Shown piece by piece: positions 1 to 56,537 of a DNA stretch of 56,537 nucleotides. A model generated the notes under the pieces. That model was not told where the DNA came from and ran no database searches. It worked only from the letters and a program-made list of their open reading frames with translations. The stretch lies in contig JAENZA010000007.1 in the NCBI GenBank assembly GCA_016841485.1, forward strand, positions 1 through 56,537, in the 5' to 3' direction. The stretch is from Methanobacteriota archaeon (GTDB lineage: Archaea > Halobacteriota > Methanomicrobia > Methanomicrobiales > Methanomicrobiaceae). The stretch's first letter is position 1; every line of letters begins with the position of its first letter. The translations under genes were made by a program, and so were the position numbers.

Positions 1-468
1 CTCGTCGGTGACGGAGACTTTCCCCTGGTCGGCCGCGATAAGCGTGCACTCCACCGCCACCTTGAGACCGATGGCAACGGTCCTTCGCAGGGCTTCTGCA
101 ATGGCATCGGATCGTGAGCCGCCGCCTATCTTAGGGTTTGCAGAGATTGCACGCTCAAGGCCCGAGAGGACATGCGTGCCGGTGACGATCTCGGCACCCT
201 TCCCACGAAGGTCTGCTGCATTCCCTGCATCGAATTCCCATACGCCAGGTTCGCGGAACCCGACAACGTGCGTTACCACGACCAGGTGCAGCCCGGTCCC
301 TTCCATCTCCTCCATGAAGATACGAGCCGTCGCACCGGTCGTGCTGGCGACAACGATGGTTCCTATCCCAAGTTCCCGCGCCCGTTGCACCGCGATCCTT
401 GCCGCGTCACGGGAGTTCTCCTTTCCGGGAGTTTCAAAATAATAGGTCGTCTTTTCCGTGAAGCTCAT
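1..468 (-). CDS. Pyruvate kinase alpha/beta-domain-like protein, C-terminus cut off
   Basis: An ATG at 468 on the reverse strand opens a frame of 156 codons that runs off the left edge. The protein begins MSFTEKTTYYFETPGKEN. It shows the stand-alone pyruvate kinase C-terminal (alpha/beta) domain pattern common in methanogens: GTIVVASTTGATAR at residues 36-49, a GTHVLSGLERAI segment near 97-108 and GGGSRSDAIAEALRR at 115-129. The catalytic barrel of pyruvate kinase is absent, so it is not a glycolytic kinase; the role of these free domains is not known to me. A TATA-like element 25-32 bases upstream suggests a nearly leaderless transcript. It is divergent from the GTPase gene at 601. The family call is by motif memory; completeness cannot be judged. 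Confidence 0.75.
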   Translation of the reverse strand, partial: MSFTEKTTYYFETPGKENSRDAARIAVQRARELGIGTIVVASTTGATARIFMEEMEGTGLHLVVVTHVVGFREPGVWEFDAGNAADLRGKGAEIVTGTHVLSGLERAISANPKIGGGSRSDAIAEALRRTVAIGLKVAVECTLIAADQGKVSVTDE

Positions 469-492
469 GATAACGTTTTTGTGCATCCTCTC

Positions 493-500
493 ATTTATAC
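493..500 (-). promoter_or_regulatory. TATA-box-like element for the gene at 1-468
   Basis: Read on the minus strand this is GTATAAAT, 25-32 bases upstream of the ATG at 468. That is the archaeal TATA position if transcription begins at or just before the start codon. Only the motif and its spacing support it. Confidence 0.45.
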
Positions 501-600
501 TGTCTTACGCAACTGCAGGAGACCCTGCGGATAAGGGAGCCGGCCCGATCCGGTACCTGGCATACCTGAAGCCATTCTGAAATATTCGGAGCATACACAT

Positions 601-1770
601 ATGATGACCATTGCAATTGCAGGAAAACCAAACTGCGGAAAATCCACCTTTTTCTCCGCTGCAACCCTCGCCCATGCGGAGATTGCCAATTACCCGTTCA
701 CGACGATAGACGCAAACCACGGGGTTGCCTACCTCCGGACCGCCTGTCCGTGCCAGGAACTCGGCGTTCCGTGCACCATGTGCAGTGACGGCGTGCGATT
801 CATCGCCGTCGAACTGATCGATGTGGCGGGCCTCGTACCCGAGGCGCATGAAGGAAAGGGACTGGGGAACCAGTTCCTCGACCACCTGAGGGAAGCCGAC
901 GCCATCATCCACATCATCGACGGTTCCGGATCAACCGATGAAGAAGGCAACCCCGTCGATCCGGGATCCCATGACCCGCAAAAGGACATCGGCTTTATCG
1001 AGCGTGAGATGGCGATGTGGATCTATGGCATCCTCGCAAAAAACTGGGCAAAGATGCAGCGGTCGACACAGCAGAAGACCTTCAACATCCTCGATGCGGT
1101 CGCCGAGAACCTCGCGGGGCTCAAGATCACCCACGAACATGTCCGGGACGCCGAGCGCGAGGCGGGCATCGACCTGAAGATCTGCAGCACCGACGAGCTC
1201 ATCGCCTTCTGTGCCATCCTCGTCCGTATGAGCAAGCCGATGGTGGTGGTGGCAAACAAGGTGGACCAGGCCAGCCCCGACCTTCTCAGGGGCCTGAAAG
1301 AGACGGACATCTCCTTTGCCACCGCTGCCGGGGAACTTGCCCTGAGAAAAGCGGCGGAAGGAGGATTCATTACCTACCTCCCCGGCGATCCGATCTTCGC
1401 CGTTGCTGACGGAATCACCCTCTCCGGGGCCCAGAAAAACGGTCTGGATGCAATTGCACGGGTCATGGAGACGATCGGCGGGACCGGCGTGCAGCAGGCA
1501 ATCAACGGTGCCGTCTTCGACCTGCTGGACATGATCGTGGTCTACCCCGTCGAGGATGAGAACAAGTTTTGTGACGGCCAGGGGAGGGTGCTTCCCGACG
1601 CCTTCCTCATGAAGCGCGGGTCAACGCCACACGATATGGCATATCAGGTGCACAGTGACATCGGCGACGGCTTTTTGTATGCGGTGGACGCAAAGACAAA
1701 AATGCGCATAAAAGAGACGCATGAGCTGAAAAACGGCGATGTCATCAAGATTGTGTCGACAAAAAAATGA
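601..1770 (+). CDS. YchF/Obg-related GTPase with TGS domain
   Basis: Cytosolic P-loop GTPase of the Obg/YchF group, translation-associated NTPases found in nearly all archaea. Visible motifs: Walker A GKPNCGKST at residues 8-16, DVAGL at 74-78, NKVD at 219-222, and a TGS-type C-terminus from about residue 310 with the DAFLMKRGSTPHDMAY and KNGDVIKI stretches. NKVD favours GTP rather than the ATP preference of bacterial YchF, whose G4 motif is altered. The length (389) matches the archaeal family. ATG 601 and ATG 604 are adjacent; a GGAG sequence 8-11 bases upstream serves either. It appears monocistronic. The family is firm; the exact cellular role is inferred from homologues. Confidence 0.9.
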   Translation: MMTIAIAGKPNCGKSTFFSAATLAHAEIANYPFTTIDANHGVAYLRTACPCQELGVPCTMCSDGVRFIAVELIDVAGLVPEAHEGKGLGNQFLDHLREADAIIHIIDGSGSTDEEGNPVDPGSHDPQKDIGFIEREMAMWIYGILAKNWAKMQRSTQQKTFNILDAVAENLAGLKITHEHVRDAEREAGIDLKICSTDELIAFCAILVRMSKPMVVVANKVDQASPDLLRGLKETDISFATAAGELALRKAAEGGFITYLPGDPIFAVADGITLSGAQKNGLDAIARVMETIGGTGVQQAINGAVFDLLDMIVVYPVEDENKFCDGQGRVLPDAFLMKRGSTPHDMAYQVHSDIGDGFLYAVDAKTKMRIKETHELKNGDVIKIVSTKK

Positions 1771-1796
1771 TCCTGTCCTCCTGATGGACAGACACA

Positions 1797-1806
1797 AAAT
1801 ATTTAA
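1797..1806 (+). promoter_or_regulatory. TATA-like element for the gene at 1834
   Basis: AAATATTTAA centred about 32 bases before the ATG at 1834. The spacing fits a leaderless transcript and argues against the TTG at 1810 as the start. Confidence 0.45.
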
Positions 1807-1833
1807 CTATTGAATCAATACACATTTTGTACC

Positions 1834-2154
1834 ATGGGTGGAGAGATCTACCAGGCCCAGGTTCTCAGGAATTTCTTCGAGACGATCACCGGGCCTGACC
1901 GTAACCTGACGCGTATCTACATGTGTGTTGTCACGACCGCAAAGTTACGGATGGAGCCGCCCGAGACCCTGTCACACCTTGTCGACCAGATGCGCAAATC
2001 AAAGCAGAAAAAAGAGCTCTCGGTCGATATCATCGATTATATGTGCCAGGCGGCAGTCGATATCGATATGAACTCGGTCATGACGGCATTCGGCGTGCAG
2101 GATGTCGCACAGATGTCTGAAGATATCATCGGGGTCAGCCTCGATTCCCTCTGA
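1834..2154 (+). CDS. Conserved hypothetical small protein
   Basis: A 106-residue protein beginning MGGEIYQAQVLRNFFETI. I do not recognise the family. It is mostly helical and soluble, with no signal peptide, membrane segment or metal motif. An in-frame TTG at 1810 would add eight residues, but ATG 1834 sits about 30 bases after a good TATA element and is preferred. It lies between the GTPase gene on the same strand and a convergent MATE transporter gene. Codon use looks like its neighbours, so it is probably a lineage-specific gene of methanogens. No function can be assigned. Confidence 0.7.
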   Translation: MGGEIYQAQVLRNFFETITGPDRNLTRIYMCVVTTAKLRMEPPETLSHLVDQMRKSKQKKELSVDIIDYMCQAAVDIDMNSVMTAFGVQDVAQMSEDIIGVSLDSL

Positions 2155-2171
2155 TTTTTTGTTTTCTTCTC

Positions 2172-3515
2172 CTAAATTGCCGTCTCTTTCCAGTGACCAC
2201 GCCGGAACATCACATACAGGGCGACGGTCTGCACCAGGAGGCCGATGACCATCGCATACCATACCCCGGCAATTCCTGTACCGGTCAAATCGGGCAGGAC
2301 GACGGCCAGAGGTATCTGGACGAGAAAATACGAGATGATTCCAGCATACATCGGCTTTTTTGTATCCCCCGCCCCGTTGAGGGCAAAGGAGAGGACGATT
2401 GCGGCTGCAAGGAAGAGATAAAACGGGCTGACAACCTGGAAATAGGAAAGGGCAATGGATTCCGACATGCCGCTCGGGTCAAAGAATCCGACCAGGCGGG
2501 CACCGAACAGAAGAAATATCCCCGTGATGCAGACCATAAATCCGCCATAAATGGCCGTTGCCGTCCATACCGCCTTTTCGGAGCGGCCAGGATTTCCAGC
2601 CCCGAGGTTCTGGCCGACCATAACCGCCCCTGCGGTTGCTATCCCGAATCCGGGCATCAGCGCAAGCATCTCAAGGCGGTTGACAATGCCATAGGCCGAG
2701 AGGGCGTAGGTGCCGTACGCGGTGACGATGGCAAACATGATGAGAAAGGTGACACTGCGGATGCCTGACTGGACCATGTTGGGGATCGCCACCTTCAGGA
2801 TGCGGCGTACCAGGGGACGGTCGATGTGCAGGTGCCGGGTAAAGCCCATCTGCCCGTTCAGGGGCCGAAGAAGGGCAATCCCTGTGCCAAGCCCGATGGT
2901 GCGGGTCAGAACCGTTGCCAGCGCTGCACCAGCGACGCCCATGGCCGGGAGCCCGAACCACCCGAAGATGAAGACGGGATTGAGGATGATATTGAGAATG
3001 TTGATGACCGCGATGATGATCAGCGGGGTCGTGGAATCCCCGATACTCTGGAAGAAGGTGGCGATGATCCAGAACTCCACGAGCGCCGCGATCCCCAGCG
3101 AGAGGATGGTCAGATACGCCGACCCCTCAGCCGCGACCACCGCATCCGCACCAAGAAAGAGGAGCATATCCTCCGCCCACAGGACGCCGACAACCGAGAT
3201 CAGAACAGAAAAGAACAGCCCTATGGCAAGCGACTGCACGAGAACGCTTCCCGCTCCATCATAGTCGCCTTTCCCGTAATACCGGGATACAAAGGCCGTC
3301 GTCCCGCCGTTCAGGCCTATGACCACCGTCATCAGCACAAAGATGACGGTGATGGAAAGCGCAACCCCTGCTATGGCCTCGGGACTGAGGCGGCCGACGA
3401 AGAAGAGGTCCGCCACCTCGACAAGACCCTGCAGAATATTGCCTACGATGATCGGCGCTGCAACCGTCATCAGACCACGGGGGATGCTCCCTTCGGTGAG
3501 GTTTGCCTGCTTCAT
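2172..3515 (-). CDS. MATE-family efflux transporter
   Basis: Polytopic membrane protein of 447 residues with about 12 hydrophobic segments in two homologous halves, the usual MATE (MatE, PF01554) size and architecture. Helpful stretches are the N-terminal GLMTVAAPIIVGNILQ, TTAFVSRYYGKGD after the second helix, and MVGQNLGAGNPGRSEKA opening the second half. Members export cationic drugs or metabolites in exchange for Na+ or H+; the substrate cannot be read from sequence. ATG 3515 is preceded by a TATA-like element about 30 bases upstream. It is transcribed alone, convergent with the gene at 1834. Confidence 0.92.
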   Translation of the reverse strand: MKQANLTEGSIPRGLMTVAAPIIVGNILQGLVEVADLFFVGRLSPEAIAGVALSITVIFVLMTVVIGLNGGTTAFVSRYYGKGDYDGAGSVLVQSLAIGLFFSVLISVVGVLWAEDMLLFLGADAVVAAEGSAYLTILSLGIAALVEFWIIATFFQSIGDSTTPLIIIAVINILNIILNPVFIFGWFGLPAMGVAGAALATVLTRTIGLGTGIALLRPLNGQMGFTRHLHIDRPLVRRILKVAIPNMVQSGIRSVTFLIMFAIVTAYGTYALSAYGIVNRLEMLALMPGFGIATAGAVMVGQNLGAGNPGRSEKAVWTATAIYGGFMVCITGIFLLFGARLVGFFDPSGMSESIALSYFQVVSPFYLFLAAAIVLSFALNGAGDTKKPMYAGIISYFLVQIPLAVVLPDLTGTGIAGVWYAMVIGLLVQTVALYVMFRRGHWKETAI

Positions 3516-3542
3516 GGAAGTGACTGTAGGGGTTGCCCCCGG

Positions 3543-3552
3543 AAGATATAGA
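3543..3552 (-). promoter_or_regulatory. TATA-like element for the MATE gene
   Basis: On the minus strand TCTATATCTT lies about 28-37 bases upstream of the ATG at 3515. Motif and spacing only. Confidence 0.4.
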
Positions 3553-3614
3553 ACTATAGTTTACGGATGGGCCGGGGATGCCGGTTTACTATCCCCCGGA
3601 CCGGAACCGTCCCC

Positions 3615-4961
3615 TCACACAGCCTTCGGCTGTGTGGTTGTATGTGCCTCTTTGCTTTCGGAGAAGGGGGCTGGCGCATGAACGATGACGGGGGCATCTT
3701 CGTTGCGGATTGCCGTAAGCATTGCCTGGAGATCGTCAAGGCGGACGGGGGTCTCCGCCTTCAGGGTCTCCATTGTCTCCCGCGCCTCGGAGAGGAGTTT
3801 TTCATCAAGTGCTTTTCGCACCTCAATCACATGAACCGCCTTCTCTGCTTCAGCAATCTGCCTGTTTACCGGCGACGCCGCACGCCTCTCCCTGAGATCC
3901 TGCAGCCGGGCAGAATTCTCCTCCCACCTCCCGCATAGCGCAGTAAGCAGGGCGATGAAATGGTCGGGGTCTGAGAAGAGCTCCTCTTCATCACGGTTCT
4001 TGACGATCCCTTCATGCTTTTTCGTGAGCGCAATCAGTGGGAGATAGAGGGCATGGTACTGCGCAACCGTTTTCCCCAGGTCGATAGCCGCGGGCGTTGT
4101 CAGGGACGCGTGGAACTCCTCGATCGCCGCCGCAGACGCTGCGTCCCCGTCGCTTTCAGCGGCATGCACGGCCTTCCTGAACACGTTTGCGGACCGTGAA
4201 CGGAGCTGTTCGAACTCCCCCGTAACCCCCCGTTCCTTCTCCTCCAGACCTGAGATCTCTGCGGAGAGCGCATCGAAGGCTTTATTCTCGTCCCCGTCCG
4301 TCAACCCGGCAAGGGTCTCCTGCGCCATCTTCAGATCGGCGTTCTCGCGTCCGATGACTCCCACAAGTTCTGTTTCATTCTGCTCCAGCAGGCCAAGTTC
4401 TGCTATCGCCGCTTCGATTACCGATGCCGCAGCACGGGCGGAAGCGATTGCCTCCTCCTCCGTTCTGGCAGGTCCCAGGCGTTTTCCCAGGGCATTGACA
4501 TCTCTGCCGATGATGTCCAGCGATGCCCGGATCTCCTTCATCTCCCTCGGATAGACCGAGGCAATGTAGCGCCCCGGACCCTTCATGTTCTTGGCAGTCC
4601 CGGCGATGATGCCGACGCAGTCGTCGTAGTACTCCCCGGGGACCGTTGAGAGCCGGGTGTCCAGGGTCTTTTCCATCGCCGCAACGAACCGGGGGATGCC
4701 CTGTTCGACGACACGCCGCAGCTTCGGGCTCATCACCTGATCGGTCGGTGGCTGCAGGCTGGCAAGAACGCCCACCTGCGCCTTCAGGATTGCGATGGCA
4801 GCGAGCGCCCGCTCCCGGGATGCAAGGACCATATTATCAAGCCCCTCGTGAATTTCCTGTTCACGGGCATCCAGCCAGGCGGGAACCTCCATCAGACCGA
4901 GCTCAAGGGGGTCGAGGCTCTCCTCTTTTTTGCCGAATATCGATTTCAAAAACCCTGCCAT
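3615..4961 (-). CDS. Hypothetical coiled-coil protein downstream of nadM
   Basis: A 448-residue soluble protein starting MAGFLKSIFGKKEESLDPLEL. I do not recognise a named family. After a short N-terminal segment it is rich in Glu, Lys, Ala and Leu, with long heptad-like stretches at about residues 150-260 and again at 330-420, so extended helices or coiled coils are likely. There is no signal peptide and no nucleotide-binding motif. It starts 20 bases after the nadM stop and is probably the third gene of larB-nadM-this gene. A structural or scaffolding role is plausible from shape only. A perfect hairpin covers its stop codon. Confidence 0.8.
   Translation of the reverse strand: MAGFLKSIFGKKEESLDPLELGLMEVPAWLDAREQEIHEGLDNMVLASRERALAAIAILKAQVGVLASLQPPTDQVMSPKLRRVVEQGIPRFVAAMEKTLDTRLSTVPGEYYDDCVGIIAGTAKNMKGPGRYIASVYPREMKEIRASLDIIGRDVNALGKRLGPARTEEEAIASARAAASVIEAAIAELGLLEQNETELVGVIGRENADLKMAQETLAGLTDGDENKAFDALSAEISGLEEKERGVTGEFEQLRSRSANVFRKAVHAAESDGDAASAAAIEEFHASLTTPAAIDLGKTVAQYHALYLPLIALTKKHEGIVKNRDEEELFSDPDHFIALLTALCGRWEENSARLQDLRERRAASPVNRQIAEAEKAVHVIEVRKALDEKLLSEARETMETLKAETPVRLDDLQAMLTAIRNEDAPVIVHAPAPFSESKEAHTTTQPKAV
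3616..3636 (-). terminator. Perfect 9-bp hairpin across the end of the coiled-coil gene
   Basis: CACACAGCC and GGCTGTGTG pair perfectly around a 3-base loop (GAA on the coding strand). The stem overlaps the last codons and stop of the gene ending at 3615. It may be a transcript-end stabiliser or terminator; there is no long T-run immediately after it. Confidence 0.5.
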
Positions 4962-4981
4962 ACTCGCATCACTCCCTGCAC

Positions 4982-5491
4982 TCAGTCGGTCTTCGTCACC
5001 TGCCGCAGGCGTGCGACGCCGTCGATTTCATCGATGATCTCTGCAACGACCGGGGGGAGCAGCTCTTCCCACCGCTCTCCGGCAAGCATTCTTCGGCGAA
5101 CCTCCGTACCGCTGAGGTTGTGGCGTTCGAACATCTCCGGAGAGATGACGTCGATTCCCTGTTCTTCAAAGAGCCGGACGACCAGGGGGTTGGAGGTGAA
5201 GACGTGTTCGAAGGGAGGTGATATGGACCGCACATGGGCGACCCAGAGGGCATTTCTCTGGATGTCCTCTATGGGGATGACATAATAGGGGCAGCCGAGG
5301 TCTTCGAGGGCACGGGTGATCATCATCACCCGTTCCCCGGCGGTGAAGGGGTTGTTTCCCGTATGGCTGAACTGGGCACTTCCAACGCCTATGACGATCT
5401 CATCGACTTCCTGTGCAATCCGTTCCAGTACCGACTGGTGGCCGTTGTGGTAAGGCTGGAACCGCCCGATATAAAACCCCCTATTTTTCAC
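4982..5491 (-). CDS. nadM: Nicotinamide-nucleotide adenylyltransferase (archaeal type)
   Basis: Transfers AMP from ATP to NMN (and in many archaea to nicotinate mononucleotide), giving NAD or its deamido form. The nucleotidyltransferase signature [10 protein letters not shown] is at residues 9-18 and the C-terminal phosphate-binding motif appears as [10 protein letters not shown], the archaeal ISxTxxR variant. The length of 169 matches archaeal NadM. I chose GTG 5491, which puts [13 protein letters not shown] at the N-terminus as in homologues; longer readings only add a Pro/Arg-rich shadow from the upstream gene. The start overlaps the end of larB by 11 bases, implying translational coupling with an enzyme that consumes nicotinate adenine dinucleotide. 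Confidence 0.92.
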
Positions 5492-6263
5492 GCTGTCCTG
5501 CCCCCCGTGCCACCTGTGCGGCAAAGGCACCCGCGGTAAACCCCGCATCGATATTCACGACGGCGATGACGGCACATGACTGGAGCATGCTCGCCAGTGC
5601 CGCCTCACCCCCTCCCATGAATCCGTACCCCGTGCTGACGGGAACACCAATGACTGGTTTGTCCACCAGGCCCGCCACCACAGTCGGGAGCGTCCCTTCC
5701 CGGCCGGCAACAACGATATAGACATCGGCATCCTGCACCTTTCCCAGTGCAGGGAAGAGGCGGTGGATACCCGCGGCCCCTACATCATGGATAATGTGGA
5801 CGGTACATCCCATCTCCTCTGCTATGACGCGGGCTTCTTCGGCAACGGCGATATCGGAGGTTCCTGCGGTGAGTATTCCCACAACCCCGTAGTTCTTTTC
5901 GGGTGCAGGGACCCTTGACGCAATGGCAATACGTGCATTCCTGTTTTCTTCCACCCTGTACCCGTTGTCGGCTCCGGCCTTCCGGAGGGCGTCGTACCTC
6001 TCCTCGGTAAGACGGGTTATTATGCAGCGCCCGCTCTTTTCAACAACCCTGTTCACAATGTCTATCAGGTGCCCGACAGCCTTTCCCTCGGAGAGGACTG
6101 CTTCAGGCATCCCACACCGAATGTGCCTGCCGGCATCATAATGAGCAATACCCCCGATCTCCTCGATCTCCAGCCCATGGATTGCCATCTCGGCATCCCT
6201 GAGCGAAATTTCCCCTGATTGAAATGATTTGAGAATGTCGGAGAGCGTGGAGTGGGGGTTCAT
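5481..6263 (-). CDS. larB: LarB, pyridinium-3,5-biscarboxylate mononucleotide synthase
   Basis: LarB carboxylates and hydrolyses nicotinate adenine dinucleotide in the first step of nickel-pincer nucleotide cofactor synthesis. The 260-residue protein has the family's N-terminal helical part ([13 protein letters not shown]) and a PurE-like C-terminal domain with the phosphate loop GILTAGTSD and a glycine-rich [12 protein letters not shown] segment. Formerly annotated as NCAIR-mutase-like, but true PurE is shorter and lacks the N-terminal part. The ATG at 6263 has a TATA-like box 28-37 bases upstream. It heads an operon with nadM; a LarE-type partner lies at 39030 in the same window. LarC is not present here. 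Confidence 0.9.
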
Positions 6264-6289
6264 GGCTGATAATAATCATATTGGTCTAC

Positions 6290-6300
6290 GATAAATAATT
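6290..6300 (-). promoter_or_regulatory. TATA-like element for the larB-nadM operon
   Basis: On the minus strand AATTATTTAT lies 28-37 bases upstream of the larB ATG. The divergent gene at 6311 starts 11 bases away on the other side, too close to use this element in the usual geometry. Confidence 0.45.
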
Positions 6301-6310
6301 ACGTATTGCC

Positions 6311-6631
6311 ATGGCGTCCACCTATTTACTCTATGTCGCAGTCTTCGGAACACTGGTGATAGCCTACCTATGGCTCAGGGATGCCAGAATATTTTACCGG
6401 ACCGGACTGCCCGGGTACCGCAAGGCGGCCTATATGGGGGTTCTCTATACCGCTCTCGGGCTGCTGGGAATATATTTTGCCCTCGCGCAGGCGGAGTTTC
6501 TCGGACTTGGCATCATTCTCCTTGCCCTCTATATCCAGGGGCGGGTGAAACGCGAGAAGGTGTTCGGAAAGGATACCACCACGGCCGACAGACTGCTGGG
6601 AACAGCACGAGCACACCAGAAGAAGGACTAA
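6311..6631 (+). CDS. Small integral membrane protein upstream of hisS
   Basis: A 106-residue protein of unrecognised family. Three hydrophobic segments are visible: about residues 3-22, 38-58 and 62-80. A basic cytoplasmic-looking tail follows (GRVKREKVFGKD, ending HQKKD). No enzyme motif is seen. It is 27 bases upstream of hisS on the same strand, so it is probably co-transcribed with hisS and the topoisomerase VI genes; that proximity does not reveal a function. The ATG at 6311 starts directly at the first hydrophobic segment. Confidence 0.75.
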   Translation: MASTYLLYVAVFGTLVIAYLWLRDARIFYRTGLPGYRKAAYMGVLYTALGLLGIYFALAQAEFLGLGIILLALYIQGRVKREKVFGKDTTTADRLLGTARAHQKKD

Positions 6632-6658
6632 AGAGCATACACAGGGAGCATACGACAG

Positions 6659-7888
6659 ATGTTACAAAAACCCAGAGGGACACGCGATTTTTTACCGGAT
6701 GAGATGGAATTTCGGCGGCAGAAAGAGGCCATCATGCGACGGGCCGCCCGACACTGGGGATACCGGGAGATCTGCACCCCCACATTCGAACACCAGGAAC
6801 TCTACACCCTCCGGTCGGGGCCGGGAATCGTAAAGGAGATGTATACCTTCCAGGACAAGGGAGGACGCGAGCTTGCGCTGCGGCCCGAGGGGACGGCGGC
6901 GGTGCTACGGATGTTCGTCAATGAAGCAAAGGTCCTCTCCCGGCCGATCCGCTGGTGCTACCTCAGTGACTGCTACCGCTACGAACGCCCGCAGAAGGGA
7001 AGATACCGCCAGTTCTGGCAGTTCGGCGCGGAGCTCATCGGCGCGGACACGCCCGAGGGTGACGCCGAGGTCATCCTCCTTGCCGATGACATCCTGCGCT
7101 CTGCAGGCGTCACCTACGACCTGCATATAGGTCACCTCGCACCGATGCGGCATATCCTGAGGGACCTTGAGGAGGAGCTGCGCCGCGAGGTGATGGCCCT
7201 TCTGGACAAGAAGAACTACGAAGGCCTGGCGGCGGCCTTGGAGGAATGCGGCAGGGCTGATCTCGAAGAGCCGCTTACGGCGCTTCTTGAGGCACGGACA
7301 CCGGCGGAGGCCTTTGCCATCTGCGGGGATGTCCCGGAAAAAGAGCGCATCGAGCGGATGGTTGCCATCCTTGACTCGCAAGACCTTTCTTATACCCTTA
7401 ACTTCGGCATTGTCCGCGGCCTCGATTACTATACGGGGATGGTCTTTGAGGGATTTGCCGAGAACCTCGGGGCGGAGAACCAGATCATCGGCGGCGGCGC
7501 CTACCGCCTGGCAAAGCTCTTCGGCGGCGAGGACGTCGGGTCCTGCGGATTCGGCATCGGGTTTGACCGGGTGCTGGTCGCCCTCGGGGACGTCCCCCCC
7601 GCAGACGATACCGTTGTGGCCATCATCCATACGCCCGAATCCCGCGGCTATGCCTTCTCGGTGGCTCGCGCCTTTCGCAAAGGGGGTATCCGGACCGAAC
7701 TCAACCTCCTGGACCGCGGCTTCGGCGGCCAGATGAAACACGCCGGCAAGACGGCCGGGTATGCCGTGGTGGCAGGGGTCCGTGAGGCCGAGTCGGGGAC
7801 CGTGACCCTCAAGTCACTTGCGACCGGCGCCCAGAAGGAATGCACCCAAGAAGATGCCGTGGACGGGGTGAAGACAGGTTGGCACTAG
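6659..7888 (+). CDS. hisS: Histidyl-tRNA synthetase
   Basis: Class II aminoacyl-tRNA synthetase that charges tRNA-His. Visible features: N-terminal KPRGTRDFLPDE (typical HisRS opening), motif 2 region CYRYERPQKGRYRQFWQFG, the histidine-specific LDYYTGMVFEGF segment, motif 3 GFGIGFDRVLVAL, and a C-terminal anticodon-binding domain from about residue 320. The length of 409 is normal. The gene's 3' end overlaps the start of top6B by about 10 bases, so hisS, top6B and top6A are read as one operon. The small membrane-protein gene may precede it in the same transcript. Confidence 0.96.
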   Translation: MLQKPRGTRDFLPDEMEFRRQKEAIMRRAARHWGYREICTPTFEHQELYTLRSGPGIVKEMYTFQDKGGRELALRPEGTAAVLRMFVNEAKVLSRPIRWCYLSDCYRYERPQKGRYRQFWQFGAELIGADTPEGDAEVILLADDILRSAGVTYDLHIGHLAPMRHILRDLEEELRREVMALLDKKNYEGLAAALEECGRADLEEPLTALLEARTPAEAFAICGDVPEKERIERMVAILDSQDLSYTLNFGIVRGLDYYTGMVFEGFAENLGAENQIIGGGAYRLAKLFGGEDVGSCGFGIGFDRVLVALGDVPPADDTVVAIIHTPESRGYAFSVARAFRKGGIRTELNLLDRGFGGQMKHAGKTAGYAVVAGVREAESGTVTLKSLATGAQKECTQEDAVDGVKTGWH

Positions 7889-9684
7889 CCGATAAGCTTG
7901 CCGCCCAGCAGCGCAGCATCAGCGTCGCCGAATTATTTGAGAAGAACAAGCATCTCCTCGGCTTCGACTCCCCAACCCGCGGCATCATCACGACCATCAA
8001 AGAGGCGGTTGACAACTCCCTGGATGCCTGTGAAGAAGCCGAAGTCCTCCCCGACATCTTTGTCTCGATCGTCAAGACGGAAAAGGACGTCCTGAGAATT
8101 GCCGTCGAGGACAACGGTCCCGGCATCCTCCCCGAGAAAGTGCCGTTTGTCTTTGGAAAACTCCTCTACGGGTCACGCTTCCACCAGATCCGTCAGAGCA
8201 GGGGGCAGCAGGGTATCGGCATCTCTGCGGCCGTCCTCTATGCACAGCTGACCACCGGGATTCCAGCCAAAGTCATCTCGCGGACGGATGCACGGACACC
8301 CGCCCATCTCTTCGAGCTGATGATAAAAACCGAGAAGAACGAACCGGAGATCCTCCGGCACGAGGAGATCGAATGGGACCGCACCCACGGGACGAGGATC
8401 GAGATCGAATTTACCGGAACGCTGGCGGCCAAAAAACGTCTCATCGACTACCTCAAATATACCGCGGTCGTCAATCCCCACGCCCGCATCCAGGCGGATA
8501 TCGACGGGGAATTTTATTCCTTCGACCGCGTCTCGGAGGAGGTGATCACGCCGCCCGAGGCTATTGCCCCGCACCCCCACGGGATCGAGTTCGGGACCCT
8601 GAAGCGCATGGCGTCTCTCTCCGACGAGAACGTGGAGACGTTTCTCATCTCCGGGTTCTCCCGCGTGGGAAAAAAGAGTGCGGAACAGATGCTCTCCCTT
8701 GCACACATCAAGCCTTCACGGAAGGCGAAGGGCCTCTCGTCCGAACAGCTCAAGGTGCTCCTTGATGCGATGCAGACGGTCAATGTCCCGCCCCCGCCCG
8801 CATCCCTCTGCCTCTCCCCCATCGGGGAGGAGATGATCATCCAGGGGCTGGAAAAGGAGTTTGTGATGGACTTTGTCCAGGCAAGGACCCGCAAGGCCCA
8901 GGTCTTCTCCGGCCATCCCTTCATCGTCGAGACGGCGCTCGGGTATGGGGGGAAGCTGGACGCCGAAGGCCAGGGGCAGCTCCTCCGGTTTGCCAACCGT
9001 GTTCCGCTCCTCTACCAGCAGGGGGCGTGCGCCATCACGAGCGCCGCCTCCGAGGTGAACTGGAAGGCCTACAACCTCTCCCAGCAGGGGCTTCCCATAG
9101 GGCCTGTCCTCATCCTCGTGCATGTCGCCTCGACGAATGTCCCGTTCACCTCGGAATCGAAGGACGCGGTGGCGGCCATCCCCGAGATCGAACGCGAGAT
9201 CGTCCTTGCCCTGCAGGACCTTGGACGGGAGCTCAAGACCTTCATCAACAAGCGCGAGCGCAGCAAAATCGCCGAGAACCGGGCCCGCGCCATCTGCTCC
9301 ATCATCCCGGATATCGCAGACAAAGTCGCGGAGATTGTGGAAAAGCCCGTCCCCGATATCGCACCGATAGAAGGGCAAATTATGAGAAAGATCATCGCCC
9401 GCAAGACGACCCGCGGAGGAAACGTCGAACTCTCGGTGCACAACTATACCAGATCGCCTGCTGATCTCATGCTCTACCTCATCTCGGCCGATGATGCGGC
9501 GGGTGCGGATCAGCCCCCGGACTTCGTGGATGCGTTCGGCGATGAGTTCAACAAGGTCTGGAAGATTACCATCGACCCCGAGAGCCATTGGCGGGTGCAC
9601 TATCCCGGCCGGGGCGGCGGGTCGCTTGACCTGCGCGGAGTGGATGAAAAGATGAAAGTGGTGGTGGACCTCGATGTCCAGTAA
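7879..9684 (+). CDS. top6B: DNA topoisomerase VI subunit B (ATPase)
   Basis: ATP-binding subunit of the A2B2 type IIB topoisomerase that relaxes and decatenates DNA. GHKL ATPase motifs are clear: KEAVDNSLDA at residues 41-50 with the catalytic Glu42, EDNGPGI at 77-83 and GQQGIGIS at 109-116. The transducer domain and a C-terminal extension follow. I place the start at TTG 7879 (MALADKLAAQQ), with a GGGGTGA sequence just upstream; the ATG at 7840 would add 13 residues lying wholly inside hisS. That gives 601 residues. The last 11 bases overlap the top6A start, so equal amounts of both subunits are likely. Confidence 0.95.
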   Translation: MALADKLAAQQRSISVAELFEKNKHLLGFDSPTRGIITTIKEAVDNSLDACEEAEVLPDIFVSIVKTEKDVLRIAVEDNGPGILPEKVPFVFGKLLYGSRFHQIRQSRGQQGIGISAAVLYAQLTTGIPAKVISRTDARTPAHLFELMIKTEKNEPEILRHEEIEWDRTHGTRIEIEFTGTLAAKKRLIDYLKYTAVVNPHARIQADIDGEFYSFDRVSEEVITPPEAIAPHPHGIEFGTLKRMASLSDENVETFLISGFSRVGKKSAEQMLSLAHIKPSRKAKGLSSEQLKVLLDAMQTVNVPPPPASLCLSPIGEEMIIQGLEKEFVMDFVQARTRKAQVFSGHPFIVETALGYGGKLDAEGQGQLLRFANRVPLLYQQGACAITSAASEVNWKAYNLSQQGLPIGPVLILVHVASTNVPFTSESKDAVAAIPEIEREIVLALQDLGRELKTFINKRERSKIAENRARAICSIIPDIADKVAEIVEKPVPDIAPIEGQIMRKIIARKTTRGGNVELSVHNYTRSPADLMLYLISADDAAGADQPPDFVDAFGDEFNKVWKITIDPESHWRVHYPGRGGGSLDLRGVDEKMKVVVDLDVQ

Positions 9685-10762
9685 GGATTTGGATGCCATT
9701 GCGCGCCGGCAGCTCGTCGGCATCGCGGAGAAATGGTACGACCAGTTTACCGAGGCGCGGATTCCGTCGCTGACGCTTCCGACCCGGACGAAGCAGAACA
9801 TCGAGTACGATGAAATAAGCGAGGTCTGGAAGTACGGAGACCGTGGAACGACCCGGACGGCAAACTCGGAGAAGAGTGCGCTCCATATCCTGAAGATGGC
9901 GTATGTGATCGGGTTTTTGAAGCAGCAGCTCCAGGAGTCCCGGTCGTCGACGTTGAGGGAGATGTACTACATCTCCGAGGGGTGGAAACGGGCAAAGTTT
10001 TCCGCCCAGGACGAATCCAACATGCTCGTCGAGGATCTCGAAATCATCACCGAGCTCTCCCGCGAGGCGTTTCACCTCCGGCCCGAGGAGGACGGCGCCT
10101 CCGTCTACGGCCCGGTGCGCCTGAAGGAGACGACCAAGCGCGGGGTAAGAGACATCCACTGCCAGCAGGACGTTGGTGAGGCGGGATATCCAATCCCGAA
10201 CAACGTGGAGAACATCGAATTCGTCGAGTCCGACGCGAAGTTCATTATCGCAATGGAGACCGGTGGTATGTACGCCCGTCTGATGGAGAACGGCTTCGAC
10301 GAGGAGCACGATGCCATCCTCGTCCACCTGAAGGGCCAGCCGGCCCGTTCGACGCGGCGGATGCTTCGGCGCATGAACAATGAGCTCGGCCTTCCCGTCG
10401 TCATCTTCACGGACGGGGACCCGTGGTCCTACCGCATCTACGCGTCCATTGCGTACGGCTCCATCAAGGCGGCCCACATGTCCGAGATTCTCGCGACCCC
10501 GGCGGCACAGTTCATCGGGGTGCAGCCCTCGGACATCAGCGACTACAACCTCCCGTCCGACAAGCTGACGGAGGGGGATGTCGCCGCCCTGAAGTCGGAA
10601 CTCACCGACCCGCGGTTCGATACGGAGTACTGGCGAAGACAGATCAAGCTCCAGCTCGAGATGGGCCTCAAATCAGAACAGCAGGCCTTTGCGAGCAGGG
10701 GCCTGGACTTTGTGACGAAAGAGTATCTCCCGGCACGGCTGGGGGAGATGGGGATATTGTAG
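9674..10762 (+). CDS. top6A: DNA topoisomerase VI subunit A (Spo11-like cleavage subunit)
   Basis: Cleaves and rejoins DNA through a tyrosine; relative of eukaryotic Spo11. The catalytic motif REMYYIS is at residues 95-101 with Tyr99 the probable nucleophile. The Toprim metal site is visible as AMETGGM (Glu195) and FTDGDPWSYRIY (Asp247, Asp249). The length of 362 is typical. The ATG lies inside the end of top6B with an 11-base overlap. Downstream, the convergent glycosyltransferase gene ends only 7 bases away, so this is the border between the housekeeping block and the glycan island. Confidence 0.96.
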   Translation: MSSKDLDAIARRQLVGIAEKWYDQFTEARIPSLTLPTRTKQNIEYDEISEVWKYGDRGTTRTANSEKSALHILKMAYVIGFLKQQLQESRSSTLREMYYISEGWKRAKFSAQDESNMLVEDLEIITELSREAFHLRPEEDGASVYGPVRLKETTKRGVRDIHCQQDVGEAGYPIPNNVENIEFVESDAKFIIAMETGGMYARLMENGFDEEHDAILVHLKGQPARSTRRMLRRMNNELGLPVVIFTDGDPWSYRIYASIAYGSIKAAHMSEILATPAAQFIGVQPSDISDYNLPSDKLTEGDVAALKSELTDPRFDTEYWRRQIKLQLEMGLKSEQQAFASRGLDFVTKEYLPARLGEMGIL

Positions 10763-10769
10763 GGTTACC

Positions 10770-11921
10770 CTACACTTTTATTTCATCAAAGAATCGGCAC
10801 CACTCTTCTGCCACATTGTCCCATGAGAGTTCGGTGGGGACGGGATAATTGGTTTTTCGTGTCTGATACGCCTCGACGATTGCGCGTGCAATGTCCTCTT
10901 CCGAAGATGGGGCGACAAAACTCGTGCCGTCGTATTTTCCAAGGCTCTCTTCGAGGCCTCCCACTCTCGATGCGATGATCGGCATCCCATATGTGATGCC
11001 GATATGGGCGACACCGCTCTGTGACGCCCGGGTATAGGGGAGCACGAGCGCATCCGCCGCGGAGAAATACTGCGGAATCTCTTGATCGCTGACATACCGG
11101 TTGACAACGGTGATCTGGCCTGCATAGGGAGAGGATTCTGCACGTTCGATGGACTCACGGTCTTCCCAGGCCTCCCCGACGATATGGAGATGACAGTTCT
11201 TTCGGACTTCTTCCGGGAGCTTTTCGAAGGCTCCGATGAGAAAGGATACTCCCTTATACGGTCTGAGAAGCCCGAAGAAAAGGATCGAATACTCCTCCTT
11301 CACTCCTATTTGTACTTTCATCTCTTTCGGGTCGAGTTGAGGATACTGGTCAAAGAGGCCGTGGGGAATGACGCGGACCGATTCAATAGGAATCCCGTAA
11401 TAGTCCGCAATCAGTTTCCGGTCCGCCTCCGAGTGGACCACATAGGCTGAGGCGCGGTTCCTCACCCATCTCCCCGCATGTTTTGCATAAATGCTGATGG
11501 GGAGAACGGCCTGTTCCAGCGTATCGACCACCTCATGAAATTCTATGACGATAGGGACCTTTCTTCTCAGCCGTGCTTCCAGCGCGAGATACATATGGGC
11601 TACGCTTGACGTCCACCACTGGAAGATGATCACATCACAGGGCCGTAGTTCCCGTGCGGCCCGGTTCCAGGAGAGAGGGTTGTACCAGTCGAGGATCTCC
11701 TCGCAGGCAATTGCATCGTCGTAGGAAAATGCGGCAATATCTGAGCCCACCCTCTTCCAACCGGGAAAAAGCCTTTTGGGAAGCATGTGCCGGAAGAGAA
11801 CGACCGAAACGGTGCACCGCTTTGCGAGTGCGTTGGAGAGCCGCATGGTAAAGTAGCTTATCCCCGAGAGAAAGCGCGGTGACGGCCCGATGATTCCTAT
11901 TTTTCGCTTCTTCTCTGTCAA
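10770..11921 (-). CDS. Glycosyltransferase family 4 (group 1)
   Basis: Predicted GT-B-fold retaining glycosyltransferase of 383 residues that moves a sugar from a nucleotide donor to a glycan. The N-terminal domain opens KIGIIGPSPRFLSGISYFTMRLSNAL. The C-terminal donor domain shows ILFFGLLRPYKGVSFLIGAFEKL, then SAADALVLPYTRASQSGVAHIGITYGMPIIAS, where a conserved Glu of many GT4 enzymes is replaced by the QSGV context. No membrane segments. It is the last gene of the minus-strand glycan operon. Donor and acceptor cannot be read from sequence. Confidence 0.88.
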   Translation of the reverse strand: MTEKKRKIGIIGPSPRFLSGISYFTMRLSNALAKRCTVSVVLFRHMLPKRLFPGWKRVGSDIAAFSYDDAIACEEILDWYNPLSWNRAARELRPCDVIIFQWWTSSVAHMYLALEARLRRKVPIVIEFHEVVDTLEQAVLPISIYAKHAGRWVRNRASAYVVHSEADRKLIADYYGIPIESVRVIPHGLFDQYPQLDPKEMKVQIGVKEEYSILFFGLLRPYKGVSFLIGAFEKLPEEVRKNCHLHIVGEAWEDRESIERAESSPYAGQITVVNRYVSDQEIPQYFSAADALVLPYTRASQSGVAHIGITYGMPIIASRVGGLEESLGKYDGTSFVAPSSEEDIARAIVEAYQTRKTNYPVPTELSWDNVAEEWCRFFDEIKV

Positions 11922-11936
11922 CTCTTTATCCCTCCT

Positions 11937-12929
11937 TCATGTTTTTCTGAAGAGTTTCTTCTTTGCGAGCAGGACGTAATTTTTTGGCCGGGCGACGTTT
12001 CTCGGGTCGGTCCGGAGCGACTTGTTCAGGTAATGCAGGCAGTCACGATAGTGGCCGATACAGAGGTTGTCATAGGACCCGTGGAGGTAGATGTTGCTGT
12101 AGAATGTGTCCTTTTTTGCCCGGACATCCTCCGGGACGTCCGGGGAGGTGAAGAATTTATCGAGGATTTTTCTGCGCTCTTCCACGTACAGGTGGCGCAT
12201 CGCACTGCTCTTTGCCTCGGGATAGATCCGGGCATTTGCGAGGATATGCGGGATGTAGTCGATGCGAAACTTCAGGACAACCCGGAGCCAGTAGTCGAGG
12301 TCCATCCCGAGGTTGAGCGTGTCGTCAAAGAAGCCTATCTCCTCAAAGACTCTGCGGCGGAAGAAGACCGTCGGCTGGGGGAGGTAGAAGTTGGCACAGA
12401 GATATTCTTCCAGGTCAAGCGGGCCCGGTGCAAGGGTCTCGATGATGTTTGATTCCGGGTCGATATGATTGACATTTCCGAAGACCATATCGGCCTCGGG
12501 GTGGGCAGCGAAATAATCCGCCACCAGCCGGAATACTCCCGGTTCATAGGTATCGTCGGAATTCAGGTACGCGATGATGTCCCCCGTGCAGAGCCGGAGG
12601 CCCTTGTTTATGGCATTGGTCTGACCGTTGTCGGGTTCGGAGCGCCAGATGAGCCGGGAATCATACTTTTTCAGTATATCCACGGTTTTATCGGTTGAAG
12701 CTCCGTCCATAACGATGCACTCTATTGAAGACCAATCCTGACAGAGAATCGAACGAATGGTTTCTTCAATGTATGGACCCTGACAGTAACTCGGGACGAT
12801 GATACTGAATGTGACCTCATTAGACTGCCCGAGATCAGCCTGAATAATCTCTTCCGAATCACACTGCCACGGCCATCCTTTCCGCATTGGCAATGGTTCA
12901 GGAATTCTGCAGTCTTCAAATGTGGTCAT
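11937..12929 (-). CDS. Glycosyltransferase family 2
   Basis: A 330-residue inverting GT-A glycosyltransferase. Typical signatures: FSIIVPSYCQGPYIEETIRSI, the VMDGASTDKTVDIL loop, and the metal-binding AYLNSDDTYEPG. A C-terminal helical tail of about 100 residues follows the GT2 core. No transmembrane segment is seen, so it probably acts on the cytoplasmic face of the membrane. It starts about 50 bases after the DUF115 gene and precedes the GT4 gene by 15 bases. The sugar it transfers is unknown. Confidence 0.9.
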   Translation of the reverse strand: MTTFEDCRIPEPLPMRKGWPWQCDSEEIIQADLGQSNEVTFSIIVPSYCQGPYIEETIRSILCQDWSSIECIVMDGASTDKTVDILKKYDSRLIWRSEPDNGQTNAINKGLRLCTGDIIAYLNSDDTYEPGVFRLVADYFAAHPEADMVFGNVNHIDPESNIIETLAPGPLDLEEYLCANFYLPQPTVFFRRRVFEEIGFFDDTLNLGMDLDYWLRVVLKFRIDYIPHILANARIYPEAKSSAMRHLYVEERRKILDKFFTSPDVPEDVRAKKDTFYSNIYLHGSYDNLCIGHYRDCLHYLNKSLRTDPRNVARPKNYVLLAKKKLFRKT

Positions 12930-12980
12930 CGTGAGTTTATCTCCTGAGGTTCAACGATTGTCTGGGTTGAAATCTTACGT

Positions 12981-13808
12981 TCAGGCATCTGCATTCTTTG
13001 AAAACAAAGAATTGTAATCTATTTTGTCAAACACCTGTAATTTCCCGTCAATGGTGGCATCAATTATTCTGCGTCCGTCTTTTTCAAATGTTGCTTTCGC
13101 AAGTGAGTAGGCCCTTTCTGACGTTTCAAGGTCGGGGAGTTGCCATCGGACACCCTTTCCAAAATATTCCGGATGGAAATGATTCGGGTCCTCGGATTCG
13201 GATACGATCTCCTTGTGAGGCGTTCCTTTGGTTGCAAAACTATGATCTACCCCAATAAGAATTACCTCATCAAAACCGAGATAATATGCAAGCTGCATTG
13301 CCACATACGTCACCGTCGCTCCTTCCCATACTTTTAACCACGGCCATTTCGAGAAACCCAGTGGCTTTAGTGGATGAAACCCACTGTCCCGGACGAAAAG
13401 ATCTCCGTCCTGCAGATCCACCCATTTTCGGGCCTGCCAGCTCATGAACTTCGGCATCGGGAGAGCCGCTATCTCTTTTCCGAATTGCTCCAAAAGAACA
13501 CGGTTGACTGAGACCAGAAAAGAAGGTCTGAATCCTGTTTCCTCCGACAGGAGATAGATTCTGTTTAAGCCAAAAGTGTACTCCTTATCCAGAATAGTCA
13601 GATCCGTTTTTTTAAGACTGGGGCCGTTTCCAATGATAAAACACCTGCATCCACGATATCTGCCCTTTAATTTACGGAAACCAACAACCATTTTCCATCG
13701 CGAGGGACTCAACTGAAAGACAATTCCGTCCAAGCATATATCCAAAAAACCACGGATTGCTCCGATTGGATCGCGTTTCAACCGTTCGAGGTAGCTGTTT
13801 TCATTCAT
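12981..13808 (-). CDS. DUF115 / MptE-Maf-like protein, first copy
   Basis: A 275-residue protein with a Rossmann-like core carrying FIIGNGPSLKKTDL (residues 57-70), the signature shared by DUF115 proteins (Maf flagellin glycosylation factors and MptE-like enzymes) and, more distantly, GT42 sialyltransferases. Further shared motifs are GATVTYVAMQLAYYLGF, VILIGVDHSF and the DPNHFHPEYFGKG segment. Databases often label such proteins 6-hydroxymethylpterin diphosphokinase-like, but the glycan context makes a glycosyltransferase or glycan-modifying role more likely (inference). It lies 2 bases after an SDR gene that follows a CMP-sugar synthetase-like gene. A second copy is at 20396. Confidence 0.8.
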   Translation of the reverse strand: MNENSYLERLKRDPIGAIRGFLDICLDGIVFQLSPSRWKMVVGFRKLKGRYRGCRCFIIGNGPSLKKTDLTILDKEYTFGLNRIYLLSEETGFRPSFLVSVNRVLLEQFGKEIAALPMPKFMSWQARKWVDLQDGDLFVRDSGFHPLKPLGFSKWPWLKVWEGATVTYVAMQLAYYLGFDEVILIGVDHSFATKGTPHKEIVSESEDPNHFHPEYFGKGVRWQLPDLETSERAYSLAKATFEKDGRRIIDATIDGKLQVFDKIDYNSLFSKNADA

Positions 13809-13810
13809 AT

Positions 13811-14557
13811 TTACTCTGTTGACAGTCTGGTCAATGCCCCTCCATCAACGACAAGACCCTGTCCCGTAATAAACGAAGATGTTCTGTTCTCAGCAAGGAA
13901 AAAGACAGCTTCGGCAATCTCTTCCGGCTTTCCGATTCTTCCGAGCAAGTGTTTTTCCGCCAGACTCCTCTTTCGTTCCTCAAGGCTTGCCCCTGAAACA
14001 TGATCTCTTGAAAGACCGTTCTCAAGCATCTGAGTATCAACGGCGCCGGGAAGAACAGCGTTGACCCGAACTCCATCTTCTGCAAATTCAATTGCCATTG
14101 CACGTGTCAGGGCCATCAGCCCCCCTTTACTCGCAGCATAGGCAGCGATATTTCCCGAGGTGGCATGCGCGTGCACCGAACTTATATTGACTACTGCTCC
14201 CCTGGCGTTCGAAAGAAGGGATAGCAGTTCCTTACTCAGGAAGAAGGGTGCCATGAGGTTTGTATTCATTACCCGGGTATAATCCTCATAACTGGTTTCG
14301 GATATCGGCGCACATACCTGATATGCCGCATTATTGACGAGGACATTCAGGGAAGTTAATGTTGATCGGATCTCTTCCCCTATCCTCAAAATCTCTGACG
14401 GTGAGGAAATGTCTGCGGGTATATGTACAAAATTACCAGGAAGTTGTACATCACGGCGGGAAATACCGATGACCTCCCAGTCATCATCGAGAAACCGCCT
14501 CGCAACTGCTTCACCGATACCCCCCGAAACTCCGGTTACCACCGCCGTCCCGCTCAC
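13811..14557 (-). CDS. Short-chain dehydrogenase/reductase
   Basis: Classical NAD(P)-dependent SDR of 248 residues. The cofactor loop TGVSGGIGEAV is at residues 8-18, NNAAYQ is the structural motif, and the catalytic Ser-Tyr-Lys are in VNISSVHA and YAASKGG. The C-terminus (VVDGGALTRL) is as in 3-oxoacyl-reductase-type SDRs. It overlaps the dehydrogenase gene upstream by 4 bases (ATGA) and is followed 2 bases later by a DUF115 gene. The setting recalls ptmA-like oxidoreductases beside CMP-nonulosonate synthetases in flagellin glycosylation loci. Substrate unknown. Confidence 0.88.
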   Translation of the reverse strand: MSGTAVVTGVSGGIGEAVARRFLDDDWEVIGISRRDVQLPGNFVHIPADISSPSEILRIGEEIRSTLTSLNVLVNNAAYQVCAPISETSYEDYTRVMNTNLMAPFFLSKELLSLLSNARGAVVNISSVHAHATSGNIAAYAASKGGLMALTRAMAIEFAEDGVRVNAVLPGAVDTQMLENGLSRDHVSGASLEERKRSLAEKHLLGRIGKPEEIAEAVFFLAENRTSSFITGQGLVVDGGALTRLSTE

Positions 14558-15501
14558 TTCTTCCCCTCCAGACCCAGTATGAGATTTTCCATCGCCCGTT
14601 CATTTGTCCGAAGAATTGCTTCTATTGTATTCGAACTATTGTGCGCCCCAAGAATGACGTCCTGAAATGTCCTCAATGGACTTGTCATGGGAAGCGGTTC
14701 TTCCTCGAAAACATCGAGTGCGGCACCTCCCACCTTCCCCGATTTCAGCGAGGATATCAGGGCAGACTCATCAATCAATGGTCCTCTCGCCGTATTGATA
14801 ATACATACTCCCGTCTTCATCTTCTCAAACTGCTCACGCCCCAGCATATGCCGATTTTCCGGAGTGAGGTTACAGTTGAGGGAGATATAATCAGATTTAG
14901 AAAGAAGTTCATCCAGTTCCACCTGCCGCAACCCATATTCAGCCATGAACCCTTCATCGATAGGATATACATCATACCCTACAAGTTCCATGCCTGCAGT
15001 ATGGGCCCGGGCACCAACCGCCCTTCCAATACTTCCAACGCCGATAATGCCGAGTGTCTTCCCGCGTAGGGACTTCCCTGTTATCTGTGCTTCAGACCAC
15101 AAACCGTCCCGGACCTTCCGGTCGATGAGGTGAAGATGGCGCGACATGAGGATCATATACCCCATCACCTGGTCCGCGACTTCATCACCGAAAACATTCG
15201 GGGTGTTTGTCACCGGTATGCCATATTCCTCTGCTGCTTTGAGATCAATCCCGTCAATCCCAATTCCCCATTTGGAAATGATCTTCAGGTTTTTTGCCTC
15301 ACGAAGAACATTTCGCGTAAACTGGTCGTCACCGGCTATCACACCATCATACTTTCCGATGATTGGAATGAGTTCCTCTTCAGTGAGGTGCTGTTCGACG
15401 AAGGGGAGGTCGAATTGGATCTCGTGGTTCTCAAGGAATTCAGTATACTGTGCAATCGTACGTTGCATATGGGGGCATGAAATAAGAACGGTATATGTCA
15501 T
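14554..15501 (-). CDS. D-2-hydroxyacid dehydrogenase (phosphoglycerate dehydrogenase-like)
   Basis: A 315-residue NAD-dependent D-2-hydroxyacid dehydrogenase. Motifs: cofactor loop GIIGVGSIGRAVG, catalytic Arg in NTARGPLID, and the catalytic His in GAHNSSNT. There is no C-terminal ACT domain, so it is unlikely to be the serine-biosynthesis SerA. It overlaps the cytidylyltransferase gene upstream and the SDR gene downstream by 4 bases each. Such tight coupling suggests the three enzymes make and activate one acidic glycan precursor; this is inference, and the substrate is not known. Confidence 0.88.
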   Translation of the reverse strand: MTYTVLISCPHMQRTIAQYTEFLENHEIQFDLPFVEQHLTEEELIPIIGKYDGVIAGDDQFTRNVLREAKNLKIISKWGIGIDGIDLKAAEEYGIPVTNTPNVFGDEVADQVMGYMILMSRHLHLIDRKVRDGLWSEAQITGKSLRGKTLGIIGVGSIGRAVGARAHTAGMELVGYDVYPIDEGFMAEYGLRQVELDELLSKSDYISLNCNLTPENRHMLGREQFEKMKTGVCIINTARGPLIDESALISSLKSGKVGGAALDVFEEEPLPMTSPLRTFQDVILGAHNSSNTIEAILRTNERAMENLILGLEGKK

Positions 15502-16169
15502 TGTAGACCTTTCCTGATAAGATACAGTTGTTCCGCCAGCTGGAAGTCAATTTCTTCATCGATATCGACGGCTTCGTACCGGTCTGTTTCAAACATGAGG
15601 GGACGTTTTCCAATTCTGTTGTGGTTCTCTTCCAGCACGTCACGAGAAAAGATATACATGCAGGAGTTCTCTTCGTATATGGGGGGGAGATCCTGTGTGC
15701 GGAGGAGGATATTCGGATTATGGTTCACAGGCAGGGTTAATTCATCCCATAAGCGCGTCTGCAGGCGGGTTACTGAAAAAAGGGAATCATACAAGCCTCT
15801 CCTTGCAGTAAACTCATCGACCGCAGCTTCAATGGTAGCCGCCCGGAGCAGAGGATTGGTGGAATGTGTCTGTAAATAATAGTCCGCATCCACCTGACTG
15901 ATGCTGTTGAGAAGCACATCATTCATTGGTATGCTTCCATCCCTGAGGTGCTTTGGCCTTTCAATGAGACGTACTTCCGGGAATTCTTCTTTTGTTTGGG
16001 ATAGTATCATTTCACTGTCCGTGTCTATGACTACCTCATCGACGGATGAAACATCCAGAAGCGTCCGGATAATATAATGATACAACGGTTTTCCCGCAAA
16101 GTTGCGGTAGTTTTTCCCCGGCACTCTTTCACTGGAATGTCGCATCGGGACTATGGCTGCAATTTTCAA
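15498..16169 (-). CDS. Acylneuraminate-type cytidylyltransferase
   Basis: A 223-residue nucleotidyltransferase of the CMP-NeuAc/CMP-Kdo synthetase group, which activates an acidic sugar with CTP. The N-terminal signature AAIVPMRHSSERVPGKNYR is clear, followed by KPLYHYIIRTLL and VVIDTDSE. No sialic-acid synthase (NeuB-like) or epimerase (NeuC-like) is present in the window, so the compound activated is unknown and need not be a sialic acid. It heads the tightly overlapping set cytidylyltransferase-dehydrogenase-SDR-DUF115. The GT2 gene upstream ends 54 bases away. Confidence 0.85.
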   Translation of the reverse strand: MKIAAIVPMRHSSERVPGKNYRNFAGKPLYHYIIRTLLDVSSVDEVVIDTDSEMILSQTKEEFPEVRLIERPKHLRDGSIPMNDVLLNSISQVDADYYLQTHSTNPLLRAATIEAAVDEFTARRGLYDSLFSVTRLQTRLWDELTLPVNHNPNILLRTQDLPPIYEENSCMYIFSRDVLEENHNRIGKRPLMFETDRYEAVDIDEEIDFQLAEQLYLIRKGLQ

Positions 16170-16223
16170 GTATTCACATCCTTATGCGGGTGCATCGTTT
16201 CTAAATAATATGACAGATACCTA

Positions 16224-17183
16224 TCAAATTCTTTCTTCAGAATTTTCAACTGCTGAATAGTCTATAGTACCGTCACGCCTTGTGTTCTTTTCTTTTGAAT
16301 TCTCTGAGGGGTAGTAAAACGTGCGTTTCACCTGTTTTGACACCTCGGTCCGTTGCCGGCACCCGAGATATGCCCCCCAGAACTGCATCGTCCTGAAGAC
16401 GATGATGTTCGAGATGTTCCCAGAGAGCGCTTGCTCTCGCCCTGCGGCGACCATATCTGCAATGATATTTTTCGGTGCCAGTCGAAGAAAATCAAGAAAT
16501 GTCACCCGTTCCTCGGGCACGATCTTTTTCATAGCGATCGCTTCACGACGATACCGGTTGAGAACCCGGGACGCGGGTTCGTCATGGACATGAAGGATCT
16601 CGGCCTCAGCAGAATAGACGATCTTGTATCCCTTCTCCATTGCCCGTCTTGCCCAGTCAAGATCTTCGAGCCCGGTCAGTTCCTCATTGTAGGGCATTTT
16701 TTCCCACATGCTGCGCCGCACGGCACAATTTGCATTATTGCAGAAGGGGGTCTCCTGGTGATAATCAGACTGATCAGGGAACCATGCCCGGAATATCTGG
16801 TGTTCGGAGTACTGGGTCGTATGCCATCCCCGCTGTTTTCCGTACACGACAGCGACATCCGGGTCTTCAAACGGCGCAGTCATCTGCTCGAGCCAGTCCT
16901 TGTACACCGGCCAGCAGTGGGCAGAGATCATGACCAGAAATTCGCCCTGTGCCTCTCTTGCCCCATAATTCAGCGCTCTTCCGAATGAGAACTCCTCCGG
17001 TGCGATATAAACGACTTTCACCGGGTACCGCGAGGCTATGGAAAGGGTTGCATCAGTCGAACCGGAATCGACAAGGATGATTTCAACATCCTTCTCTGTC
17101 TGGTGCATGATCCCTTCCAGGCACTTCCCGATGTGGGTATCCTCATTGTAGCAGCGGATGATGATGGAGCATTTTGGATTCAT
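16224..17183 (-). CDS. Glycosyltransferase family 2 (rhamnosyltransferase-like)
   Basis: GT-A glycosyltransferase of 319 residues opening CSIIIRCYNEDTHIGKCLEGI with the LVDSGSTDATLSIA loop. The usual DxD is replaced by ISAHCWP, a pattern seen in rhamnosyltransferase-like GT2 enzymes. The later segment GLEDLDWARRAMEKGYKIVYS supplies the acidic catalytic region. A C-terminal amphipathic region from about residue 240 may associate with the membrane. Its start is 8 bases from the stop of the next GT2 gene. Donor sugar unknown; GDP-6-deoxyhexose is possible given gmd and the GDP-fucose synthase-like gene nearby. Confidence 0.87.
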   Translation of the reverse strand: MNPKCSIIIRCYNEDTHIGKCLEGIMHQTEKDVEIILVDSGSTDATLSIASRYPVKVVYIAPEEFSFGRALNYGAREAQGEFLVMISAHCWPVYKDWLEQMTAPFEDPDVAVVYGKQRGWHTTQYSEHQIFRAWFPDQSDYHQETPFCNNANCAVRRSMWEKMPYNEELTGLEDLDWARRAMEKGYKIVYSAEAEILHVHDEPASRVLNRYRREAIAMKKIVPEERVTFLDFLRLAPKNIIADMVAAGREQALSGNISNIIVFRTMQFWGAYLGCRQRTEVSKQVKRTFYYPSENSKEKNTRRDGTIDYSAVENSEERI

Positions 17184-17191
17184 TCAGGCCT

Positions 17192-18106
17192 CTATTCAGG
17201 ATTTCTTAATCGTTCGAGAAAACCCCGATAGTAACAGATATTCTTACTGAAAGTAAAATGACGTTTTCCATCCTTACGTGTGCATTTTCGGATCATGTGA
17301 TTGAGATGCAATTTTGAAATCGCCCCAACTTTCCTTCCTAAAAATCGGAAACCGGAATTATTCTTTTGAGCCAGAATTGCATCGGACTGGCCACTTCCAT
17401 ACGCTCTACGGAAAAAATACTCTTTTTCCATCCTCTCCGGGGGGACCAAATGGTGGACAACGGCATCAGGACAGTAATACACCAGGTATCCCTTATCCAT
17501 TACAATTTTCTGCAGTTCTACTTCTTCTGATCCAATGAGGTTGTTCCCAAACCTTCCCAGGCGTTCATCAAACATACCGAACTGCTCAAACACCTCTTTC
17601 CTGAAGGCGATATTTGTCCCGATCAGCCGTTCGGGCCATTTGAGACTTCTTGGCTTATCCCCCCAATCAATCACGCTCAGCATTCTGTAGAGAGATTCGC
17701 CCAACCATTCAGGAGGCGACTGGGACCATAGGGGAACCACTTTGCCGCCTGCGACGAGCACATTATCAGATGTCGAAAAAGACCGGGATATACTATCGAG
17801 CCATAGGGGATCGGCGGTTGCATCATCGTCAATAAACACAATAATATCTGACTTTGATTCTCTAATTCCAGTGTTTCTCGCATTTGACACTCCTTTTTTT
17901 GATTCAGGAATGTAGCGAATGTTTATCGACTGATTTTGTATCCATTTTTTTATTAAAAAGGGGATTTCTAAAGTTTCATTATAGTCAACAATTAAAATTT
18001 CAAAGAAAATATTAGCAATTTCCTGTTCGGATAGACTCTTTATTGTATTATCGATGAAAGCAGGGCACTTATAGGAACAAATTACAACAGAAATATCGAA
18101 TCTCAT
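17192..18106 (-). CDS. Glycosyltransferase family 2, AT-rich gene
   Basis: GT-A glycosyltransferase of 304 residues. It opens ISVVICSYKCPAFIDNTIKSL, has the KKGVSNARNTGI nucleotide-binding segment and the metal site IVFIDDDATADPLW, and a later GSEEVELQKIVMDKGY acidic motif. Codons are noticeably richer in A and T than in the flanking housekeeping genes, a sign of recent acquisition. Upstream lie about 124 AT-rich bases without a gene. Donor and acceptor unknown. Confidence 0.87.
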   Translation of the reverse strand: MRFDISVVICSYKCPAFIDNTIKSLSEQEIANIFFEILIVDYNETLEIPFLIKKWIQNQSINIRYIPESKKGVSNARNTGIRESKSDIIVFIDDDATADPLWLDSISRSFSTSDNVLVAGGKVVPLWSQSPPEWLGESLYRMLSVIDWGDKPRSLKWPERLIGTNIAFRKEVFEQFGMFDERLGRFGNNLIGSEEVELQKIVMDKGYLVYYCPDAVVHHLVPPERMEKEYFFRRAYGSGQSDAILAQKNNSGFRFLGRKVGAISKLHLNHMIRKCTRKDGKRHFTFSKNICYYRGFLERLRNPE

Positions 18107-18230
18107 ATCAAATGATTTTAATCATAATGAAATATTATGTCTTGCATTATTCTTCATTGAACCACTAAACGTACAAAATCTATGCATACGATAAGTCCAA
18201 TTAATATCATCGTTCTGTGATTAGCTGAGA

Positions 18231-19382
18231 CTAGCTATTAACAAATCGGCACCATTCCAGATACTCCTTGGTTAATTTTATCCCTCTTTCAAAATCAAAT
18301 CTTGGCGCAAAATTCAATGCATTCTTTGCCTTATCAATTTTTACGACAGCCTGCGAAGAATACAATTTCATCTTATCAGGATCAGGATAATATTGCATAT
18401 CACTTTTTGGTGGGGATTGTTGAGATGAATTTGACTGTAATGCAGATTTGAGATTTCCTTTTGAGAAAGAATTCGCAAAAGAAAATAGCTGCATCATGAG
18501 GGGAATCCTTGATATTTTATTCTGGACATAGGGATCAAAAACAACGGCTTTTATTGCCTCTATATTTGAAACGGAATTATTTCCGGTCATCCCATCAATA
18601 CTTCCCGGCGGGCATAATCGTAACGAATCACGTCCGAGAAAACGCGAATATTCGCCAAAAAATTCGGCCCAAGTAACAGGATTCCCATCAGAAAGGACAA
18701 AACTCTCCCCTGAACAATTTTCAACCGTCACGCCATTTATCATTGCCTCAATGACATCATCGATATATATGCAATTGCAAATTCCTTTCCCATTATTTGG
18801 AAGATATACTTTCCCGGTCATCAACTGATGAACAGGCGTATGAGTCCATGGTCGGGAATAAGGGCCATATACGATTGCAGGTTGTAGAATACATACCGGC
18901 AATCCCTCTTTCTGTGAATAAGTTCTGAATGTGTTTTCTGCATGCAATTTTGATGTCGCGTAAATATTTGAAGAATCAGGATTTCTAGGGGACGATTCTG
19001 TAATTATGCCCGCTTCTGGACGACCATAGACATCAATTGTACTCATATGGACAATTTTTTGGGCATTTGAGAGCGCAACCTCAGCAAGATTTTCTGCTCC
19101 CTTCATTGCGAGTTTCTTCCTTTTTGAAGGATCGGCAGCAAAGTCATATGCGCAGTGAAAAATGTAATCGCAATCAGATGCCGCAATCGATACATCTGTC
19201 TTATTGACTATGTCCCCGGAGAATATTTCAACATTAAATCGTGCTATACGAGAAGCATGGGATAGATTGCGTACAAGGGCATGAACAGTACAGTCATGCT
19301 CAAGCACCAATTTTTCAATGAGCCTTGAACCGATGAATCCCGTTGCCCCAGTTATCATGACTGAAGAATTATCAATATCCAT
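18231..19382 (-). CDS. NAD-dependent epimerase/dehydratase (extended SDR)
   Basis: A 383-residue extended SDR with cofactor loop MITGATGFIGSRLIEKL near the N-terminus and the catalytic YATSKLHAE (Tyr-x3-Lys). Members epimerise, dehydrate or reduce nucleotide sugars. A roughly 50-residue Ser-rich insertion near residues 290-330 is unusual for the family. The ATG abuts the stop of the Gfo/Idh gene upstream, so FkbM-DUF115-Gfo/Idh-epimerase form one transcript. AT-rich composition. The sugar acted on is not known. Confidence 0.85.
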   Translation of the reverse strand: MDIDNSSVMITGATGFIGSRLIEKLVLEHDCTVHALVRNLSHASRIARFNVEIFSGDIVNKTDVSIAASDCDYIFHCAYDFAADPSKRKKLAMKGAENLAEVALSNAQKIVHMSTIDVYGRPEAGIITESSPRNPDSSNIYATSKLHAENTFRTYSQKEGLPVCILQPAIVYGPYSRPWTHTPVHQLMTGKVYLPNNGKGICNCIYIDDVIEAMINGVTVENCSGESFVLSDGNPVTWAEFFGEYSRFLGRDSLRLCPPGSIDGMTGNNSVSNIEAIKAVVFDPYVQNKISRIPLMMQLFSFANSFSKGNLKSALQSNSSQQSPPKSDMQYYPDPDKMKLYSSQAVVKIDKAKNALNFAPRFDFERGIKLTKEYLEWCRFVNS

Positions 19383-20387
19383 TCATACAACCTCCATCCA
19401 CGGAAGATCCAATTTCCCCTTTCTCAGATAGCATTGTTCGATGAAACTCACAGACTTCATGGCCTCGTATCCTGAGATCAAGGACGGCCTATTGCTGATA
19501 GTAGATGAAATCCAGTCCTCTGCCTGAAGCACAAAAAGGTAATTAAATGGAATATCTATGGGTTGAGTGATTTGCTCATTAAAGACAGACCCCTGTATCC
19601 CGCTTATTCCCGAGTCGTGGGATAACCTGATCTCATTTTTTCTGAGGTTGACAATGACCTGTGCATCTTCAAAAATAAATTCAGCACAATTACTAAGGTC
19701 TCGTGTCCGGCTCAACTCAACAAAGCCACTCACTCCTGAATCCAATTCAATTTCAATTCTGCAGTCTGCTTCGACACCACCAAATGCATCATCATAATAA
19801 TGGAAGGATTTCGGATATCCTAACCACCATATCAATGAATCGATGGTATGGGCTCCGGTATCAAAAAGCACCCCACCGCCTGCCGTTTCCTTCTTAAAGA
19901 AAAAATCAGAAGTTACTGGCCAGTTGTATACATTTCCCTCCAGAAAACGAAATTCGAGCAAATCCCCATATGTCTTCTTCTGGAGAATTTTTTTCATTAA
20001 CTGATGCGCAGGAAGATATCTTCGCATCAGACCAACACTGATTCCCACCTCATTTTTTTCAGAGGCTGCGATCATAGTCTGGCATTCGGATGAAGAGAGT
20101 GCCATCGGCTTTTCGATCAGCACATATTTTTTCTGCTTCAGAAAGTCAATTGCCGCTGTACAGTGAAGGAAATGGGGTAGTGCGAGTACAACTGCATCAA
20201 TATCATCATAAATTTCAGAATAGGTATCAGTTACTAGCGGTACATTGTACCTAACACCCAATTCTCTCGCCCGATTCAGATTTTTATCAACCAATGCTGT
20301 GATTTCAACATCGCTGATACTATTGAATGCAGGAAGATGTCCTTTTTCGGCAACCGCCCCACATCCTACTATTCCAACTCTAACCAT
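19383..20387 (-). CDS. Gfo/Idh/MocA-family oxidoreductase
   Basis: NAD(P)-dependent sugar oxidoreductase of 334 residues. The Rossmann motif VGIVGCGAVAEKGHL opens the protein and the family's EKPMALSS (catalytic-region Lys-Pro) follows at about residue 100. A C-terminal alpha/beta domain with GVLFDTGAHTID is typical. Adjacent to the epimerase and DUF115 genes, it probably makes a keto- or deoxy-sugar intermediate for the surface glycan. AT-rich. Substrate unknown. Confidence 0.87.
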   Translation of the reverse strand: MVRVGIVGCGAVAEKGHLPAFNSISDVEITALVDKNLNRARELGVRYNVPLVTDTYSEIYDDIDAVVLALPHFLHCTAAIDFLKQKKYVLIEKPMALSSSECQTMIAASEKNEVGISVGLMRRYLPAHQLMKKILQKKTYGDLLEFRFLEGNVYNWPVTSDFFFKKETAGGGVLFDTGAHTIDSLIWWLGYPKSFHYYDDAFGGVEADCRIEIELDSGVSGFVELSRTRDLSNCAEFIFEDAQVIVNLRKNEIRLSHDSGISGIQGSVFNEQITQPIDIPFNYLFVLQAEDWISSTISNRPSLISGYEAMKSVSFIEQCYLRKGKLDLPWMEVV

Positions 20388-20395
20388 TGTCCCCT

Positions 20396-21172
20396 TTAAT
20401 CAAATAATGAATAATAATCTACTCTGGGAAACAATTCCAATTTTCCCCCGACACTCGCATTGTAGACTGAAATTCCTCTTGATTTTAAGAATTTTCCAGC
20501 TTCAACATATGCTGTTTCCATGCGATCAACATTGGGATCATGCCACCTAAAACCGGGACCAAAGTATTTGGGATCAAAATGATTCGCATCATTCGTCGCA
20601 GATGTGATCACATTTCCTGATTTCTGATCACCGTCACTTGGTGGGAGGTAATTATGATCCATTCCTATGAGGAATATTTCCTTACATCCCAGATAAAAAG
20701 CCAGCTGGAGATTCAGGTAGGTCACTGTTCCACCCCAATACACCTTTTTCGCAAAATTCGATGCAAATTTGGGGAATCCGCGATAATTCCTGATGAAGTT
20801 GACGTATACCAGGTCATCATCGCTTTCAATAAACTTGGCCAAATCCCAAGGGATGATTTTCGTTGATCCAGTTAGCTGGTTTATCTGCTCTTTCCTGTCT
20901 TCAGCTACAAGTCTGTCCTCAACGGTATAAAAGGTCGGCCTGAAAATTGTCGAATCATACAGTAAGAAAATACCGTTAGATGCTATCGTCACTTCGTCTG
21001 CAATTAGTGTAAGATCGCATTGTGCAAGACTGGGGCCGTTTCCAAGAATGAATGCTCTCTTATCCTTATGAATCCCTTTTAGCGACTGAAGCCTATCGCG
21101 TTGCACCAATGGAATATCCATTGCACCATTCTTGTCCCGACGGGGAATCCATTTAATCATTTCTTCGAGCAT
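20396..21172 (-). CDS. DUF115 / MptE-Maf-like protein, second copy
   Basis: A 258-residue paralogue of the protein at 12981. Shared motifs: FILGNGPSLAQCDL (residues 41-54), GGTVTYLNLQLAFYLGC, IFLIGMDHNY and DANHFDPKYFGPGFRW. It is as far from the first copy as two old paralogues with different acceptors would be. The start overlaps the FkbM gene by 20 bases. The likely role is glycan or protein-linked sugar transfer; the pterin-kinase name given to relatives is probably misleading here (inference). Confidence 0.8.
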   Translation of the reverse strand: MLEEMIKWIPRRDKNGAMDIPLVQRDRLQSLKGIHKDKRAFILGNGPSLAQCDLTLIADEVTIASNGIFLLYDSTIFRPTFYTVEDRLVAEDRKEQINQLTGSTKIIPWDLAKFIESDDDLVYVNFIRNYRGFPKFASNFAKKVYWGGTVTYLNLQLAFYLGCKEIFLIGMDHNYLPPSDGDQKSGNVITSATNDANHFDPKYFGPGFRWHDPNVDRMETAYVEAGKFLKSRGISVYNASVGGKLELFPRVDYYSLFD

Positions 21173-21956
21173 ATATCATGCCAATTGCTTGCTTTCCATC
21201 CCATTCCAGCATTGTCTCAAATTCATGTGATTCTAATAAATGAATTATCTTCTCATGATTAAGACTGGAACTGTTGTCGTGAAATTCCAATGCAATCTTT
21301 CTGGTATTTTTAAAATAGGCATCAGGTAATGAAGATAAAATCGAACCTTCTGAACCTTCACAATCCATTTTTAGATAGTCAATATGCCTCAATTCATTCT
21401 TTTCCATGAATTGAGGCAGCGTGATGCTGGGAACATGAATGTACTCAGGAGTCTCCATTCCAAAGACATCGTTGGAATACAAGGAATTTCTGGTTGAACT
21501 TTTTGAGATAAAAAAACTCAGATAACCATCGACATCACTAACACAAGAATTGAATAATGTTACATTTCCTAATTTCATCTTCTGCAATGAACGGGTCAAA
21601 TTTGCATACGCTTCTTTCCCTGGTTCAAAGCAATATACATGTGAAGCACCTTTGGTAGCTGCCAGAAATGAAAATGCACCGATATTTGCTCCAATATCTA
21701 CTACAAGATCGCCTTCATCAATATCCACAAAATCGTTTGTATAGACTCCTTTTTTTAATATTGAAACGACATTAAAAACAGTTTTTAATTCATTGTTTGG
21801 AAAGTATAAAACAACATTATCTTTAATTAATGTGACTGGTTTGCTCCTTAGAATAAACCCCATAAATATTTCTAAACTGTTATCAAAGAACAAGGACGCT
21901 TTTAAAAGATTTATGTAATAGATGAAAAATCCCCGAATATCCGAAATAATATACAT
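21153..21956 (-). CDS. FkbM-family methyltransferase
   Basis: SAM-dependent methyltransferase of 267 residues, FkbM type (PF05050). The SAM motif VVDIGANIGAFSFLAATKG is at about residues 80-98, followed by VYCFEPGKEAYANL and the family-typical IDYLKMDCEGSEGSIL. FkbM proteins in glycan loci O-methylate sugars. The N-terminal 40 residues are hydrophobic-aromatic and may touch the membrane. Upstream is an AT-rich gap of 171 bases with TTATAAAATAAA near 21967-21981 as a possible TATA box. First gene of its transcript. Confidence 0.85.
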   Translation of the reverse strand: MYIISDIRGFFIYYINLLKASLFFDNSLEIFMGFILRSKPVTLIKDNVVLYFPNNELKTVFNVVSILKKGVYTNDFVDIDEGDLVVDIGANIGAFSFLAATKGASHVYCFEPGKEAYANLTRSLQKMKLGNVTLFNSCVSDVDGYLSFFISKSSTRNSLYSNDVFGMETPEYIHVPSITLPQFMEKNELRHIDYLKMDCEGSEGSILSSLPDAYFKNTRKIALEFHDNSSSLNHEKIIHLLESHEFETMLEWDGKQAIGMIYARRND

Positions 21957-22069
21957 AATACACCTTTATTTTATAATTTAAGAAATTTCGAATTCAAGAG
22001 AATCCCTGTTTTTACAACAACTTCCAATATTTGTACAACCATTCCCAAATGTGCCATGCGTTGATAATT

Positions 22070-22088
22070 TGATTGAATGAATCAATCA
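22070..22088. other. Inverted repeat in an AT-rich gap
   Basis: TGATTGA and TCAATCA pair over a 5-base loop, about 40 bases beyond the stop of the GDP-fucose synthase-like gene on the minus strand. It may help end that transcript. Small and AT-rich, so chance is possible. Confidence 0.3.
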
Positions 22089-22127
22089 TTCATGGACGAT
22101 AGCCTATATTATAATTATCAACCATTT

Positions 22128-23090
<963 letters not shown>

Positions 23091-24134
23091 TCAGTCTCCC
23101 TTCCACCATTTGTCGCCCAACTTCCGACGGATAATCTCGTCACCCTCACCCGGAGATTCAATTCCTGCTGCCCTCAGGTCCGCATCCACCATGATCCGAA
23201 CAAGATCATGGAAGGAGATCTTCGGTTTCCACCCAAGGGCCTTCTCGGCCTTTGCTGCATCCCCGATAAGAACTTCCACCTCCGTCGGACGGAAGTACTT
23301 CGGGTCTATCCGTACATGGTCCTCCACATCCTTTCCCACATAGACAAAGGCCTCATCAAGGAATTCCTGAACCGAATGCGTTTCACCGGTGGCAACGACA
23401 AAATCATCAGGCGTATCATGCTGGAGAATCTTCCACATCGCCTCCACGTACTCAGGCGCAAACCCCCAGTCACGGCGGGCTTCAAGGTTACCCATATAGA
23501 GATACTTCTGCTTCCCGCCAAGAATCGAGGCAATCCCCCTTGTGACCTTCCTTGTCACAAAGGTTTCACCACGACGAGGCGATTCGTGGTTGAAGAGAAT
23601 CCCGTTTGATGCGAACATCCCATACCCTTCCCGGTAATTTTTCACCATCCAGTAGGCATACAGTTTTGCGCAGGAATACGGACTTCGTGGAACAAAGGGA
23701 GTATCTTCATTCTGTGGAGGTGCTGCTCCCCCAAACATTTCACTGGAGGATGCCTGGTAGAGTTTCGCCTCGGAATGGCTCCGCCGCATTGCCTCAAGAA
23801 TCCGGGTCGTCCCCAGCCCCGTCACATTTGAGGTGTATTCCGGCGCATCGAAACTGACGCGGACATGACTCTGGGCGCCGAGATGATAGATCTCTTCCGG
23901 TTTTATGTTATAAATGATATTGGAGAGCTGTTCCCCGTCGGAGAGATCACCATAATGAAGAAAAAGCCGAACGTCCTCACCATGGGGATCCTGGTAGATA
24001 TGATCAATTCTGTCGGTATTGAATGTTGAGGATCTCCGGATTATTCCATGCACCTCATATCCTTTATGCAGCAGCAATTCTGCAAGATACGACCCATCCT
24101 GTCCGGTAATTCCTGTGATCAGGGCTTTCTTCAT
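23091..24134 (-). CDS. gmd: GDP-mannose 4,6-dehydratase
   Basis: Converts GDP-mannose to GDP-4-keto-6-deoxymannose. A 347-residue extended SDR with [17 protein letters not shown] at the N-terminus, [19 protein letters not shown] (the GDP-mannose dehydratase hallmark), [12 protein letters not shown] and the Tyr-x3-Lys pair in [11 protein letters not shown]. Length and motifs match Gmd. It lies between the GDP-mannose pyrophosphorylase gene (78 bases upstream) and the epimerase/reductase gene (6 bases downstream), so the three encode a GDP-mannose to GDP-6-deoxyhexose route. Confidence 0.95.
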
Positions 24135-24211
24135 CCTCTCACATTCTCCTGAATTAAATTAGAGGTAATCCTAAATAATCGTTGGTTGGAAAAGAATTAG
24201 AAAAATATCTT

Positions 24212-25570
24212 TTATATCCGGGAATAGTCATCATCATACCGGACAATATCATCCTCACCGATATACTCACCAATCTGTACCTCTATCATCTCGAGAGGGA
24301 CTTTGCCCGGATTTGCCAGACGGTGGTGTACTCCTGAAGGGACAAAGGTGCTCTCACCCTGACGGACATAGAAGGTCTTATCCCCTATCGTCACTTCAGC
24401 CGTCCCTTTGACAACCACCCAATGTTCACTCCGATGATGGTGCATCTGGAGGGACAGTCTGTTCAGAGGCGGGACGGAGATACGCTTTATTTTGTACCCG
24501 TCATCCTTTTCGAGTTCCGTATATGACCCCCACGGGCGGTAGACCGTGGTATGAAGACGAGCCCGCTCGTCCCCCTCCTTTTTCAGGTCCTGGACGACCT
24601 TTCCGACTTCCTGGGAACGGCTGAGGGGACAGACAAGCAGTGCATCGCGCGTGTCGATGACCGCCATTTCATTGAGCCCAATCGCCATGACCAGCCGGTC
24701 GCTTATTACCAGATTTTCGGATGAATCGATGCAGATGCATTCCCCATCAACTGCATTCCCATTTGCATCATGGAGCATCTCCCGGTAGATTGCTTGAAAA
24801 CTCCCAAGATCATTCCATGATGATGTGAACGGAACCACCCCGGCACAGGCGGTCTTTTCCATCAACCCGTAATCGATGGAGACAGCCGGAGAGGCAGCAA
24901 AAGCCTCCTGTACATCAGGATTCTCAAACGCGGCGACGACCTCCGGAGCATGGTGTTCACATTCACTGAAGAAGAGATCCGAATCAAGCATGAACATCCC
25001 GGAATTCCAGAGATATCCATCTCTGATATACTTCTCTGCCGTCTCTAAATCCGGCTTCTCAACGAATGCATCGACAAGGAACCCGGCAAATGCATGCTTC
25101 CCCGTCCGGATGTATCCGTACCCTGTTTCCGGGCGGTCAGGGGTGACGCCAAAGACCATCAGGTGCTTTGATGCTGCCATCTCTGCAGCAGAATGCACCG
25201 ATTGATGATAGGCATCATCGACATCAACCAGATGATCCGACGGAAGAACAAGAACAGATGCGCTCCCGGCTTCCTTCACAATCTCCTGTATTCCAAAATA
25301 TATTGCCGGAAGTGTGCTCCGGGGCTGAGGCTCGACCAGAACCCTGCATCCATCACAGATCCCCCCTGCCTGATCGGATGCAAGGAACCTGAGATTTTCA
25401 TTGGTGATGATGAAGATCTCCTCAGGCCTTGAATGAAGAAGAGCCCGTTCAATCGTCATCTGAAATAGTGACTTTCCATTAAAGAGAGGAAGAAATTGTT
25501 TTGGATAGTATTCGCGGGATAAGGGAAAGAGGCGTGTTCCACTCCCCCCGGCAAGTATTAAGGTATGCAT
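24212..25570 (-). CDS. Mannose-1-phosphate guanylyltransferase / mannose-6-phosphate isomerase
   Basis: Two-domain enzyme of 452 residues. The N-terminal nucleotidyltransferase has LILAGGSGTRLFPLSREYYPKQFLP and makes GDP-mannose from mannose-1-phosphate and GTP. The C-terminal cupin from about residue 340 has the metal site MHHHRSEHW and KGTAEVTIGD, characteristic of the type II phosphomannose isomerase half. It heads the gmd operon. Divergent from the flippase gene over 107 bases that must hold both promoters. Equivalent bacterial names are ManC, AlgA or XanB. Confidence 0.93.
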   Translation of the reverse strand: MHTLILAGGSGTRLFPLSREYYPKQFLPLFNGKSLFQMTIERALLHSRPEEIFIITNENLRFLASDQAGGICDGCRVLVEPQPRSTLPAIYFGIQEIVKEAGSASVLVLPSDHLVDVDDAYHQSVHSAAEMAASKHLMVFGVTPDRPETGYGYIRTGKHAFAGFLVDAFVEKPDLETAEKYIRDGYLWNSGMFMLDSDLFFSECEHHAPEVVAAFENPDVQEAFAASPAVSIDYGLMEKTACAGVVPFTSSWNDLGSFQAIYREMLHDANGNAVDGECICIDSSENLVISDRLVMAIGLNEMAVIDTRDALLVCPLSRSQEVGKVVQDLKKEGDERARLHTTVYRPWGSYTELEKDDGYKIKRISVPPLNRLSLQMHHHRSEHWVVVKGTAEVTIGDKTFYVRQGESTFVPSGVHHRLANPGKVPLEMIEVQIGEYIGEDDIVRYDDDYSRI

Positions 25571-25644
25571 GCTCTGGACTCCGGATCTAACTAATATCTG
25601 CTGATACTCGGTTAAAAACTTCCCTCTAGAATCCTATCTGCCGC

Positions 25645-25652
25645 AATATTTA
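25645..25652 (+). promoter_or_regulatory. TATA-like element for the flippase gene
   Basis: AATATTTA lies 26-33 bases upstream of the GTG at 25678, the expected geometry for a leaderless archaeal transcript and some support for that start codon. Confidence 0.4.
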
Positions 25653-25677
25653 CCCACTGACAGGAAAATACTATGAT

Positions 25678-27150
25678 GTGAAACCACCCCGAGAGGCAAT
25701 CACCCGCATTCTCTCCATCGACCCCATACGCCGGCAGAGCCTGATATCCTTCAATTCACAGATCATAATCACATTCCTCGGGTTCGTGTCAACAATTTAT
25801 ATTGCCCGGGTGATCGGGTCCGACGGGTATGGAGCGTACGCTCTCTTCCTCTCCTACTTCTATATCATGAATCTCTTCACAGATACCGGAATCACCGGGG
25901 CTGTCGTGAAACGTGTGTCTGAAGGAAAGGAAGAAAATGCGTACTTTTCTGCATATATTTCGATCAAAATAATACTTCTTGCATTAGCGGTCTTCGCACT
26001 CTATCTTTTCAGAGATCTATTTGTCGACCTCAATGACAACGGACTCTTCCCCTGGCTAATTGCAGCCATTGTTATTGCATCGTTTTGGGGAATTCTGGCA
26101 GCAGGTATGCAGGCAACCGGAAGCTGGGGTCTGCGTGAAATTTCAAACCTTCTGAACAACATCCTGCGAATCATAGTTCAGGTCATTGCGGTATTCCTGG
26201 GATTCTCTGTTGCCGGTATGGTGGGTGGATTCGTATTCGGATATCTGGCAGGCATCCTTATGCTCATCCGATATATTCCCCTCAGATTTTCATCATTTTC
26301 CAGGGACCACGTAAAAAGCCTCATCATTTTTGCTCTTTTTGCCGCAGGTGGAACTGTGGGTGCGGTTCTTCTAAATAATACGGACAGAATAATGATCGGG
26401 TATTTCTATAGCAATACAGAGGTCGGCGTCTACGCTATAGCCTATCAGCTTACGATCTTTGCAAGTTTTGCTGCAGCGGCTATCGGATCTACATTATATC
26501 CCCGCTTTTCACGATGGGCAACCGATAAGGAATTTTCATCCATAGAAAAAAGCCTTAAAAAAGCAATTCCATTTAGTCTGACATTAGCTATCCCGATGTT
26601 AATCGGAGGTTTTGTTCTTCAAACCCACATTCTTCCAATACTCTATGGTGAAGCATTTGCTGCCGGATCGACGGTTCTTCTCTTCCTGCTGGCCTTTCAA
26701 GCACTGAATTGTATCAATGTAGTCCTTGGAACTGCATTAACATCTTTAGATCGTGTGAAAATTAGTGCCATATCAACTTTCCTTGGAGCTGCCCTCAATA
26801 TTGCAATCAACATGCTTCTCATTCCAGTTATCGGCATCCTCGGCGCCGGTATCGCAACCGTCATGGCAGGCGCCGTGATCCTCGGCACCCGCTATCTCTT
26901 CCTGCGCCAGCACATCCACGTCAACGTCAACGTCCCGATGCTCACCCACATCGTCGCCGCCTCGCTTGTCATGGGCATCGTCATCGCGGCCTTGAACTAC
27001 CTCATCGATATCAACACGATCATCACCCTCTTCGCAGTCGTCGCCGTCGGGGCCGCCATCTACCTGGGAAGCCTCTACAAGCTGAACGCGGAATTTGCAG
27101 AGGAGGTTCTCGGGATCTTCGGCATCCTCAGTGGGAAGAAGAGCGGCTGA
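25678..27150 (+). CDS. Wzx-type polysaccharide flippase
   Basis: Integral membrane protein of 490 residues with about 14 hydrophobic segments, matching the polysaccharide-export flippase family (PF01943/PF13440). Segments such as IYIARVIGSDGYGAYALFLSYF, FTDTGITGAVVKRVSEGKEE and NNTDRIMIGYFYSNTEVGVYAIAYQ are typical. It should flip lipid-linked glycan across the cytoplasmic membrane. The GTG start is supported by a TATA-like box. It is the only plus-strand gene in the island and separates the two minus-strand blocks. A collapsed second copy lies at 37222. The last 300 bases are more GC-rich than the middle of the gene. Confidence 0.9.
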   Translation: MKPPREAITRILSIDPIRRQSLISFNSQIIITFLGFVSTIYIARVIGSDGYGAYALFLSYFYIMNLFTDTGITGAVVKRVSEGKEENAYFSAYISIKIILLALAVFALYLFRDLFVDLNDNGLFPWLIAAIVIASFWGILAAGMQATGSWGLREISNLLNNILRIIVQVIAVFLGFSVAGMVGGFVFGYLAGILMLIRYIPLRFSSFSRDHVKSLIIFALFAAGGTVGAVLLNNTDRIMIGYFYSNTEVGVYAIAYQLTIFASFAAAAIGSTLYPRFSRWATDKEFSSIEKSLKKAIPFSLTLAIPMLIGGFVLQTHILPILYGEAFAAGSTVLLFLLAFQALNCINVVLGTALTSLDRVKISAISTFLGAALNIAINMLLIPVIGILGAGIATVMAGAVILGTRYLFLRQHIHVNVNVPMLTHIVAASLVMGIVIAALNYLIDINTIITLFAVVAVGAAIYLGSLYKLNAEFAEEVLGIFGILSGKKSG

Positions 27151-27455
27151 ACGAATCGAATAATCAGACCGTGAGTATCTGGAATTGGGCCCTACCCCCT
27201 CCATAGTGAGGAGGCCCCCCCTTATTTCAGTCCAAAATGAGCCCAATTGGAGCGTATTTTCCGGGGATAATGAGGTCTTGGAAAATCTAGCCATTTTGAT
27301 AATTATTTGCGAAATAAAGAATATTCCAAGGACTATATTCGTCATTTAACGGCGTGGATTTTCCGAAGGTGCAGATAGTCAGGGAAGGGTGAAATCTGCC
27401 CGTAGTCTGCGCCTGTGTCGATCGTTTATATGGGCCTATTTCCCCGAAATAAGCC
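27151..27455. other. Gene-free gap between convergent genes, with several inverted repeats
   Basis: No coding region is supported here. It separates the ends of the flippase gene and the nucleotide-sugar dehydrogenase gene. It holds an 8-bp inverted repeat (27183-27190 with 27241-27248, about 50 bases between arms), a small TTATTT/AAATAA hairpin near 27303-27317 and the strong hairpin at 27432-27456. This looks like a two-sided transcription-end region. Confidence 0.5.
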
Positions 27456-27456
27456 C
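27432..27456 (-). terminator. Strong hairpin at the end of the uronic-acid operon
   Basis: GGGCCTATTTC and GAAATAAGCCC form an 11-position stem with one mismatch and a 3-base loop. It sits against the stop codon of the dehydrogenase gene ending at 27456, the last gene of the minus-strand block. Position and symmetry suggest a terminator or 3'-end stabiliser. Confidence 0.55.
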
Positions 27457-28934
27457 TATTTAAGCCTTGCTTGTGCCGAGCCAGTGCTCAGCCGGTGCCC
27501 ATTCCTATCCCCGCGGCCAATGCCCCGGTACGCAAATCCTGCATCAATCCACTCATCCGGCTCGACTACATTTCGCCCGTCAACAACCACCGGGTGCACG
27601 TACCCAGAGAGCGCCTTCACCTCAGCCGGGACAAGACTCCCGTACTCCCTGTGACCAGCGAAGATGACCACGGCATCGGCCCCCGTGAAAACGGCGTCGA
27701 GGTCACGGGTGATATCCGCCCCTTCGGGGATGTCCGGTGCCGTTGCCGGGTCCACCCACGGGTCGTGGACGCGGACCCCCGCACCCGCGGCGCGGGCAGC
27801 CTCATAGAACGGTTCCGCAGGCGTGTTCCGCGCGTCATCCGAGTCGTTGAGAAAAGCCCAGCCCAGAAGTGCAATCTTTGCCTCCTTCAGGTTCTTCCCA
27901 ACCTGCCCGAGGGCCGACTCAGTCAGGTGGAGCATGTGCGTCGGCATGAAGTCATTGATCCGCCGGGAGGATATATAGAGGGAGGAAATGTCTGCGGGCC
28001 AGTCAAGAGCATCGGCCCCGAGCTGCTCCACGCCGCGCTCCAGGTGATACGTGTCCTTCGTGAGACAGTGCCCGCCGACGCCGGCGCCGGGCCAGAGGAT
28101 GGCGCGGGTGATCCCCTCCCCCTTTAGCGAATCAATGCCGGTCCGGACATCGTAGAAGTTGATCCCCATCGCCTCGCAGTAGAGGGCGAGCTGATTGGCC
28201 GCGGCAATCTGCAGGTCCCGGAAGGTGTTCTCCGCGGTCTTGGTGACCTCCGCGGCGGTCGCACTCATCGGGATGAGCCGCCCCCTGGAGAGCACCGGCG
28301 CGTACAGTTCACACGCACGCCCCGTGGAGACCGCATCAATACCGCCGACGATCCGGTCATGCATCCGGATGTTCTGCAGGAGTCTCCCCACCATCACCCG
28401 CTCCGGGGCGTGGGCCAGGGCAAAGTCCTCGCCTGCGACAAGCCCGGACTCCTCTTCGAGGATCTCCCGGGCCATGCCTGTGGTCGTGCCGGGCGTGATC
28501 GTCGACTCCAGGACAACAAGTGTGCCGGGGGTCAGGTACCGTCCGACATTGCGTATTCCCTCAATCAGCGGGGTAAAGTTCGGGATGAGATCCTTCGGGT
28601 TGGTAAACGGCGTCTGGATGGCAAGCGTGACCGCATCGCACTCCGCAATCTTTGTAAAGTCAGCCGTGCACCGGAATTTTCCGGCTTCCGTCACCTTCGC
28701 AAGAAGCTCTTCAAGGCCCGGCTCCTCCCCTTTGAGCGGACTTACGCCCGCATTCAGCATCGCAATCTTGTAGCCGGAACTCGTCGAGTCCCGCTGAAAG
28801 CCATAGACCATCCCGAACTCCGGCACGTCCGCAAAGAGTGCCGCCGCAGGAATGCCCACATAGCCCATGCCGATGACCCCCACCGTACAGATAGGCCCGC
28901 GACGTTCCAGAATCTGTTGAAGTTTCTCGCTCAT
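27456..28934 (-). CDS. UDP-sugar 6-dehydrogenase (WbpA/WecC-like)
   Basis: NAD-dependent nucleotide-sugar dehydrogenase of 492 residues, oxidising UDP-GlcNAc or UDP-ManNAc at C6 to the uronic acid. N-terminal Rossmann motif GVIGMGYVGIP (residues 19-29), catalytic Lys in AEVTKTAENTFRD (Lys232) and catalytic Cys290 in GAGVGGHCLTKDTY. The ATG at 28934 overlaps the preceding gene's stop (ATGA); a longer reading from 28964 adds ten residues overlapping it further. With the next three genes it fits a UDP-2,3-diacetamido-2,3-dideoxy-glucuronate pathway, where this is the first step. UDP-GlcNAc is preferred as substrate by context only. Confidence 0.9.
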   Translation of the reverse strand: MSEKLQQILERRGPICTVGVIGMGYVGIPAAALFADVPEFGMVYGFQRDSTSSGYKIAMLNAGVSPLKGEEPGLEELLAKVTEAGKFRCTADFTKIAECDAVTLAIQTPFTNPKDLIPNFTPLIEGIRNVGRYLTPGTLVVLESTITPGTTTGMAREILEEESGLVAGEDFALAHAPERVMVGRLLQNIRMHDRIVGGIDAVSTGRACELYAPVLSRGRLIPMSATAAEVTKTAENTFRDLQIAAANQLALYCEAMGINFYDVRTGIDSLKGEGITRAILWPGAGVGGHCLTKDTYHLERGVEQLGADALDWPADISSLYISSRRINDFMPTHMLHLTESALGQVGKNLKEAKIALLGWAFLNDSDDARNTPAEPFYEAARAAGAGVRVHDPWVDPATAPDIPEGADITRDLDAVFTGADAVVIFAGHREYGSLVPAEVKALSGYVHPVVVDGRNVVEPDEWIDAGFAYRGIGRGDRNGHRLSTGSAQARLK

Positions 28935-29842
28935 GTATGCAGCCGCCGGGTAATTGATTCGCATATCCTGACGTTCTCAAGCGCCTGTTCCGGGGTGATG
29001 GGAAACGCCCGTCCACTCTTCACGCATTCAATAAAGGTGGAAAGCTCGGCCCTGAGGGGCTCAATTTTTCCCACCATCACCTTTTCGATGATATTCTCCT
29101 GCACATACCGCTGCGCCTCCACATGGTAATGCTCAGGCTTTCTGAAGACATAGACCTCCTGGGTCATGAAGTTCCCCTCCACCGTCATCTCCTCCATCTC
29201 GATACAGATACTACGTATCTTCTTCGAAGCTTTCCGGCTTGCCGAGAGATACACCGGCGTTTCCCCGAACTCGAAGAGTGCGCCGCACACGTCAAAGGTG
29301 CAGGCCGCATCCATCGTATACGTACCAGAAAACAGGGAGTGGAAGATGATGTCGATATCATGGATCATCAGGTCCTCCACCACAGAACTGCCGCTCACCC
29401 TTGCCGAGGCGGGGTTGTGCCGCTTCAGTTCGACGTAGAGCGGGTCGTTTAAAATTCTCTTCAGTTCCGGGATGATGGGGTTGAAACGCTCGATGTGCCC
29501 GACTCCTACCACCAGGTCATCGGGGATAAGACCGATGAGCTTCTCCCCCTCCTGAGAGGTGCGGCAGATCGGCTTTTCGATGAGTACATGCACGCCGGCG
29601 TTGAACACCTTTTTCGCACTCTCAAAGTGATCCGGGGTCGGCTCGCAGAGACTTACTGCATCGACACTCCCAAGAAGCTCTTCCATGGTACCTGCCTGCA
29701 CAGCACCGGTACCTTGGGCCACCTCCTTTGCCTCCTGACCATCGGGGTCAAATACCGTGACCGTATCAACCCCTTTCAGTTCCGAATACACGCGGACGTG
29801 GTTTCTGCCCATTGCTCCTGCGCCGATCACCCCGACATCCAT
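28931..29842 (-). CDS. Gfo/Idh/MocA oxidoreductase, WbpB/WlbA-like
   Basis: A 303-residue NAD-dependent sugar 3-oxidoreductase. GVIGAGAMGRNHVRVY is the cofactor site and VLIEKPICRTSQEGE carries the family's catalytic-region Lys-Pro. In the WbpB/WlbA route this enzyme oxidises C3 of UDP-GlcNAc-uronic acid. The assignment rests on its place between the 6-dehydrogenase gene (4-base overlap) and the aminotransferase gene (one base apart), the partners it would have in that route. Confidence 0.85.
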   Translation of the reverse strand: MDVGVIGAGAMGRNHVRVYSELKGVDTVTVFDPDGQEAKEVAQGTGAVQAGTMEELLGSVDAVSLCEPTPDHFESAKKVFNAGVHVLIEKPICRTSQEGEKLIGLIPDDLVVGVGHIERFNPIIPELKRILNDPLYVELKRHNPASARVSGSSVVEDLMIHDIDIIFHSLFSGTYTMDAACTFDVCGALFEFGETPVYLSASRKASKKIRSICIEMEEMTVEGNFMTQEVYVFRKPEHYHVEAQRYVQENIIEKVMVGKIEPLRAELSTFIECVKSGRAFPITPEQALENVRICESITRRLHT

Positions 29843-29843
29843 C

Positions 29844-30932
29844 TTACCGGACTCCGTTGATTATCCCGGCAATATAGGCACATTCTTCCCTGCCGATGCC
29901 GGGGTGAACCGGGAGACTCAAGACATGCTGCGATGCACGGTCGGACACCGGACATGAGTCCCTGTTCCCATCCCCGGCATAGAGCGGCTGGCGGTGCACC
30001 GGCATCGGGTAGTGCACCGCAGAGCCGATGCCCTTCTCGCGCAGATATGCCATCAGTCCGTCACGTGAGAGAGGGCACTCCTCGCCGACATCAATGACAT
30101 ACTGATGATAGACATGAGTCCCCCCGGCACGGGTTATGGGTGGGGTTATCCCCGGGGTTTTGAGATTGGTAGTGTAATAATCAGCGTTCGCCTGCCGTTC
30201 GGCATTCATCCGGTCAAGCTTGTTCAGCTGTACCCGTCCGATGGCCGCACTGAGGTTGGTCATCCTGAAATTATATCCCAGTTCGGTATGCAGGTACTTG
30301 TCACTCTGACCATGATTGATGATACGCCGGATATGGGATGCAAGCTCTTCATCGTCCGTCGTCACCATCCCCCCTTCGCCTGAAGTCATGTTCTTGGTCG
30401 GATAGAACGAGAAACACCCCACACTTCCGAACCCTCCGACTTTCTTCCCGTGATAGGTTGCCCCGTGCGCCTGGGCACAGTCCTCTATCAGCATCAGATC
30501 TTTTTCCTCACAGATCTCATGCACCGGGTCGATGTCAAATGGCTGACCATAGAGGTGCACACCGATGATCGCCTTCGTCTCGGGACACAGTTGGGAACGG
30601 ACCGCCTCCGGGTCGATGGTATAGGTGGACTTTTCCACGTCCACCATCACCGGCCGCGCCCCGCACATGCTGACGCTTGTCGCCGTTGCAATGAAGGTAA
30701 AGGAGGGAACGATGACCTCGTCGCCCGGACCGATACCCAGCGCAAGGAGCGAAGCATGAAGGGCGGCGGTCCCGGAATTGACCGCCACCCCATGGCCGAC
30801 CCCGCAGTACGCAGCAAACTCCTCTTCAAACTTCGTTACCACCTCACCCTGTGCAAGCATCCCCGACTGCATCACCTCTGCGACCGCAGCGATCTCTTCC
30901 TCCCCGACAAAGGGTCGTGCAATCGGAATCAT
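29844..30932 (-). CDS. DegT/DnrJ/EryC1/StrS aminotransferase, WbpE-like
   Basis: PLP-dependent sugar aminotransferase of 362 residues. The PLP lysine is Lys180 in SFYPTKNMTSGEGG; VNSGTAALHASLLALGIGPGDEVIVPSFTF and LIEDCAQAHGA are standard family motifs. By context it aminates the 3-keto group made by the oxidoreductase encoded just upstream. The start overlaps the end of the acyltransferase gene by 4 bases. In Pseudomonas and Bordetella the equivalents are WbpE and WlbC. Confidence 0.9.
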   Translation of the reverse strand: MIPIARPFVGEEEIAAVAEVMQSGMLAQGEVVTKFEEEFAAYCGVGHGVAVNSGTAALHASLLALGIGPGDEVIVPSFTFIATATSVSMCGARPVMVDVEKSTYTIDPEAVRSQLCPETKAIIGVHLYGQPFDIDPVHEICEEKDLMLIEDCAQAHGATYHGKKVGGFGSVGCFSFYPTKNMTSGEGGMVTTDDEELASHIRRIINHGQSDKYLHTELGYNFRMTNLSAAIGRVQLNKLDRMNAERQANADYYTTNLKTPGITPPITRAGGTHVYHQYVIDVGEECPLSRDGLMAYLREKGIGSAVHYPMPVHRQPLYAGDGNRDSCPVSDRASQHVLSLPVHPGIGREECAYIAGIINGVR

Positions 30933-31519
30933 CTGTTGGCCCCCGCAGGAAGGTCGCGGAACCTGGCCGGAGCACCAACCGCAAGCGTGTGCGGGGGAAC
31001 ATCGTGAGTAACGACCGCCCCCGCTGCAACGAGGGAACCCTCGCCTATCACCACACCCGGCAGAATGGTGACATTCGCTCCGATGGACGCTCCTTTCCTG
31101 ATAACCGGCCCCTTGAGATCCTTTCCCCCATGCGGAGGATACGGGTCATTGGTGAGGACGGCATTCGGACCGATGAATACATCATCCTCGATGGTTACTC
31201 CCGTTGGGATATACACCAGACTCTGCATATTCACGCCATTTCCTATTCTCGTGTTCCCTTCGATGATGGAATTCGTGCCGATGGAGACACCATTTCCAAT
31301 GACCGTATGTTCCCTGATGACGACATTGTGGCCGGTGGAAAAGTCATCCCCCGCCGTGACATCACAGTACACAATGGTCCCGGATCGAACGACTGCATTC
31401 CTCCCAATCACCGCCCCCGGAAAGTCAGTTTCCCCCAGACGTTGCCGTGATGGATACCCGAGAACAACGTTTTCGGAAATTACAGCATTTTCACCTATCG
31501 AATTTTTTCCACAGTGCAT
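30929..31519 (-). CDS. Left-handed beta-helix N-acetyltransferase, WbpD/WlbB-like
   Basis: Hexapeptide-repeat acyltransferase of 196 residues: repeated I-G-N/V-x4 units run through most of the protein, with IGPNAVLTNDPYPPHGGKDL containing the conserved Asn-Asp-Pro of WbpD-type enzymes. It would acetylate the new 3-amino group. First gene of the uronic-acid block; about 170 bases separate it from the end of glmS. The 2-epimerase (WbpI-like) that would convert gluco to manno form is not seen, so the glucuronate form is the expected product. Confidence 0.87.
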   Translation of the reverse strand: MHCGKNSIGENAVISENVVLGYPSRQRLGETDFPGAVIGRNAVVRSGTIVYCDVTAGDDFSTGHNVVIREHTVIGNGVSIGTNSIIEGNTRIGNGVNMQSLVYIPTGVTIEDDVFIGPNAVLTNDPYPPHGGKDLKGPVIRKGASIGANVTILPGVVIGEGSLVAAGAVVTHDVPPHTLAVGAPARFRDLPAGANR

Positions 31520-31685
31520 GATAGCACCATCCCTGACACTACGATAGCCAGAGAAATAATAAAACTACCCTCGGAAAAAACAGGTTCCCTTCCGCAATCA
31601 GATAGTATTTTTCGCCAATGTCTCTTTTCGATTTTTATAGGTGTATGATTGCGCTGGCCAATCAAAGAGAATCACAGGTCCTTTT

Positions 31686-33428
31686 TCACTCCACCGTCAC
31701 ACTCTTTGCGAGGTTTCGGGGCTTGTCGATATCCCTTCCCAGCCGTTTTGCCACTTCATACGAGAGCATCTGGGCCGCAACCGTGTAGGCAGCGACATCG
31801 GCAAAGACATTCCGGTGCCGTATGGGAATCACCACCTCGGCGATCTCTGCCACATCGACATCATCGGGGTCCGCGAACGCGACGATCGGGGCCCGCCGGG
31901 ATGCAATCTCCTTCAGGTTTGCAAGCATGAGATTTCTTGTTTCACCAGGAGGAACAAAGGCGATGACCGGGGTCTCCTCGCTGAGAAGCGCAATCGGCCC
32001 ATGCTTGAGCTCGCCTCCCGCATAGCCTTCGGCATGGATATACGATATCTCCTTCATCTTCAGTGCAGCCTCGAGGGCCACCGGATAAAAGACCCCCCGC
32101 CCGATTGAGATGAGCGTCGAGGCCCTGGCACAGATCGCTGTCGCCTCCGCCACATCCAGCTGAAGGACGGCTTCGATTGACTGCTTGACGTCCGTTAATA
32201 AAAGTGAACACCCCCTACCCCCACAAAAGGAGACTATCTTCATCAGGGCGGCGAGCTGGGCAATAAACGACTTGGTCGCTGCGACACTGATTTCAGGCCC
32301 CGCCATCGTATAGAAGACATGGTCCGCCTCCCGGGTGATCGAACTTCCCAGGGTATTGGTGAGCGCAATGGTGCGGCACCGGTAGAATTTTGCTCTTCGA
32401 AGTGCGGTGAGCGCGTCCGCCGTCTCGCCGGACTGGGATATCACCAGCACCACTTCATCCGGCGACGGCCGGACATACCGGTATTCGGATGCAATCTCAG
32501 TTCGTACGGGAATCCCGCTGAATTCTTCCATCAGGTACCGGAAGATCATTCCCGCATGATAGGAGGTCCCGGATGCTACCACCATCACACTCTCTGCCCT
32601 TTTAATGAATTTTTGTATTTCATCAATATCCTGCACGGACGCAAGAGTACGGGAAAATGCCTCGGGTTCTTCAAAGATCTCCTTTATCATATAATGGTCA
32701 AACCCTGTTTTTCTGGCGGATTCCGGATCAAAGGCGATGAATTCGGGAGGGCGCGCTATATCGCTGCCTCCGTTCACAATCCTGAGTGTATTTTCGGAGA
32801 ATACGGCACAATCGCCATCTTCGAGAAAAATAACCTCCCGTGTATAGTTTATTATCGGGACCAGATCAGAGGCACAGATGATTTCACCGTCCCCCACCCC
32901 TATCACAAGAGGGCTCCGGTTCCGGGCAGCGGCGATGGCATTATCCTCTGAGGATATCACCAGCACCGCATATGACCCCTCCAGCCGTCCGACGACCTCC
33001 TGGAGGGAGTGCATCATATCCCCGTCATAACACTCTTCAAATAGGTGCGCAATCACCTCACTGTCGGTATCGGACGCAAACACATGACCGGAGGAGGTAA
33101 GCTCGGCCCGAAGGCGAGCATAATTTTCAATAATACCGTTATGGACAATGGCAAAATTGCCGGTACAGTCAGTGTGAGGGTGGGCATTTTTTGCAGATGG
33201 GACACCATGGGTTGCCCACCGGGTATGCCCGATTCCAACATTCCCCGCAGGTATATTTCCATTATTCCGGTAATCGGATATCCGCCCTGCGTCCTTGACC
33301 ACCGAAATGGCACCGTCCGATATCGCAAGTCCGTACGAGTCATATCCCCGGTACTCCAGGGCTTTGAGTCCCTCCACTAGCACGGACTCGGCATCACGCC
33401 ACCCGGTATATCCGACAATACCGCACAT
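31686..33428 (-). CDS. glmS: Glutamine--fructose-6-phosphate aminotransferase (isomerizing)
   Basis: Makes glucosamine-6-phosphate. The N-terminal Ntn-type glutaminase starts MCGIVGYTG with catalytic Cys2 (processed after Met removal) and has GHTRWATHG and HNGIIENYARLR. Two SIS domains follow, with VVASGTSYHAG and ISQSGETADAL. The C-terminus ends PRNLAKSVTVE as is usual. The length of 580 is slightly short but complete. It is 2 bases downstream of the first GlmU-like gene, so amino-sugar supply is encoded in one transcript. Confidence 0.96.
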   Translation of the reverse strand: MCGIVGYTGWRDAESVLVEGLKALEYRGYDSYGLAISDGAISVVKDAGRISDYRNNGNIPAGNVGIGHTRWATHGVPSAKNAHPHTDCTGNFAIVHNGIIENYARLRAELTSSGHVFASDTDSEVIAHLFEECYDGDMMHSLQEVVGRLEGSYAVLVISSEDNAIAAARNRSPLVIGVGDGEIICASDLVPIINYTREVIFLEDGDCAVFSENTLRIVNGGSDIARPPEFIAFDPESARKTGFDHYMIKEIFEEPEAFSRTLASVQDIDEIQKFIKRAESVMVVASGTSYHAGMIFRYLMEEFSGIPVRTEIASEYRYVRPSPDEVVLVISQSGETADALTALRRAKFYRCRTIALTNTLGSSITREADHVFYTMAGPEISVAATKSFIAQLAALMKIVSFCGGRGCSLLLTDVKQSIEAVLQLDVAEATAICARASTLISIGRGVFYPVALEAALKMKEISYIHAEGYAGGELKHGPIALLSEETPVIAFVPPGETRNLMLANLKEIASRRAPIVAFADPDDVDVAEIAEVVIPIRHRNVFADVAAYTVAAQMLSYEVAKRLGRDIDKPRNLAKSVTVE

Positions 33429-33430
33429 AC

Positions 33431-34582
33431 CTATCGCACCAGCGTCCCGTCGGGGAGCATCCCCACTATCTTCTGTCCGGTCTCTATACGGACATCGCTT
33501 CCGACGATGGCCCCTGAATAGTGGGTGAACGGTGCAGACGAGGATCGGTCACCAATCACTGCTCCGAACTTCGCCCGGACAAGATCCTCTCCCGTATCGA
33601 CAACATTCTTTGCCGGAAGGATGGCGATATGAGACTGGAGCTCCACCCCTTCACCGATAACCGCACTGCGAAGCGATGAATACGGGCCGACGTGAACATC
33701 ATCCATCATCAGTGCATTGCCGATATACGAAAAGGGGGCAATCCGTACGCCAGACCCGATAGAGGTATTTGCGTCGATGACGACATTGGGGCCGACATCA
33801 CAGTTTTCTCCAATGATCACCGGACCCGTGATAACCACACCAGGATATATTCTGGTGTTCTTCCCGATCTTTACCGGCCCGGTAATCACCGCATCCCGGG
33901 AGACGGTTCCCTCAATGGAGCCTTCAAGATGGGAAAGGATCTTCTCATTCAGCTTGAGCAGATGCCAGGGGTACACCGCATCATCCCAATTCTCAGCCCA
34001 TACCGGACTGAATAAAATTCCATTGGCAATGGCCGCATTCACGGCGTCAGGAAGCTCTCCATCCCCGAGATACGGATAGATTGCCGGGTCCAGATGGAAC
34101 ACCCCGGTACTTACCAGGCAACTCTCCGGATGACCAGGTTTTTCCTCAATTCGCTGGATCTGTTCATTTTCGACAGTCACTACACCAAAATTCGATGGTT
34201 CAGGGTGGTGGGTGACAAGAAGGGAACGCGGTTCCCGGGCTATCTTCCGGATGGAGGCTGCATCGATGTAATTGTCCCCCGGAAGGACAATAAAATCGTC
34301 CCTGACTACATCCAGGGCACAGGAGAGCGCGTCGAGTACCCCCAGCTGGCGTTTCTGAACGACAACGGTGATCTCCAGGTCAAAGGTATCGAGATACCGG
34401 ATCACCTGTTCTTTTTTATATCCCACAACAACAACAACGTCACGAATCCCGGCCGCGATCACCGATTCAAGGACATACCCCAGAATGGGTTTTCCCCCAA
34501 CGGGGATCATTGCTTTCGGCCGGTTCTTTGTCAGGGGTCGCATCCGTGACCCCTCTCCTCCGGCAAGAATTACTGCCTGCAT
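33431..34582 (-). CDS. GlmU-like bifunctional sugar-1-phosphate nucleotidylyltransferase/acetyltransferase, copy 1
   Basis: A 383-residue protein: an N-terminal nucleotidyltransferase (MQAVILAGGEGSRMRPLTKNRPKAMIPVGG) and a C-terminal left-handed beta-helix from about residue 245 with repeated IG-x4 hexapeptides. Archaeal relatives make UDP-GlcNAc from glucosamine-1-phosphate. It lies 6 bases from a paralogue and 2 bases from glmS. Which copy acts on glucosamine and which on another hexose-1-phosphate cannot be told from sequence alone. Confidence 0.9.
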   Translation of the reverse strand: MQAVILAGGEGSRMRPLTKNRPKAMIPVGGKPILGYVLESVIAAGIRDVVVVVGYKKEQVIRYLDTFDLEITVVVQKRQLGVLDALSCALDVVRDDFIVLPGDNYIDAASIRKIAREPRSLLVTHHPEPSNFGVVTVENEQIQRIEEKPGHPESCLVSTGVFHLDPAIYPYLGDGELPDAVNAAIANGILFSPVWAENWDDAVYPWHLLKLNEKILSHLEGSIEGTVSRDAVITGPVKIGKNTRIYPGVVITGPVIIGENCDVGPNVVIDANTSIGSGVRIAPFSYIGNALMMDDVHVGPYSSLRSAVIGEGVELQSHIAILPAKNVVDTGEDLVRAKFGAVIGDRSSSAPFTHYSGAIVGSDVRIETGQKIVGMLPDGTLVR

Positions 34583-34588
34583 CTTGTA

Positions 34589-35788
34589 TCACCTGATTAC
34601 TGTGTCTTCCCCCACGATACCGCGGACATACGAGTGGGGGCCGATTCTAGTCCCTCTCCCGATTGCAGCGCCGACATTGACGGAGCAATTGATGCCGAAC
34701 AGCACATCATCGCCGACAACTGCTCCAAACTTCCTCCTCTTCGTGTCCTGCGTTCCCACCATTACGGACTGGTTGTCATGCCGGAGATTGGCCACCTTCG
34801 TCCCAGCTCCAAGGTTACATCCCGAACCTATCACACTGTCGCCGACGTAATTGAAATGAGGGATGTTGGTGTTCGGGAAGATGACGGAATTTTTCACTTC
34901 AACACTGTGCCCGATGTGACATCCGGCGCCGATGGCCGTCGACCCGCGGATATAGGCATGTGGTCCGACCCTGCAGTTCTCACCGATGATGCACGGACCT
35001 TCGATGTAGGTGCCGGATTTTATAACCGCCCCTTCCTTCACCACAACCGCCCCGTGGAACGTAACGTTCTCCTCCACCGTCCCTGCTATCTCCGGTTCCA
35101 GATGCTCCAGGCACAGGGCATTGGCATCGAGAATATTCCATGGAAGACCGATATCCATCCACGAGGAGAAAACAATTCCCTGCAATTCTCCATTGGAGAT
35201 ATATTCCTGGAGGCCGTCGGTGAGCTCGACCTCCCCCCGTTCAGAGACGGGGCAGCTGCGCAGGTAATCAAAAATACGGGAATCCAGGTGATATGCCCCT
35301 GCATTAATAAGATTTGTCGGTGGATTCTGAGTCTTCTCATAGAGTCCGGTGATATAACCTCCCTCAACCTCGACTACGCCGTACTCCTCGGGATGTACCG
35401 CCTCTGCAATTCCCATGCAGGCCCCCTCTGACCGGCTGACCGTCTGCAGATCATCGGACGAGAGAAGCATATCACCATTGAGCAGTACAAAATCATCCTC
35501 CAGCAGATGCCGGGCAGACAACAGAGCATCCCCGGTCCCTCTCTGGCTTCTCTGGACAACATAGGAAATTGGTGCACCACAGCGTTCCCCTTTCCCGAAA
35601 TAGTTCCGAACGGCTTCTTCCCGGTATCCGACGACGCACACAATGTCATCGAATCCTGCACTTACGGCAGCACCAATAAGATGGGCAAGCATCGGCCTGT
35701 TTGCGACGGGGATCATCACCTTGGGACGGGTAGCGGTCAGCGGCCACATCCGCTTCCCCATACCTGCAGCAAGAAGCACGCATTGCAT
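34589..35788 (-). CDS. GlmU-like bifunctional sugar-1-phosphate nucleotidylyltransferase/acetyltransferase, copy 2
   Basis: A 399-residue paralogue with N-terminal LLAAGMGKRMWPLTATRPKVM and a C-terminal hexapeptide beta-helix that includes FNYVGDSVIGSGCNLGAGT and NLRHDNQSV, the latter resembling the acetyl-CoA/GlcN-1-P site of archaeal GlmU. On that feature this copy is the better candidate for the full UDP-GlcNAc enzyme. Flanked by the mutase gene (18 bases) and copy 1 (6 bases). Confidence 0.9.
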   Translation of the reverse strand: MQCVLLAAGMGKRMWPLTATRPKVMIPVANRPMLAHLIGAAVSAGFDDIVCVVGYREEAVRNYFGKGERCGAPISYVVQRSQRGTGDALLSARHLLEDDFVLLNGDMLLSSDDLQTVSRSEGACMGIAEAVHPEEYGVVEVEGGYITGLYEKTQNPPTNLINAGAYHLDSRIFDYLRSCPVSERGEVELTDGLQEYISNGELQGIVFSSWMDIGLPWNILDANALCLEHLEPEIAGTVEENVTFHGAVVVKEGAVIKSGTYIEGPCIIGENCRVGPHAYIRGSTAIGAGCHIGHSVEVKNSVIFPNTNIPHFNYVGDSVIGSGCNLGAGTKVANLRHDNQSVMVGTQDTKRRKFGAVVGDDVLFGINCSVNVGAAIGRGTRIGPHSYVRGIVGEDTVIR

Positions 35789-35806
35789 GTGTTCTCCTTA
35801 TAGCTC

Positions 35807-37066
35807 TTACCTAATCTTCTTTATCCCTTCATCAAGGAGGACTTTACCCATCGCAAGGTATTTTTTCGCATTCGCAGGGCTACGTGCCTCGGCAGTGATT
35901 CTGATCTTCGGCTCAGTGCCACTCGCACGGATGAGTGTCCACCCATCGTCCTGCTCAATTCTCATCCCGATGGTAGGGCTCTCTGCGCCAAGTGCATCCA
36001 TCACAGCAGATGCTTCTGTGCAATAGACCGAATCCCGCAGAAGGGGATACCGCGGCGCCTTGCCATACCACTCAGCGATATCCCATTCGTCTGCAATCAT
36101 GGCGAAGAGCCCCGCCGCATAGATACCGTCCGGGCAGAGGGAATGCCCGGGGAATATCCAGCTCCCGGAGGGCTCTCCCCCAAAGTTCCCCCAGGAAGCA
36201 AGTTTTTCTGAAACAAAGGAATCCCCGACGGGTGTACGCTGTACATCGGCAACCTCCTCGATTGCCATCGATGCATCGATGGTGGTCACCACCTTCTTAG
36301 CCCCCAGCCATTCGGCAAAGAGCATCAGCATCAAATCCCCTGAGATGTACCTCCCCTTCGCATCTAACCCCATCATCCGGTCCGCATCGCCGTCATGGGC
36401 AATACCGCACGTCGCACCATTCTTCCGGATCAGGGCAGGAAGGTGCAGAAGATGCTGTTCCAGCGGTTCGGACGGACGGGCAAAATGCCCGGAGACATTG
36501 GCATTCACCGCAATGCATCGCCCACCCGCTTCACGGATAAGCCGGGGCGTTATGACACTCCCCGCCCCGTTCCCGCAATCGAGAACGATCGGGCTTTTCA
36601 AGGAGAGGGACAGCTGCTCAAGGATTGCGTTCATATGAGGCGTCACAATATCCCACGGGTGTACCAGCCCGTCCCCGGTCACCGGAGGATAGACGGCGTC
36701 GGCAATCCTCTCCTCAATCACCGTCTGCTGGGAAATAAAGAAGGATGACCCGTCGGGATTGAAGAGTTTGATCCCATTATATTCTTCGGGGTTGTGGGAG
36801 GCAGTCATCATCGCCCCGGCAGATGCATTACGTGCGTTATAGGCAACCGTCGGCGTAGGGGCAACGCCGCCATCCCATACCAATCCCCCGGAACCGAGGA
36901 CGCCGGCGCAAAAGGCATGTGCAAGCAACTGACCGGTCGTCCGTGCATCACGACCAAGGACGAGTGTCTGTCTTCCGTCCCCCAGAATCTGCCCTACCTG
37001 GAAGCATATGTCAATAAGCGTTGAGGAATATTCCATCCTGATGCCTGATGACCCAAACAATCCCAT
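35807..37066 (-). CDS. glmM: Phosphoglucosamine mutase-like phosphohexomutase
   Basis: Alpha-D-phosphohexomutase of 419 residues. The phosphoserine loop MMTASHNPEEYNGIK places the catalytic Ser at residue 90; the metal loop is AHDGDADRMMGLD; the phosphate-binding IRASGTEPKIRI is near the C-terminus. In the company of glmS and two GlmU-like genes it most likely interconverts glucosamine-6- and -1-phosphate, though archaeal members can also take glucose or mannose phosphates. It is the first gene of the amino-sugar operon. Confidence 0.9.
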   Translation of the reverse strand: MGLFGSSGIRMEYSSTLIDICFQVGQILGDGRQTLVLGRDARTTGQLLAHAFCAGVLGSGGLVWDGGVAPTPTVAYNARNASAGAMMTASHNPEEYNGIKLFNPDGSSFFISQQTVIEERIADAVYPPVTGDGLVHPWDIVTPHMNAILEQLSLSLKSPIVLDCGNGAGSVITPRLIREAGGRCIAVNANVSGHFARPSEPLEQHLLHLPALIRKNGATCGIAHDGDADRMMGLDAKGRYISGDLMLMLFAEWLGAKKVVTTIDASMAIEEVADVQRTPVGDSFVSEKLASWGNFGGEPSGSWIFPGHSLCPDGIYAAGLFAMIADEWDIAEWYGKAPRYPLLRDSVYCTEASAVMDALGAESPTIGMRIEQDDGWTLIRASGTEPKIRITAEARSPANAKKYLAMGKVLLDEGIKKIR

Positions 37067-37100
37067 GTTCTCTCCCTCTCCGTTCTGTCTTCATGCACTA

Positions 37101-37110
37101 GTATATGAAA
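37101..37110 (-). promoter_or_regulatory. TATA-like element for the glmM operon
   Basis: TTTCATATAC on the minus strand, 35-44 bases upstream of the ATG at 37066, would leave a short leader containing the GGAG-type ribosome site. Motif and spacing only. Confidence 0.35.
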
Positions 37111-37221
37111 AAGATTTGTTCGATAACGATCTACGATTTCTTCTCATGTCCTTCTTCAGGCAAAAAGGTATACATTAGATATTAATGTGCAAACCTGCCC
37201 CGCTCAATTTTTTAATCATCG

Positions 37222-37540
37222 ATGAAGAGAGCCATCCGGCGCCTCCTGTCCATCGACCACGTCGCCGCCAGAGCCTGACCCCCTTCAACTCACAGTCCTG
37301 ACAACAGCGCCCGGGTTTCTCTCAACACTCCATATCGCCCGCATCATCGGCTCTGACGCAGCTACGGAGAGTATGCCGCATTCATCTCGTCTTTTGGCAT
37401 CATCACCCTCGTCGTTGTCGTCGACGTCGGGGCCGTCATCTAGAGAGAAAACCCCTATAAACCGATTGCAGAATTTACCGGAGAGATCCTCGGAATAGTC
37501 GGTATACACAGCAGCAGACAAACCGGGGAAAAACCAAAAA
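37222..37540 (+). pseudogene. Collapsed remnant of a Wzx-type flippase gene
   Basis: From ATG 37222 the DNA follows the start of the intact flippase gene at 25678: RLLSID, then after a one-base shift SL-PFNSQ and HIARIIGSD correspond to RILSID, SLISFNSQ and YIARVIGSD there. After about 50 codons it jumps to the flippase's C-terminal end, where the DNA for LVVVVDVGAVI and EFTGEILGIVGI matches LFAVVAVGAAI and EFAEEVLGIFGI. Frameshifts and in-frame stops (for example TAG near 37441) break it and nearly all membrane segments are lost. It marks a second, dead copy of the gene at the other edge of the cluster. Confidence 0.85.
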
Positions 37541-37558
37541 TTGGTAATTCAACCAATT
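37539..37558. other. Inverted repeat after the flippase remnant
   Basis: AATTGGT and ACCAATT pair around a 6-base loop. No gene is seen between here and 37693; a short TGGGC/GCCCA hairpin at 37675-37687 lies just beyond the stop of the minus-strand gene that follows. Confidence 0.35.
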
Positions 37559-37693
37559 AAATGGAAAAATTACAGGTATTCTTTTCTAATGAAAGAAGTG
37601 ATGCAAAGAGGAGTGTTTTAGAATCTTACCCGAATCCCTAAGGATTTTTCTCATTTCAACGCTCAGAGAGCAAATGGGCAAAGCCCAACCCCT

Positions 37694-38146
37694 TTACCCC
37701 TCCAGCCCCCGCAGCGCATCCTTCGTCCTTTCCACCATCTCCTTTCCCCCCTCGATCTCCGCCACATCCCTCACGGCCTCAAGCACATGCACGCTCTCCT
37801 CGAGAAAGCTCATGATGTCCATCGGGTAGAGCTCGATGCCGTACTCGTCCAGCAGGACGTGGGCGATGCCCCGGTGGTCGAGCCCCTCCATGCGGAGCTC
37901 GAGGATGGCGCGGGTGAACTTTCGCTCCGGACAGCCGCACATCGGCGAGTCACGGCACCGGCAGTCGAGGAAATCCTTGAAGATGTGCATCATCTGCTCG
38001 CGCAGGCCGTAGTCGAGGTTGTCGTAATCGACGGCCGAGACCATCACCTCGAGAAACGGGCCGGAGAAGACCTTCTCGGGGATGCGGTAGCCGACAATGC
38101 TCTGGAGCTTTTTTGCGGCCCGGAACCGGGCCTTTGAGGCGATCAC
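37694..38146 (-). CDS. Conserved hypothetical protein with a Cys cluster (possibly DUF5814-like)
   Basis: A 150-residue helical protein starting MIASKARFRAAKKLQSIVG. A compact cysteine cluster, DCRCRDSPMCGCPE, lies near residues 74-88 and probably binds zinc or an Fe-S cluster. The rest, LRMEGLDHRGIAHVLLDEYGIELYP, resembles a regulatory or helicase-associated helical domain. It reminds me of the DUF5814 domain at the C-terminus of some archaeal helicases, but I am unsure. Monocistronic by spacing (about 80 bases to the next gene upstream). Function unknown. Confidence 0.7.
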   Translation of the reverse strand: MIASKARFRAAKKLQSIVGYRIPEKVFSGPFLEVMVSAVDYDNLDYGLREQMMHIFKDFLDCRCRDSPMCGCPERKFTRAILELRMEGLDHRGIAHVLLDEYGIELYPMDIMSFLEESVHVLEAVRDVAEIEGGKEMVERTKDALRGLEG

Positions 38147-38225
38147 GATGATTCACCGGAATTACGAGTGGTAATCACTGAAATTCGAAAAAAAGGGAAT
38201 GACAGATGCATATTCAACTGCGCGT

Positions 38226-38855
38226 TCAGATGCCTTCCCCGAACTGCTCCTCGAAGTTCTTCAGGGTCTTCATGGCATTCCCCATCTCATCCACCTCGAT
38301 GAGCCACTCGTCGAAGAGACTTGGTTCGTCAAAGTCACCGCGGAGGTACTTCCCGCAGCAGGAACCGCCGTCAAGGACGAGCGCACCGATGGTAGCCGCA
38401 ATCCCAAGCTCCTCTTCCGCCTTGTCCTCACCGAGGCTTCTGCCCTCCTTGACGAGGTCCTTTATCTCGCCTGCGGCGCTGCCATCAAAGAGCTTCTTGC
38501 ATGCGGCAAAGAGCACCAGAAACCGCATCTGCACGCCTGCGATGATATCGGCGATATCGGAGTCGGGGATAGGTCCCATGATGATCGCCTCGACCTCATT
38601 GAGCTTGACAAGTGCGGTCGGCGGCGAGTAACTCCCGTTCAGGAAGAGTTTGACGATCTTGAGGACCGAGACATTGATATCTTCGGTAAAATTATTGAGC
38701 GACTGCAGGCCCTCCGGCATCTCCTCCGAGTCCGGGTCCTCATCAAAACTCATCTCTTCGAGTGTCTTTAGCCAGTTGTCCCATCGTTCCTGGGTGTAAA
38801 AATAATACAGAACCGACTGGGGCTCAACTTTATCTTTGCTCTTCTTACGCGCCAT
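38226..38855 (-). CDS. DUF2150 family protein
   Basis: A 209-residue soluble acidic protein that I recognise as DUF2150 (PF09920), found almost only in methanogens and relatives and of unknown function. Typical stretches: FYTQERWDNWLKTLEEM, NFTEDINVSVLKIVKLF and IGALVLDGGSCCGKYLRGD. No membrane segment or enzyme motif. ATG 38855 (MARKKSKDK) is chosen over the GTG four codons upstream because the basic N-terminus matches the family and an AT-rich TATA-like stretch lies about 30 bases upstream. Divergent from larE. Confidence 0.82.
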   Translation of the reverse strand: MARKKSKDKVEPQSVLYYFYTQERWDNWLKTLEEMSFDEDPDSEEMPEGLQSLNNFTEDINVSVLKIVKLFLNGSYSPPTALVKLNEVEAIIMGPIPDSDIADIIAGVQMRFLVLFAACKKLFDGSAAGEIKDLVKEGRSLGEDKAEEELGIAATIGALVLDGGSCCGKYLRGDFDEPSLFDEWLIEVDEMGNAMKTLKNFEEQFGEGI

Positions 38856-39029
38856 AGTAGTACACACTTACGCAGGGACGATATTAGTATTTTCGAGTAA
38901 GGCACCCGAAAAGCCCTCCCGGCTCTCCCGATCATCCCGGACATAACCCCCTTCGCATCCGGAAAGGGAGTGTGCAGGACAACGGAGAACCCTGCCACGC
39001 GAGTACGCCAGACCCCTCTCCAAACCTTG

Positions 39030-39800
39030 ATGAATTTCCCCGCCAATATCAAAGCCATCATGGACGCAGAGGAATGCCTCCGGGATATCTTCACAGCGCA
39101 CGAACCCTTCCTGATAGCCCTCTCGGGAGGGACAGACAGCCTGACGCTTGCGGCCCTTGCTAAGGCCTCCTGCGTCCGCTTCGGTGCGGTGATGATCGAT
39201 ACCGGCCTCTGCCCCGGGGGGGAGCTTGATCGGGCCGAGGAGTATACCGACCGGGAAGGCATCCCCTTCTGGATCCTAAGAAGGGATATGCTCGAGGTCC
39301 CGGAGGTCCGTAACAACGCACCGCTACGATGCCTTGCCTGCAAACGCGAGATGATGAACGTCATCATAGGCTTTGCCACCTCCCATTCGTTCCGGGCGGT
39401 GATGGACGGAACCAATGCGGATGACCGGCCGGAGGAACGCCCCGGGATGCAGGCGCTCGGGGAATACGGCATAATAAGCCCCTTCGCCGCCTGCGGCATC
39501 GGCAAGGACGAGATCCGTCACCTCGCAAAGACCTATCACGTCCCCCTTATCCCTTCCTCCTCCTGCCTCGCCACCCGGTTCCCCTACGGCACCCGCCTCG
39601 ACAGCACGGCCATCGAGCGTGTCCGCCGGGCAGAAGTGCTCCTGCAAAGATACGTCCACGGCCGGCTGCGGGTCAGGGACGAAGGGGGGCATGCCGTCAT
39701 CGAGGCCCCGGCATCCGAACACCCGAAAATCCGGGAGCACGCAGACGCCCTCTGCGAGATCGGCTTTGAGGATGTCACCATCATCCCGAGGGAACGGTGA
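39030..39800 (+). CDS. larE: LarE-like PP-loop sulfur transferase
   Basis: Adenylates the carboxylates of pyridinium-biscarboxylate mononucleotide and inserts sulfur, the second step of nickel-pincer cofactor synthesis. PP-loop ATP site SGGTDS at residues 32-37; CLAC gives Cys101 and Cys104; a third conserved Cys179 lies in PSSSCLATRFPYG. Three cysteines in this layout point to the [4Fe-4S]-dependent LarE type rather than the one-cysteine sacrificial type (inference). ATG 39030 (MNFPANIKAIMDAEE) fits family length (256). LarB is encoded at 5481. Related PP-loop proteins of other function are possible. Confidence 0.82.
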   Translation: MNFPANIKAIMDAEECLRDIFTAHEPFLIALSGGTDSLTLAALAKASCVRFGAVMIDTGLCPGGELDRAEEYTDREGIPFWILRRDMLEVPEVRNNAPLRCLACKREMMNVIIGFATSHSFRAVMDGTNADDRPEERPGMQALGEYGIISPFAACGIGKDEIRHLAKTYHVPLIPSSSCLATRFPYGTRLDSTAIERVRRAEVLLQRYVHGRLRVRDEGGHAVIEAPASEHPKIREHADALCEIGFEDVTIIPRER

Positions 39801-39864
39801 AAAGCACCCCAACGCAGGGGAATTCCCGAAAATACCTCCGGAAAAATCAGACCAGGACAAAAAT

Positions 39865-41061
39865 ATGGAAGAAACGCACGTTGTCATGATCAAATACGGT
39901 GAACTCTTTCTCAAGAGTGAATCCGTGATGCGCCACTATATCAGTACCCTCACCGGCAACCTCACCAAAGCGCTGGATGCGGCCGGCATTGACCATGCCA
40001 TCGAGGTCCACCGGGGCCGCATTCTCGTGACAGGAGAGGCCATTGATGACATCCTGCACACCGCCGCCCGGATATTCGGGGTGGTGGGCGTATGCCGATG
40101 CATCCGGACCGAACCCGACCGGGACCAGATAGAGGCCGCGGCTGCGGCACTTGCCATCCGGACACTGAAGGAAGGCATGTCCTTTGCGGTCAGGGCCCGC
40201 CGCTCGGGAATGAAGGGATTTACGAGCCAGGAGCTGGGGGCCTCGACAGGCGCACATATCATCGATGCTATTCCCGGCATCACCGTCGACCTTTCGCACC
40301 CCGACTATGAAGTCCACGTCGAGGCACGCGACTTCGGCGGCCTCGTCTACGATGAAATCATCCCCGGCCCCGGCGGACTCCCCCTCGGAACGCAGGGCCA
40401 TGTCCTCTCCCTCATCTCCGCGGGCATCGACTCCCCGGTCGCCACCTGGCTGATGATGCGCAGGGGATGCATTCCCACCCTGATTCATATGGACGGGGGG
40501 CGCTATGCCGGAGAAAACGTCAAACCCGGCGCACTCCGCCACCTCGAGACCCTCTCCACCTGGTGCCCGGGCAGAAAACTCCGGCTCATCTCAGTCCCGA
40601 TGGAGGAGTTTTTCAGCGCAATGGTCGCCGCTGGCGTGATGCGGACCCGCTGTCTCCTCTGCAAGCGGTTCATGGTTCGGACTGCCGTCGAAGTAGCACG
40701 CCGGCAGCAGCACCTGGCTCTGGTGATGGGGGACAATATCGGCCAGGTCGCAAGCCAGACGCTTGCCAACATGAGTGTGATTGAGGCGGTCGCTCCGCAG
40801 GAGCTCCCCATTCTCCGGCCGCTCATCACCTACGACAAGGACGAGATCGTCACCATCGCCCGGTCCATCGGCACCTTCCGGGAGAGTGCCGGGGACCTGG
40901 AGTGCCGCATCGTCCCGAAACACCCCGCAATAGCAGCGCAGCTCGCAACCATCCTCGAGGACGAGTCACCCCTAAATATTGAAACGCTGGTGGAGACGGC
41001 CGTCAAGACCATCTCCACATACACCGCCCTCAACGGCAGCATCATAGAAAGCAGCGAATAA
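39865..41061 (+). CDS. thiI: tRNA 4-thiouridine synthase ThiI, rhodanese-less archaeal type
   Basis: Thiolates uridine 8 of tRNA and may serve thiamine synthesis. Domains: N-terminal ferredoxin-like/THUMP region (about 1-170) and PP-loop ATPase with SAGIDSP at 185-191. There is no C-terminal rhodanese domain. Instead CLLC (Cys263, Cys266) and Cys347 in DLECRIV form the three-cysteine set that binds an Fe-S cluster in methanogen ThiI. ATG 39865 gives MEETHVVMIKYGELFLKS as in homologues; the same frame is open for 82 codons upstream but that stretch lies in larE. Starts 64 bases after larE, same strand. Confidence 0.93.
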   Translation: MEETHVVMIKYGELFLKSESVMRHYISTLTGNLTKALDAAGIDHAIEVHRGRILVTGEAIDDILHTAARIFGVVGVCRCIRTEPDRDQIEAAAAALAIRTLKEGMSFAVRARRSGMKGFTSQELGASTGAHIIDAIPGITVDLSHPDYEVHVEARDFGGLVYDEIIPGPGGLPLGTQGHVLSLISAGIDSPVATWLMMRRGCIPTLIHMDGGRYAGENVKPGALRHLETLSTWCPGRKLRLISVPMEEFFSAMVAAGVMRTRCLLCKRFMVRTAVEVARRQQHLALVMGDNIGQVASQTLANMSVIEAVAPQELPILRPLITYDKDEIVTIARSIGTFRESAGDLECRIVPKHPAIAAQLATILEDESPLNIETLVETAVKTISTYTALNGSIIESSE

Positions 41062-41075
41062 ATTATAAAAAAAGT

Positions 41076-42254
41076 TCAGGAGACGGAAAGACCGTTCTCC
41101 TCTGCAACCTCGACAAAGGTGCGGGCGACATGGTCAATCTGCATGTCATTTAGCCCGTAGGTGTTAAACTTCCAGACCCGCGTCGACCCTGGAATCACCC
41201 CGATGACGCCCTTCTTTTTCAGTGCGCTTGAGAGGAAGAACCCTTTCTTCTTGTGTGTTGCCGCCACCTTGTCGAAGGAGCCCAGCGTATTGATGCGGGT
41301 GAGGGTATGGCGGCGGGGGTATTCGCTCTCGACCGTCGTCCCTTCGATGGACAGGAGTGCATCTACCACCTTGTTGCTGTTCTCCACCTCGTGGTCCCAG
41401 TGTTCGACCCGTGCCTTCACTGCAGGAAACGAGGCCATCAGCCCCACTACCGGTGCACCCATCAGGGTGCACCCCATCATCTCCACTTCCTTGATACCGA
41501 AGGTCCGGCCGGTCACGTCCCCCTTCACCTGCGTCGTCCGGAAGACCCGTTCGGCATATTCCCCGTTTGCGGCAAGAACCCCCGACGGGGCCGGGGCAGC
41601 CATGCTCTTGTGGCCCGAACCTACAACGAAGTCCACCCCGAATGCCTTCCCGTCCACCGGCATGATGCCGACCGAATACGCGCCGTTCATGAGGACCGGC
41701 ACATCGTACTGATGCGCCACCTTTGCAATCTCCTTCACCTCATGGATATTGCCGTACTGGTAATCGACGTGCTCGACAAAGAGGAGCGACGGCGCCCGCC
41801 CAAACTTCTTCGTCACCTCGTCGAGCTTTGCCGCGGCGTTCTCCGCCGTGATGCGGTTGCCCGCATCCATCGGGATCTCGTGAATGATGCCCCCTGACTG
41901 TTCGAGGGAGACAAACTCGGTGTAATGCGAAAGCGCCGTCAGGACGACGGGGTCCCCCTTCTCCACCATCGTGCTCGCCACCGCCTGGAACCCGCGACGC
42001 GCACCGGGCACCACCCGGACCTGGTCCATGTTGAGCCATTCGGCCACGTCCCGGTGGAACTGGGCAATCGGCGGTTTATTGATATAATCCAGCCGGAACG
42101 GTTTTAGGCAGTTGTCACAGACGGAATATCCGTCGGCAAAGGCAATGACCGCCTTGTGGGCCTCCGGGGTCAGGCGCCCCCCGGCCTGGATGGGATCGAT
42201 ATTGATGTAGAGCTCCTCTACCTCACGGGTATCAATATCACCGGCACATTTCAT
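41076..42254 (-). CDS. pscS: O-phosphoseryl-tRNA(Cys):Cys-tRNA synthase
   Basis: SepCysS converts phosphoseryl-tRNA-Cys to Cys-tRNA-Cys, the tRNA-dependent cysteine route of methanogens. PLP enzyme of 392 residues: Lys216 in GSGHKSMAAPAPSG binds PLP; the essential cysteines are Cys46 and Cys49 (SVCDNCLKPF) and Cys262 (MMGCTLMG). It is translationally coupled (ATGA overlap) to a small upstream gene that may encode a scaffold partner. Converges on thiI with 14 bases between stops. SepRS is not in the window. Confidence 0.95.
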   Translation of the reverse strand: MKCAGDIDTREVEELYINIDPIQAGGRLTPEAHKAVIAFADGYSVCDNCLKPFRLDYINKPPIAQFHRDVAEWLNMDQVRVVPGARRGFQAVASTMVEKGDPVVLTALSHYTEFVSLEQSGGIIHEIPMDAGNRITAENAAAKLDEVTKKFGRAPSLLFVEHVDYQYGNIHEVKEIAKVAHQYDVPVLMNGAYSVGIMPVDGKAFGVDFVVGSGHKSMAAPAPSGVLAANGEYAERVFRTTQVKGDVTGRTFGIKEVEMMGCTLMGAPVVGLMASFPAVKARVEHWDHEVENSNKVVDALLSIEGTTVESEYPRRHTLTRINTLGSFDKVAATHKKKGFFLSSALKKKGVIGVIPGSTRVWKFNTYGLNDMQIDHVARTFVEVAEENGLSVS

Positions 42255-42436
42255 GGTAATAGCTCCTTTTCAAGAATATCCGCCTGTTTACGTAGCTTTT
42301 CCAGTGCTTTTGCCACTGCCGCCCTCTGCTCCTCATCCAGCCTGTGCGCCGGGGCCGTCTCCCGGAGAATCGCCCGGAGATCGGTGAAGAGGTAGAGTCC
42401 CTGAAATACCGCATCAACTGCCCTCTGTGACATCAT
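42251..42436 (-). CDS. Small helical protein coupled to SepCysS (SepCysE-like candidate)
   Basis: A 61-residue all-helical, charged protein: MMSQRAVDAVFQGLYLF, then a Glu/Arg/Lys-rich amphipathic helix ending EKELLP. Its stop overlaps the SepCysS start as ATGA, so the two are translated together. A GGTGA ribosome site precedes ATG 42436, right after a strong hairpin. Size, helicity and coupling suggest the short form of SepCysE, the scaffold joining SepRS and SepCysS in methanogens, but that identity is a guess; no signature residue was recognised. It is too well placed to be a chance ORF. Confidence 0.6.
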   Translation of the reverse strand: MMSQRAVDAVFQGLYLFTDLRAILRETAPAHRLDEEQRAAVAKALEKLRKQADILEKELLP

Positions 42437-42445
42437 ATCACCTCA

Positions 42446-42470
42446 CCCGCCCCCCTTGTGGGGGGCCGGG
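42446..42470 (-). promoter_or_regulatory. GC-rich hairpin in the leader of the SepCysS operon
   Basis: CCCGC-CCCCC and GGGGG-CCGGG pair with one C-C mismatch around a 5-base loop. It ends 10 bases before the ATG at 42436, touching the GGTGAG ribosome-binding region. It may gate translation or end transcription early. Confidence 0.5.
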
Positions 42471-42605
42471 TTGTCTGATAACCAACATTCATCGTCGGCA
42501 TCATCATTAATCCTGACGTTTCCGGTGTACGGCCGCTGGACCGGGGTATGAAAGGGTCGATAGAACTATACGTCCTCATTGAAAGATGAAGTTCAGACAG
42601 ATATC

Positions 42606-43265
42606 ATGCGCAAGGTCCGTATTCCCTCGATGCTCAGTGACATCGTCACCTCGGCCATCACCGCCGTCGATGACGCAACCTTTACCGAGTGTGCGGCATG
42701 CCCGGTCTGCGGCGGCGAGGTGAAGGCCCACGATATGCGCCGGAAAAAATTTGCAACGGTGCTCGAGGAGGGAAGGCGGCGGCAGATCCACGTCTTTGTC
42801 AAGAGGTTCTACTGCACGGAGTGCGGCCGCCTCTGCTATGCGGATTCCCCGTTCTACCCAGACTCCAGGATGGGCATACCCGTAGTTGACCTCTGCACCA
42901 CCCTCATAGAAAAACACCCGTTCCATCATGCCGCCCGTATTCTGCGCTCACTCAACATTATCGTGGACCGGGGGACCCTGAGAAATTATGCGATGAGGGA
43001 CGACTTCCCCCACCCCGAGGTCGTCGAGATCTACGGCATTGAAATTCCCCTGTCCATCTTTGAACTCTCGGTCTGTTCATTCAGGGGGTCCGAGAGGACT
43101 TCCGTCCCAGGGACAGAAATCTTCGGGGCCGACCGTCTCCCACCCGCACAGCGGGCATTTCTTCTTGCGATGGGGGCGGGCGGCAAACGGGATCAGGGAT
43201 ATGAACAGGAAAAGAATAAAGAACGGAAGGCTGGCCATCCACAGTATGACCGATACCGCCACTGA
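42606..43265 (+). CDS. Hypothetical zinc-ribbon protein
   Basis: Unrecognised protein of about 219 residues. Two CxxC pairs form a zinc ribbon: CAACPVCGGEVKAHD and, 30 residues later, FYCTECGRLCYAD; a helical region with KHPFHHAARILRSLNI follows. The fold recalls the N-terminal ribbon of some transposases, but no catalytic acids or terminal repeats are seen. ATG 42606 is chosen; TTG 42579 would add nine residues. The last 60 or so codons, after FELSVCS, run antisense to a small membrane-protein gene and look unlike a conserved domain, so the natural end may be earlier or the tail degenerate. Confidence 0.6.
   Translation: MRKVRIPSMLSDIVTSAITAVDDATFTECAACPVCGGEVKAHDMRRKKFATVLEEGRRRQIHVFVKRFYCTECGRLCYADSPFYPDSRMGIPVVDLCTTLIEKHPFHHAARILRSLNIIVDRGTLRNYAMRDDFPHPEVVEIYGIEIPLSIFELSVCSFRGSERTSVPGTEIFGADRLPPAQRAFLLAMGAGGKRDQGYEQEKNKERKAGHPQYDRYRH
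43077..43262 (-). CDS. Small membrane-anchored zinc-ribbon protein
   Basis: A 61-residue protein with one N-terminal transmembrane helix (VILWMASLPFFILFLFISLIPF), a basic stretch RPHRKKK and a zinc ribbon CPLCGW...FCPWDGSPL. This pattern is typical of real small archaeal proteins. GTG start at 43262, 23 bases after the mfnF stop, so it may be the third gene of the mfnD operon. It overlaps the tail of the plus-strand zinc-ribbon gene on the opposite strand. Function unknown. Confidence 0.6.
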   Translation of the reverse strand: MAVSVILWMASLPFFILFLFISLIPFAARPHRKKKCPLCGWETVGPEDFCPWDGSPLGPPE

Positions 43266-43285
43266 GCCTGCGAAGAGGAGAATGC

Positions 43286-44209
43286 TCAGGGTCCGGCGGT
43301 CCGTAGCGCCACCTCCCGTACCGCATATGCCGGCAGGGCATCCGCCATCCCACCGATACGTCCCGCAAGCAGACAGCCTTCAAGGGACCCTGCCAGCACC
43401 CTGGCACCGACACCGGCAAGGATCACCTCCTTTTCATGCCGGGGGTCCAGCCGTTCAATCTGTGCTGAAATGAATGAGCACTGTTCCTGCCAGAACTGTT
43501 CTGCAACAGCATAAGCCCCTTCCAGCCCGATCTCCTCCATGTCCGAACAGACGACCCGTGAGAGGCGCTGCAGCGAGGCGGGGATGCTCACCTCCGCACC
43601 GTCGGGTGTCGGGACGGCATACTCATCAGGACGGATGTGCCCCAATACCAGGTGCACATCGGCACTGACGGCGAAGAGCTCGTTGCTAACCAGCGTGGGC
43701 GTTCCGGCAAGACTGACCGAACGCAGGAGCGATGCAACCGGAGCGCGAAGGAGACCGGTATAGACCAGCATCCCCCGCTGGAGGCGTTCGAGATCGGAGA
43801 GTCCCTTCAGCGCATCAAACGGCTCGAGCGGGATGATATCGGTCGTGGTGCTGCCGATATCCACCAGGATAGCATCCGGGAAGAGTTCCCTGAGCCAGTC
43901 TGCGGATGCAAGCCAGTTTGCCGCCGCAAGGCTCCGGTCCGCACCCGGGTGAAAGCGACCGTCCGTCCCGTAAAAGACGGCATCGGGAAGTGCCGCTCTG
44001 ACGGCATCGACGATGAAGCTGATTCCCTCAGCCTTGTTCGAAAACCCGTCGGCAAGTTCACCGCTCATCACCACGGCGGCGGACGTTCCACTGTACGCCG
44101 AGAGGACGTCGGTGATGGGGGATTCCTGCCAGAGGGGACAGTAGTGGATGTCTGCACCACCGTCGCTCACCACCTTGAGATTTGCCCCTCCCACGTCGAT
44201 TCCTATCAT
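43286..44209 (-). CDS. mfnF: Methanofuran synthesis enzyme MfnF (APMF-Glu synthase)
   Basis: Condenses (5-(aminomethyl)furan-3-yl)methyl diphosphate with gamma-glutamyltyramine in methanofuran synthesis. ASKHA-type fold of 307 residues: MIGIDVGGANLKVV phosphate loop, AVVMSGELADGFSNKAEG, and the second loop LVDIGSTTTDIIPL, all characteristic of this H4MPT-linked C1-transfer protein family. The ATG overlaps the mfnD stop (ATGA), so both proteins come from one message. Methanofuran is the first C1 carrier in CO2-dependent methanogenesis. Confidence 0.9.
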   Translation of the reverse strand: MIGIDVGGANLKVVSDGGADIHYCPLWQESPITDVLSAYSGTSAAVVMSGELADGFSNKAEGISFIVDAVRAALPDAVFYGTDGRFHPGADRSLAAANWLASADWLRELFPDAILVDIGSTTTDIIPLEPFDALKGLSDLERLQRGMLVYTGLLRAPVASLLRSVSLAGTPTLVSNELFAVSADVHLVLGHIRPDEYAVPTPDGAEVSIPASLQRLSRVVCSDMEEIGLEGAYAVAEQFWQEQCSFISAQIERLDPRHEKEVILAGVGARVLAGSLEGCLLAGRIGGMADALPAYAVREVALRTAGP

Positions 44210-45090
44210 ACTATCATCACCTGTCCCGACTTGTCGTACCTGGCCGCTCCGGTCAGGTGCACCTCGCCGGGAAGGATGCCCTTCGACGCGTTGATGAGAA
44301 GTTCGCCGATCTCCTCGTCCATGATTGCATCGATACCCACCAGGCTCGAGGTGGGACGGGGATTGACGTCAACAACATACACGCGGTCTGCCACCACCAC
44401 ATCGACGCCGGCATACCCCTGGCACCCGAGGACGGTTGCGGCCTTCACCGCCGTTGCGATGATCTCGTCCCTCGCCGGATGATCGACATTCACCGTTCCG
44501 CCGGAAAAGGAGAAGACTCCGTCCTCAATACTGATCTGCTGCGCGTTCAGCGAGAGCGGAAGCGGCCCCGCGCCGCTGTAGTAGAGGCATGCCTCGCCGA
44601 CATATCTGCTCCCGATAAGGCTGACACTGAGGTGTTCGCCGTCGATGAACTCCTGCCCGAATTCACCGGCGCCGGGCTCCTCGTCTCCCAGGCGCATATT
44701 GACCGTACCTGCCCCCGAGACTTCCTTGATGACCCGCATGCCGGACGCCGACTCGGGCGGTACCGCAATGTCATGAGCCGCAAGAATACGGCCTGCCTGA
44801 ATCTTATTCGCACACAGGGCGCAGTTCAGGCTTGCGCATCCGATATTGTGCGTCAGGGACTCGATGATGTGTGTATATCGCCCGAGGAGGGCGTCCGGTG
44901 CGATCACCAGACCATACTTACACTCAGGAGCAAGCCGCCGGAGTTCTTCCGCAAAATCGCCCTCCTCGGGGGATACCACCTCATACCCGCACCGGGTGAA
45001 ACTGTCCTCCAGAACCCTGAGCATCGCCTCCCCCTCAGGGGCGAGCACCGGGTCGTGGAACACGGAATATTCGGCCAGTACTACCTTCAT
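44206..45090 (-). CDS. mfnD: Tyramine--L-glutamate ligase
   Basis: ATP-grasp ligase of 294 residues joining tyramine and glutamate to give gamma-glutamyltyramine for methanofuran. Motifs: KVVLAEYSVFHDP, the CALCANKIQAGRILAAH region before the ATP-grasp core, EFGQEFIDGEHLSVSL, and the metal-binding end VYVVDVNPRPTSSLVG. Family and operon with mfnF agree. Divergent from surE; the 84 bases between them hold both promoters, but I see no clear TATA box. Confidence 0.92.
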   Translation of the reverse strand: MKVVLAEYSVFHDPVLAPEGEAMLRVLEDSFTRCGYEVVSPEEGDFAEELRRLAPECKYGLVIAPDALLGRYTHIIESLTHNIGCASLNCALCANKIQAGRILAAHDIAVPPESASGMRVIKEVSGAGTVNMRLGDEEPGAGEFGQEFIDGEHLSVSLIGSRYVGEACLYYSGAGPLPLSLNAQQISIEDGVFSFSGGTVNVDHPARDEIIATAVKAATVLGCQGYAGVDVVVADRVYVVDVNPRPTSSLVGIDAIMDEEIGELLINASKGILPGEVHLTGAARYDKSGQVMIV

Positions 45091-45174
45091 TCACCAATTA
45101 TTGCACTGACAGGGACATGAGTATGACGATCGGACCCTTTTTCATCTTCACGTACCAACGATGGTTGAGATTGG

Positions 45175-45963
45175 ATGAAACCGGTTATTCTCCTGACAAA
45201 CGACGATGGTGTGACATCGGAAGGGCTCTGGGCGGCATATGACGCACTCGCGGATATCGCTGAGATCCATGTCTTTGCACCGTCCACCCAGCAAAGCGCC
45301 GTCGGACGTTCCATATCCATATTTGACCCCATACGGGCGCACAAGGTGGTTCTCCACGGACAGGATGCCCATGCCGTCGACGGGAAACCGACCGACTGTG
45401 TCATCCTTGCCATGTACGCCTTCGGCATCAAACCGGACATGGTGGTAAGCGGCATCAACATCGGCGAGAACCTCTCCTTTGAATCCATCATGACCTCGGG
45501 AACCATCGGCGCGGCGCTGGAAGCGGCAAACCACGGCCCCCCGGCCGTTGCATTCTCCATCCAGGTATCGGACCAGGGAGAAAAGTTCGATAACCCGCAG
45601 TACTCCACGACCAACTTCGAGCATGCAAAGACGGCGGTACGGGACATTGTCCTTCGGTTGCTGGAGACGGGATTTCCTGCAGGAACCGATGTCGTCAATG
45701 TCAATATGCCCCCCGGCCCCTATGCGGGCTACGCGGTCACCACCCTTGCGCACAAGCTCTTTCACACGGGTGTCGAGACACGGTTCGACCCCAGGGGGCG
45801 TCCCTACTACTGGATCAACGGTCCGCTGGTCGATGAGGCACCGCCGGGAACCGATGTGCATGCCGTCCACCACGGCATGGTCTCCCTCACACCGATAACG
45901 CTGGACTCCACCGCCCATGCGGACCTGGGTGCAATGGAAGAGCTCTTTTCCAAAAAAGGATGA
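45175..45963 (+). CDS. surE: 5'/3'-nucleotidase SurE
   Basis: Metal-dependent survival-protein phosphatase of 262 residues, removing phosphate from nucleoside monophosphates. The N-terminal LLTNDDGV supplies the metal-binding Asp10-Asp11; further family motifs are FAPSTQQSAVGRSISI, VSGINIGENLSFESIMTSGTIGAA (metal Ser/Asn sites) and VVNVNMPPG. The length is normal. The ATG at 45175 lies directly at the first strand (MKPVILLTND). Convergent with the membrane-protein gene ending at 45981. Confidence 0.95.
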   Translation: MKPVILLTNDDGVTSEGLWAAYDALADIAEIHVFAPSTQQSAVGRSISIFDPIRAHKVVLHGQDAHAVDGKPTDCVILAMYAFGIKPDMVVSGINIGENLSFESIMTSGTIGAALEAANHGPPAVAFSIQVSDQGEKFDNPQYSTTNFEHAKTAVRDIVLRLLETGFPAGTDVVNVNMPPGPYAGYAVTTLAHKLFHTGVETRFDPRGRPYYWINGPLVDEAPPGTDVHAVHHGMVSLTPITLDSTAHADLGAMEELFSKKG

Positions 45964-45980
45964 CCGGGGTACACCCGGCC

Positions 45981-46556
45981 TTATTCTTCTCCGGGGACGT
46001 CCCCGGACGCTTCGTCCACCTGGACAGCCTCTTCATCGGCGTCCCACTGTGCAATGCCGGGAAATCCGGATGCAACGAACCACCCGGCCACGAACAAGAA
46101 GACCGCACCGATGGGAACGGCAAACCCGGCTGATCCTGCAAACGAAAAGCCATACTGCGCGATGATGCCCCCGGTGTATGCCACCGCCGCCACCATCAGG
46201 CACACACCGGCATATGTCCGGCTCGTTTCCGCCTGATGGCGGAAATACCAATAGGCAAACCCACAGGCCACACAGCACAGCACCACCCCGCCGAGCCAGA
46301 AGAACGGAACCAGCGCACTTCTCCCGGTGATGGCACCGGAGGTGACAAGGCCGATGTCCCTCCACAGCGTGATCAGGCTTGCCCCGAGATAGGTCTGCTG
46401 GTACCGGAAGAACGGAAAGGCAACCCCCGCACCCATACCGCCGCCGATATAATAGACAGACACCGGGAATACGAGGGAAACCGCAGCAAGCAGACAGGAG
46501 AGAACACCGGGGCCCCGCCTGCGGTCCGGCCCATCCGCCGGGTTATGCTTCATCAT
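45981..46556 (-). CDS. Hypothetical membrane protein
   Basis: About 191 residues with five hydrophobic segments: about 20-38, 50-65, 78-98, 110-130 and 138-158 from the ATG at 46556. The N-terminus is basic (MMKHNPADGPDRRRGP) and the C-terminal tail acidic. I do not recognise a family. ATGs 46556 and 46553 are adjacent; either overlaps the end of the HEAT-repeat gene, so the two are probably co-translated. A longer reading from 46580 overlaps more. Function unknown. Confidence 0.7.
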   Translation of the reverse strand: MMKHNPADGPDRRRGPGVLSCLLAAVSLVFPVSVYYIGGGMGAGVAFPFFRYQQTYLGASLITLWRDIGLVTSGAITGRSALVPFFWLGGVVLCCVACGFAYWYFRHQAETSRTYAGVCLMVAAVAYTGGIIAQYGFSFAGSAGFAVPIGAVFLFVAGWFVASGFPGIAQWDADEEAVQVDEASGDVPGEE

Positions 46557-47124
46557 ACCCCGCTTCGCCGAGGGCCTCATAGATTGCCGCTCTCACCGTC
46601 TCATCCGTTTCGTCCATTCGGACACGTCTGAACAGATCCGAACAATCCGCCGCATCCATCAGCACAAGGGTGCGCACCGCCATCCTCCGGACATAGGGAT
46701 TTTCATCCTCACAGAGCCGCTCTGCAATCTCCTCAGCCGCGATCTCTGCGTGCAGAAGGCCGAGCGATTTGACCGCCATGTACCGGACATGGTCCTTGCT
46801 GTCCGTCAGATGAGCCTGGAGCACCCCCACCGCACTCCCCTCTCCGGCAAGGCCCAGTGCTTCAGCGGCACGGTACCGGACGACCCAGTCGCCATCCTCC
46901 ATCAGGGGGGTGAGAACTGGAAGACTTGCCGGAGCCGCAGCAGCGAGCGCCTGCATCGCATATCCGCGGATCGCCTTGTCGCTGGTTCTCAGGTGCCCTG
47001 TCATCTCCCGGCCCAGCTCATCCGAATACCCTTCCACAAATTTCCGGATTCCGGCACTTCGGGCATCCTCGTCTGGTTCCAGACAGGCGGCGATTATGGT
47101 ATTGCTATCCTCAAAATGGTTCAT
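46543..47124 (-). CDS. HEAT-repeat protein
   Basis: A 193-residue alpha-solenoid of about five HEAT repeats of roughly 31 residues; the pattern DWVVRYRAAEALG, DHVRYMAVKSLGLL, PYVRRMAVRTLVLM, ETVRAAIYEALG recurs through the protein. Related repeats occur in phycocyanobilin-lyase-like and scaffold proteins. It is likely a protein-binding platform; no partner can be named, though the membrane protein encoded next (13-base overlap) is a candidate. Upstream are 130 bases before the divergent secreted-protein gene. Confidence 0.85.
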   Translation of the reverse strand: MNHFEDSNTIIAACLEPDEDARSAGIRKFVEGYSDELGREMTGHLRTSDKAIRGYAMQALAAAAPASLPVLTPLMEDGDWVVRYRAAEALGLAGEGSAVGVLQAHLTDSKDHVRYMAVKSLGLLHAEIAAEEIAERLCEDENPYVRRMAVRTLVLMDAADCSDLFRRVRMDETDETVRAAIYEALGEAGYDEA

Positions 47125-47257
47125 ATGTGCAGACCTTCCCTTATCTGCAAAAGATTTCGGGAAAACGATAGTAAACTTTCTCTTTTGTCACAGTAAAAAA
47201 TATTATGGACTATGACCCTCTCTCCACATTGTAGAGAGGAAGGAAAAAGGCGATTTG

Positions 47258-48937
47258 ATGACCAACACCCCAACAAAAACCAGGAAGTACACCGTTCTTG
47301 CTGTCGCAATAGTAATCCTCATCATGGCAGGAGGAATCGCCATTGACAGCGGCACCATGCCCTTTCTCCTGAACAATACCACCTCTGCCGCTGAAAATAA
47401 TACTCCCGTACAGGCGTCACTGGTCGTTACCATCAGCAACCTGACCAACCCGGCAGGTTCGGAGACACTCAGGGAAGTGCCCGAACGCCCGTCCATCGAG
47501 GGGACTATCAGCGCAAGCGAGACCGAGAGCAGTTTCAATTACCAGAAAGACGTCCTGTCGTCATTCATCGATACATCCCAGTCCTTCACCGGTGCAGGAA
47601 CGGCAATGACCTCCTACGAGATGACGACCTACAACCTCTTTACCGACCCGGACATTGCCGACCCGGCCCATCTCGGACGCCCCTATGGCGCCCTGACAAC
47701 CATTGTCATCAACGGAACCCCGGGCATTCTCGAGAACACCCTCTATGGCTACGAAACCGATGCGACCGCCGTCACCCGGGCGATCATGACCGGACCGGCA
47801 GGAAGCGAAACCGGTTTTGTGATGGTATCATTTGTCACCCAGGAGGATAGCACTCCGGTATTCCACGCCCTTATCACCGCAGAAGACGCGGCAGCATTTG
47901 AAGGGGTGTGGGACAGCGGTACCCATATCTGTCGGGATGACTGGACGATCATTCGCCTCGATGATTCCTTCGTCGGCTGCAATTACGAAGATCCCGGGGA
48001 ACGAATCCTTCCGGCTGTCGAAAAGATCGTATCCTATGAAGAATTTGACAAATACGGCCTCTATGTATCATCCTCAGATATCAGGGACAGTATCGAGGAC
48101 TATACCATCACCCTGAACGCGATCGTATACAAAATTTCGGATGGCGCCCTGAACAACGATTTTGCGGCCATGGGGGAGGCATCCGTAAGACTGATGGAGG
48201 AGTCGCATAGCATCAAGGCGGAGATCTCCGATCTCCCCGCGGCGCCCGAATATCGTGACGAGGTTGCCGAATTCATCGACGGTGTCGACAACTACCAGAG
48301 GGCAGGAGCCATGCTCTGGTACGGGTCGTCCTTCACCGAACCCGAGGCCATCCGGCAAGGCAACGACTACCTTATCGCGGGCATCGAACACAACAACAAT
48401 GCCCTAAAGGCACTGAACCTGCGGGAGATCAATACCGCACTTATCGATCTGCCCGATGACGACTTCTTCCCCCACGCAATGTACTTCCATGACTTCTACC
48501 GGTACCAGGATGCAAAGAAGGTAAACGACATCTCCATGAAGATTACCGGGATAAAGGGATCGACCCTCTATATCACCACCAACGAAGACGGAGAAGAGGA
48601 AAAGATCCTCTCCGGCTACGGGTACAAATTCGTTCTGCCCATCATCGAGATCAGCCATTACGGCTACCGGGGCGGCGGCAGTTCACGCATCACGACGCCC
48701 GACCCCTCAAAGTTTTCGATCGTCTGGAATGGCGAGGAATATACCGCAGAGACACCGTCCGGTTACCTGAAGCCGCTCGGCCACGCCTATACACGCCAGT
48801 ACCTGGACAGAAAGGAGATGATCGAGGCACTCCTCTTATTCAAGGTGCCCGCGGACCTCAGATACGAGGAAGCATATCTCAAAGTGGATCTCGGTTCAGA
48901 AGGAACGCCGGTCTGGCACCTCATGCAGCGGGCATAA
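47258..48937 (+). CDS. Hypothetical membrane-anchored exported protein
   Basis: A 559-residue protein with one N-terminal hydrophobic helix (about residues 11-29), after KTRK, as in uncleaved or lipid-free anchors. The rest looks extracytoplasmic, acidic and Thr/Ser-rich, with several N-x-S/T sequons soon after the helix (NNTTS, NNTP, NLTN). The last 80 residues (LDRKEMIEALLLFKVPADL) resemble a DUF4352-type beta domain, weakly. No catalytic motif seen. A GGAAGGAAAAAGG purine run precedes ATG 47258; TTG 47255 is adjacent. Probably a surface protein; function unknown. Confidence 0.75.
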   Translation: MTNTPTKTRKYTVLAVAIVILIMAGGIAIDSGTMPFLLNNTTSAAENNTPVQASLVVTISNLTNPAGSETLREVPERPSIEGTISASETESSFNYQKDVLSSFIDTSQSFTGAGTAMTSYEMTTYNLFTDPDIADPAHLGRPYGALTTIVINGTPGILENTLYGYETDATAVTRAIMTGPAGSETGFVMVSFVTQEDSTPVFHALITAEDAAAFEGVWDSGTHICRDDWTIIRLDDSFVGCNYEDPGERILPAVEKIVSYEEFDKYGLYVSSSDIRDSIEDYTITLNAIVYKISDGALNNDFAAMGEASVRLMEESHSIKAEISDLPAAPEYRDEVAEFIDGVDNYQRAGAMLWYGSSFTEPEAIRQGNDYLIAGIEHNNNALKALNLREINTALIDLPDDDFFPHAMYFHDFYRYQDAKKVNDISMKITGIKGSTLYITTNEDGEEEKILSGYGYKFVLPIIEISHYGYRGGGSSRITTPDPSKFSIVWNGEEYTAETPSGYLKPLGHAYTRQYLDRKEMIEALLLFKVPADLRYEEAYLKVDLGSEGTPVWHLMQRA

Positions 48938-48949
48938 TTATCATCCCCG

Positions 48950-48964
48950 TTTTTGACTATTTTT
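48950..48964 (+). terminator. T-rich transcription stop after the exported-protein gene
   Basis: Two runs of five T separated by GACTA lie 13 bases after the stop at 48937. Oligo-T without a stem is the usual archaeal terminator. Confidence 0.45.
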
Positions 48965-49039
48965 CCACTCACTCCCTGCGCTCACAGAAAAAAATGAAAA
49001 GAGCTCACCGCTCAGACAAATGAAAATAAAAAAATGCTA

Positions 49040-49112
49040 CGCCCAGGACGGAATTCGAATCCGTGTCGCAGCCGTGACAGGGCTGCATGATAGGCCCCTA
49101 CACTACCTGGGC
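49040..49112 (-). tRNA. tRNA-Asp (GTC)
   Basis: Reading the minus strand, GCCCAGG and CCTGGGC form the 7-bp acceptor stem with a G discriminator at 49040. The anticodon arm CAGCC-CTGTCAC-GGCTG holds GTC at 49076-49078; the T arm has GTTCGAAT-type sequence (ATTCGAAT). The length is 73 bases with no intron, and CCA is not encoded. It lies 22 bases downstream of the tRNA-Tyr gene on the same strand, so the two may be transcribed together. Confidence 0.95.
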
Positions 49113-49134
49113 ATCGTTGCACACTTTAGGCAGA

Positions 49135-49240
49135 TCCCGCCTCCCGGAGTCGAACCGGGGACATCGCGGTAGCCGCGCAGTTACCTCTTGCGGCAAACCA
49201 TACTACAGCCGCGCACTCTACCAGTCTGAGTTAAGGCGGG
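49135..49240 (-). tRNA. tRNA-Tyr (GTA) with intron
   Basis: The acceptor stem is CCCGCCT/AGGCGGG with A discriminator and the archaeal C1-G72 pair. The anticodon stem CGCGG pairs with CCGCG; anticodon GTA is at 49204-49206. A 32-base intron (49171-49202) interrupts the gene just after position 37, the canonical place. The mature tRNA is 74 bases. The T arm CCCGG-TTCGACT-CCGGG is intact; CCA is not encoded. Confidence 0.95.
49171..49202 (-). other. 32-base intron of tRNA-Tyr
   Basis: Defined by restoring the CGCGG/CCGCG anticodon stem and a 7-base loop. Intron bases near its end (GCGCGG) can pair with the anticodon stem strand, as expected for the bulge-helix-bulge cut by the archaeal splicing endonuclease. 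Confidence 0.85.
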
Positions 49241-49379
49241 TCTGATACCGTGGTGCTCTACAATATAGAACCGTCCCGGTATTAAAGATTATGATTTGAG
49301 CTGGAATGCCGGAATCGTCCTGATACCATCCCTTTTTATCCCAGGAGGAATATACAGAAGGGCATGTCTCAGCAACTGA

Positions 49380-50927
49380 GATCACACGGAACCGTCGCAG
49401 AATCTGCGGCAGGTCGCCTTCTTCGGCGAACAGCGTACTGAAACGAGAGCCGTTACTATTTTTGACACCACCCTGCGGGATGGTGAGCAGACCCCGGGAG
49501 TCTCCTTCACACTGGATCAGAAGATAGCCATTGCGCATCAACTCGCCGATATCGGCGTCCATGTGATAGAGGCAGGGTTTCCCGCATCGTCCATCGACGA
49601 GAAGGAGACCGTCCACACCATTGCATCGGAGAGCCCAGGTGCAAAGATATGCGGCCTGGCACGTTCCATCCGGACCGATGTCGACACCTGCATCGACTGC
49701 GGAGTGGACATGGTGCACGTCTTTATCCCGACCTCGGAGGTGCAGCGCACGCATACGATCAAAAAGAGCCACACGCAGGTCGTGGACATCACGTCGGATA
49801 TCGTAGGGTATACCCGAGACCATATCGGCGAGGTGATGTTCTCGGCCATGGATGCGACGAGGACCGCCCCCAATGACCTGATAGAGGTCTACCGGGCGGC
49901 CGTGGACGCAGGAGCGACCATCATCAATGTGCCGGACACGGTGGGCATCGCAACACCCACGTCCATGCACAACCTGGTGCGGTTCATCGATGAGAACGTC
50001 ACCTGCCCCATCGACATCCATTGCCACAACGACTTCGGGATGGCGGTCGCAAACACCGTCACCTCGGCAGAGGCAGGAGCATCACAGGTCCAGGTCACCG
50101 TCAACGGCATCGGTGAGCGTGCAGGCAATGCTGACCTTGCCCAGACGGTGATGTCGCTTACGTCCATCTTCGGGATGGATACGGGAATCGTCACCGAACG
50201 GTTGGTCGAGACCTCCAGGATGGTATCACGGTTCTCGGGAATTGGTATTGCCCCGATACAGCCGGTGGTGGGAGACAACGCATTCTCCCACGAAAGCGGC
50301 ATCCACTCGCAGGGCGTGCTCTCGGAATCAAGCACCTTCGAACCGGGCATCATGACGCCGGAGATGGTAGGGCACCGGCGGCGCCTGAAGCTGGGCAAAC
50401 ACGTCGGGCGCCACGCGGTAAGCCAGATGCTCTCCGAGGCCCATATCGAGACAAGTTCCGGCCAGCTGGATGAGATCGTCCTGCGCATCAAGGAGATCTC
50501 CAACAAAGGCCACAAGGTCACGGAAAACGACCTCTATGAGATCGCCGAGACGATCATCGGCCAGCCATCCATTGAAAAGTCCATCATCCTAGACGATATC
50601 GCCATCCTGACCGGCAACCATGTCCTTGCAACCGCCACGGTCAAGGCGACGGTGGACGGTGCAGAACGCATCTGCTGCAACACCGGCAACGGGCCCGTCG
50701 ATGCCGCGATGAACGCCCTCCTGGGGATCGTCCCCCGCAACATGCAGCTGAAGGAGTACTCCGTCTCCGCCATCTCGGGGGGCAGCGATGCAATCGGCCA
50801 TGTGACCATCGCCGTCGAGGACGAAAAGGGACGAATTTACGACGCGTCAGCATCGTCGGACAATATTGTGCTCGCCTCCGTAGATGCCATGATCAATGCA
50901 CTGAACCTGGTCTACCGGACCAGATAA
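49380..50927 (+). CDS. 2-isopropylmalate synthase-family enzyme, start codon unresolved
   Basis: DRE-TIM aldolase-type acyltransferase that condenses acetyl-CoA with a 2-oxoacid. The essential FDTTLRDGEQTPG lies at about 49461-49499, followed by HCHNDFGMAVANT, GERAGNADLAQ and a C-terminal regulatory LeuA dimer domain (about the last 120 residues), favouring LeuA (or CimA) over the shorter homocitrate synthase AksA. The frame is open from 49380, but the first ATG/GTG/TTG in it is at 49563, beyond the catalytic motif. An ATG at 49364 in another frame would join with a +1 shift. The start given is only the limit of the open frame. Confidence 0.85.
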   Translation, partial: DHTEPSQNLRQVAFFGEQRTETRAVTIFDTTLRDGEQTPGVSFTLDQKIAIAHQLADIGVHVIEAGFPASSIDEKETVHTIASESPGAKICGLARSIRTDVDTCIDCGVDMVHVFIPTSEVQRTHTIKKSHTQVVDITSDIVGYTRDHIGEVMFSAMDATRTAPNDLIEVYRAAVDAGATIINVPDTVGIATPTSMHNLVRFIDENVTCPIDIHCHNDFGMAVANTVTSAEAGASQVQVTVNGIGERAGNADLAQTVMSLTSIFGMDTGIVTERLVETSRMVSRFSGIGIAPIQPVVGDNAFSHESGIHSQGVLSESSTFEPGIMTPEMVGHRRRLKLGKHVGRHAVSQMLSEAHIETSSGQLDEIVLRIKEISNKGHKVTENDLYEIAETIIGQPSIEKSIILDDIAILTGNHVLATATVKATVDGAERICCNTGNGPVDAAMNALLGIVPRNMQLKEYSVSAISGGSDAIGHVTIAVEDEKGRIYDASASSDNIVLASVDAMINALNLVYRTR

Positions 50928-50947
50928 TCCAATTTTTAAAAAAGAGA

Positions 50948-51313
50948 TTACTGGGCCTCGGGCGGGTGAATGCCTCCCTCAAGGGCTGCCTTCACCTGTG
51001 CCTGAAGCTGCTCGAGCTTTGACTGGAGGGCTTTTTCCTGCCGGTCGAGTGACTTTATCCTGAGCTCGAAGGTATCGATCTTTTCCGTGATGTCTGCTAC
51101 AACCTTGTCGCGGTCCTGCTGCATCATCACGCTGCCGATGCTCACATAGACGTTTGCATCTTCAGTTATGTCCTTCAGTTCTTCCTGGGCTTTCTTTGCC
51201 TCTTTTTCCATCATTTCATACTGCATTTTCTGCTGCATAATCGTGGAAAGCTGCTGCTGCACCTGCTGCAGCATTGCAATCTGGTTCTGGACTTTGGGTG
51301 GTAGAGAATTCAT
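50948..51313 (-). CDS. pfdB: Prefoldin beta subunit
   Basis: Subunit of the hexameric prefoldin chaperone that hands unfolded proteins to the thermosome. A 121-residue coiled-coil hairpin: N-terminal helix QNQIAMLQQVQQQLSTIMQQK, a central beta-hairpin region with VYVSIGSVMMQQ, and a C-terminal helix rich in Lys/Gln/Leu. Size and motif fit beta, not alpha. Its ATG overlaps the pcc1 stop (ATGA). Last gene of the L37Ae-RpoP-Brix-Pcc1-prefoldin string, the common archaeal order. Confidence 0.93.
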   Translation of the reverse strand: MNSLPPKVQNQIAMLQQVQQQLSTIMQQKMQYEMMEKEAKKAQEELKDITEDANVYVSIGSVMMQQDRDKVVADITEKIDTFELRIKSLDRQEKALQSKLEQLQAQVKAALEGGIHPPEAQ

Positions 51314-51564
51314 GTAATTATTACCTCCTGCATCTCTTCTGCAATCATTACCAGCCGAAGATACGTATTCAGGGCCGCCCGCAGGGCAGGCACATCTTCT
51401 CCGGAAATGTTCAGGGTAAGACCGCCGTCGTCATCAAGCCTGAGTGTGGCACATGAGCGCCCGATATCCTCCAGTTCCGGAAGAACCGCTTCATAGATCA
51501 GGCCAGGACGTTCCGGTTTGAACCGGAAGACTGCTTCATGCACATCTGACGTCTCTGAGGACAT
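51310..51564 (-). CDS. pcc1: KEOPS complex subunit Pcc1
   Basis: Small dimerising subunit of KEOPS, which makes the t6A base of tRNA with Kae1. An 84-residue alpha/beta protein: [22 protein letters not shown], then DDDGGLTLNISGEDVPALRAALNTYLRL, the conserved Pcc1 strand-helix. ATG 51564 (MSSETSD) follows a GGGAGG ribosome site; the longer reading lies inside the Brix gene. Overlaps the Brix gene by 29 bases and prefoldin by 4. Confidence 0.85.
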   Translation of the reverse strand: MSSETSDVHEAVFRFKPERPGLIYEAVLPELEDIGRSCATLRLDDDGGLTLNISGEDVPALRAALNTYLRLVMIAEEMQEVIIT

Positions 51565-51940
51565 ACTGCCTCCCCTGGGTCCCCTGGAACGAACATTCGT
51601 CCCCGGCAGTCTCCGTAAGAGTAACATCAAGATATTTTTTCAGTGTATTATAAACCGTTTGGTTACCCGTCTGAATCCCGCGATTCAGCGGCCCTTCCCG
51701 CCGGGTCACGTCAAAGGATCGAAACCTCAGCGCAGCCACCTGCTCGCCTGATGCATAGATATCGATCAGGTTTTCACCGGCATCCCGGGACACCACAAGA
51801 ACAGCCGTGTCTTCTTCGAGCACAACACTGAGCCCCGCTTTCCCCCGTGTCGTATATGAAGCCTCCAGGGTAAATGCAAGGTCTTTAGAAAAGGTTCGCA
51901 ATTCGGGAACAGGTTTCCGCGACGTGGTAACCAGTGTCAT
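51536..51940 (-). CDS. Brix/Imp4-type ribosome biogenesis protein
   Basis: Archaeal single-domain Brix protein of 134 residues, related to eukaryotic Imp4 and thought to act in rRNA maturation. The N-terminal [22 protein letters not shown] is the hallmark of the archaeal family, followed by [12 protein letters not shown]. Shorter than some homologues (about 150-190). The ATG overlaps the rpoP stop. Its position between rpoP and pcc1 is the usual one. Confidence 0.85.
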
Positions 51941-52068
51941 CTGGCCTTCAGGTGCTTGATACCCGCTCCGCGTTCCTTAAAAAGTATACGGTGCCCGCAA
52001 TAGGGACAGCGGACATTAACGTCAATCTCGACTTTCTGCTTGCACCGTGCACATTTATATCCTGACAA
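51937..52068 (-). CDS. rpoP: DNA-directed RNA polymerase subunit P
   Basis: Zinc-ribbon subunit (Rpb12-like) of archaeal RNA polymerase, 43 residues. After the start it reads [18 protein letters not shown], then [15 protein letters not shown]: two CxxC pairs for one zinc. The start is TTG at 52068 because an in-frame stop lies just upstream and no ATG is available. It begins 6 bases after the rpl37ae stop, and its TGA overlaps the Brix ATG. Easily missed because of size and start codon. Confidence 0.9.
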
Positions 52069-52074
52069 GGATCG

Positions 52075-52368
52075 TCACGACTCCTTTACAAGAGAACGCT
52101 CAATGGTGCGCAGGGCGACCTTGAGGTTCGGGGTCTGCGGCACATAGGCACCGCCTGCAAATTTAAATCCGCATTTGCGGCATTCCCAGATTCCGGTACC
52201 CTGGCGCGAGACTGCCTGCGTATCACAGCGCGGACAGACGTGTTTTGCGCGCGATACTTTCTCTACTTCGTTGACACGCTTTCTGATGAAACGACCGTAC
52301 CGGGGACCGAACCTTCCGGCGCTTCCGGTGATCCGGCCTTTCGCTCTCTGTCTTCCTTTCTTTGCCAT
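52075..52368 (-). CDS. rpl37ae: Ribosomal protein L37Ae
   Basis: Large-subunit zinc-ribbon protein of 97 residues. Basic N-terminus [19 protein letters not shown], then [23 protein letters not shown], the C2-C2 zinc site. Normal length. It has its own TATA-like box (52391-52400), unlike the usual arrangement where it follows exosome genes. First gene of the block that ends with prefoldin beta. Confidence 0.95.
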
Positions 52369-52390
52369 ATGGAATACCCCTGATGTGTCT

Positions 52391-52400
52391 GTATATATTT
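52391..52400 (-). promoter_or_regulatory. TATA box for rpl37ae
   Basis: AAATATATAC on the minus strand, 23-32 bases upstream of the ATG at 52368. Strong match in the 46-base gap between SBDS and L37Ae. Confidence 0.55.
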
Positions 52401-52414
52401 ACTCTTAACCTTTA

Positions 52415-53125
52415 TTAATCCTGATCCAGGATCTTCACTTCTGCGTCGCCTTTCGAAACACGATTGATGAGACTGTAAAACTCGTCCTGTATCCCCGCAG
52501 GAATACGGACGACACAGATCCACGACCCGTCATTCTGCCACTGATCACGTTCAATGGTCGTGGCAGACGCAATCTCACCATATGCCTTTGCCGCGTAATC
52601 GCCGGGAATTTTTACCGCAAACCGCATCTCTGCAAATTTGATCGGCAGGAGCGGGCGAAGCGCCTTGATGACGTCTTTTACCTGCTCTTCAAAATTCCTG
52701 AACGGGTCGACATTGACCCGCGCCTCCTCCATCGCCATCTCGATACGCTGCGGCGGATGGGGGAGCTTGGTCTGCGGGTTGATGGCGTTGCGCGCAATGA
52801 AGGTGATGACCTGACGGCGCCGGGCCTCGATCATCGCCTTGCGCTGTTCTGCCGTCAGATGAATTTCGCCTTTTTTAATGATACGCAGTGCAACCGGTTC
52901 AAACTCCGTCGTGTCAAAGACTTTATTCAGGGACTCTTCGGATGCCTTGGCGGCCTTTGAGGAATTTTCAAAGATGAACAGCGCCGCGACGGCATCCTCG
53001 ATCTGGATATCTTCGCCCTGCCGTATCAGTGCTGCCATATCGGGGTCGACAAGGATCTCAAATCGTTCTCCGTGGCTGTCTAGCCGGGCAACCACTGCCT
53101 GGTCAAGAGGGATCACCGTGCCCAC
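52415..53125 (-). CDS. Ribosome assembly factor SBDS
   Basis: Homologue of the Shwachman-Bodian-Diamond protein, which helps release the anti-association factor aIF6 from the large subunit. 236 residues, three domains: N-terminal FYSH (LDSHGERFEILVDPD, then FDTTEFEPVALRIIKKG), a central helical domain with KLPHPPQRIEMAMEEA, and a C-terminal ferredoxin-like domain. GTG 53125 directly follows the psmA stop. In most archaea the exosome gene rrp4 comes next; here L37Ae does. Confidence 0.94.
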   Translation of the reverse strand: MGTVIPLDQAVVARLDSHGERFEILVDPDMAALIRQGEDIQIEDAVAALFIFENSSKAAKASEESLNKVFDTTEFEPVALRIIKKGEIHLTAEQRKAMIEARRRQVITFIARNAINPQTKLPHPPQRIEMAMEEARVNVDPFRNFEEQVKDVIKALRPLLPIKFAEMRFAVKIPGDYAAKAYGEIASATTIERDQWQNDGSWICVVRIPAGIQDEFYSLINRVSKGDAEVKILDQD

Positions 53126-53872
53126 CTACTCGGTCTGTTCCGGTGATGCAGCCTCGAACTTGGTCGTATATTCGTCGACTTCGTCCTTGGTCATCTTCCT
53201 GAAGATGCCGGTTTCATTCGGAATCGCACCGATCTCAACCGTATCCACATCGAACTTGCCCTCGGTCGCGGCATGAAGTGCCCGAAGACCCAGAAGAATA
53301 CCATCGGACATGATCATCGCCTCGTCATAATCCTCGTCAAATACCTTCATGACAGCCGGACGGCCGGTCCCGATACCGGTGGCCTTGTACTCGAGAAGGG
53401 TTCCCGACGGGTCCGTCTCAAAGAGCCGGGGCACGCCTTCGCTCACCCCTGCTATCAGCAGGGCAGTCCCATAGGGCCTGGCGCCGCCGAACTGGGTATA
53501 GGTCTGCATATGATCGCAGAGTTTCTTTGAGAGCGTCTCGATATCAATAGATTCGCTGTAGGTGACACGGTTGATCTGTGATTCCACCCGTGCCCGGTCA
53601 ACGAGCGAGCGGGCATCCCCGACAAGCCCCGACGACGCAACGGCGATGTGTTCGTCGATCATGAAGATTTTCTCGATCGACGACTGCTCGAGAAGACGTG
53701 AACTGACACGTTTGTCGACAATGAGGACAACTCCGTCACTACACTTGATTCCCACTGCGGTGGTTCCCCGCTTGACTGCCTCACGGGCATACTCTACCTG
53801 GTAGAGTCTGCCATCAGGGCTGAATACCGTAATCGCCCTGTCATATCCCATCTGTGCCTGCATTGGTTGCAT
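53126..53872 (-). CDS. psmA: Proteasome alpha subunit
   Basis: Forms the outer rings and gate of the 20S proteasome. A 248-residue protein with the alpha-type N-terminal signature YDRAITVFSPDGRLYQVEYA and KRGTTAVGIKCSDGVVL; no processed Thr, as expected for alpha. A C-terminal acidic tail. It starts within a few bases of the RNase P component gene's stop and its stop abuts the SBDS start. The beta subunit is encoded elsewhere. Confidence 0.97.
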   Translation of the reverse strand: MQPMQAQMGYDRAITVFSPDGRLYQVEYAREAVKRGTTAVGIKCSDGVVLIVDKRVSSRLLEQSSIEKIFMIDEHIAVASSGLVGDARSLVDRARVESQINRVTYSESIDIETLSKKLCDHMQTYTQFGGARPYGTALLIAGVSEGVPRLFETDPSGTLLEYKATGIGTGRPAVMKVFDEDYDEAMIMSDGILLGLRALHAATEGKFDVDTVEIGAIPNETGIFRKMTKDEVDEYTTKFEAASPEQTE

Positions 53873-53873
53873 A

Positions 53874-54356
53874 TTATTCCTCCAAGTCTTCCTGAGTAAC
53901 GTATAGTGATACCTGTTTTTTAATACCGTCCTTTACTAAATCAACCTTTTGACCTGATTTGCCCAGTATCCGGTATGATTCGCCCTTCAGCTCCACTATC
54001 TCCTCTTCCTCTTCCGGGGCGGGTACAGGAACCCTCCTTCGAAGTGCACGCAGGGTCCCCGAGGTGCGCTGCGGGTGGATGGCCACACTGCATCCGTTCA
54101 CCGCGGTTACGGCGGCAAGGGCCATCTCTAGGGCATCCTCATGCCCCCGTGCACACCGTATGACGACCAGTCCCGGCATGGCTTCGATGACCACAGGCTG
54201 CATTGCTGCAGTACCGGTGTCACCCCACATCCAGGTGGCTGCATCGATGACGGCATAGTAGACCTCCCGGGGGTCGGGCCGGTACCACGCAGGGACAACC
54301 CGCGCGGAGATATATCGCCAGTTCGTCCGCATCGTCGGCGGCCGGGGCTTTACCAT
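53874..54356 (-). CDS. rnp2: Ribonuclease P protein component 2 (Pop5-like)
   Basis: Protein subunit of archaeal RNase P, which trims tRNA 5' ends. 160 residues: RTNWRYISARVVP opens the Pop5 fold, followed by VVIEAMPGLVVIRCARGHEDALEMAL. A tail of about 45 residues after a run of Glu (about 116-122) is longer than in many homologues. ATG 54356 overlaps the rnp3 stop by 7 bases; the internal ATG (MRTNWRY) is also possible. Confidence 0.88.
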   Translation of the reverse strand: MVKPRPPTMRTNWRYISARVVPAWYRPDPREVYYAVIDAATWMWGDTGTAAMQPVVIEAMPGLVVIRCARGHEDALEMALAAVTAVNGCSVAIHPQRTSGTLRALRRRVPVPAPEEEEEIVELKGESYRILGKSGQKVDLVKDGIKKQVSLYVTQEDLEE

Positions 54357-54997
54357 TCGAGCACCTCGACCGGCAGCGGCTTGTCCACCACAGCCCTCAC
54401 ACCCCCCAGGACAGCGGCAGCCTCAGAGGCATCCAGCCCGATAAGCGTGAGAAGATGGCCGACGGCCCGCGTGGACCGGAGGCCAAGGACCGAATAGGCA
54501 CTTGAAGAGACCGTGAGGGCAAAGCCGTACTTGCGGGAGAGGCGGACGACATCCGTGAGCCGTTCCACCGCACGCTGGCGCCGTACCCCCTTCAGGCAGG
54601 TCATCACCGAGAGGTCGATATCGACCGCAACGCCCCGGTCCGCCGCCGACCGGGCCGCCACATGATCAAAGGCACTCCGGTGAACGGCATGCACCCCCTT
54701 GAGGATATGCACCCCTGGGTACGTAAGTACGGCCCGGTTGAACCCGAGATCTCCGGCACAGACCATGATCACATCCGACGACCCGCGATCCTCCCGGATG
54801 GCCCTCATGACCTCCTTCATCGCAGCGCCGGGGATGATGGTCCCTTTTAGAAAGGCGATGCCTTCGTATTCGCACCTCTCCCCGATGCCGGTGGCAACGG
54901 CACTATCGTAGCCCAGGCTCCTCAGTTCAACTGCAAAGCGCCTCAGAGACGTGTCACCGGCCGGATACGGGTGGATTGTTGCGTCGGTAGAGAACAT
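54350..54997 (-). CDS. rnp3: Ribonuclease P protein component 3 (Rpp30-like)
   Basis: TIM-barrel-like RNase P subunit of 215 residues, partner of Pop5. It begins MFSTDATIHPYPAGDTSL; later ILKGVHAVHRSAFDHVAA, VAVDIDLSVM and TVSSSAYSVLGLRS are family stretches. Encoded directly before rnp2 with overlap, so the heterodimer is made together. About 95 bases separate it from the rpl15e stop. Confidence 0.88.
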   Translation of the reverse strand: MFSTDATIHPYPAGDTSLRRFAVELRSLGYDSAVATGIGERCEYEGIAFLKGTIIPGAAMKEVMRAIREDRGSSDVIMVCAGDLGFNRAVLTYPGVHILKGVHAVHRSAFDHVAARSAADRGVAVDIDLSVMTCLKGVRRQRAVERLTDVVRLSRKYGFALTVSSSAYSVLGLRSTRAVGHLLTLIGLDASEAAAVLGGVRAVVDKPLPVEVLEW

Positions 54998-55092
54998 AGG
55001 TCACCAGACTCCTGCGGCAGGTGCTTTCGTGGCTGTATGAAGCCGGGAATCGCCGCCGCTTCCCGGCGGTTGCTGGAAAAATGTAAAAGGGG

Positions 55093-55683
55093 TTATTTCC
55101 CCTTGTTGGCATTGGAACGGATGCTCGGGCGGGTGTGCTCGGTACCCTTCCCACGCTTGCGCATCCCACGTCCCTTCCGGCCTGCGCTGGTACGACCGCG
55201 CTCCGCACGACCGCGCTGTTTCGGGTCAGCCATCCAGCCGAGGTGGCGGTCATTCTTGATCGCCGGGTGGTGGCCGTCCACGAGGATGACCTCATAGTAC
55301 TTCGAGCGGCCATCTTCGCCGACCCAGTACGAGTTGAGGACTTCCATATTCACGAACTTACGTGATGCGCGCTCCTCTGCAATCCGCTGGATGCTCTTTC
55401 CGGCAGTGATGCGGCTCATGCCCATCCGGTTGGTCCTGCGACCGCGAATGTAACGGGATTTCCGGCGACCGCCACGGCGGACCTTCACCCGTGCAACGAT
55501 GATGCCCTGCTTTGCACGGTATCCAAGCGTGCGTGCCCGGTCAATACGGGTCGGGCGCTCAACGCGCACGACACTGCCTTCCCGGCGCCATACCTGCATT
55601 CTGTTCCAGAGAAGTGCTTTCACTTCAGTCTCGTCAGGCTTCTTCCATGCCTCACGAACATAGCTGTACATTGATCTTGACAT
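55093..55683 (-). CDS. rpl15e: Ribosomal protein L15e
   Basis: Very basic large-subunit protein of 196 residues. [18 protein letters not shown] is the family start; [25 protein letters not shown] and the Lys/Arg-rich C-terminus complete it. ATG 55683 is chosen over 55698 because homologues begin MSRSMYSY and GGTGA lies 8 bases upstream. A possible TATA element (55764-55774) lies farther upstream. It heads the RNase P-proteasome-SBDS transcript. Confidence 0.95.
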
Positions 55684-55817
55684 TGGTTGATTCACCATGA
55701 AGGTTCAGCCTACGTAATCGCAGACCACATCCCTTTGTTCCAGCGGACATCTGTCCAGTGGTTCGTATATTTTTGCGGTGAAGGTATAAAAAAGCAGGGT
55801 AGCCAAGAGTGCCCCCT

Positions 55818-56288
55818 TCAGAACCCCTTCCTTTTTTCCGTTACTTCGATGCCGTCGATACGGGTCGAGGGATACTGGCCGTGCTCGTCTTTCTCCGCCG
55901 ATTTGACCATGTCCCAGATCGTAAGAAGGGCGACACTCACGCCGGTCAGGGCCTCCATCTCGATGCCGGTCTTCCCGTAGGTCCTGACCGTGACGGTCGC
56001 CTCGATGTACCCATCCTCATGGACAAAGTCCACCTCCACACCGCCGACCGGCAGGGGATGGCACATCGGGATCAGGGAGGGGGTGTTCTTGACCGCCATA
56101 ACACCCGCCACCCGTGCCGTTGCAAGGACATTGCCTTTCACGGCCTCCCCGTCGCGGATCGCACGGAGCGTCTCTTCCTTCAGATATATTCTCCCCCGCG
56201 CCGTTGCCGTCCGGGAAACGTCTTCCTTGGCCGTCACATCGACCATATATACCTTGTCGTCTTTGATGTGTGAAAATTCAGGGCCCAT
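55818..56288 (-). CDS. moaC: Cyclic pyranopterin monophosphate synthase MoaC
   Basis: Second enzyme of molybdopterin synthesis, needed for the Mo/W formylmethanofuran and formate dehydrogenases of methanogens. 156 residues: MVDVTAKEDVSRTATARG, KNTPSLIPMCHPLPVGGVEV and KTGIEMEALTGVSVALLTIWDM are the conserved blocks. ATG 56288 (MGPEFSHIKDD) has an excellent GGAGGAACC ribosome site; upstream in-frame starts add only an unconserved tail. Runs toward rpl15e on the same strand. Confidence 0.95.
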   Translation of the reverse strand: MGPEFSHIKDDKVYMVDVTAKEDVSRTATARGRIYLKEETLRAIRDGEAVKGNVLATARVAGVMAVKNTPSLIPMCHPLPVGGVEVDFVHEDGYIEATVTVRTYGKTGIEMEALTGVSVALLTIWDMVKSAEKDEHGQYPSTRIDGIEVTEKRKGF

Positions 56289-56377
56289 AGTGGTTCCTCC
56301 TTCCCAAGTGATGCGGACGGCCTCCGCCTGCATCATGACTGCATATCTATTCGCGCCGGTGCACTAAAGCAATACCC

Positions 56378-56537
56378 TCATCTGCCGTAGAGAACGGACG
56401 GTATGGCACAGAGCAGGTCGGTTGCCGTCATCCCGTCGCCTTCGGCGGCGCAAGCCGCCCCCGCACAGCCATTGACATACGCCCCGAGACAGGCGGCATC
56501 AAAGGCATCCAGCCGGCAGAAGAGGCCCCCCACGAGG
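56378..56537 (-). CDS. nnr: NAD(P)H-hydrate dehydratase/epimerase, C-terminal end only
   Basis: The open frame entering from the right edge ends at the TGA in 56378-56380. The last 50 or so residues include CRLDAFDAACLGAYVNGCAG and GMTATDLLCAIPSVLYGR, the standard C-terminus of the YjeF/Nnr dehydratase domain, which repairs hydrated NAD(P)H. Start and main body are outside the window. About 90 bases separate it from moaC. Confidence 0.75.
   Translation of the reverse strand, partial: LVGGLFCRLDAFDAACLGAYVNGCAGAACAAEGDGMTATDLLCAIPSVLYGR

Follow-up and report, generated by a model that had tools for sequence, protein, structure and literature searches.

The window analysed here, a stretch of 56,537 nt from a contig of an archaeon of the Methanomicrobiaceae, carries four tightly packed genes on its minus strand. 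These encode a cytidylyltransferase with a TTG start (CMPS, 15498..16169; PF02348, CTP_transf_3, 110 bits), a D-2-hydroxyacid dehydrogenase (HADH, 14554..15501; PF02826/PF00389, 200 bits for 2-Hacid_dh_C), a short-chain dehydrogenase (SDR, 13811..14557; PF13561, adh_short_C2, 170 bits) and a DUF115 protein (12981..13808; PF01973, MptE-like/DUF115, 50.6-51.6 bits). CMPS and HADH overlap by 4 bp (ATGA), as do HADH and SDR (GTGA), whereas SDR and DUF115 are separated by a 2-bp gap. The first-pass annotation had described this string with the same spacing and gene families; we recovered all four reading frames at these positions, and each protein exceeded its Pfam gathering cut-off. Two family-2 glycosyltransferase genes (PF00535, minus strand), not mentioned in the first-pass annotation, flank the module, GT2b (16224..17183) upstream of CMPS and GT2a (11937..12929) downstream of DUF115. 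The setting resembles a surface-glycan cluster, which also encodes a second, diverged DUF115 protein on the minus strand (20396..21172; PF01973, 49 bits), possibly another transferase.

The module enzymes retain their catalytic residues, which do not vary among module relatives. CMPS is predicted to be a CMP-ulosonate synthetase of a distinct cytidylyltransferase clade. Its best PDB match is mouse CMP-Neu5Ac synthetase (1qwj, E 2.6e-17), and it aligns with CMP-sialate synthetases over the full length, down to a VDID motif close to the C-terminus. Against the PseF model it scored 91.8 bits, well below the cut-off of 205.7, and in our tree the module clade (81 rows) is separate from NeuB-type synthetases with a support of 100/100 and a branch of 3.11. 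Cytidylyltransferases of the PF02348 family use 2-ulosonic acids as substrates. HADH is predicted to be a PGDH-like enzyme that converts an aldonate to a 2-keto acid. It reached 239 bits with the PGDH equivalog model (cut-off 454), and the catalytic residues R239, E268 and H287 as well as the adjacent N288 are invariant in 31 of 31 sequences. Oxidation of an aldonate by such an enzyme would yield a 2-ulosonic acid and thus match the substrate class of the CMPS family. For SDR, a classical short-chain dehydrogenase with invariant catalytic residues (N100, S127, Y140 and K144), we predict an aldose 1-dehydrogenase activity yielding a lactone. Its closest solved relative is 2dtd, a glucose-1-dehydrogenase-related protein, and its best NCBIfam model is "aldose dehydrogenase" (178 bits, cut-off 341). 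Both dehydrogenases belong to broad families and stay below every equivalog cut-off.

Distribution and origin of the cassette

Relatives of CMPS with 55-69% identity were collected from 83 loci in Bacteroidota, Chloroflexota, Cyanobacteria, Proteobacteria, Myxococcota and three other methanogens. HADH lies nearby in 58 of these loci, SDR in 44 and DUF115 in 41. The four-gene string recurs far beyond chance, and it is conserved with translational coupling across several bacterial phyla and methanogens, which bears out the earlier suggestion that the genes form a real module. HADH, likewise suspected to be an added element of the pathway, proved to be an integral partner: all 11 genomes tested that contain an orphan CMPS encode a module-type HADH at an unlinked position (240-343 bits, versus at most 186 bits for the next paralogue), and in 4 of them HADH, SDR and DUF115 constitute a separate operon. 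A plasmid search with HADH as query returned a CTP_transf_3-type gene near the match in 6 of 6 records.

The archaeal copies form a single clade nested among bacterial ones (support 98/95). The cassette is chiefly bacterial, and its bacterial relatives together with the nested archaeal clade rule out an archaea-specific module. The overall idea of the first-pass annotation, a CMP-activated acid made without the usual synthase and transferred by DUF115, is partly supported: the missing synthase and the likely transferase hold up, whereas its main claim to novelty, a type of building block new to archaea, does not.

A related form occurs in Leisingera and Sinorhizobium fredii, where a distant cytidylyltransferase is combined with a Gfo/Idh protein, a SIS isomerase and an inositol-monophosphatase-type phosphatase; it might start from a sugar phosphate and arrive at an acid of the same type. 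A search of the K-antigen literature of S. fredii gave no identity for the acid of strain SMH12. A DNA search retrieved no E. coli relative of the module, so that the 4-deoxy-2-hexulosonic acid reported for the K3 capsule could not be linked to it. No phage relative was found either, and enterobacterial plasmid matches (30-33% identity) turned out to be NeuB-linked and to represent a different system.

Condensing synthases and the source of the acid

The absence of a NeuB-type synthase, noted before for the window, extends to the rest of its genome (assembly 91% complete), where no PF03102 protein was detected, and to an archaeal relative, G056, with a 98% complete genome. NeuB scoring above 100 bits is also absent from 13 of 29 other module-bearing genomes. 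Cultured carriers of the module without NeuB include Mucilaginibacter gilvus and Parapedobacter luteus. Weak PF03102 matches in bacteria were left out of the NeuB counts, since they coincide with strong PF00793 matches (two genomes compared). PF00793 itself (KdsA/DAHP-type synthase) was found neither in the window's own genome nor in three archaeal relatives, and PF03328 (HpcH aldolase) neither in the own genome, 91% complete, nor in G056. PEP mutase (PF13714) is likewise absent from the own assembly at this completeness; G056 has one PEP mutase/isocitrate-lyase-type protein. PF00701 is present in the own genome in a single copy, presumably DapA.

For the own genome, as far as its 91% complete assembly shows, we thus reject an ordinary nonulosonate pathway with NeuB encoded elsewhere, and also a Kdo pathway, given the missing PF00793 and a CMPS score of 44 bits with the best KdsB-type model (cut-off 255). 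An aldolase-made 2-keto-3-deoxy acid is disfavoured by the lack of HpcH and the lone DapA-type gene, and a phosphonate pathway by the lack of PEP mutase. The coherence of the module and its independence from NeuB are well supported. That the cassette accomplishes synthesis and transfer of a CMP-activated 2-ulosonic acid without any PEP- or pyruvate-condensing synthase is a proposal to which we assign an even chance.

The alternative that survives best, although we consider it unlikely, is modelled on modified nonulosonic acids: a synthase or aldolase that is encoded elsewhere and escaped recognition or detection would supply the ulosonic acid, and HADH and SDR would only tailor side-chain carbons by oxidation or reduction before CMP activation. 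NeuA/PseF-type enzymes are indeed the closest to CMPS, and in Acuticoccus an HpcH aldolase adjoins a module-like CMPS and an HADH of another lineage (34% identical), so that aldolase-fed variants of the module may exist. Many module-bearing Chloroflexota also have NeuB, in some within 6 kb, but this NeuB is accompanied by its own second cytidylyltransferase and SDR. Tailoring is further at odds with the 13 NeuB-free genomes and with the scarcity of synthases and aldolases in the own genome. Moreover, a D-2-hydroxyacid dehydrogenase works at the carbon adjoining the carboxylate, which is the anomeric carbon of an ulosonate, and side-chain tailoring is therefore a poor explanation for HADH.

Transferase candidates

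DUF115 (275 aa, one domain) is modelled as a single-domain Maf/GT42-type fold (AF2, pLDDT 92.7). With this model, Foldseek retrieved Maf (5mu5, E 3.4e-6) as top match and MptE as second. The family profile matches the sialyltransferases CstII/CstI with an E-value of 4e-5 over GNGPSL/N/GxD, a distant relation, and the residues N61, G62, P63, S64, N82 and D188 (CMP-binding motif) are invariant in 39 rows. In agreement with the role proposed in the first-pass annotation, DUF115 is thus predicted to be a likely CMP-sugar transferase.

Homologues of GT2b (45-63% identical) lie beside CMPS in 49 of the 83 loci, a linkage as tight as that of DUF115, and GT2b could be an accessory or alternative transferase. 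GT2a is more loosely associated with the module; GT2 proteins frequently come after DUF115 in Chloroflexota. GT2b might even be the true transferase, with DUF115 acting as an MptE-like pterin kinase or having some other, unrelated role. We regard this as rather improbable, although DUF115 occurs in fewer loci than GT2b, its family bears the Pfam label MptE-like and MptE ranks second in the Foldseek search. Against it stand the GT42 profile match, the existence of HADH-SDR-DUF115 operons without GT2b and a separate MptE candidate on contig C84, whose PF01973 score (76.9 versus 51.6 bits) rules out the module protein as the MptE orthologue of this genome. A transfer by GT2b would touch the last step only and be compatible with the main model.

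A possible oxidative route

Two types of candidate lactonases accompany the module. A PF04199 hydrolase with an invariant metal-binding motif adjoins it in 12 loci; structure prediction confirmed its kynurenine-formamidase fold, which gives no substrate, and the family includes esterases and a dienelactone hydrolase (PMC5341072). An SMP-30/gluconolactonase is found beside the module in five further loci, all devoid of PF04199, and is the sole full-length copy in 3 of these 5 genomes, an association based on five loci and only roughly calibrated. No lactonase was detected in the window operon, and many Chloroflexota loci lack one. The association with lactonases suggests that the acid, for whose formation the first-pass annotation proposed no route, arises by oxidation.

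According to our proposal, in which the individual reactions, the sense in which HADH works, the sugar and the acceptor are all inferred, SDR would oxidise a free aldose at C1 to a lactone, which would open to the aldonic acid either spontaneously or, where present, through a PF04199- or SMP-30-type lactonase. HADH would then oxidise this D-2-hydroxy acid to its 2-keto form, much as SerA acts on 3-phosphoglycerate, and CMPS would activate the cyclised 2-keto acid with CTP to CMP-ulosonate, the release of pyrophosphate pulling the unfavourable HADH oxidation. Finally, the GT42/Maf-like DUF115 protein would move the sugar onto a surface glycan or protein. The product is probably not 3-deoxy. That many bacterial phyla and some methanogens use such a second, oxidative route (aldose to aldonolactone, aldonate, 2-keto-aldonate and CMP conjugate, with the C3 hydroxyl kept) is tentative, in our estimate somewhat short of an even chance.

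HADH could instead make a small 2-keto acid, e.g. hydroxypyruvate from D-glycerate, which an unlinked aldolase would couple with an aldehyde to form a non-deoxy ulosonate. The resemblance of HADH to PGDH/glycerate-dehydrogenase and the gene order HpcH-CMPS-HADH in Acuticoccus fit this scheme, but the Acuticoccus HADH is of a different lineage, the conserved string contains no aldolase, HpcH is absent from the own genome and G056, and SDR and the lactonases would be left unexplained; we judge it quite improbable. Least probable of all is a different CMP-conjugate pathway with a non-ulosonic product such as a phosphonate or polyol: phosphonates are also activated with CMP and G056 has its PEP mutase/isocitrate-lyase-type protein, but the missing PEP mutase of the own genome, the full-length match of CMPS to CMP-sialate synthetases with its VDID motif, the GT42/Maf-like DUF115 and the glycan cluster around the genes all argue to the contrary.

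The well-studied CMP-activated surface acids (sialic, pseudaminic and legionaminic acid, Kdo) arise by PEP or pyruvate condensation and carry no oxygen at C3. If our oxidative route is correct, oxidation replaces condensation in a widespread cassette, and the resulting acid differs from all of these by its C3 hydroxyl. Such a class of surface acids would be missed by NeuB-based genome screens, and it would account for "acylneuraminate cytidylyltransferase" annotations in genomes without NeuB. The cassette constitutes a defined enzyme set for assay. A literature search for this gene combination yielded no description, many subscription papers being outside its reach.

With the NeuB/NeuA-type pathways for sialic, pseudaminic and legionaminic acid, the last of which is known in archaea from Halorubrum (PMC6137143), the cassette has in common CMP activation by a PF02348 enzyme, a CMP-using transferase and the connection to surface glycans. 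It differs in lacking a condensing synthase and in the additional D-2-hydroxyacid dehydrogenase and SDR, and its CMPS clade is split off by a long, fully supported branch. HADH shares fold and catalytic R/E/H with the SerA family, to which we liken it and whose members can carry out the oxidation of a D-2-hydroxy acid if a later step pulls it; unlike SerA, it stays below the PGDH cut-off, has an invariant Asn after the catalytic His and sits in glycan clusters next to a cytidylyltransferase. Maf flagellin glycosyltransferases (PF01973; 5mu5), which accept CMP-Neu5Ac and CMP-Kdo as donors (PMC11339370), and GT42 enzymes (CstII) have the fold and the GNGPSL...N...GxD motif in common with DUF115. 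However, Maf is a three-domain protein of ~600 aa acting on flagellin, whereas DUF115 is devoid of the Maf N- and C-terminal domains, is not known to have a flagellin target and, in contrast to Maf/GT42 systems, shows no fixed link to NeuB. Oxidative aldose catabolism, with xylose dehydrogenase, lactonase and xylonate steps (PMC12076931), likewise leads by a dehydrogenase and a lactonase, or spontaneous opening, to an aldonate; catabolism dehydrates this aldonate, whereas the cassette would oxidise it at C2 and activate it for a glycan.

Gene string and genomic setting

The tightly overlapping four-gene string proposed in the first-pass annotation was recovered in full on the minus strand, and Pfam backs every assignment. 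In order of transcription, it comprises a cytidylyltransferase (CMPS, 16169-15498), a D-2-hydroxyacid dehydrogenase (HADH, 15501-14554), a short-chain dehydrogenase (SDR, 14557-13811) and a Maf/GT42-type protein (DUF115, 13808-12981). Stop and start codons overlap as ATGA at CMPS/HADH and as GTGA at HADH/SDR, and 2 bp separate SDR from DUF115. The surface-glycan cluster that houses the module also contains GDP-fucose genes, GMP/PMI, a nucleotide-sugar dehydrogenase, a flippase-like protein and several glycosyltransferases. Most of this cluster (12001-28000) has a G+C content of 0.38-0.50 versus 0.57-0.60 on both flanks, as expected for acquired DNA. The window also encodes topoisomerase VI and Sep-tRNA:Cys-tRNA synthase, and is thus that of a methanogenic archaeon by gene content.

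A second, diverged DUF115 protein (20396-21172) is accompanied at 18231-21956 by an FkbM-type methyltransferase, a Gfo/Idh oxidoreductase and an NAD-dependent epimerase; Mucilaginibacter (L046) has a DUF115-Gfo/Idh pair of this type. The consecutive genes at 27456-31519 (nucleotide-sugar dehydrogenase, Gfo/Idh oxidoreductase, DegT-type aminotransferase, acyltransferase) resemble a diacetamido-uronic acid route.

Distribution, ancestry and coherence of the module

A genome-wide search with CMPS yielded 80 loci (55-69% identity), mostly from Bacteroidota, Chloroflexota, Cyanobacteria, Proteobacteria and Myxococcota, to which three from related methanogens were added. HADH lies within the same few kilobases in 58 of these 83 loci (two more copies are interrupted by contig ends); an upstream family-2 glycosyltransferase (GT2) gene is nearby in 49, SDR in 44 and DUF115 in 41. 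The string envisaged as a module does recur in other genomes, with HADH, SDR and DUF115 jointly present in 31/83 loci. Module CMPSs form an 81-row clade (support 100/100), separated from NeuB-type synthetases by a branch length of 3.11. In a joined CMPS, HADH and SDR tree, the three archaeal rows are a single clade (98/95) nested among bacteria, which is consistent with entry of the module into this archaeal order from bacteria. In one archaeal relative (L111:8437-9110), a frameshift splits CMPS into two overlapping pieces, which may be genuine or an error of this 59% complete assembly.

Some Bacteroidota and one cyanobacterium have CMPS without module neighbours. All 11 such genomes searched encode a module-type HADH elsewhere (240-343 bits, alignment starting at residue 1-5), well ahead of the remaining hydroxyacid dehydrogenases of these genomes, which reach 186 bits at most. 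The unlinked HADH opens an HADH-SDR-DUF115 operon in four Saprospiraceae-type genomes, and the cyanobacterium has an HADH-SDR pair. The reverse search, with HADH against plasmids, returned six records, each with a cytidylyltransferase-family gene nearby. The case for HADH and CMPS serving one pathway is strongest here, in the unlinked HADH and in this reverse search; we regard coherence of the module as highly probable.

On plasmids of Leisingera (L136:5826-10927) and Sinorhizobium fredii SMH12 (L138:5899-10793), module-type HADH occurs with a distant CTP_transf_3 cytidylyltransferase, Gfo/Idh, a SIS-domain isomerase and an inositol-monophosphatase-type phosphatase. With this set, a sugar phosphate could be turned into a free aldose and then oxidised at C1, perhaps as a related way to make another acidic sugar. 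In S. fredii it stands after capsule-type genes.

Proposed origin of the activated sugar

The first-pass annotation had seen no NeuB, and the search of the whole genome (91% complete) bears this out: neither NeuB nor a PF00793 synthase, HpcH aldolase or PEP mutase was found, and the only PF00701 protein is presumably DapA. NeuB, PF00793 and HpcH are likewise absent from a 98% complete archaeal relative (G056). Among 29 further genomes with the module, 13 lack any NeuB match above 100 bits; a complete Mesorhizobium chromosome is one of them. Weak bacterial PF03102 matches overlap strong PF00793 matches in genomes where both were compared. In Chloroflexota with NeuB near the module, NeuB brings its own second cytidylyltransferase and SDR. 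From these separate partners and the NeuB-free genomes, NeuB encoded elsewhere is therefore dismissed as a general explanation.

In Anaerolineaceae loci (L074, L081, L101, L105 and others), the module adjoins a second set of SDR, cytidylyltransferase (410-420 aa) and NeuB, with a Capsule_synth-like protein (PF05159) next; these are two CMP-sugar systems side by side. On Enterobacter and E. coli capsule-type plasmids (L129, L130), a cytidylyltransferase, an inositol monophosphatase-family protein and a NeuB-family protein of ~514 aa are consecutive, an unusual NeuB neighbourhood. An Acuticoccus plasmid (L131:8201-11362) combines an HpcH-type aldolase with a 49% identical CMPS and an HADH of another kind. 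The three genes abut or overlap, and a HAD hydrolase follows immediately downstream; aldolase-fed relatives of the module may therefore exist.

PF02348 synthetases of this kind activate 2-ulosonic acids, as established for NeuA, KdsB and PseF, and a CMP-activated ulosonate is the probable product of the module. For the specific oxidative route the chances appear about even. HADH, its R/E/H triad intact, would convert an aldonate into a 2-keto acid, the group that CMPS-type enzymes activate. Its nearest named family is SerA, where such oxidation proceeds when pulled by a later step; here, CTP consumption could exert the pull. The nearest solved structure to SDR is a glucose-1-dehydrogenase-related enzyme, which is only suggestive of an aldose 1-dehydrogenase since SDR similarity is a poor substrate guide. 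Aldose dehydrogenases produce lactones. Twelve loci, those of all three archaeal relatives among them, have a PF04199 hydrolase with an invariant H-x-G-T-H-x-D...H metal motif between the GT2 gene and CMPS; metal-dependent esterases belong to this family, as does a trans-dienelactone hydrolase (PMC5341072). Five other loci, all without PF04199, have an SMP-30/gluconolactonase (PF08450) nearby (Thalassovita and Sulfitobacter plasmids, L059, L070, L095), against a rough chance expectation of ~0.5 among 80; in the latter three genomes (3.1-3.9 Mb) it is the sole full-length copy. This association is supportive, not proof. Neither hydrolase is present in the window operon; elsewhere the genome encodes one PF04199 protein that shares 37% identity with the module type, and lactone opening can be spontaneous (PMC12076931).

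Candidate transferase and comparison with known systems

The suggestion that DUF115 is the transferase has gained from structure prediction. Its AlphaFold2 model (pLDDT 92.7) matches the Maf glycosyltransferase 5mu5 best in Foldseek (E 3.4e-6), followed by the pterin kinase MptE and, with weaker E-values, human sialyltransferases. Profile comparison of the family also links it to GT42 sialyltransferases (E 4e-5), across the GNGPSL, N and GxD positions, and Maf enzymes use CMP-Neu5Ac and CMP-Kdo as donors (PMC11339370). A separate MptE candidate in the genome scores above the module DUF115. Alternatively, the GT2 gene upstream of CMPS (16224-17183, minus strand), which is linked as well as DUF115, would be the transferase; on profile and model, DUF115 is the leading candidate.

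No description of such a cassette was found in the literature searched, most subscription papers lying outside its reach. The module resembles nonulosonate systems in their activation-and-transfer half, yet is without their defining synthase, and its DUF115 departs from Maf in the architecture test; we file it as a NeuB-independent CMP-ulosonate cassette.
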